Below are positions 1 to 54,364 of a stretch of 54,364 nucleotides of DNA, in pieces. Position 1 is the first letter of the stretch, and every line of letters starts with the position of its first letter. The notes beneath the pieces were generated by a model. The model was not told the origin of the DNA. It ran no database searches and saw nothing but the letters and a program-made list of their open reading frames with translations. Origin of the DNA: an uncultured Victivallaceae bacterium (GTDB taxonomy: Bacteria; Verrucomicrobiota; Lentisphaeria; Victivallales; Victivallaceae); assembly GCA_944389925.1 (NCBI GenBank), contig CALXOD010000058.1:1-54364 (forward strand), in the 5' to 3' direction. The translations under genes were made by a program, and so were the position numbers.

Positions 1-269
1 GATGAATTTTTTCAGGGAGAAAATTATGGCTCCCACGGAAGAAGGCGTTTTCTCTTCCGGCAAATGAAGAGAAACGGGGCGTTCTTCTGAATTTGATGAG
101 CGGGATAACGGTTCTCTGAGACGGTTGCGGAAAAGGGACAGAGAACTCCCGGCGGGAAGGAAAATGGGGATGCAGCAGATTTCACTGTGGCATTTTTCTT
201 TTGGCATTCTATATTAATAGTTTTGTGAGATACAGAGGAATGAAGAAACGGAGAGGGAGCCGCAACCAG

Positions 270-1712
270 ATGGCTGCTGTGCAGAATAAATACCAGATGG
301 ACTTGTGCCATGGGCCGCTTTTCGGACAGATCGTGGTATTTTCCGTGCCGCTGATGTTGTCGGGGATTCTACAGTTGCTGTTCAACGCCACCGACTTGAT
401 CGTCATCGGACGCCTGGCGCCGCACGAAGCTCTGGCGGCAGTGGGGTCCACGGGGTCGCTGACGGGCTTGATCGTGAATGTCTTCATGGGGCTTTCGGTC
501 GGCACCAATGTATTGGTGGCTAACTACTATGGTGCTCGCGACCGGAAGATGACCAGTCGGACGGTGCATACCGCTATTCTGATGGCGATGGTGGGGGGAG
601 TGGTGCTGGGGATTTTGGGGATCCTGCTGGCGCGGCCGCTGCTGTTGCTGATGGGAACGCCGGAGAATGTGTTGCCGAAGGCGTGCCTTTACATGTGGAT
701 TTATTTCGGGGGGATGCCCTTCATTATTCTGTATAATTTCGGCAGTGCGGTGATGCGGGCGGTAGGGGATACTCGGCGGCCCTTGTATTTTCTGGCGTTT
801 GCCGGCGTGATTAATGTCGGATTGAATCTGTTTTTCGTGCTGGTTTTCAAAATGGATGTTGCGGGGGTGGCGCTGGGGACCGTCATCGCGCAGGCGGTAG
901 CTTCCTGGCTGGTGCTGAGGTGTCTCCGGAATGCACGGGATGCCTGCCGGTTGCGTTACCGGAGCCTGCGGATTGATCCGGTGATTTTGAAACGCATGCT
1001 GTGGATCGGCTTGCCGGCGGGGATTCAGGGAACGTTTTTTTCCATTTCCAACATGACGATCCAGTCTTCGGTCAACTCTTTCGGCTCGTTTGCGATCGCC
1101 GGGAATACGGCGGCCAGCAGTCTGGAAGGATTTGTGTACATCGGAGCGAGTGCGTTGCACCAGGCGGCAGTCAGTTTTGCCGGGCAGAATCTGGGGGGGA
1201 AATGTTACGGCCGGATTTTGCGGAGCCTGCGGTACTGCATTCTCTGTGCCGCGGTCATGTGTCTGGTGCTGGGGCTCGGTTTCCTGTTGTTCGGATCGTC
1301 TCTGCTTTCCCTGTATAATACCAATCCCGAGGTGATTGACTGGGGGATGCTGCGGATGAAGATTCTGCTGACGACCTGTTTCCTCTGCGGGGTGATGGAC
1401 GTGATCAGTGGGGGGCTGCGGGGACTGGGACATTCGGTCATGCCCGCGGTGGTGACGCTGCTGGGCGTCTGTGTTTTCCGGGTGTTCTGGGTTTGCGCCA
1501 TTTTCCCGTTGTACCCGACCATGGGGAATCTGATGTTGTCTTATCCGATCAGCTGGCTTTTGACGGGGCTGGTGAACGGCTTTTACTTGTATCGGGTGTG
1601 TCAGAAGTTACTGGGGCGGGATGGACATATCCGCTTGAATCTGCGGGCGGATCGCGGAGCGGCAGGCACAGCGCCGATGCTGATGCGGAACAGCGGAAAA
1701 GAAGTGAAATAA
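270..1712 (+). CDS. MATE-family multidrug/Na+ antiporter
   Basis: A polytopic inner-membrane protein of about 480 residues, the usual length for NorM/MATE exporters, which expel cationic drugs or metabolites in exchange for Na+ or H+. The first helix has the family signature (VPLMLSGILQLLFNATDLIVIGRL), and the protein shows two repeated bundles of about six helices each. Start: the frame is open from 201, with possible starts at 201, 240 and 270. I chose ATG 270 because GGAGAGGGAG lies 10 bases upstream at 250-259; the other two have no well-spaced ribosome binding site. The gene abuts a convergent regulator gene with no spacer. Whether the regulator at 1713-2774 controls it is unknown. The substrate cannot be told from sequence. 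Confidence 0.88.
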   Translation: MAAVQNKYQMDLCHGPLFGQIVVFSVPLMLSGILQLLFNATDLIVIGRLAPHEALAAVGSTGSLTGLIVNVFMGLSVGTNVLVANYYGARDRKMTSRTVHTAILMAMVGGVVLGILGILLARPLLLLMGTPENVLPKACLYMWIYFGGMPFIILYNFGSAVMRAVGDTRRPLYFLAFAGVINVGLNLFFVLVFKMDVAGVALGTVIAQAVASWLVLRCLRNARDACRLRYRSLRIDPVILKRMLWIGLPAGIQGTFFSISNMTIQSSVNSFGSFAIAGNTAASSLEGFVYIGASALHQAAVSFAGQNLGGKCYGRILRSLRYCILCAAVMCLVLGLGFLLFGSSLLSLYNTNPEVIDWGMLRMKILLTTCFLCGVMDVISGGLRGLGHSVMPAVVTLLGVCVFRVFWVCAIFPLYPTMGNLMLSYPISWLLTGLVNGFYLYRVCQKLLGRDGHIRLNLRADRGAAGTAPMLMRNSGKEVK

Positions 1713-2774
1713 TTATGAACGGCAGCCGGCCGGTCCGGGCCGATCCTCTTGCCGGACGGTGGCTGCCAGAAGCGTATGTTGCATAGACTCATCTCCGGCA
1801 AAGCGCTTCCGGATGATTTGAGCTGCGGCCTTCCCCAGAGTGGTCGCATCAATGTCCAGGTAGGCGTGTCCACTGCCTTTGATGTGAACAGTCTGATTGG
1901 TGGCGATGACCAGGGAGTTCCAGGACGGGAGGCCGGGAATCCGGCTGAAAAGTTCGTGGATTTTCCAGAAAGCCCGCCCAAAGGCGAACAGGCCATCCAC
2001 CGGAATTTTTTCCCGGGCCAGCCGCATGGTGCCCTCTTCCAGCCGATCAAGATCGACCAGCAGTCTCCGGAAATCCGGAGTTTTTCCGGCCCGGGCCATG
2101 CGTTCGCAGAAAGCCTGGGTCATATCGGCGTATTCTTTTTCCTGCCCATCGATCACAAACAGCGGTGTATCGACCTCGTGTGCAAGAAAATATTCGGCAA
2201 TGGTTCTTCCTGCAGCGGCATAGTCGTATTTTACACTGCCCCGGGCGTTTTCCGGTCCGCGGGCGATGCAGACGACGGGCAATCCCGCTGCATCCAGCCG
2301 ATTGATCATGTCGAAGTGGTTCGGAGAAGGATGCAGCCAGACCAACGCATCCAGCTGCAGGTGGAGGATTTCCGCCGCCGCTCGTTCCGGTGTGTTGCCG
2401 GAAAGCACGAGCATCGGCAACATCAGCCCCTGATCTGTGGCCAGTTCCCGGCGGAGGGCATCCAGAATTTCCCAGTAATAAAGATCAAAACAAAGGGAGT
2501 TCCCCTGAAACAGCAGAACCCCGATGGAGGGGGCCGCTCCTCCCGCCGGAGCGTGCAGGCCCGGGCAGGGATTGCTGAATGCCCCTGAGCCGTGGCGTAC
2601 GATCAGTCTGCCGTCTTTAACCAGACCGGCAATCACTCGTCTTACCGTAGTGCGGCTGGCGTGAAACAGCTGACAGAGCTCCCGTTCAGACGAAATTTTG
2701 ACCGATTCCTGGGGATTGCGACGGATCTCTTCCAGGATATGTTGTCGAATGACCGTATTGAGATTGGATTTCAT
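1713..2774 (-). CDS. GntR-type HTH / LacI-type sensor transcriptional regulator
   Basis: A 353-residue one-component regulator. Residues about 5-65 form a GntR winged helix (SSERELCQLFHASRTTVRR, then DGRLIVRHGSGAF). The rest resembles a LacI/periplasmic-binding-protein ligand domain (IGVLLFQGN, LQLDALVWLHP, GLPVVCIARG, HAYLDIDATTLGKAAAQII). This hybrid design usually senses a sugar. The open frame extends further upstream, but ATG 2774 is preferred because GGAAA precedes it and a promoter lies at 2805-2832. It follows the heparinase gene (2907-5534) on the same strand but has its own promoter, so it may regulate that module. It meets the MATE gene tail to tail. Ligand and targets are inferred only from context. 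Confidence 0.82.
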   Translation of the reverse strand: MKSNLNTVIRQHILEEIRRNPQESVKISSERELCQLFHASRTTVRRVIAGLVKDGRLIVRHGSGAFSNPCPGLHAPAGGAAPSIGVLLFQGNSLCFDLYYWEILDALRRELATDQGLMLPMLVLSGNTPERAAAEILHLQLDALVWLHPSPNHFDMINRLDAAGLPVVCIARGPENARGSVKYDYAAAGRTIAEYFLAHEVDTPLFVIDGQEKEYADMTQAFCERMARAGKTPDFRRLLVDLDRLEEGTMRLAREKIPVDGLFAFGRAFWKIHELFSRIPGLPSWNSLVIATNQTVHIKGSGHAYLDIDATTLGKAAAQIIRKRFAGDESMQHTLLAATVRQEDRPGPAGCRS

Positions 2775-2804
2775 AATGTTTCCAGTATGAGCGTATCGTA
2801 AAAT

Positions 2805-2832
2805 AGTATAACTCTGTTCCGAGGTATTGCAA
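2805..2832 (-). promoter_or_regulatory. sigma70-like promoter of the GntR/LacI regulator
   Basis: On the minus strand, TTGCAA (2827-2832), a 16-base spacer and TATACT (2805-2810). It lies about 30 bases upstream of the chosen ATG at 2774. The heptamer TATCGTA occurs on the plus strand at 2794-2800 and 2856-2862, flanking the promoter, and could be an operator pair for autoregulation (inference). Confidence 0.6.
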
Positions 2833-2906
2833 ATATATTTCATGTGCATCCGGAATATCGTACAGAAAAAGGCAGAACCGGAACTTTATTGTCGAAAAGA
2901 TCGCGT

Positions 2907-5534
2907 TTATTCTTTTTGCGGTTCCACCGGGGAAGAGGCCGGCCATCCCACGACAGCACGACGGAAAAACTCCAATGAAACCTTTTCCAGCGGCCATTCC
3001 CATCCGGGAAGTTGCTGGAACATCAGAATTTTTCGCTTCGGGTCCACCTGGAACCCCCAGTTTCCCATCAGGGTGCCTTGCGGGCAGCTTCGGAGTGGTT
3101 GTGAAAGCAGATAGCCGAGACGTCGTCCGTCGGCGTGTTTCACGCAGACGAAATCAGCCGGAGCTCCGGTAGCATCATATCCGGAAAAGGGTGGGTGATA
3201 TTTCATTTCCTCGCCGGACGCTGTTGTGATGGTGGTTCGGGGGAACGGTGTGTGCCGGATCTGCCGGGTAGCTGTCTGCAGCCGGCCGTTGACGAGATAA
3301 AGGGACTGCAGTTGGTCGTCCGGTGTAAAGAACAGACACCCGTATTCTCCGCTGGCTACGGCGTTTCCCATCTGAGCATCCTGCTGCTGATGGTGAAAAA
3401 TCCAGTATTCTCCTTCCGGAAAACGTAGTTGCAGAATACCAGCTTGCGGCGTTCGTAACAGTTGCACGTCCTGTGCCTGGCCACTCGGCAGCAGAACAGT
3501 GGTGAAACAGGCGGGTGCGGTGCTGATTCTGCGTCGCAGAACCAGATGATTTCTTCGAAATTTGTCGCTGAGAGCATTATTTTCCCGCGCCCGTCGGACG
3601 GAAGGGTTGTCGCCTTGCCAGATTTCCAGATCCGACGCTACGGGAAAAAACACTGTGCAGGCATCCTGTTGGTCTGGTTTGAACGAGGCATATCCGAAGG
3701 TGGCATTCCGGGGCAGGGCGATCCGCTTTTGATTTTGCAGAAATCCATATCCCCAGTAAGGGCGGTTCAGGTTGGCGCGATCCTGCTCGTTTTCCGGCAT
3801 GCGCCACGAAGCGCGTTCTTCCGGGGGCATGAGGTCGTCTGTCTGCGCCTGACCGGGGCCGTGATCGGATCCGATGGTGATGGTTTCGTCAACATCCGCG
3901 GAGCCGTGCAGGAAGTAATCGTAGATTTTTCCACCGGGACCCGCTTCAAAAAAATCCACGCAGCAATATGTCCCGTTCATTCTGCGGATGAGAAAGAGAG
4001 TACGCCGATATTGGCCCAGTTCCGGATAGGCCCGCCGACCGTCTACGCTGATGACTTGAATGGCGGGAGAGGCAATGTCCATATACAGCAGATTGCCGAA
4101 CACATCGGGCGTTTCCTGCTGATTACAACCATCCACCACGACCAGATTGTGAGCCGCGCTTTGGATGGTCCAGCAGGCCATGCGGGTATGGGTGTAACCG
4201 ATGTCCGAGAGCATTTCCCGATGGTGAGAGAAAAGGGTCATGCCGAGCAGATCATAATGACGGTGCCCGATTTTGGCCGGGAATGACAGGTGCAGCTGGG
4301 TTTGTTCCGGTACGAGCCGGCCGCATAACGCCGCATAACGGAGCCCCGGACTTAAAAATGAGGATTGGGCATATCCGCTTCCTGCCCGTTTGGGTGTTAC
4401 CCAGGTGTCCGAGAGCGGCAGGCGTCGTCCATCCGGGTAACGGAACTGCTGTAACCGTTGCGACGCCGCCGGGAGGGCGGGAAGGAATTCCCGAGCTGCT
4501 TTTCCCCGGTATCCCTCCAGAGCGTCGGCGACCCGGGAAAGATACAGGACTGCCTGGGCATGGTAGCTGACCGTTGCTTCCTTCCAGAACCCGTCAAAAT
4601 AAAAACCGGCCTTTGCAAATTGCTGTGCCCGCTGGATGGCTGTTTCGACGTAATCGTCTTTGCCGCAGATCCGGCCGGCAATGACCAGATCCCGCCACAG
4701 GCGCGGCGACATATTATGGTAGCGTTCCGGATACCGCAGGGGGGCATCGCATGCGGCAAAGAAAAATCCCTGCAGAATATCTTGCTCTTCCGAAAGTTTC
4801 TGTTCCGTCAACACCTGCGGGTAGCTTCGGGAATGGCGGATCAGATCGAACGTTAAGATCAGATCCACCGGAATATCGGTGTATGCCCACCATGACCAGC
4901 GGCTGGTACGATGATCCGGCATCAGCTCCTTATCCGCCGGCACTCCCGTATACCAGGTGACGGGGTGTGCCGGAAAGTCGTATTTGAAGGCGAAATCCGG
5001 AAAGTTCCGTGCCAGTCCACAGAGAATCAGGGCTGCCCGACGTGCATAGGATTCGTCTCCGGTGCGATAGTAATGTCGGGCCATCCACAGCGCTGCGGTG
5101 GCAAAGACGGTCGCTTTTCGACTGGCAATGCCTGCGGAGAAATAATAGCGACGTCCATCTTGGGCTTGATGGTATGGTTCCTGAAGGATTTTTCCGGAGG
5201 GGGGCTGAACCTTGGTGATGCCGTTTTCCGGATATTGTTGCGAAGGGAATTTCTGTCGACAGAAGTCGCAGGTCAGGACCTCCGGCTCATCCGGATTCCA
5301 GGAAAAAGCCGATCCCTGCCCGTTGCCGCAGTTCGGTGTCGGACACATGACGAAGAAAATGCCGCTGCGGTTCGGCAGCAGACGCAGCAATTCTGATTCC
5401 GGAATTTGCATGAGTCGTATGACTGCGGGGGATGCTGCAGGGGCCGCATCTTGGGCCCAACTGCCATAGACCGCACCGGTGGCATGGAATGCTGCCGTCA
5501 GGAAGAGAAGGGGGGAAAGCAGAAATTTCATCAT
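2907..5534 (-). CDS. secreted heparinase II/III-family polysaccharide lyase
   Basis: About 875 residues with a signal peptide (MMKFLLSPLLFLTAAFHATGA). Near residues 64-92 a CPTPNCG...CDFC pair forms the putative zinc knuckle common in this family. An alpha/alpha barrel follows, with candidate catalytic residues Asn274 (YHNMSPRLW), Tyr324 (VSYH) and His424/His426 (GHRHYDLLG). A beta-sandwich C-terminal domain starts near the last motif and contains SAAHNLVVVDG. Such enzymes cleave uronic-acid polysaccharides (heparin, alginate, related glycans) by beta-elimination; the substrate cannot be assigned here. The frame opens at a TTG at 5555, but ATG 5534 (or 5531) gives a clean signal peptide and follows the pseudopilin stop by 17 bases, so the two are probably cotranscribed. 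Numbering assumes ATG 5534. Confidence 0.85.
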   Translation of the reverse strand: MMKFLLSPLLFLTAAFHATGAVYGSWAQDAAPAASPAVIRLMQIPESELLRLLPNRSGIFFVMCPTPNCGNGQGSAFSWNPDEPEVLTCDFCRQKFPSQQYPENGITKVQPPSGKILQEPYHQAQDGRRYYFSAGIASRKATVFATAALWMARHYYRTGDESYARRAALILCGLARNFPDFAFKYDFPAHPVTWYTGVPADKELMPDHRTSRWSWWAYTDIPVDLILTFDLIRHSRSYPQVLTEQKLSEEQDILQGFFFAACDAPLRYPERYHNMSPRLWRDLVIAGRICGKDDYVETAIQRAQQFAKAGFYFDGFWKEATVSYHAQAVLYLSRVADALEGYRGKAAREFLPALPAASQRLQQFRYPDGRRLPLSDTWVTPKRAGSGYAQSSFLSPGLRYAALCGRLVPEQTQLHLSFPAKIGHRHYDLLGMTLFSHHREMLSDIGYTHTRMACWTIQSAAHNLVVVDGCNQQETPDVFGNLLYMDIASPAIQVISVDGRRAYPELGQYRRTLFLIRRMNGTYCCVDFFEAGPGGKIYDYFLHGSADVDETITIGSDHGPGQAQTDDLMPPEERASWRMPENEQDRANLNRPYWGYGFLQNQKRIALPRNATFGYASFKPDQQDACTVFFPVASDLEIWQGDNPSVRRARENNALSDKFRRNHLVLRRRISTAPACFTTVLLPSGQAQDVQLLRTPQAGILQLRFPEGEYWIFHHQQQDAQMGNAVASGEYGCLFFTPDDQLQSLYLVNGRLQTATRQIRHTPFPRTTITTASGEEMKYHPPFSGYDATGAPADFVCVKHADGRRLGYLLSQPLRSCPQGTLMGNWGFQVDPKRKILMFQQLPGWEWPLEKVSLEFFRRAVVGWPASSPVEPQKE

Positions 5535-5551
5535 TGCGATTCCATACTGAC

Positions 5552-6334
5552 TCAATCCTGGTTCCAGCGACTGTTTCGGAAATAGTCGGCAAGATAATCG
5601 CCGCCACCGTAATACGGACTGTTCGACAGCTGAACAGTATGGGCCTGATTTCGATCCACATGTCCGTCCGCGAAGAGCGAGTTGGCAAAACCGTTATGGC
5701 GGGGATCCGGATAACGGCCGCCGTTATTGCCTGAAGCACAGGGAATGTTCCAACGGTTCGGGTCCTTGTCGGTGATCCAGAAAGTTGCGGCAGGGCGTTT
5801 CAGATATTTCAACGGGCGGTAGGCCCGGCCCTGCTGTATTTTGGTAGTCGGGCCGGTTACGATGTTGAAGCCGGCAATGAATTCACTGATGGAATAGGCG
5901 AACATCTTTTTATGGCTTTGGAGTTTGTCTCCCGGACAGTTCATGACGCTTTCCAGATATTCAGGAGATTGGTTGGCGTCCGGCGGCGAAAGAGTGGAGC
6001 CGCTGGCGTAAGTGGCGAAAGGGCCGGCGGGGAGCGGCAGATATTTACCGGCAAACAAACCGACATACCAGAACCCGATTGTATTGTACAGGACTCCGTA
6101 AGCATGAAAATCCTGAAACCGGGTGGCGTATGGTGTGGTCCAGGTTTCATGATCATCACTGTAACTTAGCATAGCCGTGCCGATTTGGCGCAGATTGCCG
6201 GTACATTTGGCTGAATGCGCCGCCGCCCGTGCTTTTCCCAGAGCGGGAAGCAGCATAGATGCGAGGATGGCGATGATCGCTATGACGACCAGCAACTCAA
6301 TCAAGGTGAAGAAACGCAGCGCAGATTTTTTCAT
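5552..6334 (-). CDS. prepilin-type N-terminal helix protein, H-X9-DG family
   Basis: A 260-residue protein starting [17 protein letters not shown], the class III (type IV pilin/pseudopilin) signal and hydrophobic helix. Near the C-terminus, [12 protein letters not shown] fits the H-X9-DG motif of prepilin-type proteins abundant in Planctomycetota and Lentisphaerota. The residue before FTLIE is Phe, not the usual Gly, so cleavage by prepilin peptidase is uncertain. Start: ATG 6334 is preceded by AGGGAGAA with good spacing; the frame is open further upstream to 6436, across the promoter, and that extension is rejected. It is the first gene of an apparent operon with the lyase downstream. Its role (surface fibre, secretion pseudopilin or glycan binding) is not known. 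Confidence 0.85.
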
Positions 6335-6360
6335 GAACGGTTCTCCCTGAAAGTGATGTT

Positions 6361-6392
6361 TTGACTCCAGTTGATACCAGATAATACCAGTT
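6361..6392. repeat. 10-bp phased direct repeats (candidate operator)
   Basis: On the plus strand, ACTCCAG, ATACCAG and ATACCAG recur at about 10-base spacing (minus strand: CTGGTAT, CTGGTAT, CTGGAGT). They lie immediately downstream of the -10 box at 6396-6401, a classic repressor position. One-turn spacing suggests multimeric protein binding on one DNA face. The binding protein is unknown. Confidence 0.55.
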
Positions 6393-6395
6393 GTT

Positions 6396-6424
6396 ATTAT
6401 ACATAAAAAAAAGATGAAAGTCAA
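6396..6424 (-). promoter_or_regulatory. strong sigma70-like promoter of the pseudopilin-lyase operon
   Basis: Minus strand: TTGACT (6419-6424), a 17-base spacer and a perfect TATAAT (6396-6401). Predicted transcription starts near 6389, giving a leader of about 55 bases to ATG 6334. The phased repeats at 6361-6392 overlap the predicted start, suggesting strict repression. Confidence 0.75.
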
Positions 6425-6600
6425 GTTTTTTGTCAAAATTCAGGAAAAATATTCTTATTCTCTGTCTGGCTGGCGGGGAGAAGACATACATTCCTAATGT
6501 AAATTGCATACGGCGGAAAGTTGTCTATTTTTGATCTGCTTCCCATCAGGTGGCTGCAAGTAGTATGGTGATCATTGGCTGGCCAATGTCAGCCTGGAAC

Positions 6601-6655
6601 AGGGAAAAAAGAAAAACGACCGGATGGGCATCAGCATTGTCCCATCCGGTCGTTT
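6601..6655 (-). terminator. rho-independent terminator of the prmA / alpha-barrel gene run
   Basis: Perfect 15-bp inverted repeat: 6614-6628 (AAACGACCGGATGGG) pairs with 6641-6655, with a 12-base loop. On the minus strand it is followed by a T-rich tail (TTCTTTTTT). It lies 16 bases after the stop of the gene at 6672-7853. Confidence 0.9.
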
Positions 6656-6671
6656 GGCGGTTGAAGGCGCG

Positions 6672-7853
6672 TCAGCGCTGCTTTTCCACCTTGTAAGCGA
6701 AGGTGTTTTCTGTGGCGTAGTAGAGCAGCGACATAATCGCATAACCGGTTGCACGCGTATTGCAGAAATCGCGGTCCACCCGGTATTCCCCGGTCATACC
6801 GTGGAAGGCGCCGTGGAATCGGCTTTCCGGGTTCAAATACTGCTGATTCAGCAAATACTGCGCAGTTTTTTCCATAACCGCATCATATTCACCATCGACG
6901 GCACCGAGGCGTTTGGCGGTGAGCATTTCCAGCAGAATCACGCCGGCCGCGTTCGGGATGGAGTCCTGCCAGTCCGCCGGTCCGAAGCCTCCATCGGCCT
7001 TCTGCTGACGTGCCATGCAGTCCAGGAAACGCCGGGCGGCTTCCCGATAGCGGTCTTTGCCCGTGTACTGCCACGCCGCGAGGTTGGCCAGTGCGCCGAA
7101 GTCGTCATTGAATTTATGCATGGCAATCCAACCGGAGGGAGCCCAGGCTGGATCAGCAGTCCGGTCCAGATCCGCTTTGGTACCGTGTTCGCGGATCACC
7201 GTAATGTTGCCGTCGGCGCCGAGGAGGTTTTCGTTGTAGAAATCCAGAATGCGTTTCATCGTATCCACGTATTCCTTCTGTCCCCCGGTTACCTGGGCCA
7301 GCCGGTAGAAGAAGAAGGCGCTGCCGCTGTGGAAGGAGCCGAACCAGTGCGGTTCCCAGTCACCGTCGTCGAAACGGACCGTCCAGTACGGATAACCCGT
7401 TTCCATGCCGTAGCGGACAAACCAGTCCGCATAATAACGTGCCGCCTTACCTGCCGCTTCGTCTCCGGACACAACGGAATAATCCAGCATGGCCCACGCT
7501 CCGGTCAGCGCATCGCGGGGATGAGCTACGGGAGTCTGCGGCGTATTTTCATGGAGCACGCCGAAAACCCGGTCCTGCCATGGGACGAAATTCTGGAGGG
7601 AGCGCAGATAGGAGACGCCGCGGCCCGCGGCTTCGAGATAGCGCTGGTCGCCGAAGGCACGGTGTCCGGAGAGCAGCAGACTGACGACTACGCCGGTGGT
7701 CCAGTTGGTGGTCCAGGTCTGGATGACGTTGTTACGGCAGTCCGCGATGAATGGAAAGCGACCGCAGTCGGCGCTTTCCGGGGTCTGCAGCTGCTCGCGC
7801 ACGAAGTATTCGAGGCCGAGTTTTGCCGCATTCAAAGCTTTTTCTTTCAGCAT
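6672..7853 (-). CDS. (alpha/alpha)6-barrel protein, possible glycoside hydrolase or epimerase
   Basis: A 393-residue cytoplasmic protein with no signal peptide. Repeated helix pairs rich in aromatic residues (WTTNWTTGVVVSLLLSGH, GAWAMLDYSVVSGDEAAGKAARYYADWFV, WYTG-like WQYTGKDRYREAARRFLDCM, QQKADGGFG) indicate a toroid of six helical hairpins, as in GH88/GH105 unsaturated uronyl hydrolases, acylglucosamine epimerases and prenyltransferase-like barrels. I cannot place it in a family. Given the lyases nearby, a sugar-processing role is plausible but inferred. The ATG at 7853 has AGGAGA upstream, and the gap to prmA is 51 bases, so it is probably cotranscribed with prmA. A strong terminator follows. 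Confidence 0.6.
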   Translation of the reverse strand: MLKEKALNAAKLGLEYFVREQLQTPESADCGRFPFIADCRNNVIQTWTTNWTTGVVVSLLLSGHRAFGDQRYLEAAGRGVSYLRSLQNFVPWQDRVFGVLHENTPQTPVAHPRDALTGAWAMLDYSVVSGDEAAGKAARYYADWFVRYGMETGYPYWTVRFDDGDWEPHWFGSFHSGSAFFFYRLAQVTGGQKEYVDTMKRILDFYNENLLGADGNITVIREHGTKADLDRTADPAWAPSGWIAMHKFNDDFGALANLAAWQYTGKDRYREAARRFLDCMARQQKADGGFGPADWQDSIPNAAGVILLEMLTAKRLGAVDGEYDAVMEKTAQYLLNQQYLNPESRFHGAFHGMTGEYRVDRDFCNTRATGYAIMSLLYYATENTFAYKVEKQR

Positions 7854-7904
7854 GGGATGTTTTCTCCTGTATGGTTCTGGATTGTCAGAAAAATGGATGC
7901 AAAT

Positions 7905-8795
7905 TCAAGCGTTTTTGCGGAATAGTCCGCTGGTCCACTCTTTTTCGGTGCACCGGTCCTCTTCGGTGAAACCGAGCGGGAGAAAGGCTTCCGCCACGGT
8001 GTCAAATTCCGTACTGAGAATCCCGGCCAACGCCAGAAAGCCTCCCGGACGCACCCAGCCGGCGATATTGAGCCGGTAGGCTTTCAGCAGGTGTCCGAGG
8101 ATGTTGGCGGCGACTAGATCGTAGCCTTCTTCACGGCCGCGATAAACGGCGGCATCGGCAACCGTCGGGGTCAGCCGTTCCGGAGCGATGCCGTTGCGGG
8201 CGAAGTTTTCCGCGGCGATCCGCACCGCGTCGGGATCATAATCGAAAGCATTGACCGGGTCATAGCCGAGTTTGGCCCCGGCGATGGCAAGAATGCCGGA
8301 ACCACAGCCCGCGTCCAGCAGCGAATGCGCTGCGTTTTCCCGGGCCAGCCGGTCAATGACACGCAGACAGAAAGCCGTGGTGGCATGCTGACCGGTGCCG
8401 AAGCTCATACCCGGGTCGATGTCTACGACGGCTTCTCCAGGGGCAGGCTGATAATCCAGCCAGCCGGGTTTGATCACCAGTCGTTCGGAAATGGGCAGAA
8501 CAGGGAAATATTTTTTCCATACTTCTGCCCAGTCCTCTTTTTTCAGTTCAAAATATTCGGGATCGGTCAACTGCACGCCCCAGGTCCGCCATTCCGGCAC
8601 GGCGATTTTGAGTTGTTCAAAATGGGCCCGGCCGGTTTCCGGATCCGTCGCATAAACGGTATGCCAGGTGGTTCGTTCCTCCCGGTTTTCCCAGGTACTG
8701 AAATCAAGTTCCAGAGCGTTGAGCAGTTCTGCCGCGGCTCCGGGCGAATCGGAGTCATCCCGCATTTTGCAGCAATAGAGCAGATCGTTGGTCAT
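7905..8795 (-). CDS. prmA: ribosomal protein L11 methyltransferase PrmA
   Basis: A 296-residue SAM-dependent methyltransferase, matching the family length of about 290-300. It trimethylates lysines and the N-terminus of ribosomal protein L11. DPGMSFGTGQHATT (127-140) is the PrmA signature, DAGCGSG (161-167) is the SAM-binding motif I, and NILGHLL (231-237) takes the catalytic-loop position. The N-terminal L11-recognition region (1-100) is divergent. It is divergent from guaA, with its own promoter at 8836-8864, and leads a two-gene run with the alpha-barrel gene. Confidence 0.88.
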   Translation of the reverse strand: MTNDLLYCCKMRDDSDSPGAAAELLNALELDFSTWENREERTTWHTVYATDPETGRAHFEQLKIAVPEWRTWGVQLTDPEYFELKKEDWAEVWKKYFPVLPISERLVIKPGWLDYQPAPGEAVVDIDPGMSFGTGQHATTAFCLRVIDRLARENAAHSLLDAGCGSGILAIAGAKLGYDPVNAFDYDPDAVRIAAENFARNGIAPERLTPTVADAAVYRGREEGYDLVAANILGHLLKAYRLNIAGWVRPGGFLALAGILSTEFDTVAEAFLPLGFTEEDRCTEKEWTSGLFRKNA

Positions 8796-8835
8796 GGAGC
8801 GTTCTTTCCTGAATGAAGTGTATGTCGTAACGAAT

Positions 8836-8864
8836 AATATAACTCTTGAACCGGTTTTTTTAAA
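8836..8864 (-). promoter_or_regulatory. sigma70-like promoter of prmA
   Basis: Minus strand: TTTAAA (8859-8864), a 17-base spacer and TATATT (8836-8841), about 40 bases upstream of the prmA ATG. It stands back to back with the guaA promoter at 8874-8901. Confidence 0.5.
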
Positions 8865-8873
8865 GTCGGGGGA

Positions 8874-8901
8874 TTTAAAAAAGCGAAAAACGTGTTATAT
8901 T
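8874..8901 (+). promoter_or_regulatory. extended -10 promoter of the guaA operon
   Basis: TTTAAA (8874-8879), 16 bases, then TATATT (8896-8901) preceded by TGT, giving an extended -10 (TGn-TATATT). Predicted start is about 35 bases upstream of guaA. I see no purine-riboswitch fold in the short leader. Confidence 0.5.
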
Positions 8902-8943
8902 TTATACCAATATTATCCTGTTTCATAATCATTATGGTGGGCC

Positions 8944-10494
8944 ATGAATCCTTCTCCGGAGACCGTTGTCGTTCTTGATTTCGGTTCGCAATACAGCCAG
9001 CTGATTGCTCGGCGCATTCGCGAATGCAATGTTTACAGTAAAATTCTTCCCTGCCACACCTCTGCGGAAAAAATCCGCGCCGAACATCCTCGCGGAATCA
9101 TTTTTTCCGGTGGACCCGCCAGTGTTTACGAAAAGGGCGCACCACAGTGCGATCCGGAAATTTTTGAGCTGGGTGTGCCGGTGCTCGGGATCTGCTACGG
9201 GTTGCAGCTGATCATGCACAGTTTCGGGGGGCGGGTGGCGCCGGGAACCGCGCGGGAATATGGCAAGGCCATGTTGCGGATTCGACGGCAGTCAGCGCTT
9301 TTTGCCGGACTGCCGGAGGAGATTCAGGTATGGATGTCGCATGGCGACAAGGTACTGGCTCCCCCGACAGGAGAGCTGGCGGTGCTGGCCTCCACGGAAA
9401 ATACGGAATATTGCGCCGTGGAGCTGCCGTCCCGGAAAATTTTCGGAATCCAGTTCCATCCGGAAGTGGCACACACGCCGCAGGGGGGACGGATTATCCG
9501 GAATTTCTGTTACGATATCTGCGGCTGCCGCGGCGACTGGAACATGCAGTCGTTTATCGAACGTTCCATCCGGGAAATTCGGGAAACGGTCGGCAAAGCG
9601 AATGTGATTCTGGGACTTTCCGGCGGCGTGGATTCCTCCGTAGCGGCGGCGTTGATACACCGGGCTATCGGGGATCAGCTGCACTGTATTTTCGTCAACA
9701 ACGGACTGCTGCGCAAGAATGAGGCGGAGCGAGTCCGGCGGCTGTTCGGCGATAACTTCAAGATGAAACTGACGTATGTGGATGCGACCGACCGGTTCAT
9801 GTGCGAGCTGGCCGGGGTGGGCGAGCCGGAGGCGAAGCGAAAGGTGATCGGGCGGGAATTCGTGCGGGTATTCGACCGGGCTGCGGCCGGGATCGAACAG
9901 GCGGAATTCCTGGCGCAGGGGACAACTTATCCCGATGTAATTGAAAGCGTTCCGATCGACGGGAATCCGGCGGCATTGATCAAGAGTCATCACAATGTCG
10001 GCGGCCTGCCGAAGGATATGAAATTCAAGCTGCTCGAGCCGTTGTCCCGGTTATTCAAAGACGAAGTCCGGGAGGTGGGGCGGCAGCTCGGGTTGCCGGA
10101 GGATGTGGTCATGAGACAGCCGTTTCCGGGGCCGGGACTGGCGGTACGGCATCTGGGGGCGGTATCGTTGCGGACGCTGGACATTTTGCGCGATGCCGAT
10201 GAAATCGTCGTGGACGAAATCAAGGCGGCGGGATTGTATTACAAGACCTGGCAGACTTTTGCCGTGTTTCTGCCGGTGCGGACGGTCGGCGTAATGGGGG
10301 ACAATCGGACCTATGACTATGTGATTGCTCTGCGTTCGGTGGAAAGTTCGGACGGTATGACTGCCGACTGGGTGGAACTGCCGTACGCGTTGCTCAAGAA
10401 AATCTCCAATCGCATTATCAACGAAGTCCGCGGGGTCAACCGGGTGGTGTACGATATCACGTCGAAACCGCCGGGGACAATTGAGTGGGAATAA
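8944..10494 (+). CDS. guaA: GMP synthase (glutamine-hydrolysing)
   Basis: A 516-residue enzyme that converts XMP to GMP using ATP and glutamine; the length is typical. The N-terminal class I glutaminase has the triad Cys84 (GICYGLQ), His172 and Glu174 (FHPEV). The ATP pyrophosphatase domain has the P-loop SGGVDSS (226-232). The C-terminal dimerisation domain ends with the conserved [14 protein letters not shown] 8944 is preceded by GGTGGGCC. It heads a plus-strand run with rsmD (27-base gap), the kinase-like gene and yifB, coupling nucleotide synthesis with rRNA modification. Confidence 0.98.
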
Positions 10495-10521
10495 CGGCCC
10501 GACCGGGCGGGAAAGGAAGCA

Positions 10522-11103
10522 ATGCAGATTATTTCCGGGCAGGCGAGGGGGATAACGCTGGCGGTGCCGCCGACTATGGCGGTACGACCGACGGCGGGGC
10601 GTTCCCGCAAGGCATTGTTCGATAGTCTCGGCCGGTTTGACGACGCGACGGTCGTGGATTTGTTTTCCGGATCCGGTGCTCTGGGGCTGGAGGCGGCGAG
10701 CCGGGGCGCGGCGACGGTGGTGCTTGTGGAGAACGATCGCCGCCATTGCCGGGTGATCGAACGCAATATCCAGGCGGTTCGAAAAACCGGTGTGGTCACC
10801 GACATCCGTCTGGCAGAAGCGGCTGCTCCGGCAATTCGATTCTGGAGTGGAGCGGTGCCGGATGTGATTTTTGCTGATCCTCCTTATAAAGAATCAGGGG
10901 AGTATTGGCGTCAGCTGCTGCACGACAGTGCTTTTCTACGGGCGGCAGCGGGGGCGCTGCTGGTATGGGAAATTCCCGATACGCCGGGGGCTTCCGGGAT
11001 GTTTCTGGCAGATAATCCTCTGGAAGATTACCGGTTGCGACAATTCGGGGGAACTGGATTCCTGATCGGATATCTGCCGGAGGCCGCCGATGTACAGGGT
11101 TAA
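10522..11103 (+). CDS. rsmD: 16S rRNA (guanine966-N2)-methyltransferase RsmD
   Basis: A 193-residue protein of normal RsmD length. It methylates G966 of 16S rRNA in the assembled small subunit. The N-terminus IISGQARG and RPTAGRSRKALFDSL are family hallmarks; VVDLFSGSGALGLEA (44-58) binds SAM; DPPY (119-122) is the catalytic motif. GGAAAG precedes the ATG at 10522. Its last 14 bases overlap the start of the kinase-like gene, suggesting translational coupling. Confidence 0.95.
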   Translation: MQIISGQARGITLAVPPTMAVRPTAGRSRKALFDSLGRFDDATVVDLFSGSGALGLEAASRGAATVVLVENDRRHCRVIERNIQAVRKTGVVTDIRLAEAAAPAIRFWSGAVPDVIFADPPYKESGEYWRQLLHDSAFLRAAAGALLVWEIPDTPGASGMFLADNPLEDYRLRQFGGTGFLIGYLPEAADVQG

Positions 11104-12220
11104 ATCCGGCAACTGGATCTGGTTCTGGCAGGAGCTGGAGGACTGGAACCGGCTGGGGCCGCATCCGGAGGAGATGACGGCGGATACGGTACTGGTCAAG
11201 GCGAATCCGGTGCGTGGAGTATTCCGGCGGGACGGGTATTTCTGCAAACTGGAAATGCCCGCCTGTCGGAATCCGGTAACTTTCTGGCGGGCGGTGCTGT
11301 TTCCGCGCGCGCGGCGGGAATTTTACAGCGCGCTGGCGTTGGACGTTGCGGGGATTCCGGTGACGCCGCCGGTGGGATACGGACAGGCGCTGACCTGTTC
11401 CATGCTGATTACCCGGGAAGTTCCCGAGGCGGTGACGGCCAATGCCTGGTTTCAGAAACAGTTTGTCCGTGGGGGCGGGGATCCGGAGATGTTTCTGCGG
11501 AGCTGGGGGGAGTTTTTGCGTAAATTGCTGGCGTCCGGATTTTATCATCCTGATTTTCACGGGGGGAATCTGCTGTATCAGCCGGAAAGCCAATCATTCA
11601 TCCTGGTGGATGTATACGGGGTGCGCCGCCGGCGATTCTTCCGTGGCTTGGGACGTCGCCGCATGATCATGGCGCTGCGGGAGTTCCGGGAAATTCTCAA
11701 CCGGGAGCAGCTGTTGAACGGGTTGCAACTATGCGGTGCAGCGAAGGATCGGCAAGAGGCGGAGCAGTGGCATGACGAGCTGCTGCAGTATGCGGCTGCT
11801 CGAACGCAGCGTGAACTGCCGCGACGCTTGAAACAGTTTTTTAGCGGCTATGCCAAATACGGAAAAACAGTAGAATGGGGGGGGCGGTCGCTGTGGTTGA
11901 CGCTGGATGCCGCCGGAATGCCGCTTGTCGAACCGGAGAAACTTGATAGTGAAACATATGAGGTGCTTTCCGGTTCCGACGAAACATTGCGGGATTTGCG
12001 AAAACGGGATTTTGAACTGGCTCTGCACTTGATCCCCCATCCGCGCATTGTGGCCTGGGAGGCTGCGACCGGTCGGATTTATCGCGAACGCGCCGGTGCG
12101 GCGATGAGCGAAGAGCAGGGGGGGTATCTGCGGGAACGATTGCGGATTGCCGGGTTTGAACCGAAGAAATTCAAACTGGTGAGTGACCGTTTCGGACGTC
12201 CGGCGGTGGAGGAGGTTTGA
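11090..12220 (+). CDS. WaaP/Kdo-kinase-like LPS kinase family protein
   Basis: A 376-residue protein with the protein-kinase-like fold of LPS core heptose and Kdo kinases (RfaP/InaA type). Visible catalytic elements: Lys53 (FCKLE), Glu77 (RREFYSA), the loop HPDFHGGN (153-160; Asp155, Asn160) and the metal-binding Asp174 (LVDVYGV). The C-terminal half has a second segment resembling a repeated start of a kinase lobe (YGKTVEW, LRDLRKRDFELALHL) and no clear second catalytic site. It probably phosphorylates lipid A-core sugar, inferred from the family. Placement between rsmD (14-base overlap) and yifB (no gap) is odd for an LPS gene. Proteins or small molecules are possible alternative substrates. 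Confidence 0.72.
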   Translation: MYRVKSGNWIWFWQELEDWNRLGPHPEEMTADTVLVKANPVRGVFRRDGYFCKLEMPACRNPVTFWRAVLFPRARREFYSALALDVAGIPVTPPVGYGQALTCSMLITREVPEAVTANAWFQKQFVRGGGDPEMFLRSWGEFLRKLLASGFYHPDFHGGNLLYQPESQSFILVDVYGVRRRRFFRGLGRRRMIMALREFREILNREQLLNGLQLCGAAKDRQEAEQWHDELLQYAAARTQRELPRRLKQFFSGYAKYGKTVEWGGRSLWLTLDAAGMPLVEPEKLDSETYEVLSGSDETLRDLRKRDFELALHLIPHPRIVAWEAATGRIYRERAGAAMSEEQGGYLRERLRIAGFEPKKFKLVSDRFGRPAVEEV

Positions 12221-13762
12221 ATGCTGGCCAAGACGTATTCCGCTACGGTCATCGGTATCGACGCTTATGTGGTTGAGCTGGAGGTGAACGTAACCGGTAA
12301 ATCCGGCGGCGGTGGTGCGGCGGACAGCGTGGTTTCCATCGTTGGGCTGCCGGATGCCGCAGTCAAGGAGAGCCGGGATCGGGTGCGTTCCGCATTGACG
12401 AGTTCCGGCCTGGTGCATCCACGCGGATTTACCGTGGTCAACCTGGCTCCGGCGGATTTGCGCAAAGAGGGGGCGGCGTTTGATCTCGGCATTGCATTGG
12501 GAATGCTGGCGGCGGGAGGCGCGCTGGATCGCGCCCGACTGGCCCGGACCGCCGTGCTGGGAGAACTTAGTCTAGATGGTTCCATCCGGCCGGTCCGCGG
12601 AGCGTTGCCGATTGCCGCCCGGCTGGCGGCGCATCCGGAGATCGAAGCGATTCTGGTGCCCGAGGCCAATGCGCTGGAGGCGGCATTGGCGGCAGTGCGT
12701 CCGATCGTATTTCCGATGCGGCATTTGCGGGATGCAGTGGCATTTTTTTCAGATCCGTCACCGTCGCCTTGTCGGGCGAATTTACCGGGATACCTCGCAG
12801 CGGCAGAGGGAAGTATGCCGGATTTTGCGGAAGTCAAGGGGCAGTTGCTGGCCAAGCGGGCGCTGGAAATTGCCGCCGCCGGCGGCCACAATTCCCTGAT
12901 GATCGGCCCGCCGGGGACCGGGAAGTCCATGCTGGCTATGCGGCTGCCGGGGATTCTGCCGCCGATGACGCTGGAAGAGACTTTGGAGACCAGCCGGATT
13001 CACAGCGTGCTGGGGATGCTGGCCGATGGGAAACCACTGTTGCGCAATCGGCCGTTCCGCAGTCCGCATCATACGATTTCCGACATCGGATTGATCGGCG
13101 GAGGGCGCGATCCCCGGCCGGGCGAGATCAGTTTGGCGCACAACGGGGTATTGTTCATGGACGAACTTCCCGAATTCAAGCGCAATGTGCTGGAGGTACT
13201 TCGGCAGCCGTTGGAAAACGGCTGGATCACCGTTTCCCGCGCCGCCGGAAATTGTACGTTTCCTGCCCGATTCATGTTGTGTGCGGCGATGAATCCCTGT
13301 CCCTGTGGTCGCGGGGAGGTGGAGTTGGGCTGCACCTGTAAGCTTTTGGAAAAACAGCGTTATCGCAAACGCATTTCCGGGCCATTGCTGGATCGTATCG
13401 ATCTCCATGTCGAATTGCGGCAACTGTCGCAGGATGAATTGCTTGCCGCACCTGACGGAGAACCCAGCCGCGTGATCCGGGAACGGGTCATCGCCGCCCG
13501 CGAACGACAGGCCGTACGTTATGCCGAAAGCGGCATTTTCTGTAATGCCCGAATGGGCAGCCGGGAACTGCAGCGTTATTGCCGTCCGGACGCGGCCGGT
13601 AGCCTGCTGCTGCGCCAGGCCATCAGTCGTTTCCGCCTCAGTCCCAGAGCTTACGACCGGATTTTGAAAGTTGCCCGTACCATTGCCGACCTTGCGGGGA
13701 ACGATGCCATCCGCGAAGAGCATTTATTGGAAGCCATCAACTATCGCCGTCTTGCCGACTGA
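12221..13762 (+). CDS. comM: YifB/ComM family Mg-chelatase-like AAA+ ATPase
   Basis: A 513-residue protein of typical YifB/ComM length. ComM is a hexameric helicase that promotes branch migration during natural transformation. The N-terminal Lon-like fold includes VVSIVGLPDAAVKESRDRV and HPRGFTVVNLAPADLRKEG. Walker A is GPPGTGKS (229-236) and Walker B is VLFMDELPEF (310-319). The sensor region RSPHHTISDIGLIGGG and the cysteine-rich insert CAAMNPCPCGRGE...CTC (about 353-372) are conserved. ATG 12221 directly follows the upstream stop, with GGAGGTT before it. It is the last gene of the guaA run and converges on the membrane-protein gene with an 7-base gap. Confidence 0.95.
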   Translation: MLAKTYSATVIGIDAYVVELEVNVTGKSGGGGAADSVVSIVGLPDAAVKESRDRVRSALTSSGLVHPRGFTVVNLAPADLRKEGAAFDLGIALGMLAAGGALDRARLARTAVLGELSLDGSIRPVRGALPIAARLAAHPEIEAILVPEANALEAALAAVRPIVFPMRHLRDAVAFFSDPSPSPCRANLPGYLAAAEGSMPDFAEVKGQLLAKRALEIAAAGGHNSLMIGPPGTGKSMLAMRLPGILPPMTLEETLETSRIHSVLGMLADGKPLLRNRPFRSPHHTISDIGLIGGGRDPRPGEISLAHNGVLFMDELPEFKRNVLEVLRQPLENGWITVSRAAGNCTFPARFMLCAAMNPCPCGRGEVELGCTCKLLEKQRYRKRISGPLLDRIDLHVELRQLSQDELLAAPDGEPSRVIRERVIAARERQAVRYAESGIFCNARMGSRELQRYCRPDAAGSLLLRQAISRFRLSPRAYDRILKVARTIADLAGNDAIREEHLLEAINYRRLAD

Positions 13763-13769
13763 TCTGGAG

Positions 13770-15551
13770 TCAGAGTTTCAGCAACCGGGGCAGGTGGATG
13801 AGAAAAGCCGCCGGCAGAAGCGCCGTCGGCGGAATGAACAGCAGCAGTACCGCAGCAAAGAGGCTTCCTGCGAAAACAGGAATTTCCCGTGGCATCTCTC
13901 CTGCCGGAGCGGAGCCGGCACCGCGGTCGAAAAAGCGGATTGCAGCAAAAAGCAACAGGGCCGGCAGCCATGCCGCTCCCGGCAGATCCAGATGAAACTC
14001 TCCCCACAGGATGGGAATGACTGCGACTGCCAGCAGAGGCGCGGCATTTTTCTTTCTACCGTCTTCTCGGAGTCCTGCGGGCAACCGGGCTGCAGCGAGC
14101 GCGGGCAGGACGTTTCCGGCAAAACTGTCGGTTAACTGATAGGCAGCCAGGCCATGGGTTACGCCGGCGACGAGCCAGAGCCAGCTCATTCCGTTTTCGG
14201 CAAGAACGAAAAAGCCGGGCAGATGGCGATAGCGGCCGCAACTGATCCGGATCAGAGCGTAGACGCCGGCGAGCGGCAGGAGCGTCCATTGCCATGGCCA
14301 GGCGGAGATTTGGCGCCGGAGGCGGTTCAGAGACGATTCTTCTACCTGAATTGCCGGGGCTTCCGAAGCCAGACAATGCTCATACAGCACGGAAAAAATG
14401 CCCGGCGGTAGAAGTTCATATTCCGGCGGGCTTAATTCCCCGAGTCGTCGATCCAACAGGGGGAGATCTGCGCACAGGAGCTCCGGAGTATCCGTGGCCG
14501 CTAGATATTTTCCGTTTGTCCCCGGCAGCGGCAGACGGTAACGGCAGGGCGGTTCCGGCCCGTCAGCCGGAACGATCAGAACCCCGTCGGGGGCGAGCCG
14601 GTCAGCGTACAGCCGTCGCAGTTGCCGCGATTTCGCCTCCGGTACGGCATCGGGATAGTCGAGGATGAAAATCAGGTCATACCGTTCCTGAGCTGAGGGC
14701 GATGCCGGAGACTGCGGCAGAACAGTCAAAGGCAGAACACCTTCCCCCGTCCAGACGCCGGGAAGCGGCAGATCAAACTGCGCGTGAACGGAGGAGACGA
14801 AGGGGAACTGCTCCAGAAGCAGCGGGATGGCGGAAGGTACCGCACCGAGAAACAGCACTTTCAAACGGTCCCGGTTGGGTTGAAGCGCCGCAGGCAGCGC
14901 CGCAGGCAGATGGCGGTAAAAGGCTTCGGGAAATTCATACGTCTGTCCGTTGTTGCCGATTTGATAATGATGGGGCCGGTCCGGGAGAAGCGTTACCAGA
15001 TAGTCGTTGGCATTGCCGCGGAGAATGTTGCCGGGGAATGCCGCTGCGGCGAACAGGTTGAGGCTCAGCACTCCCGCCAGGATGACAGTTAATAGTTCCG
15101 GAAGCAGGCGGATTCCCCGAATGCTGTTCCGGAACAATACCAGGACAGCAGGTAGAGCCATGCCGGTGAATACCATGTTGATGACCGGGTCCGTGAGAAA
15201 ATGATTGCCTCCCAGAAATGCCGCCAGGACACATCCACCGAAAGCTGCGGCAAATATCCGCTTCCCGTTTTCCGGTGCGGCAGACTCCGGTAACGCGCTT
15301 AGCGCTCCCGCCGTCAGGGCCGCGGCGATCAGCCGGGCTTCCGGGAGCATATAGAGAATGAGCGGGATGCAGGCGAGTCTCCCTTTGTGGGGTTCCTTGG
15401 AGAAGCGGAACCGGACCAGCAGGGCGCCGGTTAATGCCGCCGCGGCGGCAAGCAGCAGCGCCGGCATTGTTTGCCAGACGGTTGCTCCCCGGGCCGCGCT
15501 CCAACCAGCGGTCCAGCCTGGCAGCAGAAAGAACAGGAACAGTCTGAACAA
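13770..15551 (-). CDS. polytopic membrane protein with degenerate spermidine-synthase-like domain
   Basis: A 593-residue protein: about six membrane segments (1-190), a soluble Rossmann-like domain (about 195-410: KVLFLGAVPSAIPLLLEQFP, YDLIFILDYPDA, LRRLYADRLAPDGVLIVPADG), then about six further membrane segments. This resembles membrane-fused spermidine-synthase-like proteins, but the glycine-rich GGGDG SAM motif is missing and becomes LGAVPSA, so it is probably not a polyamine synthase. Start is a TTG at 15551 preceded by GGGAG eight bases upstream; the first in-frame ATG would remove the first helix. It is monocistronic and faces yifB. Function is not recognised; transport or lipid processing would be guesses. 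Confidence 0.6.
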   Translation of the reverse strand: MFRLFLFFLLPGWTAGWSAARGATVWQTMPALLLAAAAALTGALLVRFRFSKEPHKGRLACIPLILYMLPEARLIAAALTAGALSALPESAAPENGKRIFAAAFGGCVLAAFLGGNHFLTDPVINMVFTGMALPAVLVLFRNSIRGIRLLPELLTVILAGVLSLNLFAAAAFPGNILRGNANDYLVTLLPDRPHHYQIGNNGQTYEFPEAFYRHLPAALPAALQPNRDRLKVLFLGAVPSAIPLLLEQFPFVSSVHAQFDLPLPGVWTGEGVLPLTVLPQSPASPSAQERYDLIFILDYPDAVPEAKSRQLRRLYADRLAPDGVLIVPADGPEPPCRYRLPLPGTNGKYLAATDTPELLCADLPLLDRRLGELSPPEYELLPPGIFSVLYEHCLASEAPAIQVEESSLNRLRRQISAWPWQWTLLPLAGVYALIRISCGRYRHLPGFFVLAENGMSWLWLVAGVTHGLAAYQLTDSFAGNVLPALAAARLPAGLREDGRKKNAAPLLAVAVIPILWGEFHLDLPGAAWLPALLLFAAIRFFDRGAGSAPAGEMPREIPVFAGSLFAAVLLLFIPPTALLPAAFLIHLPRLLKL

Positions 15552-15697
15552 CAGAGATTCTCCCGGATCATGTGCCGGAATCGGGTGGTATGATATGGGA
15601 TTTCCGGCAATCGATTTCTTTTTTTATAATTCCATCTAGAGAGTATAAAATAGTTCGTTTTTGTTGAATTTCCAGCACTGTGATGCAGGAAAAACGG

Positions 15698-15726
15698 TTG
15701 AATTTTATGGCTTCCGGGGTTACAGT
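15698..15726 (+). promoter_or_regulatory. sigma70-like promoter of the phosphofructokinase operon
   Basis: TTGAAT (15698-15703), a 17-base spacer and TACAGT (15721-15726), about 45 bases before the ATG at 15772. It supports starting the coding region at 15772 and not at the upstream open frame beginning at 15661. Confidence 0.45.
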
Positions 15727-15771
15727 AAAATGCTTTCTGCAATGATTTTTCGGGTTGGGGAGAGAGAGAAA

Positions 15772-17058
15772 ATGGATCATAAGGATTTTCAGATAGAAGT
15801 ACTGGGGGATGCGAAAATCAAAAGCCCGCTGCAGGCTGTGGACTTCATTTCGGACGATTCCACGGTTGCCTATCCCAGCGACCTCAAGGAGTTAAACGGA
15901 TATATCAAGCGGGGAGAACCGATTCCCGCATTTGAGCAGGCGGGACCGCGCAGTCGGATTTTTCACGATCCGGCGTGGAGCAAGGCGGCGATTCTTACCG
16001 CCGGAGGTCTCTGCCCGGGGTTGAATGACGTCATCAAGTTCCTGACCCGCACCCTGCGTTCCCAGTACAAGGTGCCGATGGTGTACGGTATCCGTTACGG
16101 GTACCGCGGGCTGATTCCGGATTACAAGCTTGAGCCGATGATTCTGGACGAGGATAATATCGACGACATTCACGAGAGCGGGGGATCGGTGTTGAGTTCG
16201 TCGCGCGGCCGCCAGGACGAGGAGACGATGGTGGATACGCTCGTGCGCATGAACATTAATCTGCTCTTCTGCATCGGCGGTGATGGCACGTTGCGCTGCG
16301 CTCATGACGTGGCACGGGTCATCCGGGATCGGAAACTGGCGATCAGCGTGGTATGCATTCCCAAGACGATCGATAACGACATCGGCTTCATTGACAAATC
16401 GTTCGGGTTTGAAACCGCAATTTATGCCACGGAGCTGTTCGTGACTGCCGCGCATAACGAGGCGGAAGGCGCGTTCAACGGTATTGGATTGATCAAGGTG
16501 ATGGGGCGGGACAGCGGTTTCATCGCTGCCAATGCGACGCTGGCCAACTCTCACATCAACTATTGTCTGGTGCCGGAAAAACCGTTTACCCTGGACGGAG
16601 TCGGCCCGTCTGCTCTGCTGCCGAATCTGGAGAAACGGCTGCTGGAACGCCGTCATGCGGTGATCATTGTGGCGGAAGGGGCCGGCCAGGAACTTTTTGC
16701 CAATCACAGCAGTCGTACCGATGCTTCCGGCAATGTGCTGCATGACGATATCGGATTGCTGCTCAAAGAGCGGATTATCGAATATTTCAAGCAGAAAGAT
16801 ATGGAAGTCAACCTGAAATATTTCGATCCGTCCTATACGATCCGCAGCGTTCCCGCGCGCGGAACTGATGCGGTTTTCTGCACCATGCTGGCTCAAAATG
16901 CGGTGCATGCCGCCATGTCCGGGCGTACCGATATGGTGGTTGGACACTGGCATGATGCCTTTACGCATGTGCCGATTTCGCTGGCGACCCGGCAGCGCAA
17001 GAAGATCGACCTCAAGAGCCAGCTCTGGACCAGCGTCAGCTCCACGGTGAGACTGTGA
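15772..17058 (+). CDS. pfkA: 6-phosphofructokinase, long plant-like type
   Basis: A 428-residue phosphofructokinase that makes fructose 1,6-bisphosphate. TAGGLCPGLN (76-85), GGDGT (169-173), PKTIDND (197-203) and MGRDSGF (244-250) are the active-site motifs. The Gly in GGDG is typical of ATP use, while Lys in PKTIDND is typical of the PPi-type and long plant/trypanosome enzymes. The combination is that of the long ATP-dependent group; PPi use should not be excluded. ATG 15772 is preceded by GGGGAGAGAGAG. The gene overlaps the polyprenyl synthase by four bases (GTGA). Confidence 0.9.
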   Translation: MDHKDFQIEVLGDAKIKSPLQAVDFISDDSTVAYPSDLKELNGYIKRGEPIPAFEQAGPRSRIFHDPAWSKAAILTAGGLCPGLNDVIKFLTRTLRSQYKVPMVYGIRYGYRGLIPDYKLEPMILDEDNIDDIHESGGSVLSSSRGRQDEETMVDTLVRMNINLLFCIGGDGTLRCAHDVARVIRDRKLAISVVCIPKTIDNDIGFIDKSFGFETAIYATELFVTAAHNEAEGAFNGIGLIKVMGRDSGFIAANATLANSHINYCLVPEKPFTLDGVGPSALLPNLEKRLLERRHAVIIVAEGAGQELFANHSSRTDASGNVLHDDIGLLLKERIIEYFKQKDMEVNLKYFDPSYTIRSVPARGTDAVFCTMLAQNAVHAAMSGRTDMVVGHWHDAFTHVPISLATRQRKKIDLKSQLWTSVSSTVRL

Positions 17059-18134
17059 ACGGCATGCAGGCCGCGTTGCGGGAGGTCGCCGCAGAAATCG
17101 ATCGGGTGATTGCTGATGACGCGTTTCCGGAAACGGTTCAGCCTGCTTTTTTGCGGGATTCCGTACGGGATTATCCGGGACGCGGCGGCAAGCGGCTGCG
17201 CCCGGCTTTGTTGCTCTGGTGTTGCGGTTTGCTGGGCGGAGAGCTGCGCCGGGCATGGTTGCCGGCCGCAGCAGTGGAGGTCTGGCACAACTGGACGCTG
17301 GTGCATGACGACATCATCGATCGGGATGCCTTGCGACGCGGGGTGCCGACAGCCCACTGCCGGCTGCGCGATGCAGTGACGGCTATTCCGTTTCATCAGG
17401 ACGGCGCAGAGGCGGAACGGCAGGGAATGAATTTTGCCGTGCTTTGCGGAGATCTGCAGCAGGCGTGGGCCAATCACCTTTTGTCTCGGGCCGTGGAGTC
17501 CGGACTTCGGGCAGATACTGTGACGGGGGCCTTGCGCCGGATGCAGGAACTGGGGGGACGCGCCTTGATCAGCGGAGAAGCGCTGGATGTGGCATTTTCG
17601 CTGCGCTCTCCGCTGGAGATCGAGCCCGGCGAAGTGCTGGAGATGATTCGTTTGAAAACCGGAGCGTTGTTGCGCCTGGCGGCGGAACTGGGCGCGATGG
17701 TGGCGCTGGACGATGCGGCTCCGGAGCGGGAAGAGACGCGCATGCTGGGAGACTTTGCGGAAGCCTGCGGTGTGGCCTTTCAATTACGGGATGATTATCT
17801 TGGAATTTTCGGAAGTGAAACGAAACTGGGGAAGGCCATTGGCAACGATTTGAAGGAGGCAAAGCCGACGGTACTGCTGTTGCGTACTTTGACACTGGCT
17901 ACCCCGGCGGTGCGTCAGGAATTGCTGGCAAGTCTCCATGGTACAACGTATACGCAGGAGCAGCTGGAGCAGGTGCGGCGATGGATGCTGGAATGCGGTG
18001 CGGCGGAATCCGTGACGGAAGACTGTCGGAAACTTGTGGAAAAAGCCCGCAAGCTTCTGATGGTTTTTCCCGCCAGTCGCTACCGCGATTATCTGCTGGA
18101 ATTCACGGACTACCTGACGGCACGCGATCGTTGA
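17055..18134 (+). CDS. polyprenyl (farnesyl/geranylgeranyl) diphosphate synthase
   Basis: A 359-residue trans-isoprenyl diphosphate synthase, which condenses isopentenyl diphosphate onto allylic diphosphates. GGKRLRP (44-50) and the first aspartate-rich motif DDIID (85-89) are intact. The second motif is QLRDDYLG (243-250), with Gly in the last Asp position, a variation that occurs in the family. Residues just before DDIID (HNWTLVH) set product length, but I cannot call it. Start is GTG 17055, overlapping the upstream TGA; ATG 17064 is the alternative. The coupling to a glycolytic gene is probably only transcriptional. The insertion around 100-125 (PTAHCRLRDAVTAIPFHQDGAEAE) is longer than in most family members. 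Confidence 0.9.
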   Translation: MNGMQAALREVAAEIDRVIADDAFPETVQPAFLRDSVRDYPGRGGKRLRPALLLWCCGLLGGELRRAWLPAAAVEVWHNWTLVHDDIIDRDALRRGVPTAHCRLRDAVTAIPFHQDGAEAERQGMNFAVLCGDLQQAWANHLLSRAVESGLRADTVTGALRRMQELGGRALISGEALDVAFSLRSPLEIEPGEVLEMIRLKTGALLRLAAELGAMVALDDAAPEREETRMLGDFAEACGVAFQLRDDYLGIFGSETKLGKAIGNDLKEAKPTVLLLRTLTLATPAVRQELLASLHGTTYTQEQLEQVRRWMLECGAAESVTEDCRKLVEKARKLLMVFPASRYRDYLLEFTDYLTARDR

Positions 18135-18170
18135 AAATGCTGCTGCCCCGGACTTCATGGGGCGTTCAAT

Positions 18171-18198
18171 AAAAAAAGCCCCGGATTTCTCCGGGGCT
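18171..18198 (-). terminator. rho-independent terminator of the RRM protein gene
   Basis: AGCCCCGGA (18177-18185) pairs with TCCGGGGCT (18190-18198) around a four-base loop. On the minus strand it is followed by seven T residues (18171-18177). It lies 26 bases after the RRM gene stop. Confidence 0.9.
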
Positions 18199-18224
18199 GG
18201 ATTCACTGCAAACAGCCAGCGATG

Positions 18225-18524
18225 TTACCAGCGGTTGCCGCCGCGGTTGGCACTGCGGAATCCGCCGTCGCGGGGACGGTCTTCACGCGGACGGGCTTCA
18301 TTGATGACGGCTTTGCGTCCACCGATTTCCTTGCCGTTCAGTTCGGCGATGGCACGGTTGGCTTCTTCGTCGTTGGGCATTTCGACAAAGCCGAAGCCCT
18401 TGGATCTGCCGGACTCGCGATCGTTGACGATTCGGGCGGCACTGACTTCGCCGAAAGCGGAGAAGATCTCCGAGAGTTCGTCACGATCAATGCTGTAGGG
18501 CAAATTTCCGACGTAGATGTTCAT
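18225..18524 (-). CDS. small RRM RNA-binding protein with RG-rich tail
   Basis: A 99-residue protein with one RNA recognition motif: RNP-2 is IYVGNL (2-7) and RNP-1 is KGFGFVEM (about 42-49). The tail after residue 78 is basic and Arg/Gly-rich (RPRDGGFRSANRGGNRW). It resembles bacterial cold-inducible RRM proteins that bind single-stranded RNA. ATG 18524 has AAGGAAA upstream. A strong promoter at 18825-18852 implies a leader of about 290 bases, as in many cold-shock mRNAs. It is monocistronic with its own terminator. A cold-shock role is inferred. Confidence 0.92.
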   Translation of the reverse strand: MNIYVGNLPYSIDRDELSEIFSAFGEVSAARIVNDRESGRSKGFGFVEMPNDEEANRAIAELNGKEIGGRKAVINEARPREDRPRDGGFRSANRGGNRW

Positions 18525-18824
18525 TGTGTTTCCTTTCTGCGTTTCAGCCTTTTTCTTTTTTTTACAGCTGAAACATGTGGTTAATGATCCGCGTGCTCCC
18601 TGGTATTGGTTGTCTGTTTTGAGGATAAATCGCACCGTCAGTGCCGAACAGTCAGGGATCACGCGTACATGAAAACAGTCGGAAATCGCGGTGAGATTTT
18701 TATGATATGCGGCGGAGGAAAGACCACGCCGCTCCTTGGGCCTATGGCGAGGAAAACATCAAATTCAAAATTCCCGAAAATACCTTGGTCTCAGAAAAAT
18801 TCATATTCAGATCATCTGTCTAAT

Positions 18825-18852
18825 ATTTTACAAAAAAAAAATAAAAAGTCAA
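18825..18852 (-). promoter_or_regulatory. sigma70-like promoter of the RRM protein gene
   Basis: Minus strand: TTGACT (18847-18852), a 16-base T-rich spacer and TAAAAT (18825-18830). The predicted start near 18818 leaves a 290-base untranslated leader. Confidence 0.6.
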
Positions 18853-19022
18853 TAGCAAAATGTTTGAAGGAGAAGAAAACCACGAAAAAAAACAAAAAAA
18901 AGAATGATAAAGCCATTTTTTCTGCCTTGAAAGAAAGATTTACGGCATTTTTCCTGTACGTTTGAAGACAAGAATGGAAATAGAGAGCGGTGACTGTTTT
19001 GGCATTTTCTTCATAGGAAGCC

Positions 19023-19051
19023 TTGACATGGATGCGTTTTTTTTCTATAAT
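19023..19051 (+). promoter_or_regulatory. perfect-consensus sigma70 promoter of the second lyase module
   Basis: TTGACA (19023-19028), a 17-base spacer and TATAAT (19046-19051): every hexamer base and the spacer are consensus. Such a promoter is normally held off by a repressor. The repeats at 19052-19080 cover the predicted transcription start near 19058. Confidence 0.85.
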
Positions 19052-19080
19052 TAATATCGAATAATATCGAATATAATATC
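19052..19080. repeat. TAATATCGA direct repeats (candidate autoregulatory operator)
   Basis: TAATATCGA at 19052-19060 and 19062-19070, and TAATATC at 19074-19080. The first two copies are 10 bases apart and the third follows at 12. They start one base after the -10 box and end five bases before the first ATG of the regulator gene, the usual site for repressor binding. That the adjacent GntR-type protein binds here is inference. Confidence 0.6.
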
Positions 19081-19085
19081 AAGCA

Positions 19086-20207
19086 ATGGAGACAGGACCG
19101 GTGGAGCTGAAAAAAGATCTTGTTTACCAGGGGATTAAATATGATATTGCCCGGGGACGATATCAGGTGGGGGAAAAACTGCCCCGGGAAATCGACTTTG
19201 CCGCGGAACGGGGGGTTTCCTTCATCACCATGCGCTCCGCCCTTAAAATGCTGGAGCATGACGGTCTGATCGCCCGGATTCCGAGCAAGGGCACTTTCGT
19301 GCTCCGCCGGACGCCGGCGCCCCGTCCCGGGAAGGTGCGGACCATTCTTTTGCTGCAGGTGGATTACGATGCCGCGGCGAACGGGGGAAACATTTTCAAT
19401 CGTGATTTGATTCTCGGGGCAGTGGAGCAGGCCTACCTGGATGGTTGCCGGGTGCAGGTGGATACTTTTGCGGAAGTCCGGAATTTGCCGGAACGTTTTG
19501 CCGCCGGAGAGTTCGACGGGATCATCTGGGATCGGCCGGAATCAGATCTGGCGCCCTTGCTGGAAGAGCTCCGGGAGATGGGCGTTGCACAAGTGACGAT
19601 CAACCGTTTTCAGGATGGCATTCCGGCTTTGGGGTGTGATTATCCGGAAGGGGTGCGGGCTGCCATGCGGTATTTCCGCAGTATCGGACACCGGCACATC
19701 GGTTTGATTGACATCGGACGGGATGGTGAGGTGTTTCGGGAACGGCAACGAGCATTTCTGGAGGAACTCCGATTTGACGGTATTGCAGAGGCGGAAAAGT
19801 ACCTGTGCCGGGTGGTGAATGGGGAAATCGATTATCTGGGGATTGCAGAATGGATGCGGGGCATTCCCCGGACCACGGCGGTGCTGGTTTCCAATGTGTA
19901 CCTGGCGGAATTTTCCCGCTATCTTGATGCTGCCGGGATTGCAGTGCCGCAGCAGTTATCGGTAATTCAGCAGGGGGAAATCGAAAATTTCAGCCGTGAC
20001 TCGAACAGCCGATTCAGCATTTTTACCGATCCGCGTCGGACGATCGGCAGCCGGGCGCTGGTGACGGTGCTGCGCCAGCTGGAAGGGAATTCGATTCCGG
20101 TGAAAATGGAACGGATTGTCGGAGAATTGATTATTCGGTGCAGCTGTGCCCTGCCATGTCATCTGCAACGCCGGGAAGAGGCTGCCAGCGGGGCGGAATT
20201 GTCATGA
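19086..20207 (+). CDS. GntR-type HTH / LacI-type sensor transcriptional regulator
   Basis: A 373-residue hybrid regulator. Residues about 8-72 are a classic GntR winged helix (GIKYDIARGRYQVGEKLPRE, SFITMRSALKMLEHDGLIARIPSKGTFVL). Residues 85-360 resemble the LacI/GalR sugar-sensing domain (FDGIIWDRPES, DYPEGVRAAMRYFRSIGHRHIGLIDIG, TAVLVSNVYLAEF, FSIFTDPRRTIGSRALV). ATG 19086 lacks a ribosome binding site; GTG 19101, with GGAG nine bases upstream, is a good alternative and would remove five residues. It overlaps the lyase gene by four bases (ATGA), so it is the first gene of a lyase operon and probably its own repressor. Confidence 0.88.
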   Translation: METGPVELKKDLVYQGIKYDIARGRYQVGEKLPREIDFAAERGVSFITMRSALKMLEHDGLIARIPSKGTFVLRRTPAPRPGKVRTILLLQVDYDAAANGGNIFNRDLILGAVEQAYLDGCRVQVDTFAEVRNLPERFAAGEFDGIIWDRPESDLAPLLEELREMGVAQVTINRFQDGIPALGCDYPEGVRAAMRYFRSIGHRHIGLIDIGRDGEVFRERQRAFLEELRFDGIAEAEKYLCRVVNGEIDYLGIAEWMRGIPRTTAVLVSNVYLAEFSRYLDAAGIAVPQQLSVIQQGEIENFSRDSNSRFSIFTDPRRTIGSRALVTVLRQLEGNSIPVKMERIVGELIIRCSCALPCHLQRREEAASGAELS

Positions 20208-22312
20208 TTGTTGCATTAGTCAGAGAAGGGGGGCGGATATATGCCGTGTGCAAATACTTGGCGACCGCGGCTGTCACCGGTTTGACGGTATGGCCGGCCG
20301 AGGGGGGTGAAGAACGAAAAGCCGGAAGCGAATGGGAATGGCATGCCGATGCATTTGCCGCCCGAGTGGATCAGATCAATGCTGCCTGTGGCAGATCACC
20401 CGTGGATCAACGGGCTGATTTGAGTGCGCAGGCGGAACGCCGGTTGCTGGAGAAAGCGGATGCGGTTTGTGACGGGATGGCTTTTTTCTACCGGGAAGAG
20501 CCGGTGCTGATCGGGAAGCGGGACATTGACTGGACCGGCGGGCAAAAGGCGCATCAGGAATGGGTGGCACAGCTGAATCGTTTTTTTATGTTTGAATTTC
20601 TGCTGGGAGCCTACCGGCAGAGCCGGGAAGAGAAATATGCCGCGCGGGCCAGGGAATTGATGGACGACTGGTTTGATTTCCGGGCGCGTCAGAGTGAAAC
20701 TTTTATCGATCCGCAGCGGAACAGTCCCTTCAATGCCGCACTGCGGGGACGGAACTGGATTCAGGCGCTGGCGACGTTCCGGAACAGTGCCGCGTTTGAC
20801 GAGGCGTTTGTACGGCGCGCGGTGGAGGTTTGCCGCGAGCAGACCAATCGGCTGGAGCAGTATACTTCCGCCGGATCCAGCAACCATCAGACGGCGCAGG
20901 CGTTTTCCCTGCTGGAAGCCGGACTGGCATTGGATTTTCTGCCGGATGCAAAGGGCTGGAGAGAAAAGGGCGCGCAGGTGCTGGCGGAATGTTTTCGCCG
21001 GCAATTCCGTTCCGATGGGTCCCACGGGGAAAATACCACCGGATACCACGCATGGATGACGGGCATGATGATCGATGCGCGGGCGTTGACCGCACTCTGC
21101 CCGGAACCGGTGGCGGAAATCGACTTGAAAATTCTCCGGCGGGCACTTTCTTTTATGGCTCTAAGCTGTCGTTTTGCCTTTAACGACAGCAGTTATCCTG
21201 CCGTTTTCCCCTGCTGGGGAGAGATGCCGGACGTGGTCGGCATGGCGCGCCGGGCGGGGATAGGGGACTTTCATCCGGATCGATACGGCGTTTATCCGGA
21301 GGCGGGACTGGTGTTCGGCGGGAATGACCGGGAAAGATTTTGTTTTGACGCGGGGCCGTTTACCGGCTGGCATACGCATCTCAGTCGTTTGAGTGTGGAA
21401 TTCGGGGCAGATGGCTATAGTCTGCTGGTAGATCCGGCGATTACCACCTATGAACGCCGGGATCCGCATTTCGTCTATGGCCGGATGACCCGTTCCCATG
21501 GCACTATGAATTTCAACGGGGCGCACCAGGCCCGTGAGAATGCGCATTTGCTGGGCGCGGTGTTGGATGAGCGTTTTGCCATAGTGGTCGGAGCGTTTAA
21601 CGGCGGCGGATTTTCCGGTGAATTCAGCGACCATTTCATTCCGAATCTGGAGGCGGATCAGCAACGGGCATTGCTTTGGTTGGAAGGGCTGGGATTGTTG
21701 ATTTTCGATCGGACGAGGATACGGAAATCTCCGGATGATCGGTGGATGACACGGTATGTTTTTCCGATTGCACCAATGGAGCGATGGCATTGTGATGCAT
21801 CACGGTCGGCCTGGTACTCGGAAAATCGGAAACAACCCAATTTATTGGTGCAAATGCTTTTGAAGCCGGTCCCCGGAGTTCAGACCCGCTGTGCCGCCGG
21901 CGAGGAGACCCCGGAGTTGCACGGATGGGTGGGGACGGCGCGGGATACAATGATTCCGGCGCCGACACTGGAATTTACGGCGGAAACCGGAGATCGGCTG
22001 AGTCATGCGGTGACTCTGGTTACAGCATCGTCCCCCGGCAGGGCCGTTGTGCCGATGGCGGTGATGGAGGCTGTACCCGGCCGGGTGGATTTCGGGAGAG
22101 TCGGGGATGTCCCGTGGCAACTGCGTTTCGTGCCGGATTTCCGAACCAGGGAGATTTTGGTCACGGCGGGGGTGGAAACGGAGGCGGTGTTGCTGCTGGT
22201 ATATGGCAATTCGGTTTTTGTTCATGATGCGGTGAGGTATTGTCGCAACGGTGAAAATGTGTCACTGGAGCATATTCCGTATACCGGATGGATTCAGGTG
22301 CGTAAGGAATAG
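20204..22312 (+). CDS. heparinase II/III-family polysaccharide lyase
   Basis: A 702-residue protein of the alginate/heparinase lyase type. In the helical barrel, Asn227-His228 (SSNHQTAQAFSLLEAG), Tyr281 (ENTTGYHAWM) and His390/His392 (GWHTHLSRLSVEFG) match the expected catalytic Asn/His, Tyr and His. The beta-sandwich domain follows (YSLLVDPAITTYERRDPHFVYGRMTRSHGT). The N-terminus from the chosen ATG 20204 has only a weak hydrophobic stretch (about 13-30), so export is uncertain. ATG 20204 overlaps the regulator stop. Unlike the lyase at 2907-5534, it lacks the CxxxxC...CxxC knuckle. Substrate is unknown; a uronic-acid glycan is likely. Confidence 0.85.
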   Translation: MIVALVREGGRIYAVCKYLATAAVTGLTVWPAEGGEERKAGSEWEWHADAFAARVDQINAACGRSPVDQRADLSAQAERRLLEKADAVCDGMAFFYREEPVLIGKRDIDWTGGQKAHQEWVAQLNRFFMFEFLLGAYRQSREEKYAARARELMDDWFDFRARQSETFIDPQRNSPFNAALRGRNWIQALATFRNSAAFDEAFVRRAVEVCREQTNRLEQYTSAGSSNHQTAQAFSLLEAGLALDFLPDAKGWREKGAQVLAECFRRQFRSDGSHGENTTGYHAWMTGMMIDARALTALCPEPVAEIDLKILRRALSFMALSCRFAFNDSSYPAVFPCWGEMPDVVGMARRAGIGDFHPDRYGVYPEAGLVFGGNDRERFCFDAGPFTGWHTHLSRLSVEFGADGYSLLVDPAITTYERRDPHFVYGRMTRSHGTMNFNGAHQARENAHLLGAVLDERFAIVVGAFNGGGFSGEFSDHFIPNLEADQQRALLWLEGLGLLIFDRTRIRKSPDDRWMTRYVFPIAPMERWHCDASRSAWYSENRKQPNLLVQMLLKPVPGVQTRCAAGEETPELHGWVGTARDTMIPAPTLEFTAETGDRLSHAVTLVTASSPGRAVVPMAVMEAVPGRVDFGRVGDVPWQLRFVPDFRTREILVTAGVETEAVLLLVYGNSVFVHDAVRYCRNGENVSLEHIPYTGWIQVRKE

Positions 22313-22435
22313 GATGGGAGATGAGAAGGAGGCGGCGCAGCATGACGCTGGGACCGTTGAAAACAACTGCCGTTTCCAAGGGATTGCGACAGGGATAACC
22401 GGAAAGATGATTCACCCCGAACAATGGAGGTTTCC

Positions 22436-23182
22436 ATGAAAAGAGTTTTTACATTGATTGAATTGCTGGTCGTGATTGCGATCATTGCCATTCTGGCGGC
22501 GATGTTGCTGCCGGCGCTCAATCAGGCCCGGGAAAAGGCGCGCACGATTCAATGCGTCAGCAACATCAAGCAGGTGGCGGCGATGATGCTGTTCTACAGC
22601 GGCAGCTATGATGATTATCTGCCGCCGAATGCGATCAATTCCTATTCCACTGGAAACTGGGTGAATCTGATGCGGACCGAGAAACTGTTGACCAGCGGTA
22701 TCCGAACCTTTCTCTGCCCTACTTCTTCTGTTGGCATTGAGCAGGAGTATCTGAATGAGATTATACAACTTTCCGGCAAGCATCTGGATAAAATCTCCTA
22801 TGGGTATAACTTCAAATATCTGGGGTCAGACCGGTATATGAACGATACTCCGGATCATTACTATTATACATCCTGCCGGATTTCTCAGATAAAACAGCCT
22901 TCTCGGACCGTTCTTCTGGGAGAAACAGTCTCTTTGAAGGCGAAATCGGACGGCAGTGACATGCCCGGCGGCATCTCTCTCTGGCCGAATGCCCAGACCG
23001 CAGCCTGGCGCAATGTTCTCTACGCTGCGCATGGAAGTTCTCTGAATGTGGCCAGGGTAGACGGTCACGTCGGGACACACCGTTTGTACAATCGACTGCA
23101 ACCCTATACCACTGCTCCGATTCTGGAGGATTGGCGTTGTACAGGGGCGCAGGCGGCACTGAATGTATGGGACCGTTTATGA
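22436..23182 (+). CDS. prepilin-type N-terminal helix protein, H-X9-DG family
   Basis: A 248-residue protein beginning [19 protein letters not shown], followed by [23 protein letters not shown], the type IV pilin-like helix. The C-terminal motif [12 protein letters not shown] fits H-X9-DG. The -1 residue before FTLIE is Val, not Gly. The middle has two Tyr-rich stretches ([13 protein letters not shown]). GGAGG stands five bases before ATG 22436. It lies 123 bases after the lyase and overlaps the BNR gene by four bases. Context mirrors the module at 2.9-6.4 kb. Function in surface display or secretion is inferred. Confidence 0.87.
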
Positions 23183-24618
23183 TGATGACCGAAATCAAAG
23201 GATGGGTCGGTGCCTGGATGTTTCTGGCACTGACGGGATACGCCGCGATTCTGCCGGTGGATAGTGAAAAGGCTGCTTTTGAGATACCTTCGGCAGGAAA
23301 GCCGGAAGAGTATACCGCCGCAACGGATGTGCCCTCGGGGTCGGCCATTGCATTTGACCGGAAAAACCGGCCGTATATGGTGAATGCGGTTGATCCGGAA
23401 TGTTACGGGTATATTTCCGTTCTGGATGAGGATGGGCGCTGGGAACGTCGTGATTTTACTGCGGCACTCAAAGCTGCCGGTTTCCCGGTGGAATCTCCTA
23501 CGCTGCGGACCGTACAAAACCGGGCTGTATTAGGTTTTGACCGTCAGGACCGGTTGTATGCGCTGGTGCCCACGCCGCGCAAAGTCAAAGACGGCGTAGA
23601 TATCAATGGAGATATGGCGTTATTGTATTCCACCGATTACGGAGAGCATTTTCAGGCATACCGGGTCGGGATCCGGCCTTATCAGGGGACCATGGAGAGT
23701 TCTTCTTCGGGGCGGATTCCGAATGGACCGCCGGCGGTATTTCGCGGTGTGCACCTGCAACGGCTTTCCGGGAAGGGGATTACTTACCCGGATGTGGGAG
23801 AACAGAGTCTTGATTTCTGTTCATTGAATCGGCTGGATGTGGTGTTGCCCGAGATAACGGATGAGGGGCTCCGGTTACCGCCTGCGGTCGTTGTAACGGA
23901 ACGGGCCAACGGCGTGACCAGCCATTCGGGAGGCGGTCATATTGCCGCACGAACCGATACGCGTCTGTTTGTCGCCTATGTGGCAGTGCCCGAGAATCCG
24001 GCTTGTGGAGGCAATCCCACCTATGTTGCGGAAGTGGATCTGGAACGACGGAAGGTCGCGGGACGGAAGCTGGTGGCCAATGCCACGCCGCTGGTTTCGG
24101 ACAGTCATGCCTGTCCGACATTGGCGCTGACTTCTACCGGAGAACTGGATCTGGTGACTGGGTCACATGGGTGGAGTCCGAAACATCCTGGTTTTCTGTT
24201 TGCCCGGAGCATACGCCCGGCCGAGCTTTCGGAGTGGACGGTACCGGAACGGCTGGGAGTGGGAGAATCCTATGTGGATATGGTAGTGGACAGTCGAGAC
24301 AACCTTTATATCGCCTACCGGGTCCATCCGCAACTGTGGGTACGCAAATACGACCGGGAATCCGGGAAATGGCTGCTGCCAGTACGATTACTGGAATACA
24401 CGCCGGCCCGGCGTGCCGACGGGACGTTGAGCTATACCGTTTTCTATCATCATTTGTTTATTGACCGCAGGGATAACTTGTACGTCAAGGCATTGTTTCA
24501 TGACTTCGATACGGGATTGAAGGGCCGTTTCCCGTTGATGTGGCTGGTCAGTTCCGACGGGGGCATTTCATGGCGGATTCCCGATACGGCGTGGATGCGG
24601 AATAATAGGATGCCATAA
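23179..24618 (+). CDS. BNR-repeat (six-bladed propeller-like) secreted protein, possible lyase
   Basis: A 479-residue protein starting with overlapping ATG codons at 23179-23187 and a hydrophobic segment ([15 protein letters not shown]) that could be a signal peptide. Several blade-like motifs pair an Asp turn with an aromatic strand ([58 protein letters not shown]). [13 protein letters not shown] and [25 protein letters not shown] resemble BNR_4-type proteins, a group that includes ulvan lyases of families PL24/PL25. The activity is therefore a candidate, not established. It is the last gene of the module and converges on tatC with a 20-base gap. Confidence 0.68.
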
Positions 24619-24638
24619 CGTTTCCCGGCACTTTCTTT

Positions 24639-25541
24639 TCAACGCCGCCGGATTGGTCGGATCCGACGGCCGCGTCGTGAACGGGCGGCCGCTGCATAGG
24701 GCGCGTAAGCATCATCTTCGGGAATGGGATGCGGTTCGTTGTATTCAGCGGCAATTGTATCCGGCGCAGACGAAGCAACCGGTGGCGTGGCGGAAGAGAC
24801 GGCGTCTTCAGCCGATTCCGGCTCGGCCGGAGGCTCCAGCCGGGCCGCCAGCAGGAGGGCGAGTTCGAACAGCAACCAGGTCGGCACGGCCATGAGCAGC
24901 TGGCTGATTACGTCCGGAGGCGTCAGCACGGCAGCCAACACCAGAATCGCGATGACGACCACCGGGCGGCTTTTGCGCAGGGTCTGGGTCCGCACCAGTC
25001 CCGTGCGGACCAGTATTACGACCACTACAGGCAGTTGAAACATGATGCCGAATCCCAGAAGTAACAAGCCTGCGAGATCCACAAAATTTCCCAGGCCGAG
25101 TATCGGTGCCAGTTCCGGACTGCGATAGGAGGCGGCAAAGCGTAGCAGCAGCGGCAGAATCAGTGTGAAAGCAAATGCCGCTCCTGCCAGAAACAACAGA
25201 AATGCCGCTCCTGCCAGCATGCCGAAAAGGCGCCGTTCCCGACGGTAGAGCCCGGGGGCAATGAAGCCCCCCACCTGCCAGGAAACATACGGCAAAGCAC
25301 CGAAGAGGGCCAGCAGCAAAGAACACTTCAATTGTACCAGAAAGGGTTCCAGCGGCGAGAAGTAATGGAACTGCAGTCCGTTTCCTCCGAGCCCCTCCAA
25401 CTGGTGCAGGAGCCATGGAATCAGCCGGCCTGCCGTCCAGTAGGCGGGAAAGAGCAACAGTGCCACCGCAGCAAGACTGCGGAGAAGCACTCCGCGCAAT
25501 TCTTCCAGATGTTCAAGAAAGGTTTTGTTTTCGCCGGGCAT
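24639..25541 (-). CDS. tatC: Sec-independent translocase subunit TatC
   Basis: A 300-residue integral membrane protein with six helices, the signal-peptide receptor of the twin-arginine translocase. The N-terminal FLEHLEELRGVL and the periplasmic FSPLEPFLVQLKCSL are the family signatures; TPPDVISQLLMAVPTWLLFE covers the last helix. A tail of about 65 residues after the last helix, rich in Ala, Pro and Arg (ending RSRRGRRIRPIRRR), is longer than in E. coli. It follows tatA by 70 bases. No tatB is visible, so a minimal TatA-TatC system is possible. Confidence 0.95.
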   Translation of the reverse strand: MPGENKTFLEHLEELRGVLLRSLAAVALLLFPAYWTAGRLIPWLLHQLEGLGGNGLQFHYFSPLEPFLVQLKCSLLLALFGALPYVSWQVGGFIAPGLYRRERRLFGMLAGAAFLLFLAGAAFAFTLILPLLLRFAASYRSPELAPILGLGNFVDLAGLLLLGFGIMFQLPVVVVILVRTGLVRTQTLRKSRPVVVIAILVLAAVLTPPDVISQLLMAVPTWLLFELALLLAARLEPPAEPESAEDAVSSATPPVASSAPDTIAAEYNEPHPIPEDDAYAPYAAAARSRRGRRIRPIRRR

Positions 25542-25611
25542 GGCAGACAGGTTCCTGGTCCGATGATCATCGCAAACCGCGGGATATTTCGTGGGCGTTG
25601 TGCGACGGATT

Positions 25612-25800
25612 CTAACGCTTCTCTTGATCCGGGTCGTCCGGAGTCACGCTTTTGTTCAGTTCGTCCTGAATACCGTCTCGGGCGTTTTTGAATTCCCGGG
25701 AAGCCCGCCCGAGGGAACGCGCGACCTCCGGAATTCTCTTGGCGCCGAAGAGCAGCAACACCACCAGAAAGATGACACATAATTCCGACCAGCCGATCAT
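25612..25800 (-). CDS. tatA: TatA/TatE-type pore-forming subunit
   Basis: A 62-residue protein: a short N-terminal helix (MIGWSELCVIFLVVLLLFG), the FG hinge with AKRIPEVARSLGRA, an amphipathic helix and an acidic tail. This is the size and plan of TatA, which multimerises to form the translocation path. The frame opens at an upstream TTG; ATG 25800 is chosen because it begins the conserved part, with AGGAA about ten bases before. It lies 20 bases downstream of the DUF3047 gene and 70 upstream of tatC. Confidence 0.93.
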   Translation of the reverse strand: MIGWSELCVIFLVVLLLFGAKRIPEVARSLGRASREFKNARDGIQDELNKSVTPDDPDQEKR

Positions 25801-25820
25801 AACTATCAAGTTCCTTTCTG

Positions 25821-26546
25821 TCAGTTGGTTTTCGTATCTTTGGGCGGATTGTGCGGTTTTTCCGCCAGCTCCAGATAATCAATCTGGGCAAGGGCATCGG
25901 ATTTCGTATACTGACTGTTGCCGGATACGCTGATTACATACTGATCCGCTTCCGGCAGATAGCCGTAGGTTTTGCGAAAATCTTCCGCGATATTCCGTTC
26001 TTCTTCAATCCACTCGTCGTAAGGAGAATCCTGATTGCGCAGACACTTATACTTGACTTTGACGATGCCGCCACCATACCGGGCCGTTCCTTCCGTACCA
26101 ATTGGCGTCAGCGTTTCCCAGCGATAAGCGATGGTTTTACGGCTGAGGGCACCGCCTGCACCGAAATAGATCCCCACCGCCTGATCATCCTTGTCGGTGC
26201 GGCCGTCGGCGCCCGGGGGGAGTTTTTTTACGCGCCACCGCCAGCGAAGGATCGGATATTTGTTCAGATCAACTCCCGGCATGGTGAGCAGCGCTCCGGA
26301 GGAACGGTGGGAATCCACCGTCAGGACCTGGCCGTAGGTACTCTGACCGGGAGCTTTTTCCACCCGGAATGTGGTCATCGGAACCATGAATTTTTTACCG
26401 TCCGGGCGCCAATTAACGGGGATTGGATTGCCGTCTTCCGTTTTTACCTTGGAAAAATCCTCCCGCCAGCCGACTCCGGGGGCGACTTCAGCTGCCGCTG
26501 TTGACAGAGCCAGCAGGCTGCCAAGCAGAATGTTCCAGAATTTCAT
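25821..26546 (-). CDS. secreted DUF3047-family protein
   Basis: A 241-residue protein with a signal peptide (MKFWNILLGSLLALSTAAA). The core YPILRWRWRVKKLPPGADGRTDKDDQ (about 98-123) with the following AVGIYFGAGG is the hallmark of DUF3047, a predicted jelly-roll-like fold of unknown function. It overlaps the lytic transglycosylase gene by four bases. Position in a run with tat genes and a muramidase suggests an envelope role (inference). The signal is Sec-type, so it is not obviously a Tat substrate. Confidence 0.75.
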   Translation of the reverse strand: MKFWNILLGSLLALSTAAAEVAPGVGWREDFSKVKTEDGNPIPVNWRPDGKKFMVPMTTFRVEKAPGQSTYGQVLTVDSHRSSGALLTMPGVDLNKYPILRWRWRVKKLPPGADGRTDKDDQAVGIYFGAGGALSRKTIAYRWETLTPIGTEGTARYGGGIVKVKYKCLRNQDSPYDEWIEEERNIAEDFRKTYGYLPEADQYVISVSGNSQYTKSDALAQIDYLELAEKPHNPPKDTKTN

Positions 26547-27142
26547 GGTTTTTCATCCCTCCGATATTGTTGGTAACGTCTCATGATGTTTTTGACGTAA
26601 GTTTTTGTTCCGGCAATGGTGATGTTTTCGATCATGTCGCCGTCCGGCTGGGACGGCTTCCAGCGGTTGGCCCGGCTTTCTCCGGCATTGTATTGACAGA
26701 GGGCCAATTCTGTCCGACAGCGATAATCCTGCCACCGCTTCATGGCGCGGGAAAGGTAATAACAACCAATCTCCAGATTTAATTCCGGACGCATCAGCTC
26801 CCGTACAGAAGGTACTGCAACGCCATGGCGCCGTGCCCAGTCTGTCACCGCTCCCTTGGGCAACACCTGCATTAAGCCGACTTCTCCTGCCGTACCGATG
26901 GTATCCGGACGAAAGCGGCTTTCTTGAAAGATAACCGCCCGGACCAGTTGGGGATCCAGGCGGTATTTGTCCGCCGCCGCCCGGATCTGGGAAGCATACT
27001 GCGTGTCGTCTACCACAAAATCACGCAATTCCCGCTGATAGGCGGCGATGGTTGTCAACATGACTGCCAAAGCCCCTAATGCCAGCAGCAGCCGGAAGCG
27101 AGTGATTGTTTTTTTTGAGCCGGAGCGGGGCATGCCGGTCAC
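26543..27142 (-). CDS. membrane-anchored SLT-family lytic transglycosylase
   Basis: A 199-residue protein with one N-terminal anchor (FRLLLALGALAVMLTTIAAY) and a soluble lytic transglycosylase domain that cleaves peptidoglycan to 1,6-anhydro-muropeptides. Catalytic Glu74 (FQESRF), GLMQVLP (89-95) and ALCQYNAGESRANRW (about 147-161) are the family motifs. Start is GTG 27142, overlapping the upstream TGA; ATG 27133 is the alternative. It is a compact enzyme without LysM or other binding domains, coupled to genes on both sides. Confidence 0.92.
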   Translation of the reverse strand: MTGMPRSGSKKTITRFRLLLALGALAVMLTTIAAYQRELRDFVVDDTQYASQIRAAADKYRLDPQLVRAVIFQESRFRPDTIGTAGEVGLMQVLPKGAVTDWARRHGVAVPSVRELMRPELNLEIGCYYLSRAMKRWQDYRCRTELALCQYNAGESRANRWKPSQPDGDMIENITIAGTKTYVKNIMRRYQQYRRDEKP

Positions 27143-28134
27143 TGCGCAGGCGTCGCGTCGTTCGATACGGGAAACGGCGATTCATCCGGGGGCAGCATCA
27201 TTTTCTGTCCCTGGGCGATGCCGTAGTCCAGCAGTTGCATCAACAGGGGCCCCGGCAAGGTTGCTTCTCCCTGGAAACGGCGTCCATCCACGGTCAGGCG
27301 GATGGCTTGCAACAGCTGCTGTCCGAGTTGGGAATTTTCTGCGAACAGGATCCCGACCCCCATAAACAGCGCACCATTCATGGATAGAAGCGCATTGGAT
27401 GCGACCTGTTCGTTCTGACAGAGGGCTACGGCACTGAGATGCAGCCCTTCCGGAGAGCCGGGAAGGAAGCGCATGCGGGCTCGGAACGAATCCAGCTGGC
27501 GGGTGAAGCCGTCGAAGGAGGTCCCGTTTTGCCGCTGTGATGACTGTTTATTCGCCGGACACAAATAAGAGAAGTCCACGATATTTTCTTCGGAAAAATC
27601 GGGAAATAATGCGGCAACTTCCTGCGTGCTGAGCGTTTTTTGGCCGAGCAGCAGCGTAACGGTTCCCTGGTCCGCCGCCAGCAGCGTATTTTCGTCCAGA
27701 TAGGTCAACACCAGTGTCTGACGAAGTTCCGGCAGGGATTCCTTGCTGGTAATCCGGTAACAGGGCTGCTCGTTAAGTTTCATGGGCTCCACAGTCAGAG
27801 GCAGTTGCTTCAGATGGGCGAGCAACGTCGTTTCCGGCAGATTCCGGACCTCCGCCAGTACACCGCCTTCCTTGTTTTCACTGCTGAAGAAAAGCATCCG
27901 GACGCAGGCGTCCAACGGGAACTGTTGTTCCTGGGAGTCTTTTAATGCCGCACTGACTTCCGGAAATTTCTGTTGCAGACTTTTGTAAAAAGGTGACTGC
28001 AGAATTCGTCCGGTTTCCACCAGCACCGCACCGACGGTTCCGGCGGGAAGGCGTCGGCACAGAGCCGGCGTTTCCGCGACGGAAGTATAACAGAAGACTG
28101 CGGTCAGCAGAAGTGAAACAAGCCACGTTTTCAT
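27139..28134 (-). CDS. secreted protein of unknown function
   Basis: A 331-residue protein with a signal peptide (MKTWLVSLLLTAVFCYTSVAE). It has no transmembrane segment after that and no motif I recognise. The centre alternates strands and short helices (TLVLTYLDENTLLAADQGTVTLLLG), and LRQTLVLTY/LSAVALCQNEQ suggest a two-lobed alpha/beta fold. Such proteins are frequent in Lentisphaerota and Planctomycetota and have no known function. It overlaps the transglycosylase gene by four bases and follows aspS by 52 bases, so all probably belong to one transcript. Confidence 0.7.
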   Translation of the reverse strand: MKTWLVSLLLTAVFCYTSVAETPALCRRLPAGTVGAVLVETGRILQSPFYKSLQQKFPEVSAALKDSQEQQFPLDACVRMLFFSSENKEGGVLAEVRNLPETTLLAHLKQLPLTVEPMKLNEQPCYRITSKESLPELRQTLVLTYLDENTLLAADQGTVTLLLGQKTLSTQEVAALFPDFSEENIVDFSYLCPANKQSSQRQNGTSFDGFTRQLDSFRARMRFLPGSPEGLHLSAVALCQNEQVASNALLSMNGALFMGVGILFAENSQLGQQLLQAIRLTVDGRRFQGEATLPGPLLMQLLDYGIAQGQKMMLPPDESPFPVSNDATPAQ

Positions 28135-28186
28135 AGAGTTTCTCCTCTTGTTTCCGTCCGGCTCCGGTGGTGGAAAACCGGGCGGA

Positions 28187-30001
28187 TCAGCCGCGCGGCG
28201 GAACGCCGGCGTTTTCGATTTTTTCCCGTTCCTTCTTCGGCAGGACGACCTGCAGGTGCAGTTCCCGCAGCTGCTTGAGCGTCACCTCCGACGGAGCGTT
28301 CATCATCAGGTCCTGAGCCTGTTGGTTGAAGGGGAACGCAATGACCTCCCGGATATTCGGCTCATCCGCCAGCAGCATGACCATACGGTCGACACCGGGG
28401 GCGATCCCTCCGTGCGGCGGCGCACCGAGCTTGAAGGCCGAAATCATGCCTCCGAATTTCTGATCTACTACCGAACGGTCGTATCCGGCGATTTCAAAGG
28501 CTTTGTACATGATTTCCGGACGGTGGTTTCGGATGGCGCCCGAGGACAATTCAATACCATTGCAGACAATGTCGTACTGATAAGCGAGGATGTCCAGCGG
28601 ATTCTGGTTTAACAGCGCATCCATGCCTCCCTGCGGCATGGAGAACGGGTTGTGCGAGAAAATAGTCGCGCCGGTCTCTTCATCACGTTCGAACATCGGA
28701 AAATCTACGATCCAGCAGAACTTGAAGACGTTCGGATCAATCAGGCCCAGCTGGCGGCCGAGTTCCGGAATAACAGCACCACCGATTTTGCAGACGGTTT
28801 TCTCTTCGTCAGCGAGGAAGAAGAGGGCATCTCCGTCTTTCACTCCGCCCGCCGCCTTGAGGCCGTCGATGACTTCTCGGCTCAGGAACTTGACGATCGG
28901 GCTTTTTTCCTCTGTTCCGGTCCAGATAATGTAGGCCATGCCTTTGGCGCCGTTTTCCTGCGCGAATTTGATCATGTCGTCAAAGAACTTGCGCGGTTTT
29001 CCCGCCACTTGCGGTGCGCGGATGGCGCGTACTACACCGCCATTGGCAACGGTACCGGCAAAGGCTTTAAATTCCGTATTGCGGAAAAGTTCGGTTACAT
29101 CGATCATTTCCAGCGGGTTGCGCAAATCCGGCTTGTCACTTCCGAAGCGCCGCATCGCCTCCCGGTAGGGAATGCGCGGGAAGGGAGGACGGGTGAATTC
29201 CCGATCCGTGAATTTGGAGAAAACATCCTCCAGCAAACCTTCCACCACAGCGAAAATTTCGTCCTGATCGACGAAGCTCATTTCCATGTCAAGCTGATAG
29301 AATTCTCCGGGGCTGCGGTCGGCCCGGGCGTCCTCGTCGCGGAAGCAGGGCGCGATCTGAAAATACCGGTCGAATCCCGCGATCATCAACAGCTGCTTGA
29401 ATTGCTGCGGAGCCTGCGGCAGCGCATAGAATTTTCCAGGATGCAATCGGCTCGGCACCAGGTAGTCGCGAGCACCCTCCGGACTGCTGGCCGTGAGAAT
29501 CGGAGTCTGGAATTCATGAAAACCGATATCGGTCATATACCGACGGATTTCGGCAATGACGCGGCTGCGCAGCATGATATTGGCATGAAGTTTTTCCCGG
29601 CGCAGGTCGAGAAAACGATATTTGAGACGCATGGCTTCCGGCGCGCCGTCGTCTTTTGCAATCTGGAACGGAATGACTTCTGCTTCTCCGAGCACTTCCA
29701 TATCTTCAGCGGCGATTTCAATTTCGCCGGTGGCGAGTTTGGGATTGACGGTGCTTTCGCTGCGGGCAATTACCTTGCCGCCGAAGGAGACAACTGTTTC
29801 CACGCGCCAGCGTTCCAGCTCCTGATAGAAGGCTTTTTCCGGATCGATGACCACCTGGGTAATGCCGTAATGGTCCCGCAGGTCGATAAAAATGACGCCG
29901 CCGTGGTCGCGGACACTGTGAATCCAGCCGGCAATTCGGACGCTTTCACCGACGTTTTCGCGCCGGAGCTGGCCGCAGGTATGAGTACGGAATTTGTTCA
30001 T
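28187..30001 (-). CDS. aspS: aspartyl-tRNA synthetase
   Basis: A 604-residue bacterial-type class II synthetase that charges tRNA-Asp. The N-terminal OB fold ([27 protein letters not shown]) binds the anticodon. [24 protein letters not shown] region holds motif 2, and [14 protein letters not shown] is motif 3; the GAD insertion lies between. The end of the active site reads [20 protein letters not shown]. Because gatB is present in the window, it may be a non-discriminating enzyme that also makes Asp-tRNA-Asn (inference). ATG 30001 is chosen over a TTG at 30025. It heads the run to tatC. Confidence 0.97.
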
Positions 30002-30322
30002 AGGATTATTTCTTCTTTTTTTCAAAAACGGCTTTCCCGCGAAATGCGGCGACGCCTGTTGGGTTGATTTTCGATCGTTATTCTCCGTCCGTTGACGGCA
30101 GATCCTTTACAATATAGCATCATTCCGGAAAAATGCGCGTCCGAGTCAGTTTTTTTCGTTAGAAAGTCCTGTTCTTAAAGATATCCGGATCAATGGCAGT
30201 CTGTTGTTTCTCTGGTGCGCCGACTTCGAGAGGATACGACGATAGGAGAGTGGTTATAACGAGTAAAAAAAAGACCGCCCGAAGGCGGTCTTGAGTAGAC
30301 GAATCGAAACTGATTCCCGACG
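30002..30322. other. intergenic region upstream of aspS
   Basis: It contains an extended -10 candidate for aspS on the minus strand (TGC-TATATT, 30111-30119, no clear -35) and the esterase terminator at 30265-30292. No small gene with a ribosome binding site is seen. Confidence 0.5.
30265..30292 (-). terminator. rho-independent terminator of the acetyl xylan esterase gene
   Basis: AAGACCGCC (30271-30279) pairs with GGCGGTCTT (30284-30292); on the minus strand the loop is the stable TTCG tetraloop and the stem is followed by a run of T (30265-30272). It lies 30 bases beyond the stop of the esterase gene. Confidence 0.92.
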
Positions 30323-31609
30323 TTATTTCGCCGTCGGTTCCATCTCTTTGCCCAGACCGAGCTGTCCATCGATCCAGGGCAGCTGGTAGGAGGTGAAGAT
30401 TTTGGGAATTTCATGCTTCGCCAGCGGCATGTCGATCAGCTTTTTCGGAGCTTTGATCTGGTTGAACGCCGCATAAACCGAACTGGGCGAGCAGGTCGAA
30501 TCAATGTAACCGGCGGAGGCCAGAATCGGCACGGTGATGAAACGGGCGAAGTTGCCGGCATCATAGTAGGGCGCCACTGCTTCGCGTTTGGCATCTTTGC
30601 GCACCAGCTGCGGCCATCCGGGCTGACGATCAAATTTGTATCCGCCGTGGTCGCAGAGCGCCGGTACATTGACGGCGGCCGCAGTGATGTTTTTGTTGAA
30701 GCCGGCGAGGATCAGCCCCATGCCGCCGCCCTGGCTGGAGCCGTAGTAGGCAAAATGTTTCCGGTCCCATTCCGGCATCGCGGCCACATAATTGATGGCA
30801 CGGTCCACGCCGAGGATTACGTTACGGAAATGGTATTTGTCCCGGTCGTCAGCGTTTTTCTGGGGATAGTAGAATTGCTTCTGCTGGGCAGCATACTGTT
30901 TCCGCAGTTCAGCCGCGTTCATGGCGCCTTCGAACTTATGAACATTCATCACCAGAGTGATGACGCCTTTTTCCGCATAATTGGTGATCGGGCCGGCAGC
31001 TCCGGGGCCTGCGCCGGGGACGCTGAGGTAGGCGGGGAAGGGGCCGCGACCAGTCGGGACAGCGAGGAAGCCGTAGAGCTTTTCTCCATAGAGCGTGTCG
31101 ACGACCACGCGATAAGAAGTGTATTTATCCGTGGAGAACTTATCGAGTTTGGTCAGTTTGATGGTATCGCCGGCAAGCTGTTTCCGCCCGCTTTCCCAGA
31201 ATTCCATGAAGTCGTCGGGCAGATCGAAACCGAGCTGGATCTTATCCGGATCGAAGGCGGCTCCTGCCGTGAGCGGTTTCTTCGGGGTTTCAATATCGAC
31301 ATAGCCCACACCCTGGGCCCGCACGAACCCCGGTTCTTTCAGCGTGATTTTTACGGTTGCTGGGTTGGCTTTGGAAAAATCAATCGGGGCCTCCTGCAGG
31401 ACTTTTCCGCCATCCAGGGTCATTTTGAGTTTCATCTTGCCCTGTTTGACCGGCTGTCCATTTTCGGTGGCGCTGACGGTGAAGACCGCCTCTTCACCGC
31501 ACTGGTAGCGTTGGGTTTCCCGATCGGTTTTGATACTGAACTCGGGTGCGGCTGCCAGCGCGAGTGCACTCAACGCGGCAAACAACGTGACGAATAATTT
31601 GCGATTCAT
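30323..31609 (-). CDS. secreted acetyl xylan esterase / cephalosporin deacetylase-like (CE7)
   Basis: A 428-residue alpha/beta hydrolase with a signal peptide (MNRKLFVTLFAALSALALAA) and an N-terminal beta domain (20-125). Family CE7 enzymes remove acetyl groups from acetylated xylo-oligosaccharides. GSSQGG (290-295) provides nucleophile Ser292; Asp370 (GYIDSTC) and His399 (AKHE) complete the triad; MNVHKFEG precedes the barrel core. ATG 31609 has AAGGA upstream and follows a promoter at 31645-31673; the frame is open further up but that part overlaps the promoter. It is monocistronic with its own terminator. It may act on acetylated glycans with the lyases of this window. Confidence 0.88.
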   Translation of the reverse strand: MNRKLFVTLFAALSALALAAAPEFSIKTDRETQRYQCGEEAVFTVSATENGQPVKQGKMKLKMTLDGGKVLQEAPIDFSKANPATVKITLKEPGFVRAQGVGYVDIETPKKPLTAGAAFDPDKIQLGFDLPDDFMEFWESGRKQLAGDTIKLTKLDKFSTDKYTSYRVVVDTLYGEKLYGFLAVPTGRGPFPAYLSVPGAGPGAAGPITNYAEKGVITLVMNVHKFEGAMNAAELRKQYAAQQKQFYYPQKNADDRDKYHFRNVILGVDRAINYVAAMPEWDRKHFAYYGSSQGGGMGLILAGFNKNITAAAVNVPALCDHGGYKFDRQPGWPQLVRKDAKREAVAPYYDAGNFARFITVPILASAGYIDSTCSPSSVYAAFNQIKAPKKLIDMPLAKHEIPKIFTSYQLPWIDGQLGLGKEMEPTAK

Positions 31610-31644
31610 GCGACATCCTTTCCTGTCATTGGAAGAAACGTTAA

Positions 31645-31673
31645 TAATTAACATTCCCGGCGTGAAAAGTCAA
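31645..31673 (-). promoter_or_regulatory. sigma70-like promoter of the esterase gene, with palindrome over -10
   Basis: Minus strand: TTGACT (31668-31673), a 17-base spacer and TAATTA (31645-31650). The -10 box lies inside a perfect palindrome GTTAAT-A-ATTAAC (31640-31652), a possible regulator site. Confidence 0.55.
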
Positions 31674-31782
31674 GTGGAATCCGGAAAAAAAAGCCTCTGC
31701 GCATTCGCTCCTGTCAAGCATGAATTGACCGTAATGGACTGTTTTTTGACGACAGGAGGAGAGCGATCTGGCCGGCGGGAAA

Positions 31783-32397
31783 TCAGCGAACAAGGTGATG
31801 AAAGTCCAGAAGACTGTTCAGCCACTGGTTGAGAGGCGTCCAGTAGGATTCCGGACAGGAGGGCAGGGGCGCATTTTCAATGCCGGCGGCGACGAGGTTT
31901 TCCAGAAATTCGTTCTGCTTTTCGCTCACTGCTTCCGGCAGCAGGCCGTTTTCATACAGATAGGTGCACTTGAGCACCACCGAACATTGAGTCATACTCC
32001 AGGCTCCCTCAGTCCCCGACGGCAGAGCCAGTTGGGAAAAGATACTGCGCAGAGCATCAAAAGTGAATGGCAGCGGCGCATCCGGCATGGAGTTGCGCAA
32101 CAGAAAATGTCCCACCTTGCCGGCGAAAAGAAAATGTTTCGGCTGTTCCGCCAGCGCCGAGAAGTCCTCCTCCAGTTCCGCCCGGCGCAACGTGCCGAGT
32201 TCGGATTTTTCCGAACGATCATATTCCACAGCGAGCACCCGGTAGAGATCCGCCACCGGGAAATCCCGGGCAGATACCTTTTGGGCGCCGTGAGCAACCA
32301 GATCCAGTTTGCCGCAGTCCGGACTGATGCCGGAGAGCAGCAACGCGGATTCCCGGTAAGGGTGCCGGGCCAATACCATGTATTGTGTGGAAAGCAT
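31783..32397 (-). CDS. recO: RecO-like DNA repair protein, short form
   Basis: A 204-residue protein, shorter than usual RecO (about 240). The N-terminal OB fold fits (TQYMVLARHPYRESALLLSGISPDCGKLDLVAHGAQK) and the helical region follows (KHFLFAGKVGHFLL, FDALRSIFSQLAL). The zinc-binding cysteine cluster expected near the middle is absent; remaining Cys residues do not form CxxC pairs. RecO helps RecR and RecF load RecA onto SSB-coated single-stranded DNA. The gene sits 15 bases after gatB on the same strand and no frameshift is evident. Confidence 0.7.
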   Translation of the reverse strand: MLSTQYMVLARHPYRESALLLSGISPDCGKLDLVAHGAQKVSARDFPVADLYRVLAVEYDRSEKSELGTLRRAELEEDFSALAEQPKHFLFAGKVGHFLLRNSMPDAPLPFTFDALRSIFSQLALPSGTEGAWSMTQCSVVLKCTYLYENGLLPEAVSEKQNEFLENLVAAGIENAPLPSCPESYWTPLNQWLNSLLDFHHLVR

Positions 32398-32412
32398 CCC
32401 TTTGCCGTATTT

Positions 32413-33858
32413 TTATTGAGAAAGTTTGTCGCGAAGCAGCGTGACCGCCAGCTGGGGATTGGCTTTCCCCCGGCTGAGTTTCATGACTTGTCCGACGAAG
32501 AATTGAAGGACCTTCTCATTGCCGGCGCGGAACTGTTCCACCTGAGCCGGATGGGCGGCGATGGCCTGCTCAACGAAGGCGGCGATGGCTGATTCGTCGC
32601 TGACCTGAGTCAACCCCTTCGCCTTTACAATTTCGGCGGGGTCGGCGCCGGTGGCGAACATTTCCGCAAAGACGTCTTTTGCAATCTTGCCGTTGATGGT
32701 ACGGTTCTCGATCAAGTCGGTGAGGGCGGCAAGCTGTCCGGGCTGAATCCGGCAATCGGCGATAGCGGTTTTCGATTCCCCCAGTTCCCGGAGCAGTTCG
32801 GAAATGATCCAGTTTGCCACCAGTTTGGGATTTTTCGCAGCGGCCGCGGCGGTTTCAAACCAGGCGGCCAGCATGCGGTCCTGAGTCAGTACTTCGGCAT
32901 CGTATTCCGCCAGTGCGTAATCGCGAACCAGGCGGGCGCGCAACGCATCGGGTAATTCCGGCAGAGCGCTGCGGATGGCGTCGATTTCCTCATCGGTGAA
33001 TTTGACCACCATCAGGTCAGGATCGGGAAAATAGCGGTAATCGTGGGCCTGTTCCTTGGTACGCATCAGATAGGTTTCACCGTGGTCGTCGTTCCAGCCG
33101 CGGGTTTCCTGTCGAAGGGAACGGCCGGCGTCGAGTTCCTGTGCCTGCCGCCAGATTTCATATTCCAGCGCCCGGTGAACGGCGCGGAAACTGTTCAGGT
33201 TTTTGATTTCAATTTTGGTCCCGAACGTTTCGGAGCCCGCCGGACGCAGCGAAATGTTGACGTCGCAACGCATCTGTCCCTTTTCCATATCACAGTCGCT
33301 GATGTCGCCATACTGCATGATCTTCTTGAGGGCCGTCAGATACGCATAGGCTTCATCCGGCGTATGCATGTCCGGATCGCTGACGGTCTCCATCAACGGA
33401 ACTCCGGCGCGATTGTAATCCACGCCGCTGGCGCCGGCGTAATGGTTGAGTTTTGCGACGTCTTCTTCCAGATGGATGCGGGTGATGCCGATTTCGCGCA
33501 CCGGAAGTTCCGCCCCCGAGAAACCTTTGCCGCCGCCGATCCGGATCCGGCCGTGTTCACAGAACGGCATGTCGTACTGCGAAATCTGGTAATTCTTGGG
33601 CATGTCAGGATAAAAATAGCTCTTGCGGTCAAATTTGCTGACCCGGGCAATGGCGCAGCCGGTGAGAAGTCCGGCGCGGACGGTTTTGAGAATCGCCTCC
33701 CGGTTGGGAACGGGGAGCACGCCGGGATAGCCCATACAGACCGGACAGACCAGGGTGTTCGGTTCGGCGCCGAAGCGGTTGGGGCAGGAACAGAACATTT
33801 TGCTGTTAGTGCGGATCTGGACGTGAACTTCCAGCCCGATGACGGCTTCATATTGCAT
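32413..33858 (-). CDS. gatB: Asp/Glu-tRNA amidotransferase subunit B
   Basis: A 481-residue GatB, typical in length. With GatA and GatC it converts Glu-tRNA-Gln and Asp-tRNA-Asn to the cognate amides. Signatures: YEAVIGLEVHVQI at the start, the zinc-type CSCPN...CPVCMGYPGVLP, DRKSYFYPDMPKNYQISQYD and RIHLEEDVAK. The C-terminal tail domain (YqeY-like) includes ANWIISELLREL. ATG 33858 is the conserved start; the frame is open to 33903. gatA and gatC are not in the window. It is followed after 15 bases by recO. Confidence 0.98.
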   Translation of the reverse strand: MQYEAVIGLEVHVQIRTNSKMFCSCPNRFGAEPNTLVCPVCMGYPGVLPVPNREAILKTVRAGLLTGCAIARVSKFDRKSYFYPDMPKNYQISQYDMPFCEHGRIRIGGGKGFSGAELPVREIGITRIHLEEDVAKLNHYAGASGVDYNRAGVPLMETVSDPDMHTPDEAYAYLTALKKIMQYGDISDCDMEKGQMRCDVNISLRPAGSETFGTKIEIKNLNSFRAVHRALEYEIWRQAQELDAGRSLRQETRGWNDDHGETYLMRTKEQAHDYRYFPDPDLMVVKFTDEEIDAIRSALPELPDALRARLVRDYALAEYDAEVLTQDRMLAAWFETAAAAAKNPKLVANWIISELLRELGESKTAIADCRIQPGQLAALTDLIENRTINGKIAKDVFAEMFATGADPAEIVKAKGLTQVSDESAIAAFVEQAIAAHPAQVEQFRAGNEKVLQFFVGQVMKLSRGKANPQLAVTLLRDKLSQ

Positions 33859-34023
33859 AAGAGATACTTTACTCCCATCAGTGAAATAAGGTTTGCTATT
33901 CACCGGTAATCTACCACCGGAACCGGGGAAATTCCAGCGCTGCGACTGTTTCCGTTATGATTTTATTGACGAATGAGGCAGGGCGTGGGACGATTTTCCC
34001 TTGTGAATCTTGGGGGCAGGGGA

Positions 34024-34052
34024 TTGACAAATGGCGGGAAGACCGGTATTTT
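34024..34052 (+). promoter_or_regulatory. sigma70-like promoter of coaB
   Basis: TTGACA (34024-34029), a 17-base spacer and TATTTT (34047-34052). A leader of about 95 bases lies between it and the ATG at 34156. Confidence 0.5.
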
Positions 34053-34155
34053 ATAACCTGTTTTTTCCATAATACCGCTGCCGGTGAATGTGGAAAAAAA
34101 GTAGGGATGGAGTCCGGACCCTGGTGTCCATAGGAAGAAAGAGCAATCCGGGATC

Positions 34156-34800
34156 ATGAAAAAACTGCTTGTCAGCGCGGGGCCGACCCGGGAACGGTTT
34201 GATGCCGTCCGGTTCTGGAGCAATCGTTCCACCGGACGGATGGGGTATGCCCTGGCTGCCGCTGCCCGGGAGGCCGGATATCAGGTGACGCTGGTTTCCG
34301 GACCGGTGACGCTGGAGCCGCCGGAGGGCGTTGAATGTATCCGGGTGGAATCCGCTGCCGAAATGGCTGCTGCCATTAAAGCTCGTGCTCCGGAAATGGA
34401 TATCATCATCATGGCTGCCGCCGTGGCCGATTACCGTCCGGCACAGACGTTGGCCGGCAAAATGAAAAAGTTGCCCGGTCGACTGGTGCTGGAGCTGGAG
34501 CGCACCGAGGATATTCTGGCTGCTCTGGGGGCGGCGAAACAGCCGGGGCAGGTATTGGTTGGCTTCGCCGCTGAAACCGATGATCTGCTGGCCAATGCCG
34601 GTGAAAAACTTCGCCGCAAGAATCTGGACTGGATTGTCGCCAACGACATCGGACGTACCGATCGGGGATTCGGATCACCGGACAACGCCGTGGTCATGCT
34701 GGGACGCGGCGGTGAGCGCTTCGATTTTGATCTGGCACCCAAGCTGGAAATTGCGCGCCGCATTCTCGCGGTGTTGTCCGGGCCGGTTCAATCGCGGTAA
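34156..34800 (+). CDS. coaB: stand-alone phosphopantothenate-cysteine ligase (CoaB)
   Basis: A 214-residue protein equal to the C-terminal domain of bifunctional CoaBC. It joins cysteine to 4'-phosphopantothenate in CoA synthesis. SNRSTGRMG (22-30), MAAAVADYRP (86-95), the lysine loop KMKK (102-105), GFAAET (136-141) and VANDI (161-165) are the substrate and nucleotide sites. There is no CoaC flavoprotein domain upstream: the intervening 297 bases hold only a promoter and leader. ATG 34156 has GGAAGAAAGAG about 15-20 bases upstream. It overlaps the convergent acyltransferase-like gene by 13 bases. Confidence 0.88.
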   Translation: MKKLLVSAGPTRERFDAVRFWSNRSTGRMGYALAAAAREAGYQVTLVSGPVTLEPPEGVECIRVESAAEMAAAIKARAPEMDIIIMAAAVADYRPAQTLAGKMKKLPGRLVLELERTEDILAALGAAKQPGQVLVGFAAETDDLLANAGEKLRRKNLDWIVANDIGRTDRGFGSPDNAVVMLGRGGERFDFDLAPKLEIARRILAVLSGPVQSR

Positions 34801-36011
34801 GGGGCTTCGCCATAACGAGGCAGTTCTTCCGGCAGCAGAAAGCCGCCGCCGGAACGGAGTTTCCCGCCGCGTTCGATGAATTCGGCCACCTTGCGCTGCA
34901 TGCTGGTGTGGCGCGGAGCGCTGGCGATGCCGTCGCGCAGGCCGTCTTCCCCGAAAATTCGCCACAAAGCATCTGCACCACCTTCTGCAATCGGAAAGAG
35001 ATAATATTGTCGCATGAACGCCAGAATGCGGGAATTGGGTTTAAGCAGAAATTCATATTGCGGATCCAGCATCCACGACAGGCAGCTGAATCCGCGGATT
35101 TTTTCCTCCGGGCGGTCCTGTCGGAAAAATGCCAGTGCCCGGGTCATTGATTCACGGCAGTCATCCAGCGTTAACGGGTCACCTTCCGGAATGTGCGTAT
35201 CCAGGGTCAGATCCCCGTCCCGGAAAACACAGAGATAATCTGTCGCGGGCAGTACCGTGATTTCCCGTTCCACATGGCCGGTCGGGGTGATGACGTGTCC
35301 GGTGATGTCGGTCGGCGTAACCGTGAAGTCGGCGGTCCAGGCCACGGGATCAAATTCTCCATCTACGCCGTCGACGAATCCACCCCGGTTGAATCGTCCG
35401 CCCGCGGCGGCGAATGCCACGACTTTTCCAGTATGGCGATGCCGATAGACCTGCAGGCCGGCGCGTAATGGACGTATCCGATACTGCATGCGGCCGATGG
35501 TTAGCGGATCTCCGTTCAACACGCCGCACAGCCAGCCGAGGGCCCGGCGGGAAACGCCGGTCAGACCACGGTTTTTCCGGAAGTGTTGAATCCAGATCCG
35601 GCAGTCATCCAGCGCTCCGGCGAGGATTTCCGGCGGCAGGTGCGCCGCGGCGAATCCCCGGCGGCAGGAATCAAATCCGGAAAGCGCCAGCAAACCGAAA
35701 AAAGCGTAAAGTTCTTCTTCGTTCAGAACGCCGATTGCTTCCGGCAGGAGAGAGAGGTCGGGAGTACGGCGCAGGGTACCGTCGAAGAATTGCAGCGACA
35801 GCCAATTGAAGTACGTACTCAGTTCCGGGTGGTCAGCGAAATGCTGCGCAGCCCGTTCGAGGCTGGCGGCTTCTTCTGCCGATAAACCGGCGCTCCGAGC
35901 CTCTTCTGCCAGCGTTTCCGGTTTGAGACGCATCGGCGCGGCAGAGTCCGCGTCAGCTACAGGGAAAGGACGAATGCGGAGTTTTTCTGCAAGGTCGAAC
36001 AGATGAGCCAT
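34788..36011 (-). CDS. acyltransferase-like protein (NAT_N / GNAT-like C-terminal domains)
   Basis: A 407-residue cytoplasmic protein. The N-terminal half is helical (FADHPELSTYFNWLSLQFFDG, ELYAFFGLLALSGFDS). The C-terminal half has features I associate with the GNAT-like acyltransferase family found in Lentisphaerota and Firmicutes: HIPEGDPLTLDDCRESMTRA, GFSCLSWMLDPQYEFLL and PNSRILAFMRQYY. No canonical acetyl-CoA P-loop is obvious and the substrate is unknown. Start ATG 36011 has GGAGG upstream. It lies 69 bases after the M14 peptidase gene, probably in the same transcript as ligA. Assignment rests on pattern memory, so confidence is moderate. Confidence 0.55.
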   Translation of the reverse strand: MAHLFDLAEKLRIRPFPVADADSAAPMRLKPETLAEEARSAGLSAEEAASLERAAQHFADHPELSTYFNWLSLQFFDGTLRRTPDLSLLPEAIGVLNEEELYAFFGLLALSGFDSCRRGFAAAHLPPEILAGALDDCRIWIQHFRKNRGLTGVSRRALGWLCGVLNGDPLTIGRMQYRIRPLRAGLQVYRHRHTGKVVAFAAAGGRFNRGGFVDGVDGEFDPVAWTADFTVTPTDITGHVITPTGHVEREITVLPATDYLCVFRDGDLTLDTHIPEGDPLTLDDCRESMTRALAFFRQDRPEEKIRGFSCLSWMLDPQYEFLLKPNSRILAFMRQYYLFPIAEGGADALWRIFGEDGLRDGIASAPRHTSMQRKVAEFIERGGKLRSGGGFLLPEELPRYGEAPYRD

Positions 36012-36080
36012 GTTTTCCTCCTTGCCGGCGCGGTCCGGAGAACGGAATCACTGCCGGGGTGTTATATAGCTTGATAATCA

Positions 36081-37226
36081 CTACTTTTCTTCTGGAACGG
36101 GTATATCTTCCGGCCCGGACGCGGTGGCGAGGAACGCCCGCAGCAATCCCTCTCCGGTTTTCCGCAGGAGTTCCGGTGTGATGGTGGTGTCGCCGAAATT
36201 GGCATAGCTCACCTCCAACGTGAAAGCCAGTGCGCACTCCGGACGGTTTTTAAAATAGTGCGCCAGAGCGATCAGTTCCCCATACCCGACGTTCCACCAG
36301 GAACCGAAGGGAACCAGGTTTTCCATGGTGAAATGGGTTTCGGCCGGCAGTTCCCGGACCATGGCATGCATCAGGCGCTGCTGGCGTTTCTGCGCTTCCG
36401 GGGGAGCGGGCTGGACGCAGAAAAGCGCCTCGTTCAACCCCCCGTTCAGCCATGGTGCATGCAGGTCAATGACGTAACGGAAACGCTCCTGGTCGGCGAG
36501 TCGTTGAATGGCGGCACATTCGGGATAGATGGGATGCGCGATGTAGTCGCGGTTGTGATCATGAGGAGCGCGGCTTTTGCCCTGATCGCCGTTCTCAACA
36601 CCGTCCTTGTCCACGAACGGTACCGCGCAGAGGGCGACCCGTTGCCGAAAACGTCGACCGGTTTCATCCGGAGCCAGCGCGGCAGCGAGGAAGCCTTCAA
36701 GCACATACGAGGCGGAGCTTTCGCAGGCGTGGTGGCGGCAGCAGAGCAGCAGGGGAATCCTTTCCGGCGCGGCGGCTCCGATCCGGATGAGTTCAACCGC
36801 CCGTCCCTGCCGGCTCTGGCACAGCACCTCTTCCCGGAAATCAGGATCGCCCCGGTGTTGCGCGGCGAAAACTTCCCAGTCGTGTTGCAGATAGGGGAGG
36901 GCGAATGCAAATCGGACAGGTTTTCCTGCTTGAAACCGGTAATGGAACCGGTTCGGCCCCTCCGGGGCGGTACAGATGGTATCCGGGCGGTAACGCCAAT
37001 GCATTCCGCCGTCTTCGCTGACGGCCGGGCCACGGGTTCCCAGCGACTGGCGGTCGGCAAACTGGAAGGTGACCAGGGCATCCTCCGGCGATTCCGCTTC
37101 GAAGTGCCAGTAAAACCAGTCGGTGGTGGTGTCTCGTAGATCCGGTCGTATCCGGACTTCGTCCGCCGCAATTTGGTCAATGCGGAGATTGCCTCCGGGA
37201 AAGTCGGTACGGATGCTGATCGTCAT
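36081..37226 (-). CDS. M14-family zinc metallocarboxypeptidase
   Basis: A 381-residue cytoplasmic protein. An N-terminal beta domain (1-115) is followed by a carboxypeptidase domain. Zinc ligands are likely His166 and Glu169 (HHACE) with His256 (IDLHAPW); NRDY (225-228) fits substrate binding and Glu338 (LEVSYAN) is the catalytic glutamate. This plan is close to cytosolic carboxypeptidase-like M14 proteins, which remove C-terminal residues, often glutamates. ATG 37226 has AGGAGG seven bases upstream. It starts 30 bases after the ligA stop, so it is probably cotranscribed. Confidence 0.85.
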   Translation of the reverse strand: MTISIRTDFPGGNLRIDQIAADEVRIRPDLRDTTTDWFYWHFEAESPEDALVTFQFADRQSLGTRGPAVSEDGGMHWRYRPDTICTAPEGPNRFHYRFQAGKPVRFAFALPYLQHDWEVFAAQHRGDPDFREEVLCQSRQGRAVELIRIGAAAPERIPLLLCCRHHACESSASYVLEGFLAAALAPDETGRRFRQRVALCAVPFVDKDGVENGDQGKSRAPHDHNRDYIAHPIYPECAAIQRLADQERFRYVIDLHAPWLNGGLNEALFCVQPAPPEAQKRQQRLMHAMVRELPAETHFTMENLVPFGSWWNVGYGELIALAHYFKNRPECALAFTLEVSYANFGDTTITPELLRKTGEGLLRAFLATASGPEDIPVPEEK

Positions 37227-37255
37227 GCTGAAACCCTCCTGGGTTGCTGTCCGGT

Positions 37256-39163
37256 TCAAAAATCAAAAAACATCTGACCTGACGGTTCTGTTTCCTTTCG
37301 GTCTTTTTCTGTTTCCGCTCCGATTTCCCGGAGCCAGTCGTCAAGTGCAATGATGCGGATGCCGAGCCGGGTGCCTTTGAGGAGCTTGCCGCTTTTTTCG
37401 GCAGGATCGGCGGCGACCAGAAGCGTCAGGGATGCCGTGACGTCGTCGGTCGGTCGGTATCCGGCTTTTGCTGCCAGTTGCTGGTAAAAGGAACGTTTTT
37501 CCGGCATTTTCCCGGTGAAGCAGATGGTGGGTGCGGTCGCCGCGCCCGCCGTTGCCTTCACCTGGACCTCTTGAAGCAGTTCGTCCAGAAAATCCGATTG
37601 TTCCGCCAGTGCGGCATAGAGTGCCGCGGCCCGTTCCGGTCCGATACCGCGCACTTGCGCCCACTGTTCCTCGGAAAATGCGCGGATTTCTTCGAGCGTA
37701 TGGGCGGAAAGGATCTCCCGGGCCATATTCACTCCGACGTGGGGAATGTTCAATGCCGCCAGCAGTTGATAATCATTCACTTCCCGGGCAGACTGAATGG
37801 CGGCGAGCAGGTTGTCGGCGGACTTTTCCGCAAAATTGCCGAGGCGGAAGAGATCCTGCCGGGTCAGTGCGAACAGATCGTGAAGGGTTCGGACGTGCAG
37901 AATCCGCATCATCCGGCGCAGGTTCGGTTCTCCCAGCCGGTCAATGCCGATGCTGCGGACGGCAGCGAGGAGCAACCGCAGCCGGGTTTCAAAGCATTCG
38001 GGATTGGGGCAGCACAGTTCCGGACCACGGCGGATCAGGGGAGTACGGCATTCGGGGCATTCGGTGATGAGCAGACAGCGGCGTGCCGGACCGGGGGCAG
38101 AGGCGACAATTTTGGGAATGACGTCGCCGGCACGTTCAACCGTGATCCGGTCGGATTGCTGAATATCGAGCCGGAGTACGTTGTGCAAGTTATGCAGGGT
38201 GGCCCGTTGAATGGTCGTATCGCCGATTTCCACCGGCTCGATCCGGGCGATGGGGGTCAGACAGCCTTTGCCGAAGCTCCATTCAATGTCGAGCAGTCGA
38301 CTTTCACGCCGGATGTTGGAAAATTTGAACGCGATTTCACCGCGAGGATGGTGGGCGGTGCTGCCGAGAGATTTCCGGTACGATTCGTCGGCGAGTTTGA
38401 TGACCACACCATCGAGCGGATAGGGCAGATTTTCCATTTCCTCAAGCAGGGCTGGCCACTCTTCGGCGAGATTCCGGAACGCTACCGGGCGGGAAATCAG
38501 GTTATAATCGATCAGCGACAACCGGGCGCGGCGGAGATTCATGCCGTACTCCACGTACCGGATGTCCCGTTCGTCGTTGAGTCGCATCAGCGCCGCCAGC
38601 ACATTGCGGGAATTTTTATACAGTTCTCCAGTTTTCCGGCGGATGGTTTCGCGCAGCGACTCGAAGCGATCGTTGCGAACGACGATTTCCCCCAGTACCG
38701 GACGGTCGACCGGGCCGGTATAACCGTCGGTCTCAAGTTCGATGAAAGGCAGTTTGTCAGAGATGTTTTCGCCCTGCATGCCATCGCCGCGGGTGGCGAG
38801 CACACTGCCGTCGAAACGGGCAGAAATCCCATCGTATTTCGGTTCAACCAGCAGAAGTTCCTCTGGAGAGCGACAGCACTTCTGCGCCCATTCGACGACC
38901 TCTTCCAGAGAATAAGCCTTGTCCAGCGAAAGCATCGGTTCAGGATGGCGGACTTTGCCGAGGGTGGCAACTTCCGGGGCGTTGACTTCCTCCAGGAGCG
39001 GATGGGCGGGTTCGAGCCGTTCCAGCGCGCGCAGAAGTTCATCGTAGCGGTAATCGGGGATCTCGGGTTCGCCAAGTTCCCAGTAACGGCGATTGTGATA
39101 ACGGATCAGCTCCACGAGTTCGGGAGCGGTCAATTGTTCGGCAATGAAGTTGATAGTTTCCAT
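37256..39163 (-). CDS. ligA: NAD+-dependent DNA ligase
   Basis: A 635-residue replicative ligase, slightly shorter than typical (about 670). Lys109 in VEPKYDG is the adenylated lysine. The zinc finger is Cys369/372/385/390 (CPECRTPL...CCPNPEC). Helix-hairpin-helix repeats follow (LLAALNIPHVGVNMAREIL, IRAFSEEQWAQVRGIGPERAAALY) and a BRCT domain closes the protein (TICFTGKMPEKRSFYQQLAAKAGY). The adenylation domain reads RGDGMQGENIS with a shortened loop after it. ATG 39163 has GGAG four bases upstream. It is divergent from asd across a shared 136-base region. Confidence 0.97.
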   Translation of the reverse strand: METINFIAEQLTAPELVELIRYHNRRYWELGEPEIPDYRYDELLRALERLEPAHPLLEEVNAPEVATLGKVRHPEPMLSLDKAYSLEEVVEWAQKCCRSPEELLLVEPKYDGISARFDGSVLATRGDGMQGENISDKLPFIELETDGYTGPVDRPVLGEIVVRNDRFESLRETIRRKTGELYKNSRNVLAALMRLNDERDIRYVEYGMNLRRARLSLIDYNLISRPVAFRNLAEEWPALLEEMENLPYPLDGVVIKLADESYRKSLGSTAHHPRGEIAFKFSNIRRESRLLDIEWSFGKGCLTPIARIEPVEIGDTTIQRATLHNLHNVLRLDIQQSDRITVERAGDVIPKIVASAPGPARRCLLITECPECRTPLIRRGPELCCPNPECFETRLRLLLAAVRSIGIDRLGEPNLRRMMRILHVRTLHDLFALTRQDLFRLGNFAEKSADNLLAAIQSAREVNDYQLLAALNIPHVGVNMAREILSAHTLEEIRAFSEEQWAQVRGIGPERAAALYAALAEQSDFLDELLQEVQVKATAGAATAPTICFTGKMPEKRSFYQQLAAKAGYRPTDDVTASLTLLVAADPAEKSGKLLKGTRLGIRIIALDDWLREIGAETEKDRKETEPSGQMFFDF

Positions 39164-39189
39164 AATACTCCGGAATATACTTCCGGGAA

Positions 39190-39217
39190 TTGAAAAAATC
39201 AAGGATTGTGCTATCTT
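39190..39217 (+). promoter_or_regulatory. candidate sigma70-like promoter of asd
   Basis: TTGAAA (39190-39195), a 16-base spacer and TATCTT (39212-39217), about 80 bases before ATG 39300. Confidence 0.4.
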
Positions 39218-39299
39218 ATCAAGATTTACTGCCGGAATTCAGGAGTGGAGCCGGCGGAACGGATACAGAACGAACGCAGAGCTGGATAAGGAAAACACA

Positions 39300-40322
39300 A
39301 TGTCGAACGGATTTCATGTCGCAGTGGCCGGGGCCACCGGCGCGGTAGGCGTCGAAATGGTCAAGACTCTTGAAAAGCGCAACTTTCCGGTCAGAAGCCT
39401 GAAACTTCTCGCTTCCGCCCGTTCCGCCGGGAAAACCATGCGCTTCAAGGGCGAAGAGGTAGTAATTGAAGAACTGACCGCCGATTCCTTCAAGGGCGTG
39501 GATGTGGCGTTGTTCAGCGCAGGGTCGGATATCTCCCGCGCGTTCCGGCAGGCGGTGACGGATGCGGGGGCACTGATGATCGACAACTCCAGCGCTTTCC
39601 GTATGGAGGACGATGTGCCGCTGGTGGTGCCTGAAGTCAATCCCGAGGATGCCTTCCGCCATCACGGCGTGATCGCCAATCCGAACTGCACAACCATCAT
39701 CATGCTGGTGGCGGTAGCGCCGCTGCATCGGGCGAAAAAACTGGTGCGGCTGGTGGCGGCTACTTATCAGGCTGCCAGCGGTGCCGGTGCCCGGGGAATG
39801 GCGGAGCTGGAGGAACAGACCCGGCAGTTGTTGAACGGTCAGCCGGTGCAACCGAAGGCGTTTGCGCACCGTCTGGGCTTCAACCTGATTCCGCATATTG
39901 ACGTTTTCAATGAAAACGGTTATACCAAGGAAGAGCTCAAGATGCTGAATGAAAGCCGCAAGATGCTGCATGAGCCGTCCTTGCGGGTTTCCTGCACAAG
40001 CGTGCGCGTTCCGATTCTGCGGGCGCACTCGGAAGCGCTGAATCTGGAGTTTGCAGAAGAAATCACTCCGGCGGAAGCCCGGGCGATTTTGAGCAAAGCT
40101 CCCGGCGTCAAACTGGTGGATGAACCGCAGGCCAACCGTTATCCCATGCCGATGGATGCCACAGAACAGTATGATGTGCTGGTGGGCCGTATCCGGCAGG
40201 ACATTTCGCGGAACGACAAGCGCGGACTGGACATCTTTGTCAGTGGCGATCAGGTGCTTAAGGGCGCGGCGTTGAATGCGGTGCAGATTGCTGAATTGTT
40301 TCTGGATCGGAAAAACGCTTAA
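39300..40322 (+). CDS. asd: aspartate-semialdehyde dehydrogenase
   Basis: A 340-residue enzyme that reduces aspartyl phosphate to aspartate semialdehyde, the branch point to lysine/diaminopimelate, methionine and threonine. GATGAVG (11-17) binds NADP; Cys130 in NPNCTT is the nucleophile; the substrate loop YQAASGAGARGM and HIDVFNENGYTKEE agree with the family. ATG 39300 has AAGGAAAA seven bases upstream; the upstream open frame from 39144 overlaps the ligA start and is rejected. It is monocistronic with a terminator. Confidence 0.98.
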   Translation: MSNGFHVAVAGATGAVGVEMVKTLEKRNFPVRSLKLLASARSAGKTMRFKGEEVVIEELTADSFKGVDVALFSAGSDISRAFRQAVTDAGALMIDNSSAFRMEDDVPLVVPEVNPEDAFRHHGVIANPNCTTIIMLVAVAPLHRAKKLVRLVAATYQAASGAGARGMAELEEQTRQLLNGQPVQPKAFAHRLGFNLIPHIDVFNENGYTKEELKMLNESRKMLHEPSLRVSCTSVRVPILRAHSEALNLEFAEEITPAEARAILSKAPGVKLVDEPQANRYPMPMDATEQYDVLVGRIRQDISRNDKRGLDIFVSGDQVLKGAALNAVQIAELFLDRKNA

Positions 40323-40367
40323 GACGTTTTCGTGCTTCTGAAGACGAAAAGCGGAAGCTGATTCCAT

Positions 40368-40407
40368 TCCTCCGGTGCATGTTTTGTACACCGGGGGGAT
40401 TTTTTTT
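40368..40407 (+). terminator. rho-independent terminator of asd
   Basis: TCCTCCGGTG (40368-40377) pairs with CACCGGGGGG (40389-40398), including two G-U pairs, around an 11-base loop, then T8 (40400-40407). It follows the asd stop by about 45 bases. Confidence 0.85.
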
Positions 40408-40459
40408 CCCAGGCTTGCCTGGTTGCAGAAGAAATGGGAAAAACCGGCACGCAAGGGTC

Positions 40460-40487
40460 TTGACTCAACCGGAAACAGCGTTACATT
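40460..40487 (+). promoter_or_regulatory. promoter of the bat operon
   Basis: TTGACT (40460-40465), a 16-base spacer and TACATT (40482-40487). The -35 overlaps the left arm of an inverted repeat (40461-40502). It supports ATG 40551 as the start of the gene, since the ATG at 40491 would leave no leader. Confidence 0.5.
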
Positions 40488-40502
40488 AAAATGGTTGAGT
40501 CA
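40461..40502. repeat. 10-bp perfect inverted repeat across the bat promoter
   Basis: TGACTCAACC (40461-40470) and its exact complement GGTTGAGTCA (40493-40502), with centres 32 bases apart, about three helical turns. The arms cover the -35 box and the region just beyond the -10 box. A dimeric regulator could bind both and loop the promoter; the protein is unknown. Confidence 0.5.
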
Positions 40503-40550
40503 CAAAAATCCTGTATTTTGAATACATTCAGGGTCAAAGGGGGATTGGCA

Positions 40551-42845
40551 ATGAATTTTCTGCATGGTGCCGATTTTTATTGGTTGTTGCTTCTCATTCC
40601 CGGGGCGGTGATTCTTTTTGCCATGGCCGGGGCGCGACGGCGGCGGTTGCTGCGGCTGGTGCTTGGCGCGCGCGCGGAGGAGCCTGATGCGGTGGGGGTG
40701 TCACGCGGACGGCGGGTAATGCGTTTTGTCCTGCTGTTGCTGGCGGCGGTGTTGCTGCTGACGGCGGCGGCGCGCCCCTGGTGGGGTACGCGACCGGTGC
40801 CGTATTCGGCAACGGGACGGGATGTGTTGGTACTGTTTGATGTGTCCAAAAGCATGCTGGCGACCGACGTTGCCCCCTCGCGTCTGAAACATGCGCAATA
40901 TCTGCTGAAAGAGCTGGTGAATGCTAATTCTGGCGATCGTTTTGGATTGGTGGCGTTTGCCGGGACTTCTTTTCTGGAATGTCCGTTGACGACGGATCGA
41001 ACCAGTTTTATGCAATATGTGGACGAACTCAGCCCGGAAAGCGTTCCGATGGGAGGAACGAATATTGAACGGGCCTTGCGGACTGCGGAAGAGGCATTTC
41101 AGGCGGCAGAGGGAAATTTTCGTGCAATTCTGCTGATTACCGATGGGGATGAGCTCTCCGGAGAGAGCCGCCGGGCGGTGGAGGCGCTGCGGGCGAAACA
41201 TATTCCGCTTTTTATTCTCGGACTGGGGGATCCGGAAGTGCCCGCACTGGTGCCGGAACCGGACGGCAGCTTCAAGCGGGATGCCCAGGGAGAACTGGTC
41301 AAAACCAGATTGGCGGAAAACGCTTTGAAAGAATTGGCGCTGGCCACCGGCGGCGTGTATGTGCGCAGTACGGCACTGGATTCCGGACTGAGCGAAATAG
41401 AGCGACGTATCAAAGCGCTGGTGCCGGCTAATGTGGGCAGTGGAGTGCGCAGTGTACCGATCGAACGCTTTCCGTATTTTTTGATTGCGGCGGCGGTATT
41501 GCTGCTGGGATATTTCCTTTTGAACGACCGCCGAGCGGTGGCGGTGATGATCCTCCTGGGGCTGAGTATTTATCCGGCATGGGGTGAGCCATTGCCTCCA
41601 CGTGAAAAGCAGAAGACTGCAGAGGAGGCTCCGGCGAAACCGGAGGAAGACGGCGAAGTGGAAACAAACGACCCGGTTCAATTGTATAATCAGGCGTTGA
41701 TATGGCAACGGGAAGGTCGTGAAGAGGCATCCTCCCTGTACGAGAAAGCCATCCGGAAGGCAGGGGAAAATACTGCGGTGGGGGCCCGGAGTTTTTTCAA
41801 TCTTGGTGTGGGGCGTCATCGTGGCGCGCGGGAGTTGATCAGCAAGGCGCGGCAGACTCTGCAAGCCCAGCAGCTGGATGCTGCCTCCCGGGAGCTGGAG
41901 AATGCAAAACAGGAGTTGGAAGGAGCTTCAGAGCTTTACGCGCAGGCTTTAACTTTTCCTGACAGAGCGCAGAATGCGGTCAATCCTGGTTCCAATTTGC
42001 AGAAGTTGAACGAAGATCGGGAGATGGTGGATAACCTCCTCAAAAAGATTGAAGAGCTGAAAAAGCAACAACAGCAGGCGCAGCAGCAGACCCGTCAGGC
42101 AAAGAATCAGAACCAGCAGGACCAGCAACAACAAAATCAGCAAAATCAACAAAATCAGCAGAACCAGCAGGGTCAGCAGAATCAGCAACAACAAAATCAG
42201 CAAAATCAGCAGAATCAGCAGAACCAGCAGGACCAGCAGGGTCAGCAGAATCAGCAACAACAAAATCAGCAAGGTCAGCAGAGCCAGCAGGACCAGCAAC
42301 AACAAAATCAACAGAATCAGCCATCCACTGCGGAACAGATGGAACAGGCGCGCCAGGCAACGGAGGAACTGCAACGCCAGGCGGAAGATCTGCAGCAGAA
42401 ACAGTTGAGCGAAGCCGCGCAGCGGGCGGCCGAGGATATCCGAAAGGCGGAAGAGGCGAAGCGTCGGAATCGTCCGGAAGAGGCGGACCGGCATTTGCAG
42501 GAGGCGTTGAAGAACCTCGGTTCCGACTCGGATCAGGAGCGCCGGAACGATCAGCAGCAATCGGGCGAGCAGGATCGGCAGCAGGCCCAATCGGATCAGA
42601 GCGCCGATGAGCAGAAGCAGCAGGATCGTAGCCAGGAGGACGGTCAGGAGCAGGAAAAGCAAAACGAACCCCTTCCGGAACCCGGCAAGTCCGGCGGCGA
42701 GCCGCGCCGGGGACAGCCTGGAAAACTGGATAAGGAATCCGCGGAGAAGATGTTGGAAATCATGGCCGATCAGGAAAAAGACCTGCGCGAAGCAATCAAG
42801 CGCGGTTCCGGCGCCGGACGGATTCAGGTGGAAAAGGATTGGTGA
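40551..42845 (+). CDS. BatB-BatC fusion: VWA membrane protein with TPR region and Gln/Asn-rich tail
   Basis: A 764-residue envelope protein. Two N-terminal helices (11-25, 57-73) lead to a VWA domain (about 90-295) with MIDAS residues Asp97, Ser99 and Ser101 (DVSKSM), Thr170 (GGTN) and Asp198 (TDGD). Two membrane segments (308-324, 330-345) follow. Residues 375-475 look like tetratricopeptide repeats (VQLYNQALIWQREGREEASSLYEKA, ARSFFNLGV), as in BatC. Residues 505-592 are almost purely Gln/Asn (QQNQQNQQ), then a charged helix ends in EKMLEIMADQEKDLREAIK, a conserved BatC-like end. It precedes the BatD-BatE gene by five bases. Bat proteins affect aerotolerance or envelope stress in Bacteroides and Leptospira; the exact role is unclear. 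Confidence 0.85.
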   Translation: MNFLHGADFYWLLLLIPGAVILFAMAGARRRRLLRLVLGARAEEPDAVGVSRGRRVMRFVLLLLAAVLLLTAAARPWWGTRPVPYSATGRDVLVLFDVSKSMLATDVAPSRLKHAQYLLKELVNANSGDRFGLVAFAGTSFLECPLTTDRTSFMQYVDELSPESVPMGGTNIERALRTAEEAFQAAEGNFRAILLITDGDELSGESRRAVEALRAKHIPLFILGLGDPEVPALVPEPDGSFKRDAQGELVKTRLAENALKELALATGGVYVRSTALDSGLSEIERRIKALVPANVGSGVRSVPIERFPYFLIAAAVLLLGYFLLNDRRAVAVMILLGLSIYPAWGEPLPPREKQKTAEEAPAKPEEDGEVETNDPVQLYNQALIWQREGREEASSLYEKAIRKAGENTAVGARSFFNLGVGRHRGARELISKARQTLQAQQLDAASRELENAKQELEGASELYAQALTFPDRAQNAVNPGSNLQKLNEDREMVDNLLKKIEELKKQQQQAQQQTRQAKNQNQQDQQQQNQQNQQNQQNQQGQQNQQQQNQQNQQNQQNQQDQQGQQNQQQQNQQGQQSQQDQQQQNQQNQPSTAEQMEQARQATEELQRQAEDLQQKQLSEAAQRAAEDIRKAEEAKRRNRPEEADRHLQEALKNLGSDSDQERRNDQQQSGEQDRQQAQSDQSADEQKQQDRSQEDGQEQEKQNEPLPEPGKSGGEPRRGQPGKLDKESAEKMLEIMADQEKDLREAIKRGSGAGRIQVEKDW
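42063..42322. repeat. CAR/AAY-type tandem coding repeat (Gln/Asn tract)
   Basis: Low-complexity codons CAG, CAA, AAT and AAC repeat with a mixed 9- to 36-base period; longer units (CAGAATCAGCAACAACAAAA) recur at least twice. The tract is in frame and encodes about 87 Gln/Asn-rich residues. Its repeat structure makes copy-number change likely. Confidence 0.9.
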
Positions 42846-42850
42846 GCGTT

Positions 42851-45367
42851 ATGATGAGGAAACGATTTCTAGCGGCTGTTGCCGCAATCAGTTCGATGAT
42901 ATTAACTGCTGCGGATGTGGATGTGCAGTTGAGTGCGGACGCCGTTGCCGCGGGTGAGATCGTGGAGTTGCGCCTGACGTCGTCCGTCGGTGTGCCGCAG
43001 CTGACGGAATACCCGACGCTTGAAGGCGGCCGCTGGCTGCGGAACCGGACCAACCAGAGTCAATCCACACAGATCATCAATGGCCAGAGGAGTTCCCGGT
43101 ATACGGTCAGTTACGCCATTCTGGCGGAAAAGGAGGGGACGCTGACCATTCCATCGCTCAAGGTGATGATGGACGGGCGGACGGAGAATACCACGCCACT
43201 GAGTGTCCGGGTATTGGCCGCCGACGAAAGAGCTCTTGCCGCGAATCAGGAGGGCGGCGGAACGATACCGCTGCGGGAGGCGTTGTTCGGGCGGATCAGG
43301 ATTCCGGACAAGCGTACGACGTATTACCTGGGGGAAGAGGTGCCGGCGGAATTGCAGCTTTTTTTCCGTCAGGGAGTGCCGTTGCGGGGACTTTCCAATC
43401 CGGAGCCGACCATGCCGCATGTGGTGTTGTCCGCAGAAAATGGGGGCTGGCCGGAAAATGAGCCGCCCCGGCAGACGATTGTCGATGGCAAGCGCTTTTA
43501 TGTGGTCAGCCGGCCATTTCGTTTTCGTTCATTGGCGGCGGGCGTGGTGCGTCCGTCTGCATCCGGAGTGGCGGTGGTGGCGGAGCAACGCCGATCCATG
43601 ATGGATGACGATCCGTTCGGCGCATTTTTCAGTATCATGGACCGGGGGGCGACCCGTCAGTATCCGGTAGCGTATGAGTGCGACCGGGAGATTACCTTCC
43701 GGGCGCTGCCTCCGCCGCCTGATGGCAGTGTGTCGTTGGGCCTGGTGGGGCGATGGCAGGTGGATTTTTCGCTGGACGCTCCGGAAAAGATCAAGGCCGG
43801 TGAGGTGGTTTCCTTGTATGCCCGGATTACGGGGCAGGGTACTCTGGAAATGTTGACCGCGCCCAAACTGGAAATTCCCGGATTCCGGGTGTATCCGCCG
43901 GAGGTGAAACCGTTGCGCGGCGGCGGGCGGGCGATCGTCTGGACGATGATTCCGTTGCGTTCCGGGACGGTGGAGCTGAAGACGGAGCTGGCGTATTTCA
44001 ATACGGAGAGCGGCAAGTATGACGTGGCGTCTTTTGCCCGCCCCCTGACGGTTTTACCTTCGGACCGTCCGCTGGATTCGGTGGTGTCGGCTCAGCAGGA
44101 CACAGAGGAGACTGCGGCTACTGCTCCAGCGATGCCGGAATTGCCACAGCAGTCCGGATTGCTTTATGTCAAGAGGCTGGATGAAGGCGGCAGTGGACGG
44201 ATTTTGAGTGGAAGTTTCTGGGGCTGGTTGTTGCTGCTGTTGATTGGTGGACCGGTTTTCTGGGGGGTGACGGAAGGAATCGGACGGCATCGTCGCCGGG
44301 TTTGCGGGGATGAGCAGCATCGCCGCCGTTCCTCTGCCCGGCGTATGCGTAGAGTGGTTTTGAAACAACTTGGCAAAGCACGGACTCCGGCAGAACTGAG
44401 TGAGACGGTGCATTCCGCCGTAGTGCCGATGCTCAATGACTATTTTGGTTTCCCACCGGGATTGACAGCAATGGAGCTGGCTGACCGGGTGGAGGATGCT
44501 GAACTGGCAGAAGTATTGCGGAGTTTGTCTGACGGGGCCTATGCGCCAGGGGCGGAAACATCCGGAGAACTTTGCCGGGAGCGGTTACAGAAGGTTTTAA
44601 AACGCATTATGATATGGTTGCTGCTGCTGTGGGGAGGGTGGGTCTGCGTTCCGGTTTCAGCCTCCGATGCGTTGGCGGCTGATCCGGCACAGGCGTTCCG
44701 GCGTGGCATGGAAGCATATGACGCTGGAGATTTTGAACAGGCGGCGAAGGAATACCGGAGCGCCTGGGATCCGGAGCATCCGAATCCGGCATTGCTGTAT
44801 AATCTTGGATGCGTTGCTTTCATGCAGCAGGATTATCCGCTGGCGACTTTGTTTTTCGAATCGTCCCGGAGGCTTGATCCGACGGATTCCGCCGCGTTGG
44901 AGAATTTGAATCTGAGCCGCCGCAAACTGGGATTGCCGGAGGTCGGTCGAGTGACTTCTCCGACAGAGCTGCTGACTTTTGCCCGCGATCAGTTCCGGCC
45001 GGAATGGTGGTTGCTGCTGGGGGCGGGAGCATGGTTTGGTGTGTTCGTCGTATTGGCGTTTCGACGGACATTGGGGGTGAATGCCAGCAGGATTACAGCA
45101 GGTGTGCTGTTCGGGGTAATGCTGTTGTGCACGGTCGCGTTCATTTCGCAGTGGCATGGCCCTTATCATAAGAGCCGGGCGGTGGTGATGCGGGGCGGGG
45201 CTCCGTTGCATTCGCTGCCTACGGCTTCCGGACGTCTGGAGGGAACGGTCCCTGCCGGTCATGAGGTGCAGGTGCTGGAAGAGCGCAAGGACTACACGCT
45301 GATCCGTTATGGCAAACAGGAAGGCTGGACACCCGCGACGGCAGTTCGGCGCATTCTTCTGCACTAA
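42851..45367 (+). CDS. BatD-BatE fusion: oxygen-tolerance protein with TPR and SH3 domains
   Basis: An 838-residue protein. The signal peptide (MMRKRFLAAVAAISSMILTA) leads to the BatD beta-rich exported region (22-440), then a membrane helix (455-473) and a cytoplasmic segment. A second signal-like helix (586-605, IMIWLLLLWGGWVCVPVSA) marks the junction. After it come TPR helices (613-695: ALLYNLGCVAFMQQDYPLATLFFESSRRLDP), two helices (719-768) and a bacterial SH3 domain (775-835). The last three parts are the plan of BatE in Bacteroidetes. So two genes normally separate are one here. Start ATG 42851 (42854 possible) overlaps no stop and lies five bases after the upstream gene. A terminator follows. 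Confidence 0.85.
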   Translation: MMRKRFLAAVAAISSMILTAADVDVQLSADAVAAGEIVELRLTSSVGVPQLTEYPTLEGGRWLRNRTNQSQSTQIINGQRSSRYTVSYAILAEKEGTLTIPSLKVMMDGRTENTTPLSVRVLAADERALAANQEGGGTIPLREALFGRIRIPDKRTTYYLGEEVPAELQLFFRQGVPLRGLSNPEPTMPHVVLSAENGGWPENEPPRQTIVDGKRFYVVSRPFRFRSLAAGVVRPSASGVAVVAEQRRSMMDDDPFGAFFSIMDRGATRQYPVAYECDREITFRALPPPPDGSVSLGLVGRWQVDFSLDAPEKIKAGEVVSLYARITGQGTLEMLTAPKLEIPGFRVYPPEVKPLRGGGRAIVWTMIPLRSGTVELKTELAYFNTESGKYDVASFARPLTVLPSDRPLDSVVSAQQDTEETAATAPAMPELPQQSGLLYVKRLDEGGSGRILSGSFWGWLLLLLIGGPVFWGVTEGIGRHRRRVCGDEQHRRRSSARRMRRVVLKQLGKARTPAELSETVHSAVVPMLNDYFGFPPGLTAMELADRVEDAELAEVLRSLSDGAYAPGAETSGELCRERLQKVLKRIMIWLLLLWGGWVCVPVSASDALAADPAQAFRRGMEAYDAGDFEQAAKEYRSAWDPEHPNPALLYNLGCVAFMQQDYPLATLFFESSRRLDPTDSAALENLNLSRRKLGLPEVGRVTSPTELLTFARDQFRPEWWLLLGAGAWFGVFVVLAFRRTLGVNASRITAGVLFGVMLLCTVAFISQWHGPYHKSRAVVMRGGAPLHSLPTASGRLEGTVPAGHEVQVLEERKDYTLIRYGKQEGWTPATAVRRILLH

Positions 45368-45378
45368 TCACCCATGTT

Positions 45379-45419
45379 AAGCGGGAACGGGCGGAGGATC
45401 AGCGTTTTCCCGCTTTTTT
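45379..45419 (+). terminator. terminator of the bat operon, overlapping the end of the facing gene
   Basis: AAGCGGGAA (45379-45387) pairs with TTCCCGCTT (45407-45415) around a 19-base loop, then a T-run to 45419. Its right arm lies inside the last codons of the convergent gene that ends at 45399. Confidence 0.7.
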
Positions 45420-48185
45420 CAATGCGGCCGAAAGAGGATTGTCTTCATCATGAGAGGGGGGAGATGAAGAGGCCGGTTGTACGGGGTGCTTTGCTGATTG
45501 TCTGGCGGACGGATCGGCATCGAATCGGGAAGGCACCGGCATGACGGCGGCATTGATATCGTGTGCCGCCGCCGGAATTTTTGAAATATTTTGCCGGTGG
45601 CGGCGGATGGCCGGAAGTTGAACCCGCTGTGTCCAGTGGAAACGTCGTTCCGCCACTTCCAGCAGCAGTGTGGCGATAGCGAGCAGCGACAGGAGCGGAG
45701 CAAGCGGGAAATCCTGCGTTTTCCGCGGCAACGCTTGCCATAAACCATCCGGTACCAATCGTTCCTGTCCACCCGTGGCAGCGGCAAGCTGAAAGAATTC
45801 TTCCGCACGAACTTCCATGGCAACGGGGCGGAATTCCGGCGAATTGGGCAAGGCCGCCGGCGCCAGCGGAATCGGACGGTGCCCGGGGAGATTCACCGTG
45901 GAGAGCGAGACGCCAGTGCGCTGGAGCGGCAATTCCAGCACCAGACGGTCCGGAGAATGATATTCCATCAGGTCTTGCCGCTGTTCCGCCGGACCGTTTT
46001 CGGGCAACAGAACGGTGGTGATCTGGGGCGGCGTGTCGAAGGGATCCCGTTCTCGTTCCGGATCAAGGAAGAGTTCGATCCGATGGGCACCACCTGAGAG
46101 GGTCTGCGTGACCAGAAAATCCTCGCCGGTTTGTTCCGGCGTGGCCATCCAAGCGGCCAGGGCGCCGAGGAGATGCCCGGCGGCGGGGTCCTGTGCGAAT
46201 TTTCCGGTGTACTCTCCGTCTACTTCCGCAGTTAGGACGCTGACCCGACCAAGACCGGCCTGACCGACTGCGGCCACCGGGGCGCGGAACTCATCCTCAC
46301 TGACTAGAATGACATCGCTTCCCGCGCGAGCGAAACAAACGTTATACCCGCCGAATTCAGTGCTGTCACCGAATTTTTCCGCCGAAGGCAGGAGCTGTGC
46401 GGCGGGTGTGTAACGCATTCGGGTGGGCTGGTCGACGAAGGTGCTCCGGGCCATGACGAACGTATCTTCCGTGAAAATGCGCGGCAGTTCATCCGGGCGG
46501 TCGGAAAAATAGCAGATACCGTTTCCCAGTTGGGCGACTTCCTGCAGAAATGCGGCGTCGCAGTCGCTCTCTTTGCCGAGCGCGACCACACTGACGGTAA
46601 TGCCCGCCGCGGATGTTCGCTTCAGCAGAGAACGGAATTCTCCGGGTTCCTCCGCATCCTGTGCATCGGCGAAAAGAATCAGGTGGCGCTTATCGGCATT
46701 GGACCGGAGCAGTTCCGCAGTGGCCCGATGGAGCGCGGTATATGTGAAAATCCCGCCGCCCATAGATTCGATGGCCAGAATCCGCTGTTCCGCGTTGCGG
46801 GGATCGCCCACCTTGCCCCACGGGACGACGACGTGCGCACTGCTGTCGACCGCGATCAACCCGAATTCGTCCGAGGGGGCCAGCAGGCGCAGAACCTCGA
46901 CGGCGGCAAGGTTGGCCATGGACATTTTGGTGATACCGCCGATGTTGGCGCTCATGCTGCCGGAGCGGTCCAGCGCGATCATGACGGCACTGCGGGTTTT
47001 ATGCAGTTCCTGGCGTTGTTCCAGAGAAACCGGCAGCAAGTCGGCAATCGGAGTCCGGTAGTAACCGCCGACGGCGAAGGAACGGCGGCCGCCGGTCATC
47101 ATCAGTCCGATGGTTCCGTTTTTCACCAGTTCGGCGATTCTGGTGAGGCCGTCCGGACCGATGCGGGAGGCGGGGACGTTTTCAAGAATGATGCCGGAAT
47201 ATCCGGAGAGGCGTTCTACTGTGACTTCCCCGGGGGAGGGGGAATGGGCAACCACCGGCAAACCCGAGGCGCGTAGCAGACGTTCGAAATGTCCGGTAGT
47301 TGAGTCCGTCAGAAGCAGGAGCGGTTTGCGTCCGGCGATTTCGATCAGGCGGCGGGCCCGGTTGTTTTCGGAGAAATCGTCCCGGCCTTCGAATTGCAGT
47401 TCAAGCGTATATTCGACTACGCCGGGAACGGCGGTACGGTCGCGCCAGGTGAAGACGTTGATTCCCGGTCGGAGCGACAGCGGCACCTCCTGTCCGCTGG
47501 AACCTGAACGTCGGATTCGGCAGACTCCCCGGCGGATGTCCGGCGAATAAACGCGCAATTGCAATGGATAATATTCTCCCGGGGCGGCCCGAAAGGGGGC
47601 TTGAAGGTCCAGAATGCCGGGATCATTGCCGGAAACAGCTTCCGGTCTGCGCCAGTCGACCGGGATCCCGCGGGCGGTGGCAGCGGCGAGGAGCGGCGCG
47701 GGATGTTCGAGATTCCAGCGGCCGTCGGTCAGGAGCACGATCCGGGCAGGGGTATTTTCCGGCAGCAGACGGAGGGCGGACCGGAGTGCCGCGGCGGGGT
47801 TGGTGGTATCGGGATCGATGTCCGCTTTCGGTGTGGCAGCATCACCTCCGGGGGAGTCGGGATGCCGGGTGACCACGGCGTTTCGTCCGAAGCGGATGAC
47901 CGCCAGGCGGGAATCCGATGGCCGGGTTTTCTCCAATTCCCGGAGAAATGTGGAGGCGGAAGAGGCGGAACCGGCGGGCATGGAGCGGCTGTCGTCGATC
48001 AGCACCGCCAGTGTGCCTGCCCGGTCTTCATGCCGGATCAGCGGTCCGGAAAGGGCTGCGATCAGCAGTACATAAAGCAGGACGCGCAGGATAAACAGCC
48101 ATTTCCCCGCAGGAGGACGATAGAAAAACAGGACCGCCAGCGGTAGAGTCAGCAGCCATGCGGCAGGCCAGGTAAAATGAATCAT
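45399..48185 (-). CDS. large membrane protein with two VWA domains and a glutamine-amidotransferase-like segment
   Basis: A 928-residue protein. Two helices at the start (about 6-22, 28-47) precede a first VWA domain with MIDAS Asp64, Ser66, Ser68 (DDSRSM). Residues 285-375 look like an inactive class I glutamine amidotransferase (LLLTDSTTGHF, YSGIILENVPAS, GTIGLMMTGGRRSF), without a catalytic Cys. A second VWA domain starts at Asp406/Ser408/Ser410 (DRSGSM) and includes GIFTYTAL (Thr) and FADAQD. One C-terminal helix (about 835-855) is followed by a basic, disordered tail. Similar proteins occur with Bat clusters in the PVC group. Start ATG 48185 overlaps the upstream stop by four bases. Confidence 0.85.
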   Translation of the reverse strand: MIHFTWPAAWLLTLPLAVLFFYRPPAGKWLFILRVLLYVLLIAALSGPLIRHEDRAGTLAVLIDDSRSMPAGSASSASTFLRELEKTRPSDSRLAVIRFGRNAVVTRHPDSPGGDAATPKADIDPDTTNPAAALRSALRLLPENTPARIVLLTDGRWNLEHPAPLLAAATARGIPVDWRRPEAVSGNDPGILDLQAPFRAAPGEYYPLQLRVYSPDIRRGVCRIRRSGSSGQEVPLSLRPGINVFTWRDRTAVPGVVEYTLELQFEGRDDFSENNRARRLIEIAGRKPLLLLTDSTTGHFERLLRASGLPVVAHSPSPGEVTVERLSGYSGIILENVPASRIGPDGLTRIAELVKNGTIGLMMTGGRRSFAVGGYYRTPIADLLPVSLEQRQELHKTRSAVMIALDRSGSMSANIGGITKMSMANLAAVEVLRLLAPSDEFGLIAVDSSAHVVVPWGKVGDPRNAEQRILAIESMGGGIFTYTALHRATAELLRSNADKRHLILFADAQDAEEPGEFRSLLKRTSAAGITVSVVALGKESDCDAAFLQEVAQLGNGICYFSDRPDELPRIFTEDTFVMARSTFVDQPTRMRYTPAAQLLPSAEKFGDSTEFGGYNVCFARAGSDVILVSEDEFRAPVAAVGQAGLGRVSVLTAEVDGEYTGKFAQDPAAGHLLGALAAWMATPEQTGEDFLVTQTLSGGAHRIELFLDPERERDPFDTPPQITTVLLPENGPAEQRQDLMEYHSPDRLVLELPLQRTGVSLSTVNLPGHRPIPLAPAALPNSPEFRPVAMEVRAEEFFQLAAATGGQERLVPDGLWQALPRKTQDFPLAPLLSLLAIATLLLEVAERRFHWTQRVQLPAIRRHRQNISKIPAAAHDINAAVMPVPSRFDADPSARQSAKHPVQPASSSPPSHDEDNPLSAALKKAGKR

Positions 48186-49930
48186 CGTGCACCCTCCGGC
48201 TTTTTCCCGATGAGAATTTGATGCAGCGCCAGCACCAGGATGGCGGCGAGGAGCAACAGGGGCGACCAGCTGTGGACGGTATGGCGGCCGCGGTTTGCCG
48301 GTGGCATACCATCCCGGAGGAAGGGGGCGCAGCGACGCAGGTCGGATTCCGCGGGATTGCCGGGGGAGACGGCGATTTCCTCCTGGAAATTTTCCGCTTC
48401 AATCCGGCTGATACCGGGGGGCGGAGCGAGGAAGGTCGATCGTCCGCTCCGGGCCGGCAGGAGTTGTTCTGTCCCGTCGGGGAGGAGCAGGCGCAGGGAA
48501 TCGGTTTTGGAGGAAGGCAGGCGGAGCCGGACCAGATCGCCGCTGCGCAGATTACGGGATTCTGCTCCGGGACGTTCGGCGCGAAGCAGCGCGGCAAGGT
48601 TCCAGAACAGGGCCGGCCACAACGGGCGGCGGGCGAGATTGGAGGATTCCGGCTGGAGATTCAAATGAAAATCCCATTTTCCATCCAGCCGTCGGAGCGC
48701 GGTCAGGACCGGATCAGCGCCGCGGCTGATCAGCGTTTCGCCGGGAAGCCGTATATCCGGAACGGCCGCCCAGTGGAGTTCATCCGGCGACAGCCCCCGG
48801 GTCAGAGGATGGTCCGGGGAAAGAATGATCGGTTCATCGGTCAGCGTGGGACGGGACCGCCCTGGAACGGGCTGATGCCAGATCAGCCGGTGTGCGTCGG
48901 AGGGCTGGCCGGGGGGGAGCACTTCCAGTTCCGCCGTCAATGCCTGTCGGAATCCGGTCGCGGCATTCAGAACTGCTTCAAGGTCTTGACGGGCGGTATC
49001 GGAGAGGCCGGATTGAATACGAACCAGAATCGGCGTCTCATCTTCCGGCAGGAGAATGCGTTCATTGTCGAAATCCAGTACGTCCATTTCACTGGAGAGT
49101 CGGAGTTGCAGACGGCTTGCTGTTTGTTCCGGCGAGAGACGGAAGACGACCTTGCGGCGTTCTCCGGGGGCGAGCATCAGGGGATGTTCCGCGTTTCCCG
49201 GCGTCAGAATCAGGCGGGCCGGCACGGGGAGGGGGGAGCAGTTCACCACCTCCGCCAGCAGTCGACCATCTCCTTGGCGGGCATTGACGATGGCGAGATT
49301 CGGTCGGGATTGTCCGGCGGAGATCCAGCCGATTTCTTCAACGTTTTGGAGGTTTTCCGGTGGAGGCGTATCGGTTACCACGAGAATTTCCGCTTCGGGT
49401 ACGGTGCGGCGGACCAGAGCAAGCGCTGCGGTGAGATCGGCGGTATCCTCTGTCGCGGTCCAGGCGCGTTCGAAATCAAAACGGTTCCGGTCGTCCGCCA
49501 GCAGCCGCGGTGTGCGTCCGGCGGCAAACCAGAAAATGCGGCGTCCGGGCAGTTCCTCCAGACGGCGGCGCAGCTCCGGCAGCGCCAGTGTGCGGAACGT
49601 TTCCCCATTACCGGCGGTGGCGCGCATGGAGAAGGAGTTGTCGAGGATTACCGCCAGTGGCGGATATTCCTCCCGGGTCGTGAAGAACGGTCCGGCTGCG
49701 GCCGCCGCCAGCAGTGCCAGTGCCAGCGCTTCCAGATAGAATTCCAGCGGAAAGCGGCGGAAATGCCACCGGGCGCCGCTGCGCGGCGGCACTTCCGGGC
49801 GATCCCAGAGAAAGAGTGTTGCCGTCCGCTGCCGCCGGGCGTGGCGCTGGAAAAGATATAATAGGACCAGCAACAGCAGCGCCGTCAGGGCGAAAAGGTT
49901 CCAGGAATTGGTCCAGCCGGTGAGTGTCAT
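48182..49930 (-). CDS. BatA-like VWA membrane protein (aerotolerance N-terminal domain)
   Basis: A 582-residue protein. Two N-terminal helices (12-27, 65-82) flank a basic segment RHARRQRTATLFLWDRPEVPP, as in the Bat aerotolerance N-terminal domain. A VWA domain follows with MIDAS Asp97/Ser99/Ser101 (DNSFSM) and ILVVTDTPPP. Beta-rich and linker regions lead to a final helix (HSWSPLLLLAAILVLALHQI). ATG 49930 (ATGA overlap with DUF58 stop) is chosen over a long upstream open frame. It is in a strict, overlapping operon with DUF58 and the double-VWA gene. Confidence 0.85.
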   Translation of the reverse strand: MTLTGWTNSWNLFALTALLLLVLLYLFQRHARRQRTATLFLWDRPEVPPRSGARWHFRRFPLEFYLEALALALLAAAAAGPFFTTREEYPPLAVILDNSFSMRATAGNGETFRTLALPELRRRLEELPGRRIFWFAAGRTPRLLADDRNRFDFERAWTATEDTADLTAALALVRRTVPEAEILVVTDTPPPENLQNVEEIGWISAGQSRPNLAIVNARQGDGRLLAEVVNCSPLPVPARLILTPGNAEHPLMLAPGERRKVVFRLSPEQTASRLQLRLSSEMDVLDFDNERILLPEDETPILVRIQSGLSDTARQDLEAVLNAATGFRQALTAELEVLPPGQPSDAHRLIWHQPVPGRSRPTLTDEPIILSPDHPLTRGLSPDELHWAAVPDIRLPGETLISRGADPVLTALRRLDGKWDFHLNLQPESSNLARRPLWPALFWNLAALLRAERPGAESRNLRSGDLVRLRLPSSKTDSLRLLLPDGTEQLLPARSGRSTFLAPPPGISRIEAENFQEEIAVSPGNPAESDLRRCAPFLRDGMPPANRGRHTVHSWSPLLLLAAILVLALHQILIGKKPEGAR

Positions 49931-50781
49931 TGCAGCACCCCCGCCTGAAAGAGCCGGGCAAGGTCCCAGTCCGGTATCAGTTCTCCCGCCTGAAAACACA
50001 GCAGCAGCGCACCATGGGCAGCAGCAGCGCGTCGCCACGCTTCCTGATGGCGCGCGGCGCGTTCCCGGAAGCGGTGCCGCATGGCATCGTCGATGGGAAG
50101 CTCCCGGACTTCGCCGGTCTCCGCGTCTTCCAGCATAACGTAATCGCCCGGGACGGGTTCCAGTTCGTCATCGGCCAGAATCTGAATCAGTACCGTCTGC
50201 TTTGCCCCGGCGGAGAATCCGCCGAGAAAAATTTGCGGATCTTCCGGCCAGAGCAGGTCGCTGATCAAAATCCGCAATCCCCGCCGCTGGAGTGTCCCGC
50301 CGTATCGGGCCAGACCGTCGCCCGGGTTGGCTGTCGCGTCGAATGCTGTAGCGAGCCAGTCCGGCGGCGATTCCGGATGCGGTTCTTTGCGCCAGACGTC
50401 GGCGGCATGGAGCATTGCGAGGGAAAATCCCGCATTGAGCGCCGCCCGGGCCAGCAGCGCGGCCAGACCGAATGCCGCCGCGCTTTTTTCCGGCGTGACC
50501 GCCATGGAGCGGGAATGATCCAGCAGCAGATCGCATCGAGGATCGACTTCTTCGGAAAATTCCTTGATCATCAGCAGTTCCCGGCGTCCGAAAACATTCC
50601 AGTCCAACCGCCGCAGATCATCGCCGGGGCGGTATTCGCGGTATTCGGAAAATTCCAGTGCATTCCCCGCCCGGCGCCCGAGGCGACGTCCGTTGAAACC
50701 GATGGTCCGGGGACCGGCCAGACGGGTGTCGGCGGCCCGGGCAAGAACGGTTTGCAGGGTGCGCTTGAAGAGATCATTCAT
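49927..50781 (-). CDS. DUF58-family protein
   Basis: A 284-residue cytoplasmic protein. FSEYREYRPGDDLRRLDWNVFGRRELLMIKEF (about 44-75, in two blocks) is the DUF58 signature. A VWA-like domain follows with MIDAS Asp88/Ser90/Ser92 (DHSRSM). DUF58 proteins usually partner with MoxR AAA+ ATPases and Bat VWA proteins; the biochemical role is not known. It overlaps the upstream membrane gene by eight bases and the downstream VWA gene by four. Confidence 0.92.
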   Translation of the reverse strand: MNDLFKRTLQTVLARAADTRLAGPRTIGFNGRRLGRRAGNALEFSEYREYRPGDDLRRLDWNVFGRRELLMIKEFSEEVDPRCDLLLDHSRSMAVTPEKSAAAFGLAALLARAALNAGFSLAMLHAADVWRKEPHPESPPDWLATAFDATANPGDGLARYGGTLQRRGLRILISDLLWPEDPQIFLGGFSAGAKQTVLIQILADDELEPVPGDYVMLEDAETGEVRELPIDDAMRHRFRERAARHQEAWRRAAAAHGALLLCFQAGELIPDWDLARLFQAGVLQ

Positions 50782-52045
50782 GCTGATTGTCCTTCCGCGT
50801 CGGAGACCCGGTGCCGGGATTCATGGAGAAAGAAGACAATAGCGAGATCACTCCCAGAACGATCCACAGCCAGTAAGGCACTCCGACGGCGATTGTCAGG
50901 TCGTCCAGATGAGGCAGCGTGATCTTCAGCAGCAGCAGGAGCATCACACCGACCACCAGCAGGAGGCCGAGCATGAACTGAAAGTTTTTTTCTTCCTGCA
51001 TCCAACGGCCAGTGCGCGTATTAATCCGGCACCAAAACAGACAGGTCAGCGCCGCGGCAAATTCCCAGAGCACCAGCGTTGCGGCAAAATGCAGGTTGAT
51101 GGATTGCAGAATCAGCCAGGTCGCAACGATGACGGCCAGTGTGGCGAGCAGTCGGCTGTCCGCTCCGGACAGCCGTTGCCGCAATCCCGGCGGCACCGGG
51201 CACGCCGGCAGCTTCGCGGCATGGCGACTCAGTCCGGAAATGCCTGCGGCGGCGGCGAAGAGGCACAGGCTTAACGGGAGAAATTTTTCGCCCACCCAGG
51301 ACCGGGAAATGAGTGCGGCCATCAGCAGCATGAGCAGCAAAATCAGATATCCTGGAAAGAAATGCCGGTTCCACGGCGTGCGGCGCAGGTTTTCAACCAG
51401 CTCCAATCCGGTATACGTAGTGGCCAGAAGCAGCATTCCCACGGTTGCCGCCGTCGGTGGAAGATAATGCTCCGGATGATGCATTTCAGAAAAAAACATT
51501 TGGAGGGAAACATTCAGCATCAGCAGGATCCCCGCGGCCGATTCCAGCGGTCGCCGCAGATTGAGAAGAAAGACGAACAACAGCGCCGCCCCCGGGAGAG
51601 CGATCCAGAAAAGCAGCGGAGTCAGCCAGAGGTTGCCGCGCAGTTGGGCAACCAGTACGAACCAGCTGGGGAGGGTGATCAGCAGCATCGGCCAGAAGGC
51701 GTCGGCGGCGCTGTACAGAAGTCCCTGGATCGCCTGTCGCGGTTCGATCGGTGCGAAATCCAGCAGGTGCTGCCAGGTCGGAGGAGAGTTTCCCTCTGAT
51801 CTTCCGGCAAAACAGGAGAGGGTCCCTCCCAGACCGATGAATACAACCGTAATCAGCAGAAAAAGCATGACTTGCAGAACAAATTCTTCTAACCTTGTTT
51901 CGCGCCCGATCCAGAGATACAGGAGCTGGATTCCCACCAGCAGGACCGGCAGAAAAATACGCAGACGCTGGTGTCGCATACTGCACTTAAAATAAAAATA
52001 ATAGGGATTCAGCCGATCCGGAAGTTCCGTAGTATCCCGCATCAT
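50774..52045 (-). CDS. polytopic membrane protein, probable ABC-2-type exporter subunit
   Basis: A 423-residue protein with about ten predicted membrane helices (28-45, 57-76, 115-135, 150-165, 172-190, 195-212, 228-245, 255-270, 310-330, 365-400). No binding motif is seen and the sequence identity is unclear, but its position between an ABC permease and DUF58, with a four-base overlap upstream, argues it is a second permease-like subunit. A role as an integral partner of the exporter is inferred from context only. Confidence 0.62.
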   Translation of the reverse strand: MMRDTTELPDRLNPYYFYFKCSMRHQRLRIFLPVLLVGIQLLYLWIGRETRLEEFVLQVMLFLLITVVFIGLGGTLSCFAGRSEGNSPPTWQHLLDFAPIEPRQAIQGLLYSAADAFWPMLLITLPSWFVLVAQLRGNLWLTPLLFWIALPGAALLFVFLLNLRRPLESAAGILLMLNVSLQMFFSEMHHPEHYLPPTAATVGMLLLATTYTGLELVENLRRTPWNRHFFPGYLILLLMLLMAALISRSWVGEKFLPLSLCLFAAAAGISGLSRHAAKLPACPVPPGLRQRLSGADSRLLATLAVIVATWLILQSINLHFAATLVLWEFAAALTCLFWCRINTRTGRWMQEEKNFQFMLGLLLVVGVMLLLLLKITLPHLDDLTIAVGVPYWLWIVLGVISLLSSFSMNPGTGSPTRKDNQHE

Positions 52046-53490
52046 TCCTCCTTGTCCGCCGCCGGGCGCCGATGTTCGCGGAAGGCGCGGAGCACCTGCG
52101 GCACCAGCGCCAGCGCTCCGGGCACGGCGAAGAGATACCCGCTCAGGATGGCCATATTCAGCATCTGCGGGGGCAGACTCATTGTGGATTTCGTGGTCAG
52201 GAAGGAGGTCAGAAACCAGGGGGACGTGATCAGACCGGAAAACATCTTCGGTTGATTCAACGAGTCAAAACAGCAGAAGATCGGCAGGCCCCCCAGTATG
52301 ATGAAGACGATCAGTCCCCACTGGATGCTCGACAATTTCCCGACGAAACGGTGCAGCAGCAGGGCGCATTCCGCGTAGAAGAGCATATAGGCGCCGATCG
52401 TTCCGGTCAGGGCGCAGACGAAGATCGTTCGATCCGTCGGATGGCGGCTCTGCAGCAGCACCAGCCAGATCGTGGTGAGCCCCAGCACGAGCCAGGTGAG
52501 CGCCAGACCGCCGTAACAGCCGCTGGAAAAGAGGAAATGCAGCCATCGGCCCGCCCGGCCGGTCGGACAACGCAGCAGGACCCGCGGCCCGGGTTTCTCT
52601 CGCTCCAGCAGTGTGATCACCGCCAGCGCCGTTACCAGCAGGAATAAGGCGAGGGCTGCGCTCCCGCAGAGCGAGGTCGCACTCAGTTTCCCATCCAGGT
52701 GCTGGGCGAAAATGAAGGCCAGCACGATTCCCGCGGCCATACAGAACAAATAGATCCGGACCGGCAGAATCCGGTTCGAATCCGGCGGCGAAATCACCGC
52801 CAGCGTCAACACATAGAATAAACCGAACAGCAAGAGATAGCCGAACAGACCGATGCTCAGAAATGCCCACCCGTTATGCGGAGAAATGCGGAAAAATATC
52901 AGCGACCCCATCAGCACATTCTGAATGCAGGTGAGCCCGATGATCACCAGTGCGATACCGCCCATCCAGCGTTTTCCGGAGCTGGCGACCAGCAGGGCGA
53001 ATTGCGTCAGCACGATCAGCGGCACCGCCAGTTGAAGCACCATCATGCCCACGAGCGGCAGCGAGATCCCGCGCAGAAAATAGGCGATCGTCATAAACGG
53101 CAGACAGAGCGCGTAGATGAAGGCCAGCAGGACGATTGTCGCGGCGATTTTTCCCCGCAGAATCTGATGCGGCGTCAAGACCGAGAGCAGCGAATAATCC
53201 AGTTCCCGGTTGGTCCGTTCCGTCAGGTAGCGGTTGTAACTGCTGCCGACACAGAGGATGAGGCCGGACAGGGCCAGAATGAACATCTGAACCCCCATCA
53301 TGGCGCCGCCGGTAGGGGAATCGGTGTCTTGTTCCAGTGCGCTTTGCTGAAAAAACAGCAGCACGATCAGCTGCGCTGCCAGCAAAGTCGCCATGGTCAG
53401 GAGCATGCGCTTGTTATGAAAGGACTGCCGCAATTCTTTGAGCAGTACCGGATTGATGTGATCATCCAGATAACGGGAGATGGCTTTCAT
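52042..53490 (-). CDS. ABC-2-type transporter permease
   Basis: A 482-residue membrane protein with about twelve helices. The N-terminus NPVLLKELRQSFHNKRML followed by a hydrophobic helix, and SYNRYLTERTNRELDYSLLSVLTPHQILRGKI, are typical of ABC-2 permeases (GldF/NatB-like). It overlaps the ABC ATPase gene by one base (TAATG) and the next membrane gene by four. The substrate is unknown; the Bat context suggests an envelope or redox function. Confidence 0.82.
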   Translation of the reverse strand: MKAISRYLDDHINPVLLKELRQSFHNKRMLLTMATLLAAQLIVLLFFQQSALEQDTDSPTGGAMMGVQMFILALSGLILCVGSSYNRYLTERTNRELDYSLLSVLTPHQILRGKIAATIVLLAFIYALCLPFMTIAYFLRGISLPLVGMMVLQLAVPLIVLTQFALLVASSGKRWMGGIALVIIGLTCIQNVLMGSLIFFRISPHNGWAFLSIGLFGYLLLFGLFYVLTLAVISPPDSNRILPVRIYLFCMAAGIVLAFIFAQHLDGKLSATSLCGSAALALFLLVTALAVITLLEREKPGPRVLLRCPTGRAGRWLHFLFSSGCYGGLALTWLVLGLTTIWLVLLQSRHPTDRTIFVCALTGTIGAYMLFYAECALLLHRFVGKLSSIQWGLIVFIILGGLPIFCCFDSLNQPKMFSGLITSPWFLTSFLTTKSTMSLPPQMLNMAILSGYLFAVPGALALVPQVLRAFREHRRPAADKEE

Positions 53491-54364
53491 TACTGCACCT
53501 TTCCTGTGGTGATTTTCATGAAGAGTTCCTCCAGTCCGAGCTCGTTGCGACGGTAGCCGGTGACCACGATGCCTGCGGCGAAGAGGGTGCCGACCACCTG
53601 GGAGGCTTCGGCGTCGCCGCCGGAGATTTCCGCATGGATTTCCCGTTCTCCATGGATTTCCGCCGCAGTGACCAGCGGATGTTCCAGCAGTTTGAGTCGC
53701 GCTGCTTCCGGTGTTCCTGCAACTTCGATCACAATATGGCTGTGGTGGGGAACCTCGGGGGCTGTCGAAGTCGCATCGGCGGCCGGAGCGCCTTCCGCCG
53801 CCTGCAGCAGCTGTTCCAGAGTGCCGGCGGAGAGGAGTTTGCCTTTTTCGATGATCACCGCGCCGTCACAGATGTCCTGAAGTTCGGAGAGAATATGGCT
53901 GCTCAGCAGAATTGCCTTGCCCTGTCCAGCCAGAATTTTCAACAGGGAACGCAATTCCAGCCGGGCGCGCGGGTCCAGTCCCGCCGCCGGTTCGTCCATG
54001 ACCAGCACCTGTGGATTGTGCACCAGAGAACGGGCGAGGCTGACCCGCTGTTTCATACCCTTGGAGAGCGCGGCAAGGTATTTGTAACGAATTTCGCCGA
54101 GCTGGGTGAATTCCTCGATATCCTGCAGTACCTTCCGACGCAGCGCTCCCCGCAGACCAAAGGCGCGGGCGAAGAAATCCAGATATTCCCAGACCTGGAT
54201 GTCCCGGTAATCCGGCAGGGAATCGGGCATATAGCCGACTACGCGCCGGATTTTTTCCGGATAAAGCACGGCGGAGACGCCGTCGTAAAGTACGTCGCCG
54301 GAGTCGGGCCGGTCGAGCGTGGCCATGATTTTTATGGTCGTGGTCTTGCCTGCGCCGTTCGGCC
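53490..54364 (-). CDS. ABC transporter ATP-binding protein (5' end outside the window)
   Basis: The visible 291 residues start inside Walker A: PNGAGKTTTIKIM is encoded at 54324-54362 just before the window edge, so the gene begins beyond 54364. Further motifs are the Q-loop region (YMPDSLPDY), the signature LSKGMKQRVSLAR, Walker B VLVMDEP with the D-loop GLDPRARLELR, and the H-switch LLSSHIL. A C-terminal extension of about 100 residues (HIVIEVAGTPEAARLKLLEHPL) is a CcmA/NatA-type regulatory domain. The reading frame continues upstream of the ATG at 54326, which is inside the P-loop and is not the start. It heads the overlapping run of exporter and VWA genes. Confidence 0.93.
   Translation of the reverse strand, partial: PNGAGKTTTIKIMATLDRPDSGDVLYDGVSAVLYPEKIRRVVGYMPDSLPDYRDIQVWEYLDFFARAFGLRGALRRKVLQDIEEFTQLGEIRYKYLAALSKGMKQRVSLARSLVHNPQVLVMDEPAAGLDPRARLELRSLLKILAGQGKAILLSSHILSELQDICDGAVIIEKGKLLSAGTLEQLLQAAEGAPAADATSTAPEVPHHSHIVIEVAGTPEAARLKLLEHPLVTAAEIHGEREIHAEISGGDAEASQVVGTLFAAGIVVTGYRRNELGLEELFMKITTGKVQ

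Follow-up and report, generated by a model that had tools for sequence, protein, structure and literature searches.

The right-hand end of a contig from an uncultured Victivallaceae bacterium raises the question of whether two convergent gene runs, both encoding VWA-domain proteins, form one envelope machine or belong to separate systems that happen to meet. The window analysed here is the whole of contig C58 (54,364 nt), part of a 2.80-Mb assembly of 69 contigs. Its + strand carries a Bat arm and its - strand an ABC arm (Table 1). The initial annotation counted five VWA-like domains, read the two arms as a single envelope machine with several metal-dependent adhesion domains, and suggested that the expected gene of the MoxR ATPase may lie just past position 54,364. 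The genes that it named are all present as open, mostly overlapping frames with the expected domains, and because the gene runs are conserved across relatives, their arrangement is far beyond chance. Elsewhere in the window, open frames of 882, 593 and 495 aa (2907-5555, 13770-15551 and 23131-24618) have no Pfam match at E<=1e-5.

Table 1. Features of the two convergent arms and of the adjoining contig C24 (window coordinates unless C24 is given)
Feature	Position	Strand	Remarks
BatB-BatC fusion, 764 aa	40551..42845	+	First Bat-arm gene
BatD-BatE fusion	42851..45367	+	Second Bat-arm gene
Hairpin, then T-runs on both strands	45373..45416	both	Spans the gap between the convergent stops
Double-VWA/GATase1-like protein, 928 aa	45399..48185	-	Last ABC-arm gene
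BatA-like protein, 582 aa	48182..49930	-	N-terminal BatA-type double TM, degenerate VWA, C-terminal TM
DUF58 protein, 284 aa	49927..50781	-	Cytoplasmic, VWA-like (DHSRSM ... SD); Pfam DUF58 E=3.3e-25
Polytopic membrane protein, about 10 TMs	50774..52045	-	Putative second ABC permease; hydropathy
ABC-2-type permease, about 12 TMs	52042..53490	-	Conserved NPxLxKExRQ start; alignment, hydropathy
ABC ATPase	53490..54362, 5' end cut by contig end	-	Pfam ABC_tran E=4.5e-19
MoxR	C24 10644-11801		AAA_3 E=5.5e-59; same operon as the ABC arm via 80-nt overlap

In this lineage the bat operon is split in two, and the + strand arm represents its second half. The BatB-C protein comprises two N-terminal TMs, a periplasmic VWA, one TM and a TPR-like tail with a Gln/Asn-rich linker. 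It matches Pfam VWA_2 (E=1.5e-19), the PDB entries 3ibs, annotated as 'BatB' (E=2.8e-35), and 4jdu (E=4.8e-34), and the NCBIfam model of Leptospira BatB at E=5e-32, a score under that model's cutoff. Its VWA is membrane-anchored with an intact MIDAS (DVSKS / GGT / TDG), as in BatB of bat operons, and Leptospira biflexa likewise has BatB fused to BatC (PMC3557215). The long Gln/Asn-rich near-repeats of the BatC part (window 42000-42400) give rise to long spurious antisense frames. Beside BatB, the BatD-E protein joins a BatD domain (Pfam BatD E=5e-18) to a BatE-type part, in the order BatD domain, TM, TPR, TMs and C-terminal SH3, with further matches to TPR and SH3_3; the BatD-TPR-SH3 fusion is known in Borrelia (PMC5700661), and a relative of BatD-E was found in 52 of 61 close genomes. 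The first half of the operon, moxR-DUF58-DUF4381-batA, sits on contig C51, away from batB-C. Other genomes show the two halves in several arrangements: an unbroken run moxR-DUF58-DUF4381-batA-batBC-batDE in G023 (L083), halves head to head and facing away in G030 and G018 (L084, L089), and halves far apart in G020 and G012 (L077/L087, L082/L088).

The - strand arm supplies genes four to nine of a nine-gene operon in the order ORF522-MoxR-ORF574-ATPase-permease-permease-DUF58-BatA-like-doubleVWA, whose first three genes lie on contig C24 of the same genome. The right end of C58 falls within the ABC ATPase gene. The last 80 nt of C24 are the reverse complement of the window end with 2 mismatches, an overlap on which, and not on reads, the join of the two contigs rests; the ATPase reading frame runs on across it and resumes at C24 13525. 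C24 contributes ORF522, MoxR, ORF574 and the 5' end of the ATPase. Extension to the right has located the expected moxR, about 1.9 kb beyond the overlap. Two further moxR genes had been candidates for this missing upstream gene and were rejected, that on C51 as the bat copy and that on C30 because its neighbours are unrelated. The C30 gene (L008 6772-7704), the third MoxR of this genome, is an orphan on a long branch with no VWA or DUF58 neighbour.

The best NCBIfam model for the ATPase is GldA (E=3.4e-53), with 181 bits against an equivalog cutoff of 402.6, scored on the 5'-truncated protein. In the family of the NPxLxKExRQ permease, two members reach ABC2_membrane_3 at a weak E=8e-4. The putative second permease is fast-evolving (19-83% identity to its positional equivalents) and has no Pfam match. 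From hydropathy and charge, ORF574 is predicted to carry a signal sequence and two TMs flanked on either side by large periplasmic parts. It also matches the beta-galactosidase middle domain weakly (E=0.013), the same kind of clue by which archaeal DUF4350 proteins were linked to GldG (PMC5898192). Neither ORF574 nor ORF522 matches a Pfam family, and a Pfam scan of 8 members of the accessory protein gave no match to GldG or DUF4350. The GldA match and this weak shared clue, the only likeness of ORF574 to GldG/DUF4350, might suggest that the ABC arm is a GldAFG-type accessory of gliding or type IX secretion, an assignment that we regard as very improbable given the shortfall from the GldA cutoff and the missing Pfam GldG and DUF4350 matches.

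The remaining ABC-arm genes encode the VWA proteins. The BatA-like protein reaches Pfam BatA at E=6.7e-5 (23.7 bits, cutoff 25.9). The double-VWA protein has TMs near its N terminus, VWA1 at about residues 60-160, a GATase-like segment at about 285-390, VWA2 at 401-571, GATase-like-looking sequence again at about 613-690 and a C-terminal TM at 826-844; Pfam VWA_2 matches it twice (best E=7e-26). All five VWA-like units counted initially are there: the double-VWA protein contributes two, and BatB, DUF58 and the BatA-like protein one each, that of the BatA-like protein (DNSFSM ... TD) being called from motifs only, as the Pfam VWA models do not reach it. A clear full MIDAS is seen in BatB only. 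VWA2 has DRSGSM and the conserved Asp, but all 24 close relatives have Ile in place of the MIDAS Thr; the Thr is retained in four relatives from a shorter, ABC-free gene set described below (L056-L059). Nor is a Thr conserved at this position in the VWAs of the BatA-like and DUF58 proteins, and the VWA partners of the ABC arm lack the full DxSxS, T, D set, so that speaking of several metal-dependent adhesion domains was too strong.

The GATase-like segment matches PF07090 at E=1.2e-4 (22.1 bits, under the curated cutoff of 27), and its residues 315-387 give remote profile matches to the GATase1-like structures 3rht and 2gk3; further PDB profile matches of the protein are 8s05 and 5a8j. Among 24 aligned close relatives, no Cys of the segment is conserved in more than 60%, and the conserved His 451 and 501 fall within VWA2. 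The segment, which lacks a conserved counterpart of the catalytic Cys of class I glutamine amidotransferases, is probably inactive, as initially proposed. Structure models built on shallow alignments were too poor for a fold search (pLDDT 42 for the GATase/VWA2 part, 35 for the BatA-like protein). From positive-inside charges, the VWAs of BatB, the BatA-like protein and the double-VWA protein are predicted to face the periplasm; a periplasmic VWA has been measured for Borrelia BB0173 (PMC5700661).

The ABC-arm operon, which is unnamed, is widely conserved in the phylum. Other genera and families of the same order share its gene arrangement (L043-L051, L053), and so do families farther away in the phylum (L061, L062, L064, L067, L069, L071, L073, L075), ORF522 not being detected in every relative's operon. 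Across 289 genomes, the double-VWA protein (bit score >=480) occurs in 64 and ORF574 (E<=1e-3) in 75, both together in 58 (Fisher p=3e-38), the former without the latter in 6 and the reverse in 17. All 34 pairs that share a contig are at most 15 kb apart; in the remaining 24 genomes the two genes lie on different contigs, in some cases owing to contig breaks. The operon is split in mid-contig in G220 and G120, and its parts lie on different contigs in G010; co-transcription of all parts is therefore not required. At L067 (G252, 4877-12239) ORF574 and the permease are each present twice in the operon, the copies lying side by side.

An ABC-free shorter set, moxR-DUF58-BatA-like-doubleVWA, is found in G020, G028 and G012 (L057-L059). 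There the set is preceded by a membrane ORF that is conserved and about 500 aa long (L057 2-6570, L058 12747-19899, L059 12763-19900); the frame further upstream measures 1,688-1,852 aa or more and extends past the end of the sequence stretch. The viral contigs searched contained no relatives.

The Bat arm is distributed differently. BatD-E (E<=1e-20) occurs in 80 of the 289 genomes and coincides with the double-VWA protein in 22, with 58 and 42 genomes having one of them alone, which corresponds to independent occurrence (p=0.21). The two arms lie tail to tail in the genus of the window only, in all three of its genomes: the window itself, G002 (L042) and G001 (contig C249). In G020, whose genome is in five contigs, they share a contig at a distance of 2.2 Mb, and elsewhere they are on different contigs. 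In trees of MoxR and of DUF58, ABC-operon copies and bat-operon copies form separate, well-supported clades, so each arm owns its ATPase and its DUF58. Within the window, the convergent stop codons are 31 nt apart. The hairpin between them (RNA fold -17.6 / -16.7 kcal/mol), whose z of only -1.7 / -1.3 is not outstanding, is suggestive of a possible terminator shared by both arms.

Two observations favour the single-machine reading with its metal-dependent adhesion domains: this tail-to-tail contact in three of three genomes of the genus, and the domain types common to both arms. Against it stand the independent occurrence and wide separation of the arms elsewhere, the separate clades of their MoxR and DUF58 proteins, the possible terminator between them and the MIDAS motifs, which are not intact in most of the VWAs. 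The initial annotation had itself named arms lying far apart in relatives as a finding that would tell against it, and this is what the genomes show. The distribution and the clades together argue against a single machine, and the comparison within the phylum leaves that part of the initial annotation very unlikely. We consider it likely instead that the window end carries the tails of two independent MoxR/VWA systems, the ABC operon being serviced by its own MoxR in the manner proposed below.

Judged from its sequences, the ABC operon would most likely encode an ABC exporter, or a remodeller of the envelope, that is of GldAFG-like type and is serviced by MoxR. Its inner-membrane ABC complex would consist of the GldA-like ATPase and both permeases, with ORF574 as a putative periplasmic flavodoxin/GATase-like accessory subunit of the GldG/DUF4350 kind. 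A cytoplasmic MoxR ring, with DUF58 as adaptor, may assemble or remodel this membrane complex, including its BatA-like and double-VWA subunits, while the periplasmic VWA and GATase-like domains would act as protein-binding modules rather than as enzymes. Since MoxR and DUF58 are expected in the cytoplasm and the VWAs in the periplasm, the two sides would have to be linked through membrane parts. The net output may be regulated export or envelope remodelling.

A different division of labour is suggested by the NorQ-NorD precedent (PMC9976466). By analogy, the VWA proteins of the operon might bring the MoxR ring to a dedicated membrane client for metal insertion or maturation; the ABC genes would then be this client and not the engine. 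That moxR, VWA and ABC genes travel together agrees with this reading. Against it, the MIDAS Thr is missing from VWA2 in all 24 close relatives, and the T534V substitution in NorD keeps NorQ binding and abolishes client maturation (PMC9976466); in addition, NorQD is a soluble cytoplasmic pair, unlike the predicted periplasmic VWAs here, and the operon contains no metalloenzyme. We hold this alternative to be rather unlikely. In its most specific form, our own proposal is also tentative: a previously undescribed envelope exporter or remodeller, conserved across the phylum, whose MoxR ring would service a GldAFG-like ABC complex by way of VWA modules in the periplasm. One of these modules would have lost canonical metal binding and would be interspersed with a GATase-like fold that is catalytically inactive.

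MoxR/VWA systems are widespread and few have known clients. In this operon the ABC complex is a candidate client of MoxR, a link supported by the co-occurrence of its genes. Its separation from the Bat arm guards against a wrong transfer of Bat phenotypes such as aerotolerance and envelope integrity, and it is the ABC-MoxR-VWA operon alone that deserves attention. Its novelty is provisional: no description of the nine-gene operon was found in the open literature, subscription papers being mostly outside the search.

Among known systems, the + strand arm supplies batB-C and batD-E of the bat operon of Bacteroides, Leptospira and Borrelia (moxR-DUF58-batA-batB-batC-batD-batE), from which it differs by being split. 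The ABC operon was also compared with the MoxR-vWA-beta-propeller ternary conflict system, whose features it does not show: for its MoxR, bpMoxR is not the best model (47 bits, AAA_3 reaching 198), and no propeller domain was reported among the scanned neighbours. The operon resembles GldA-GldF-GldG in its GldA-like ATPase, its membrane permeases and a protein that is putatively a periplasmic accessory; its scores are far under the GldA cutoff, however, and MoxR, DUF58 and VWA proteins belong to the operon here. As in NorQ-NorD and other MoxR AAA+/VWA chaperone pairs, a MoxR ring is encoded beside VWA partners, which in this case are membrane-anchored and include a VWA2 that has lost the MIDAS Thr. 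Another comparison is the predicted secretion or membrane-remodelling complex of archaea in which arCOG01314, a DUF4350/GldG-like flavodoxin protein, is associated with a MoxR ATPase and a VWA protein (PMC5898192). Both systems combine in one operon MoxR, a membrane-anchored protein resembling flavodoxin or the beta-galactosidase middle domain, and VWA proteins, the resemblance of ORF574 to DUF4350 being a weak clue that falls short of established homology. The bacterial operon differs by its additional ABC ATPase, two permeases, DUF58 and BatA-like proteins, and by a GATase-like domain that is also found within a VWA protein.
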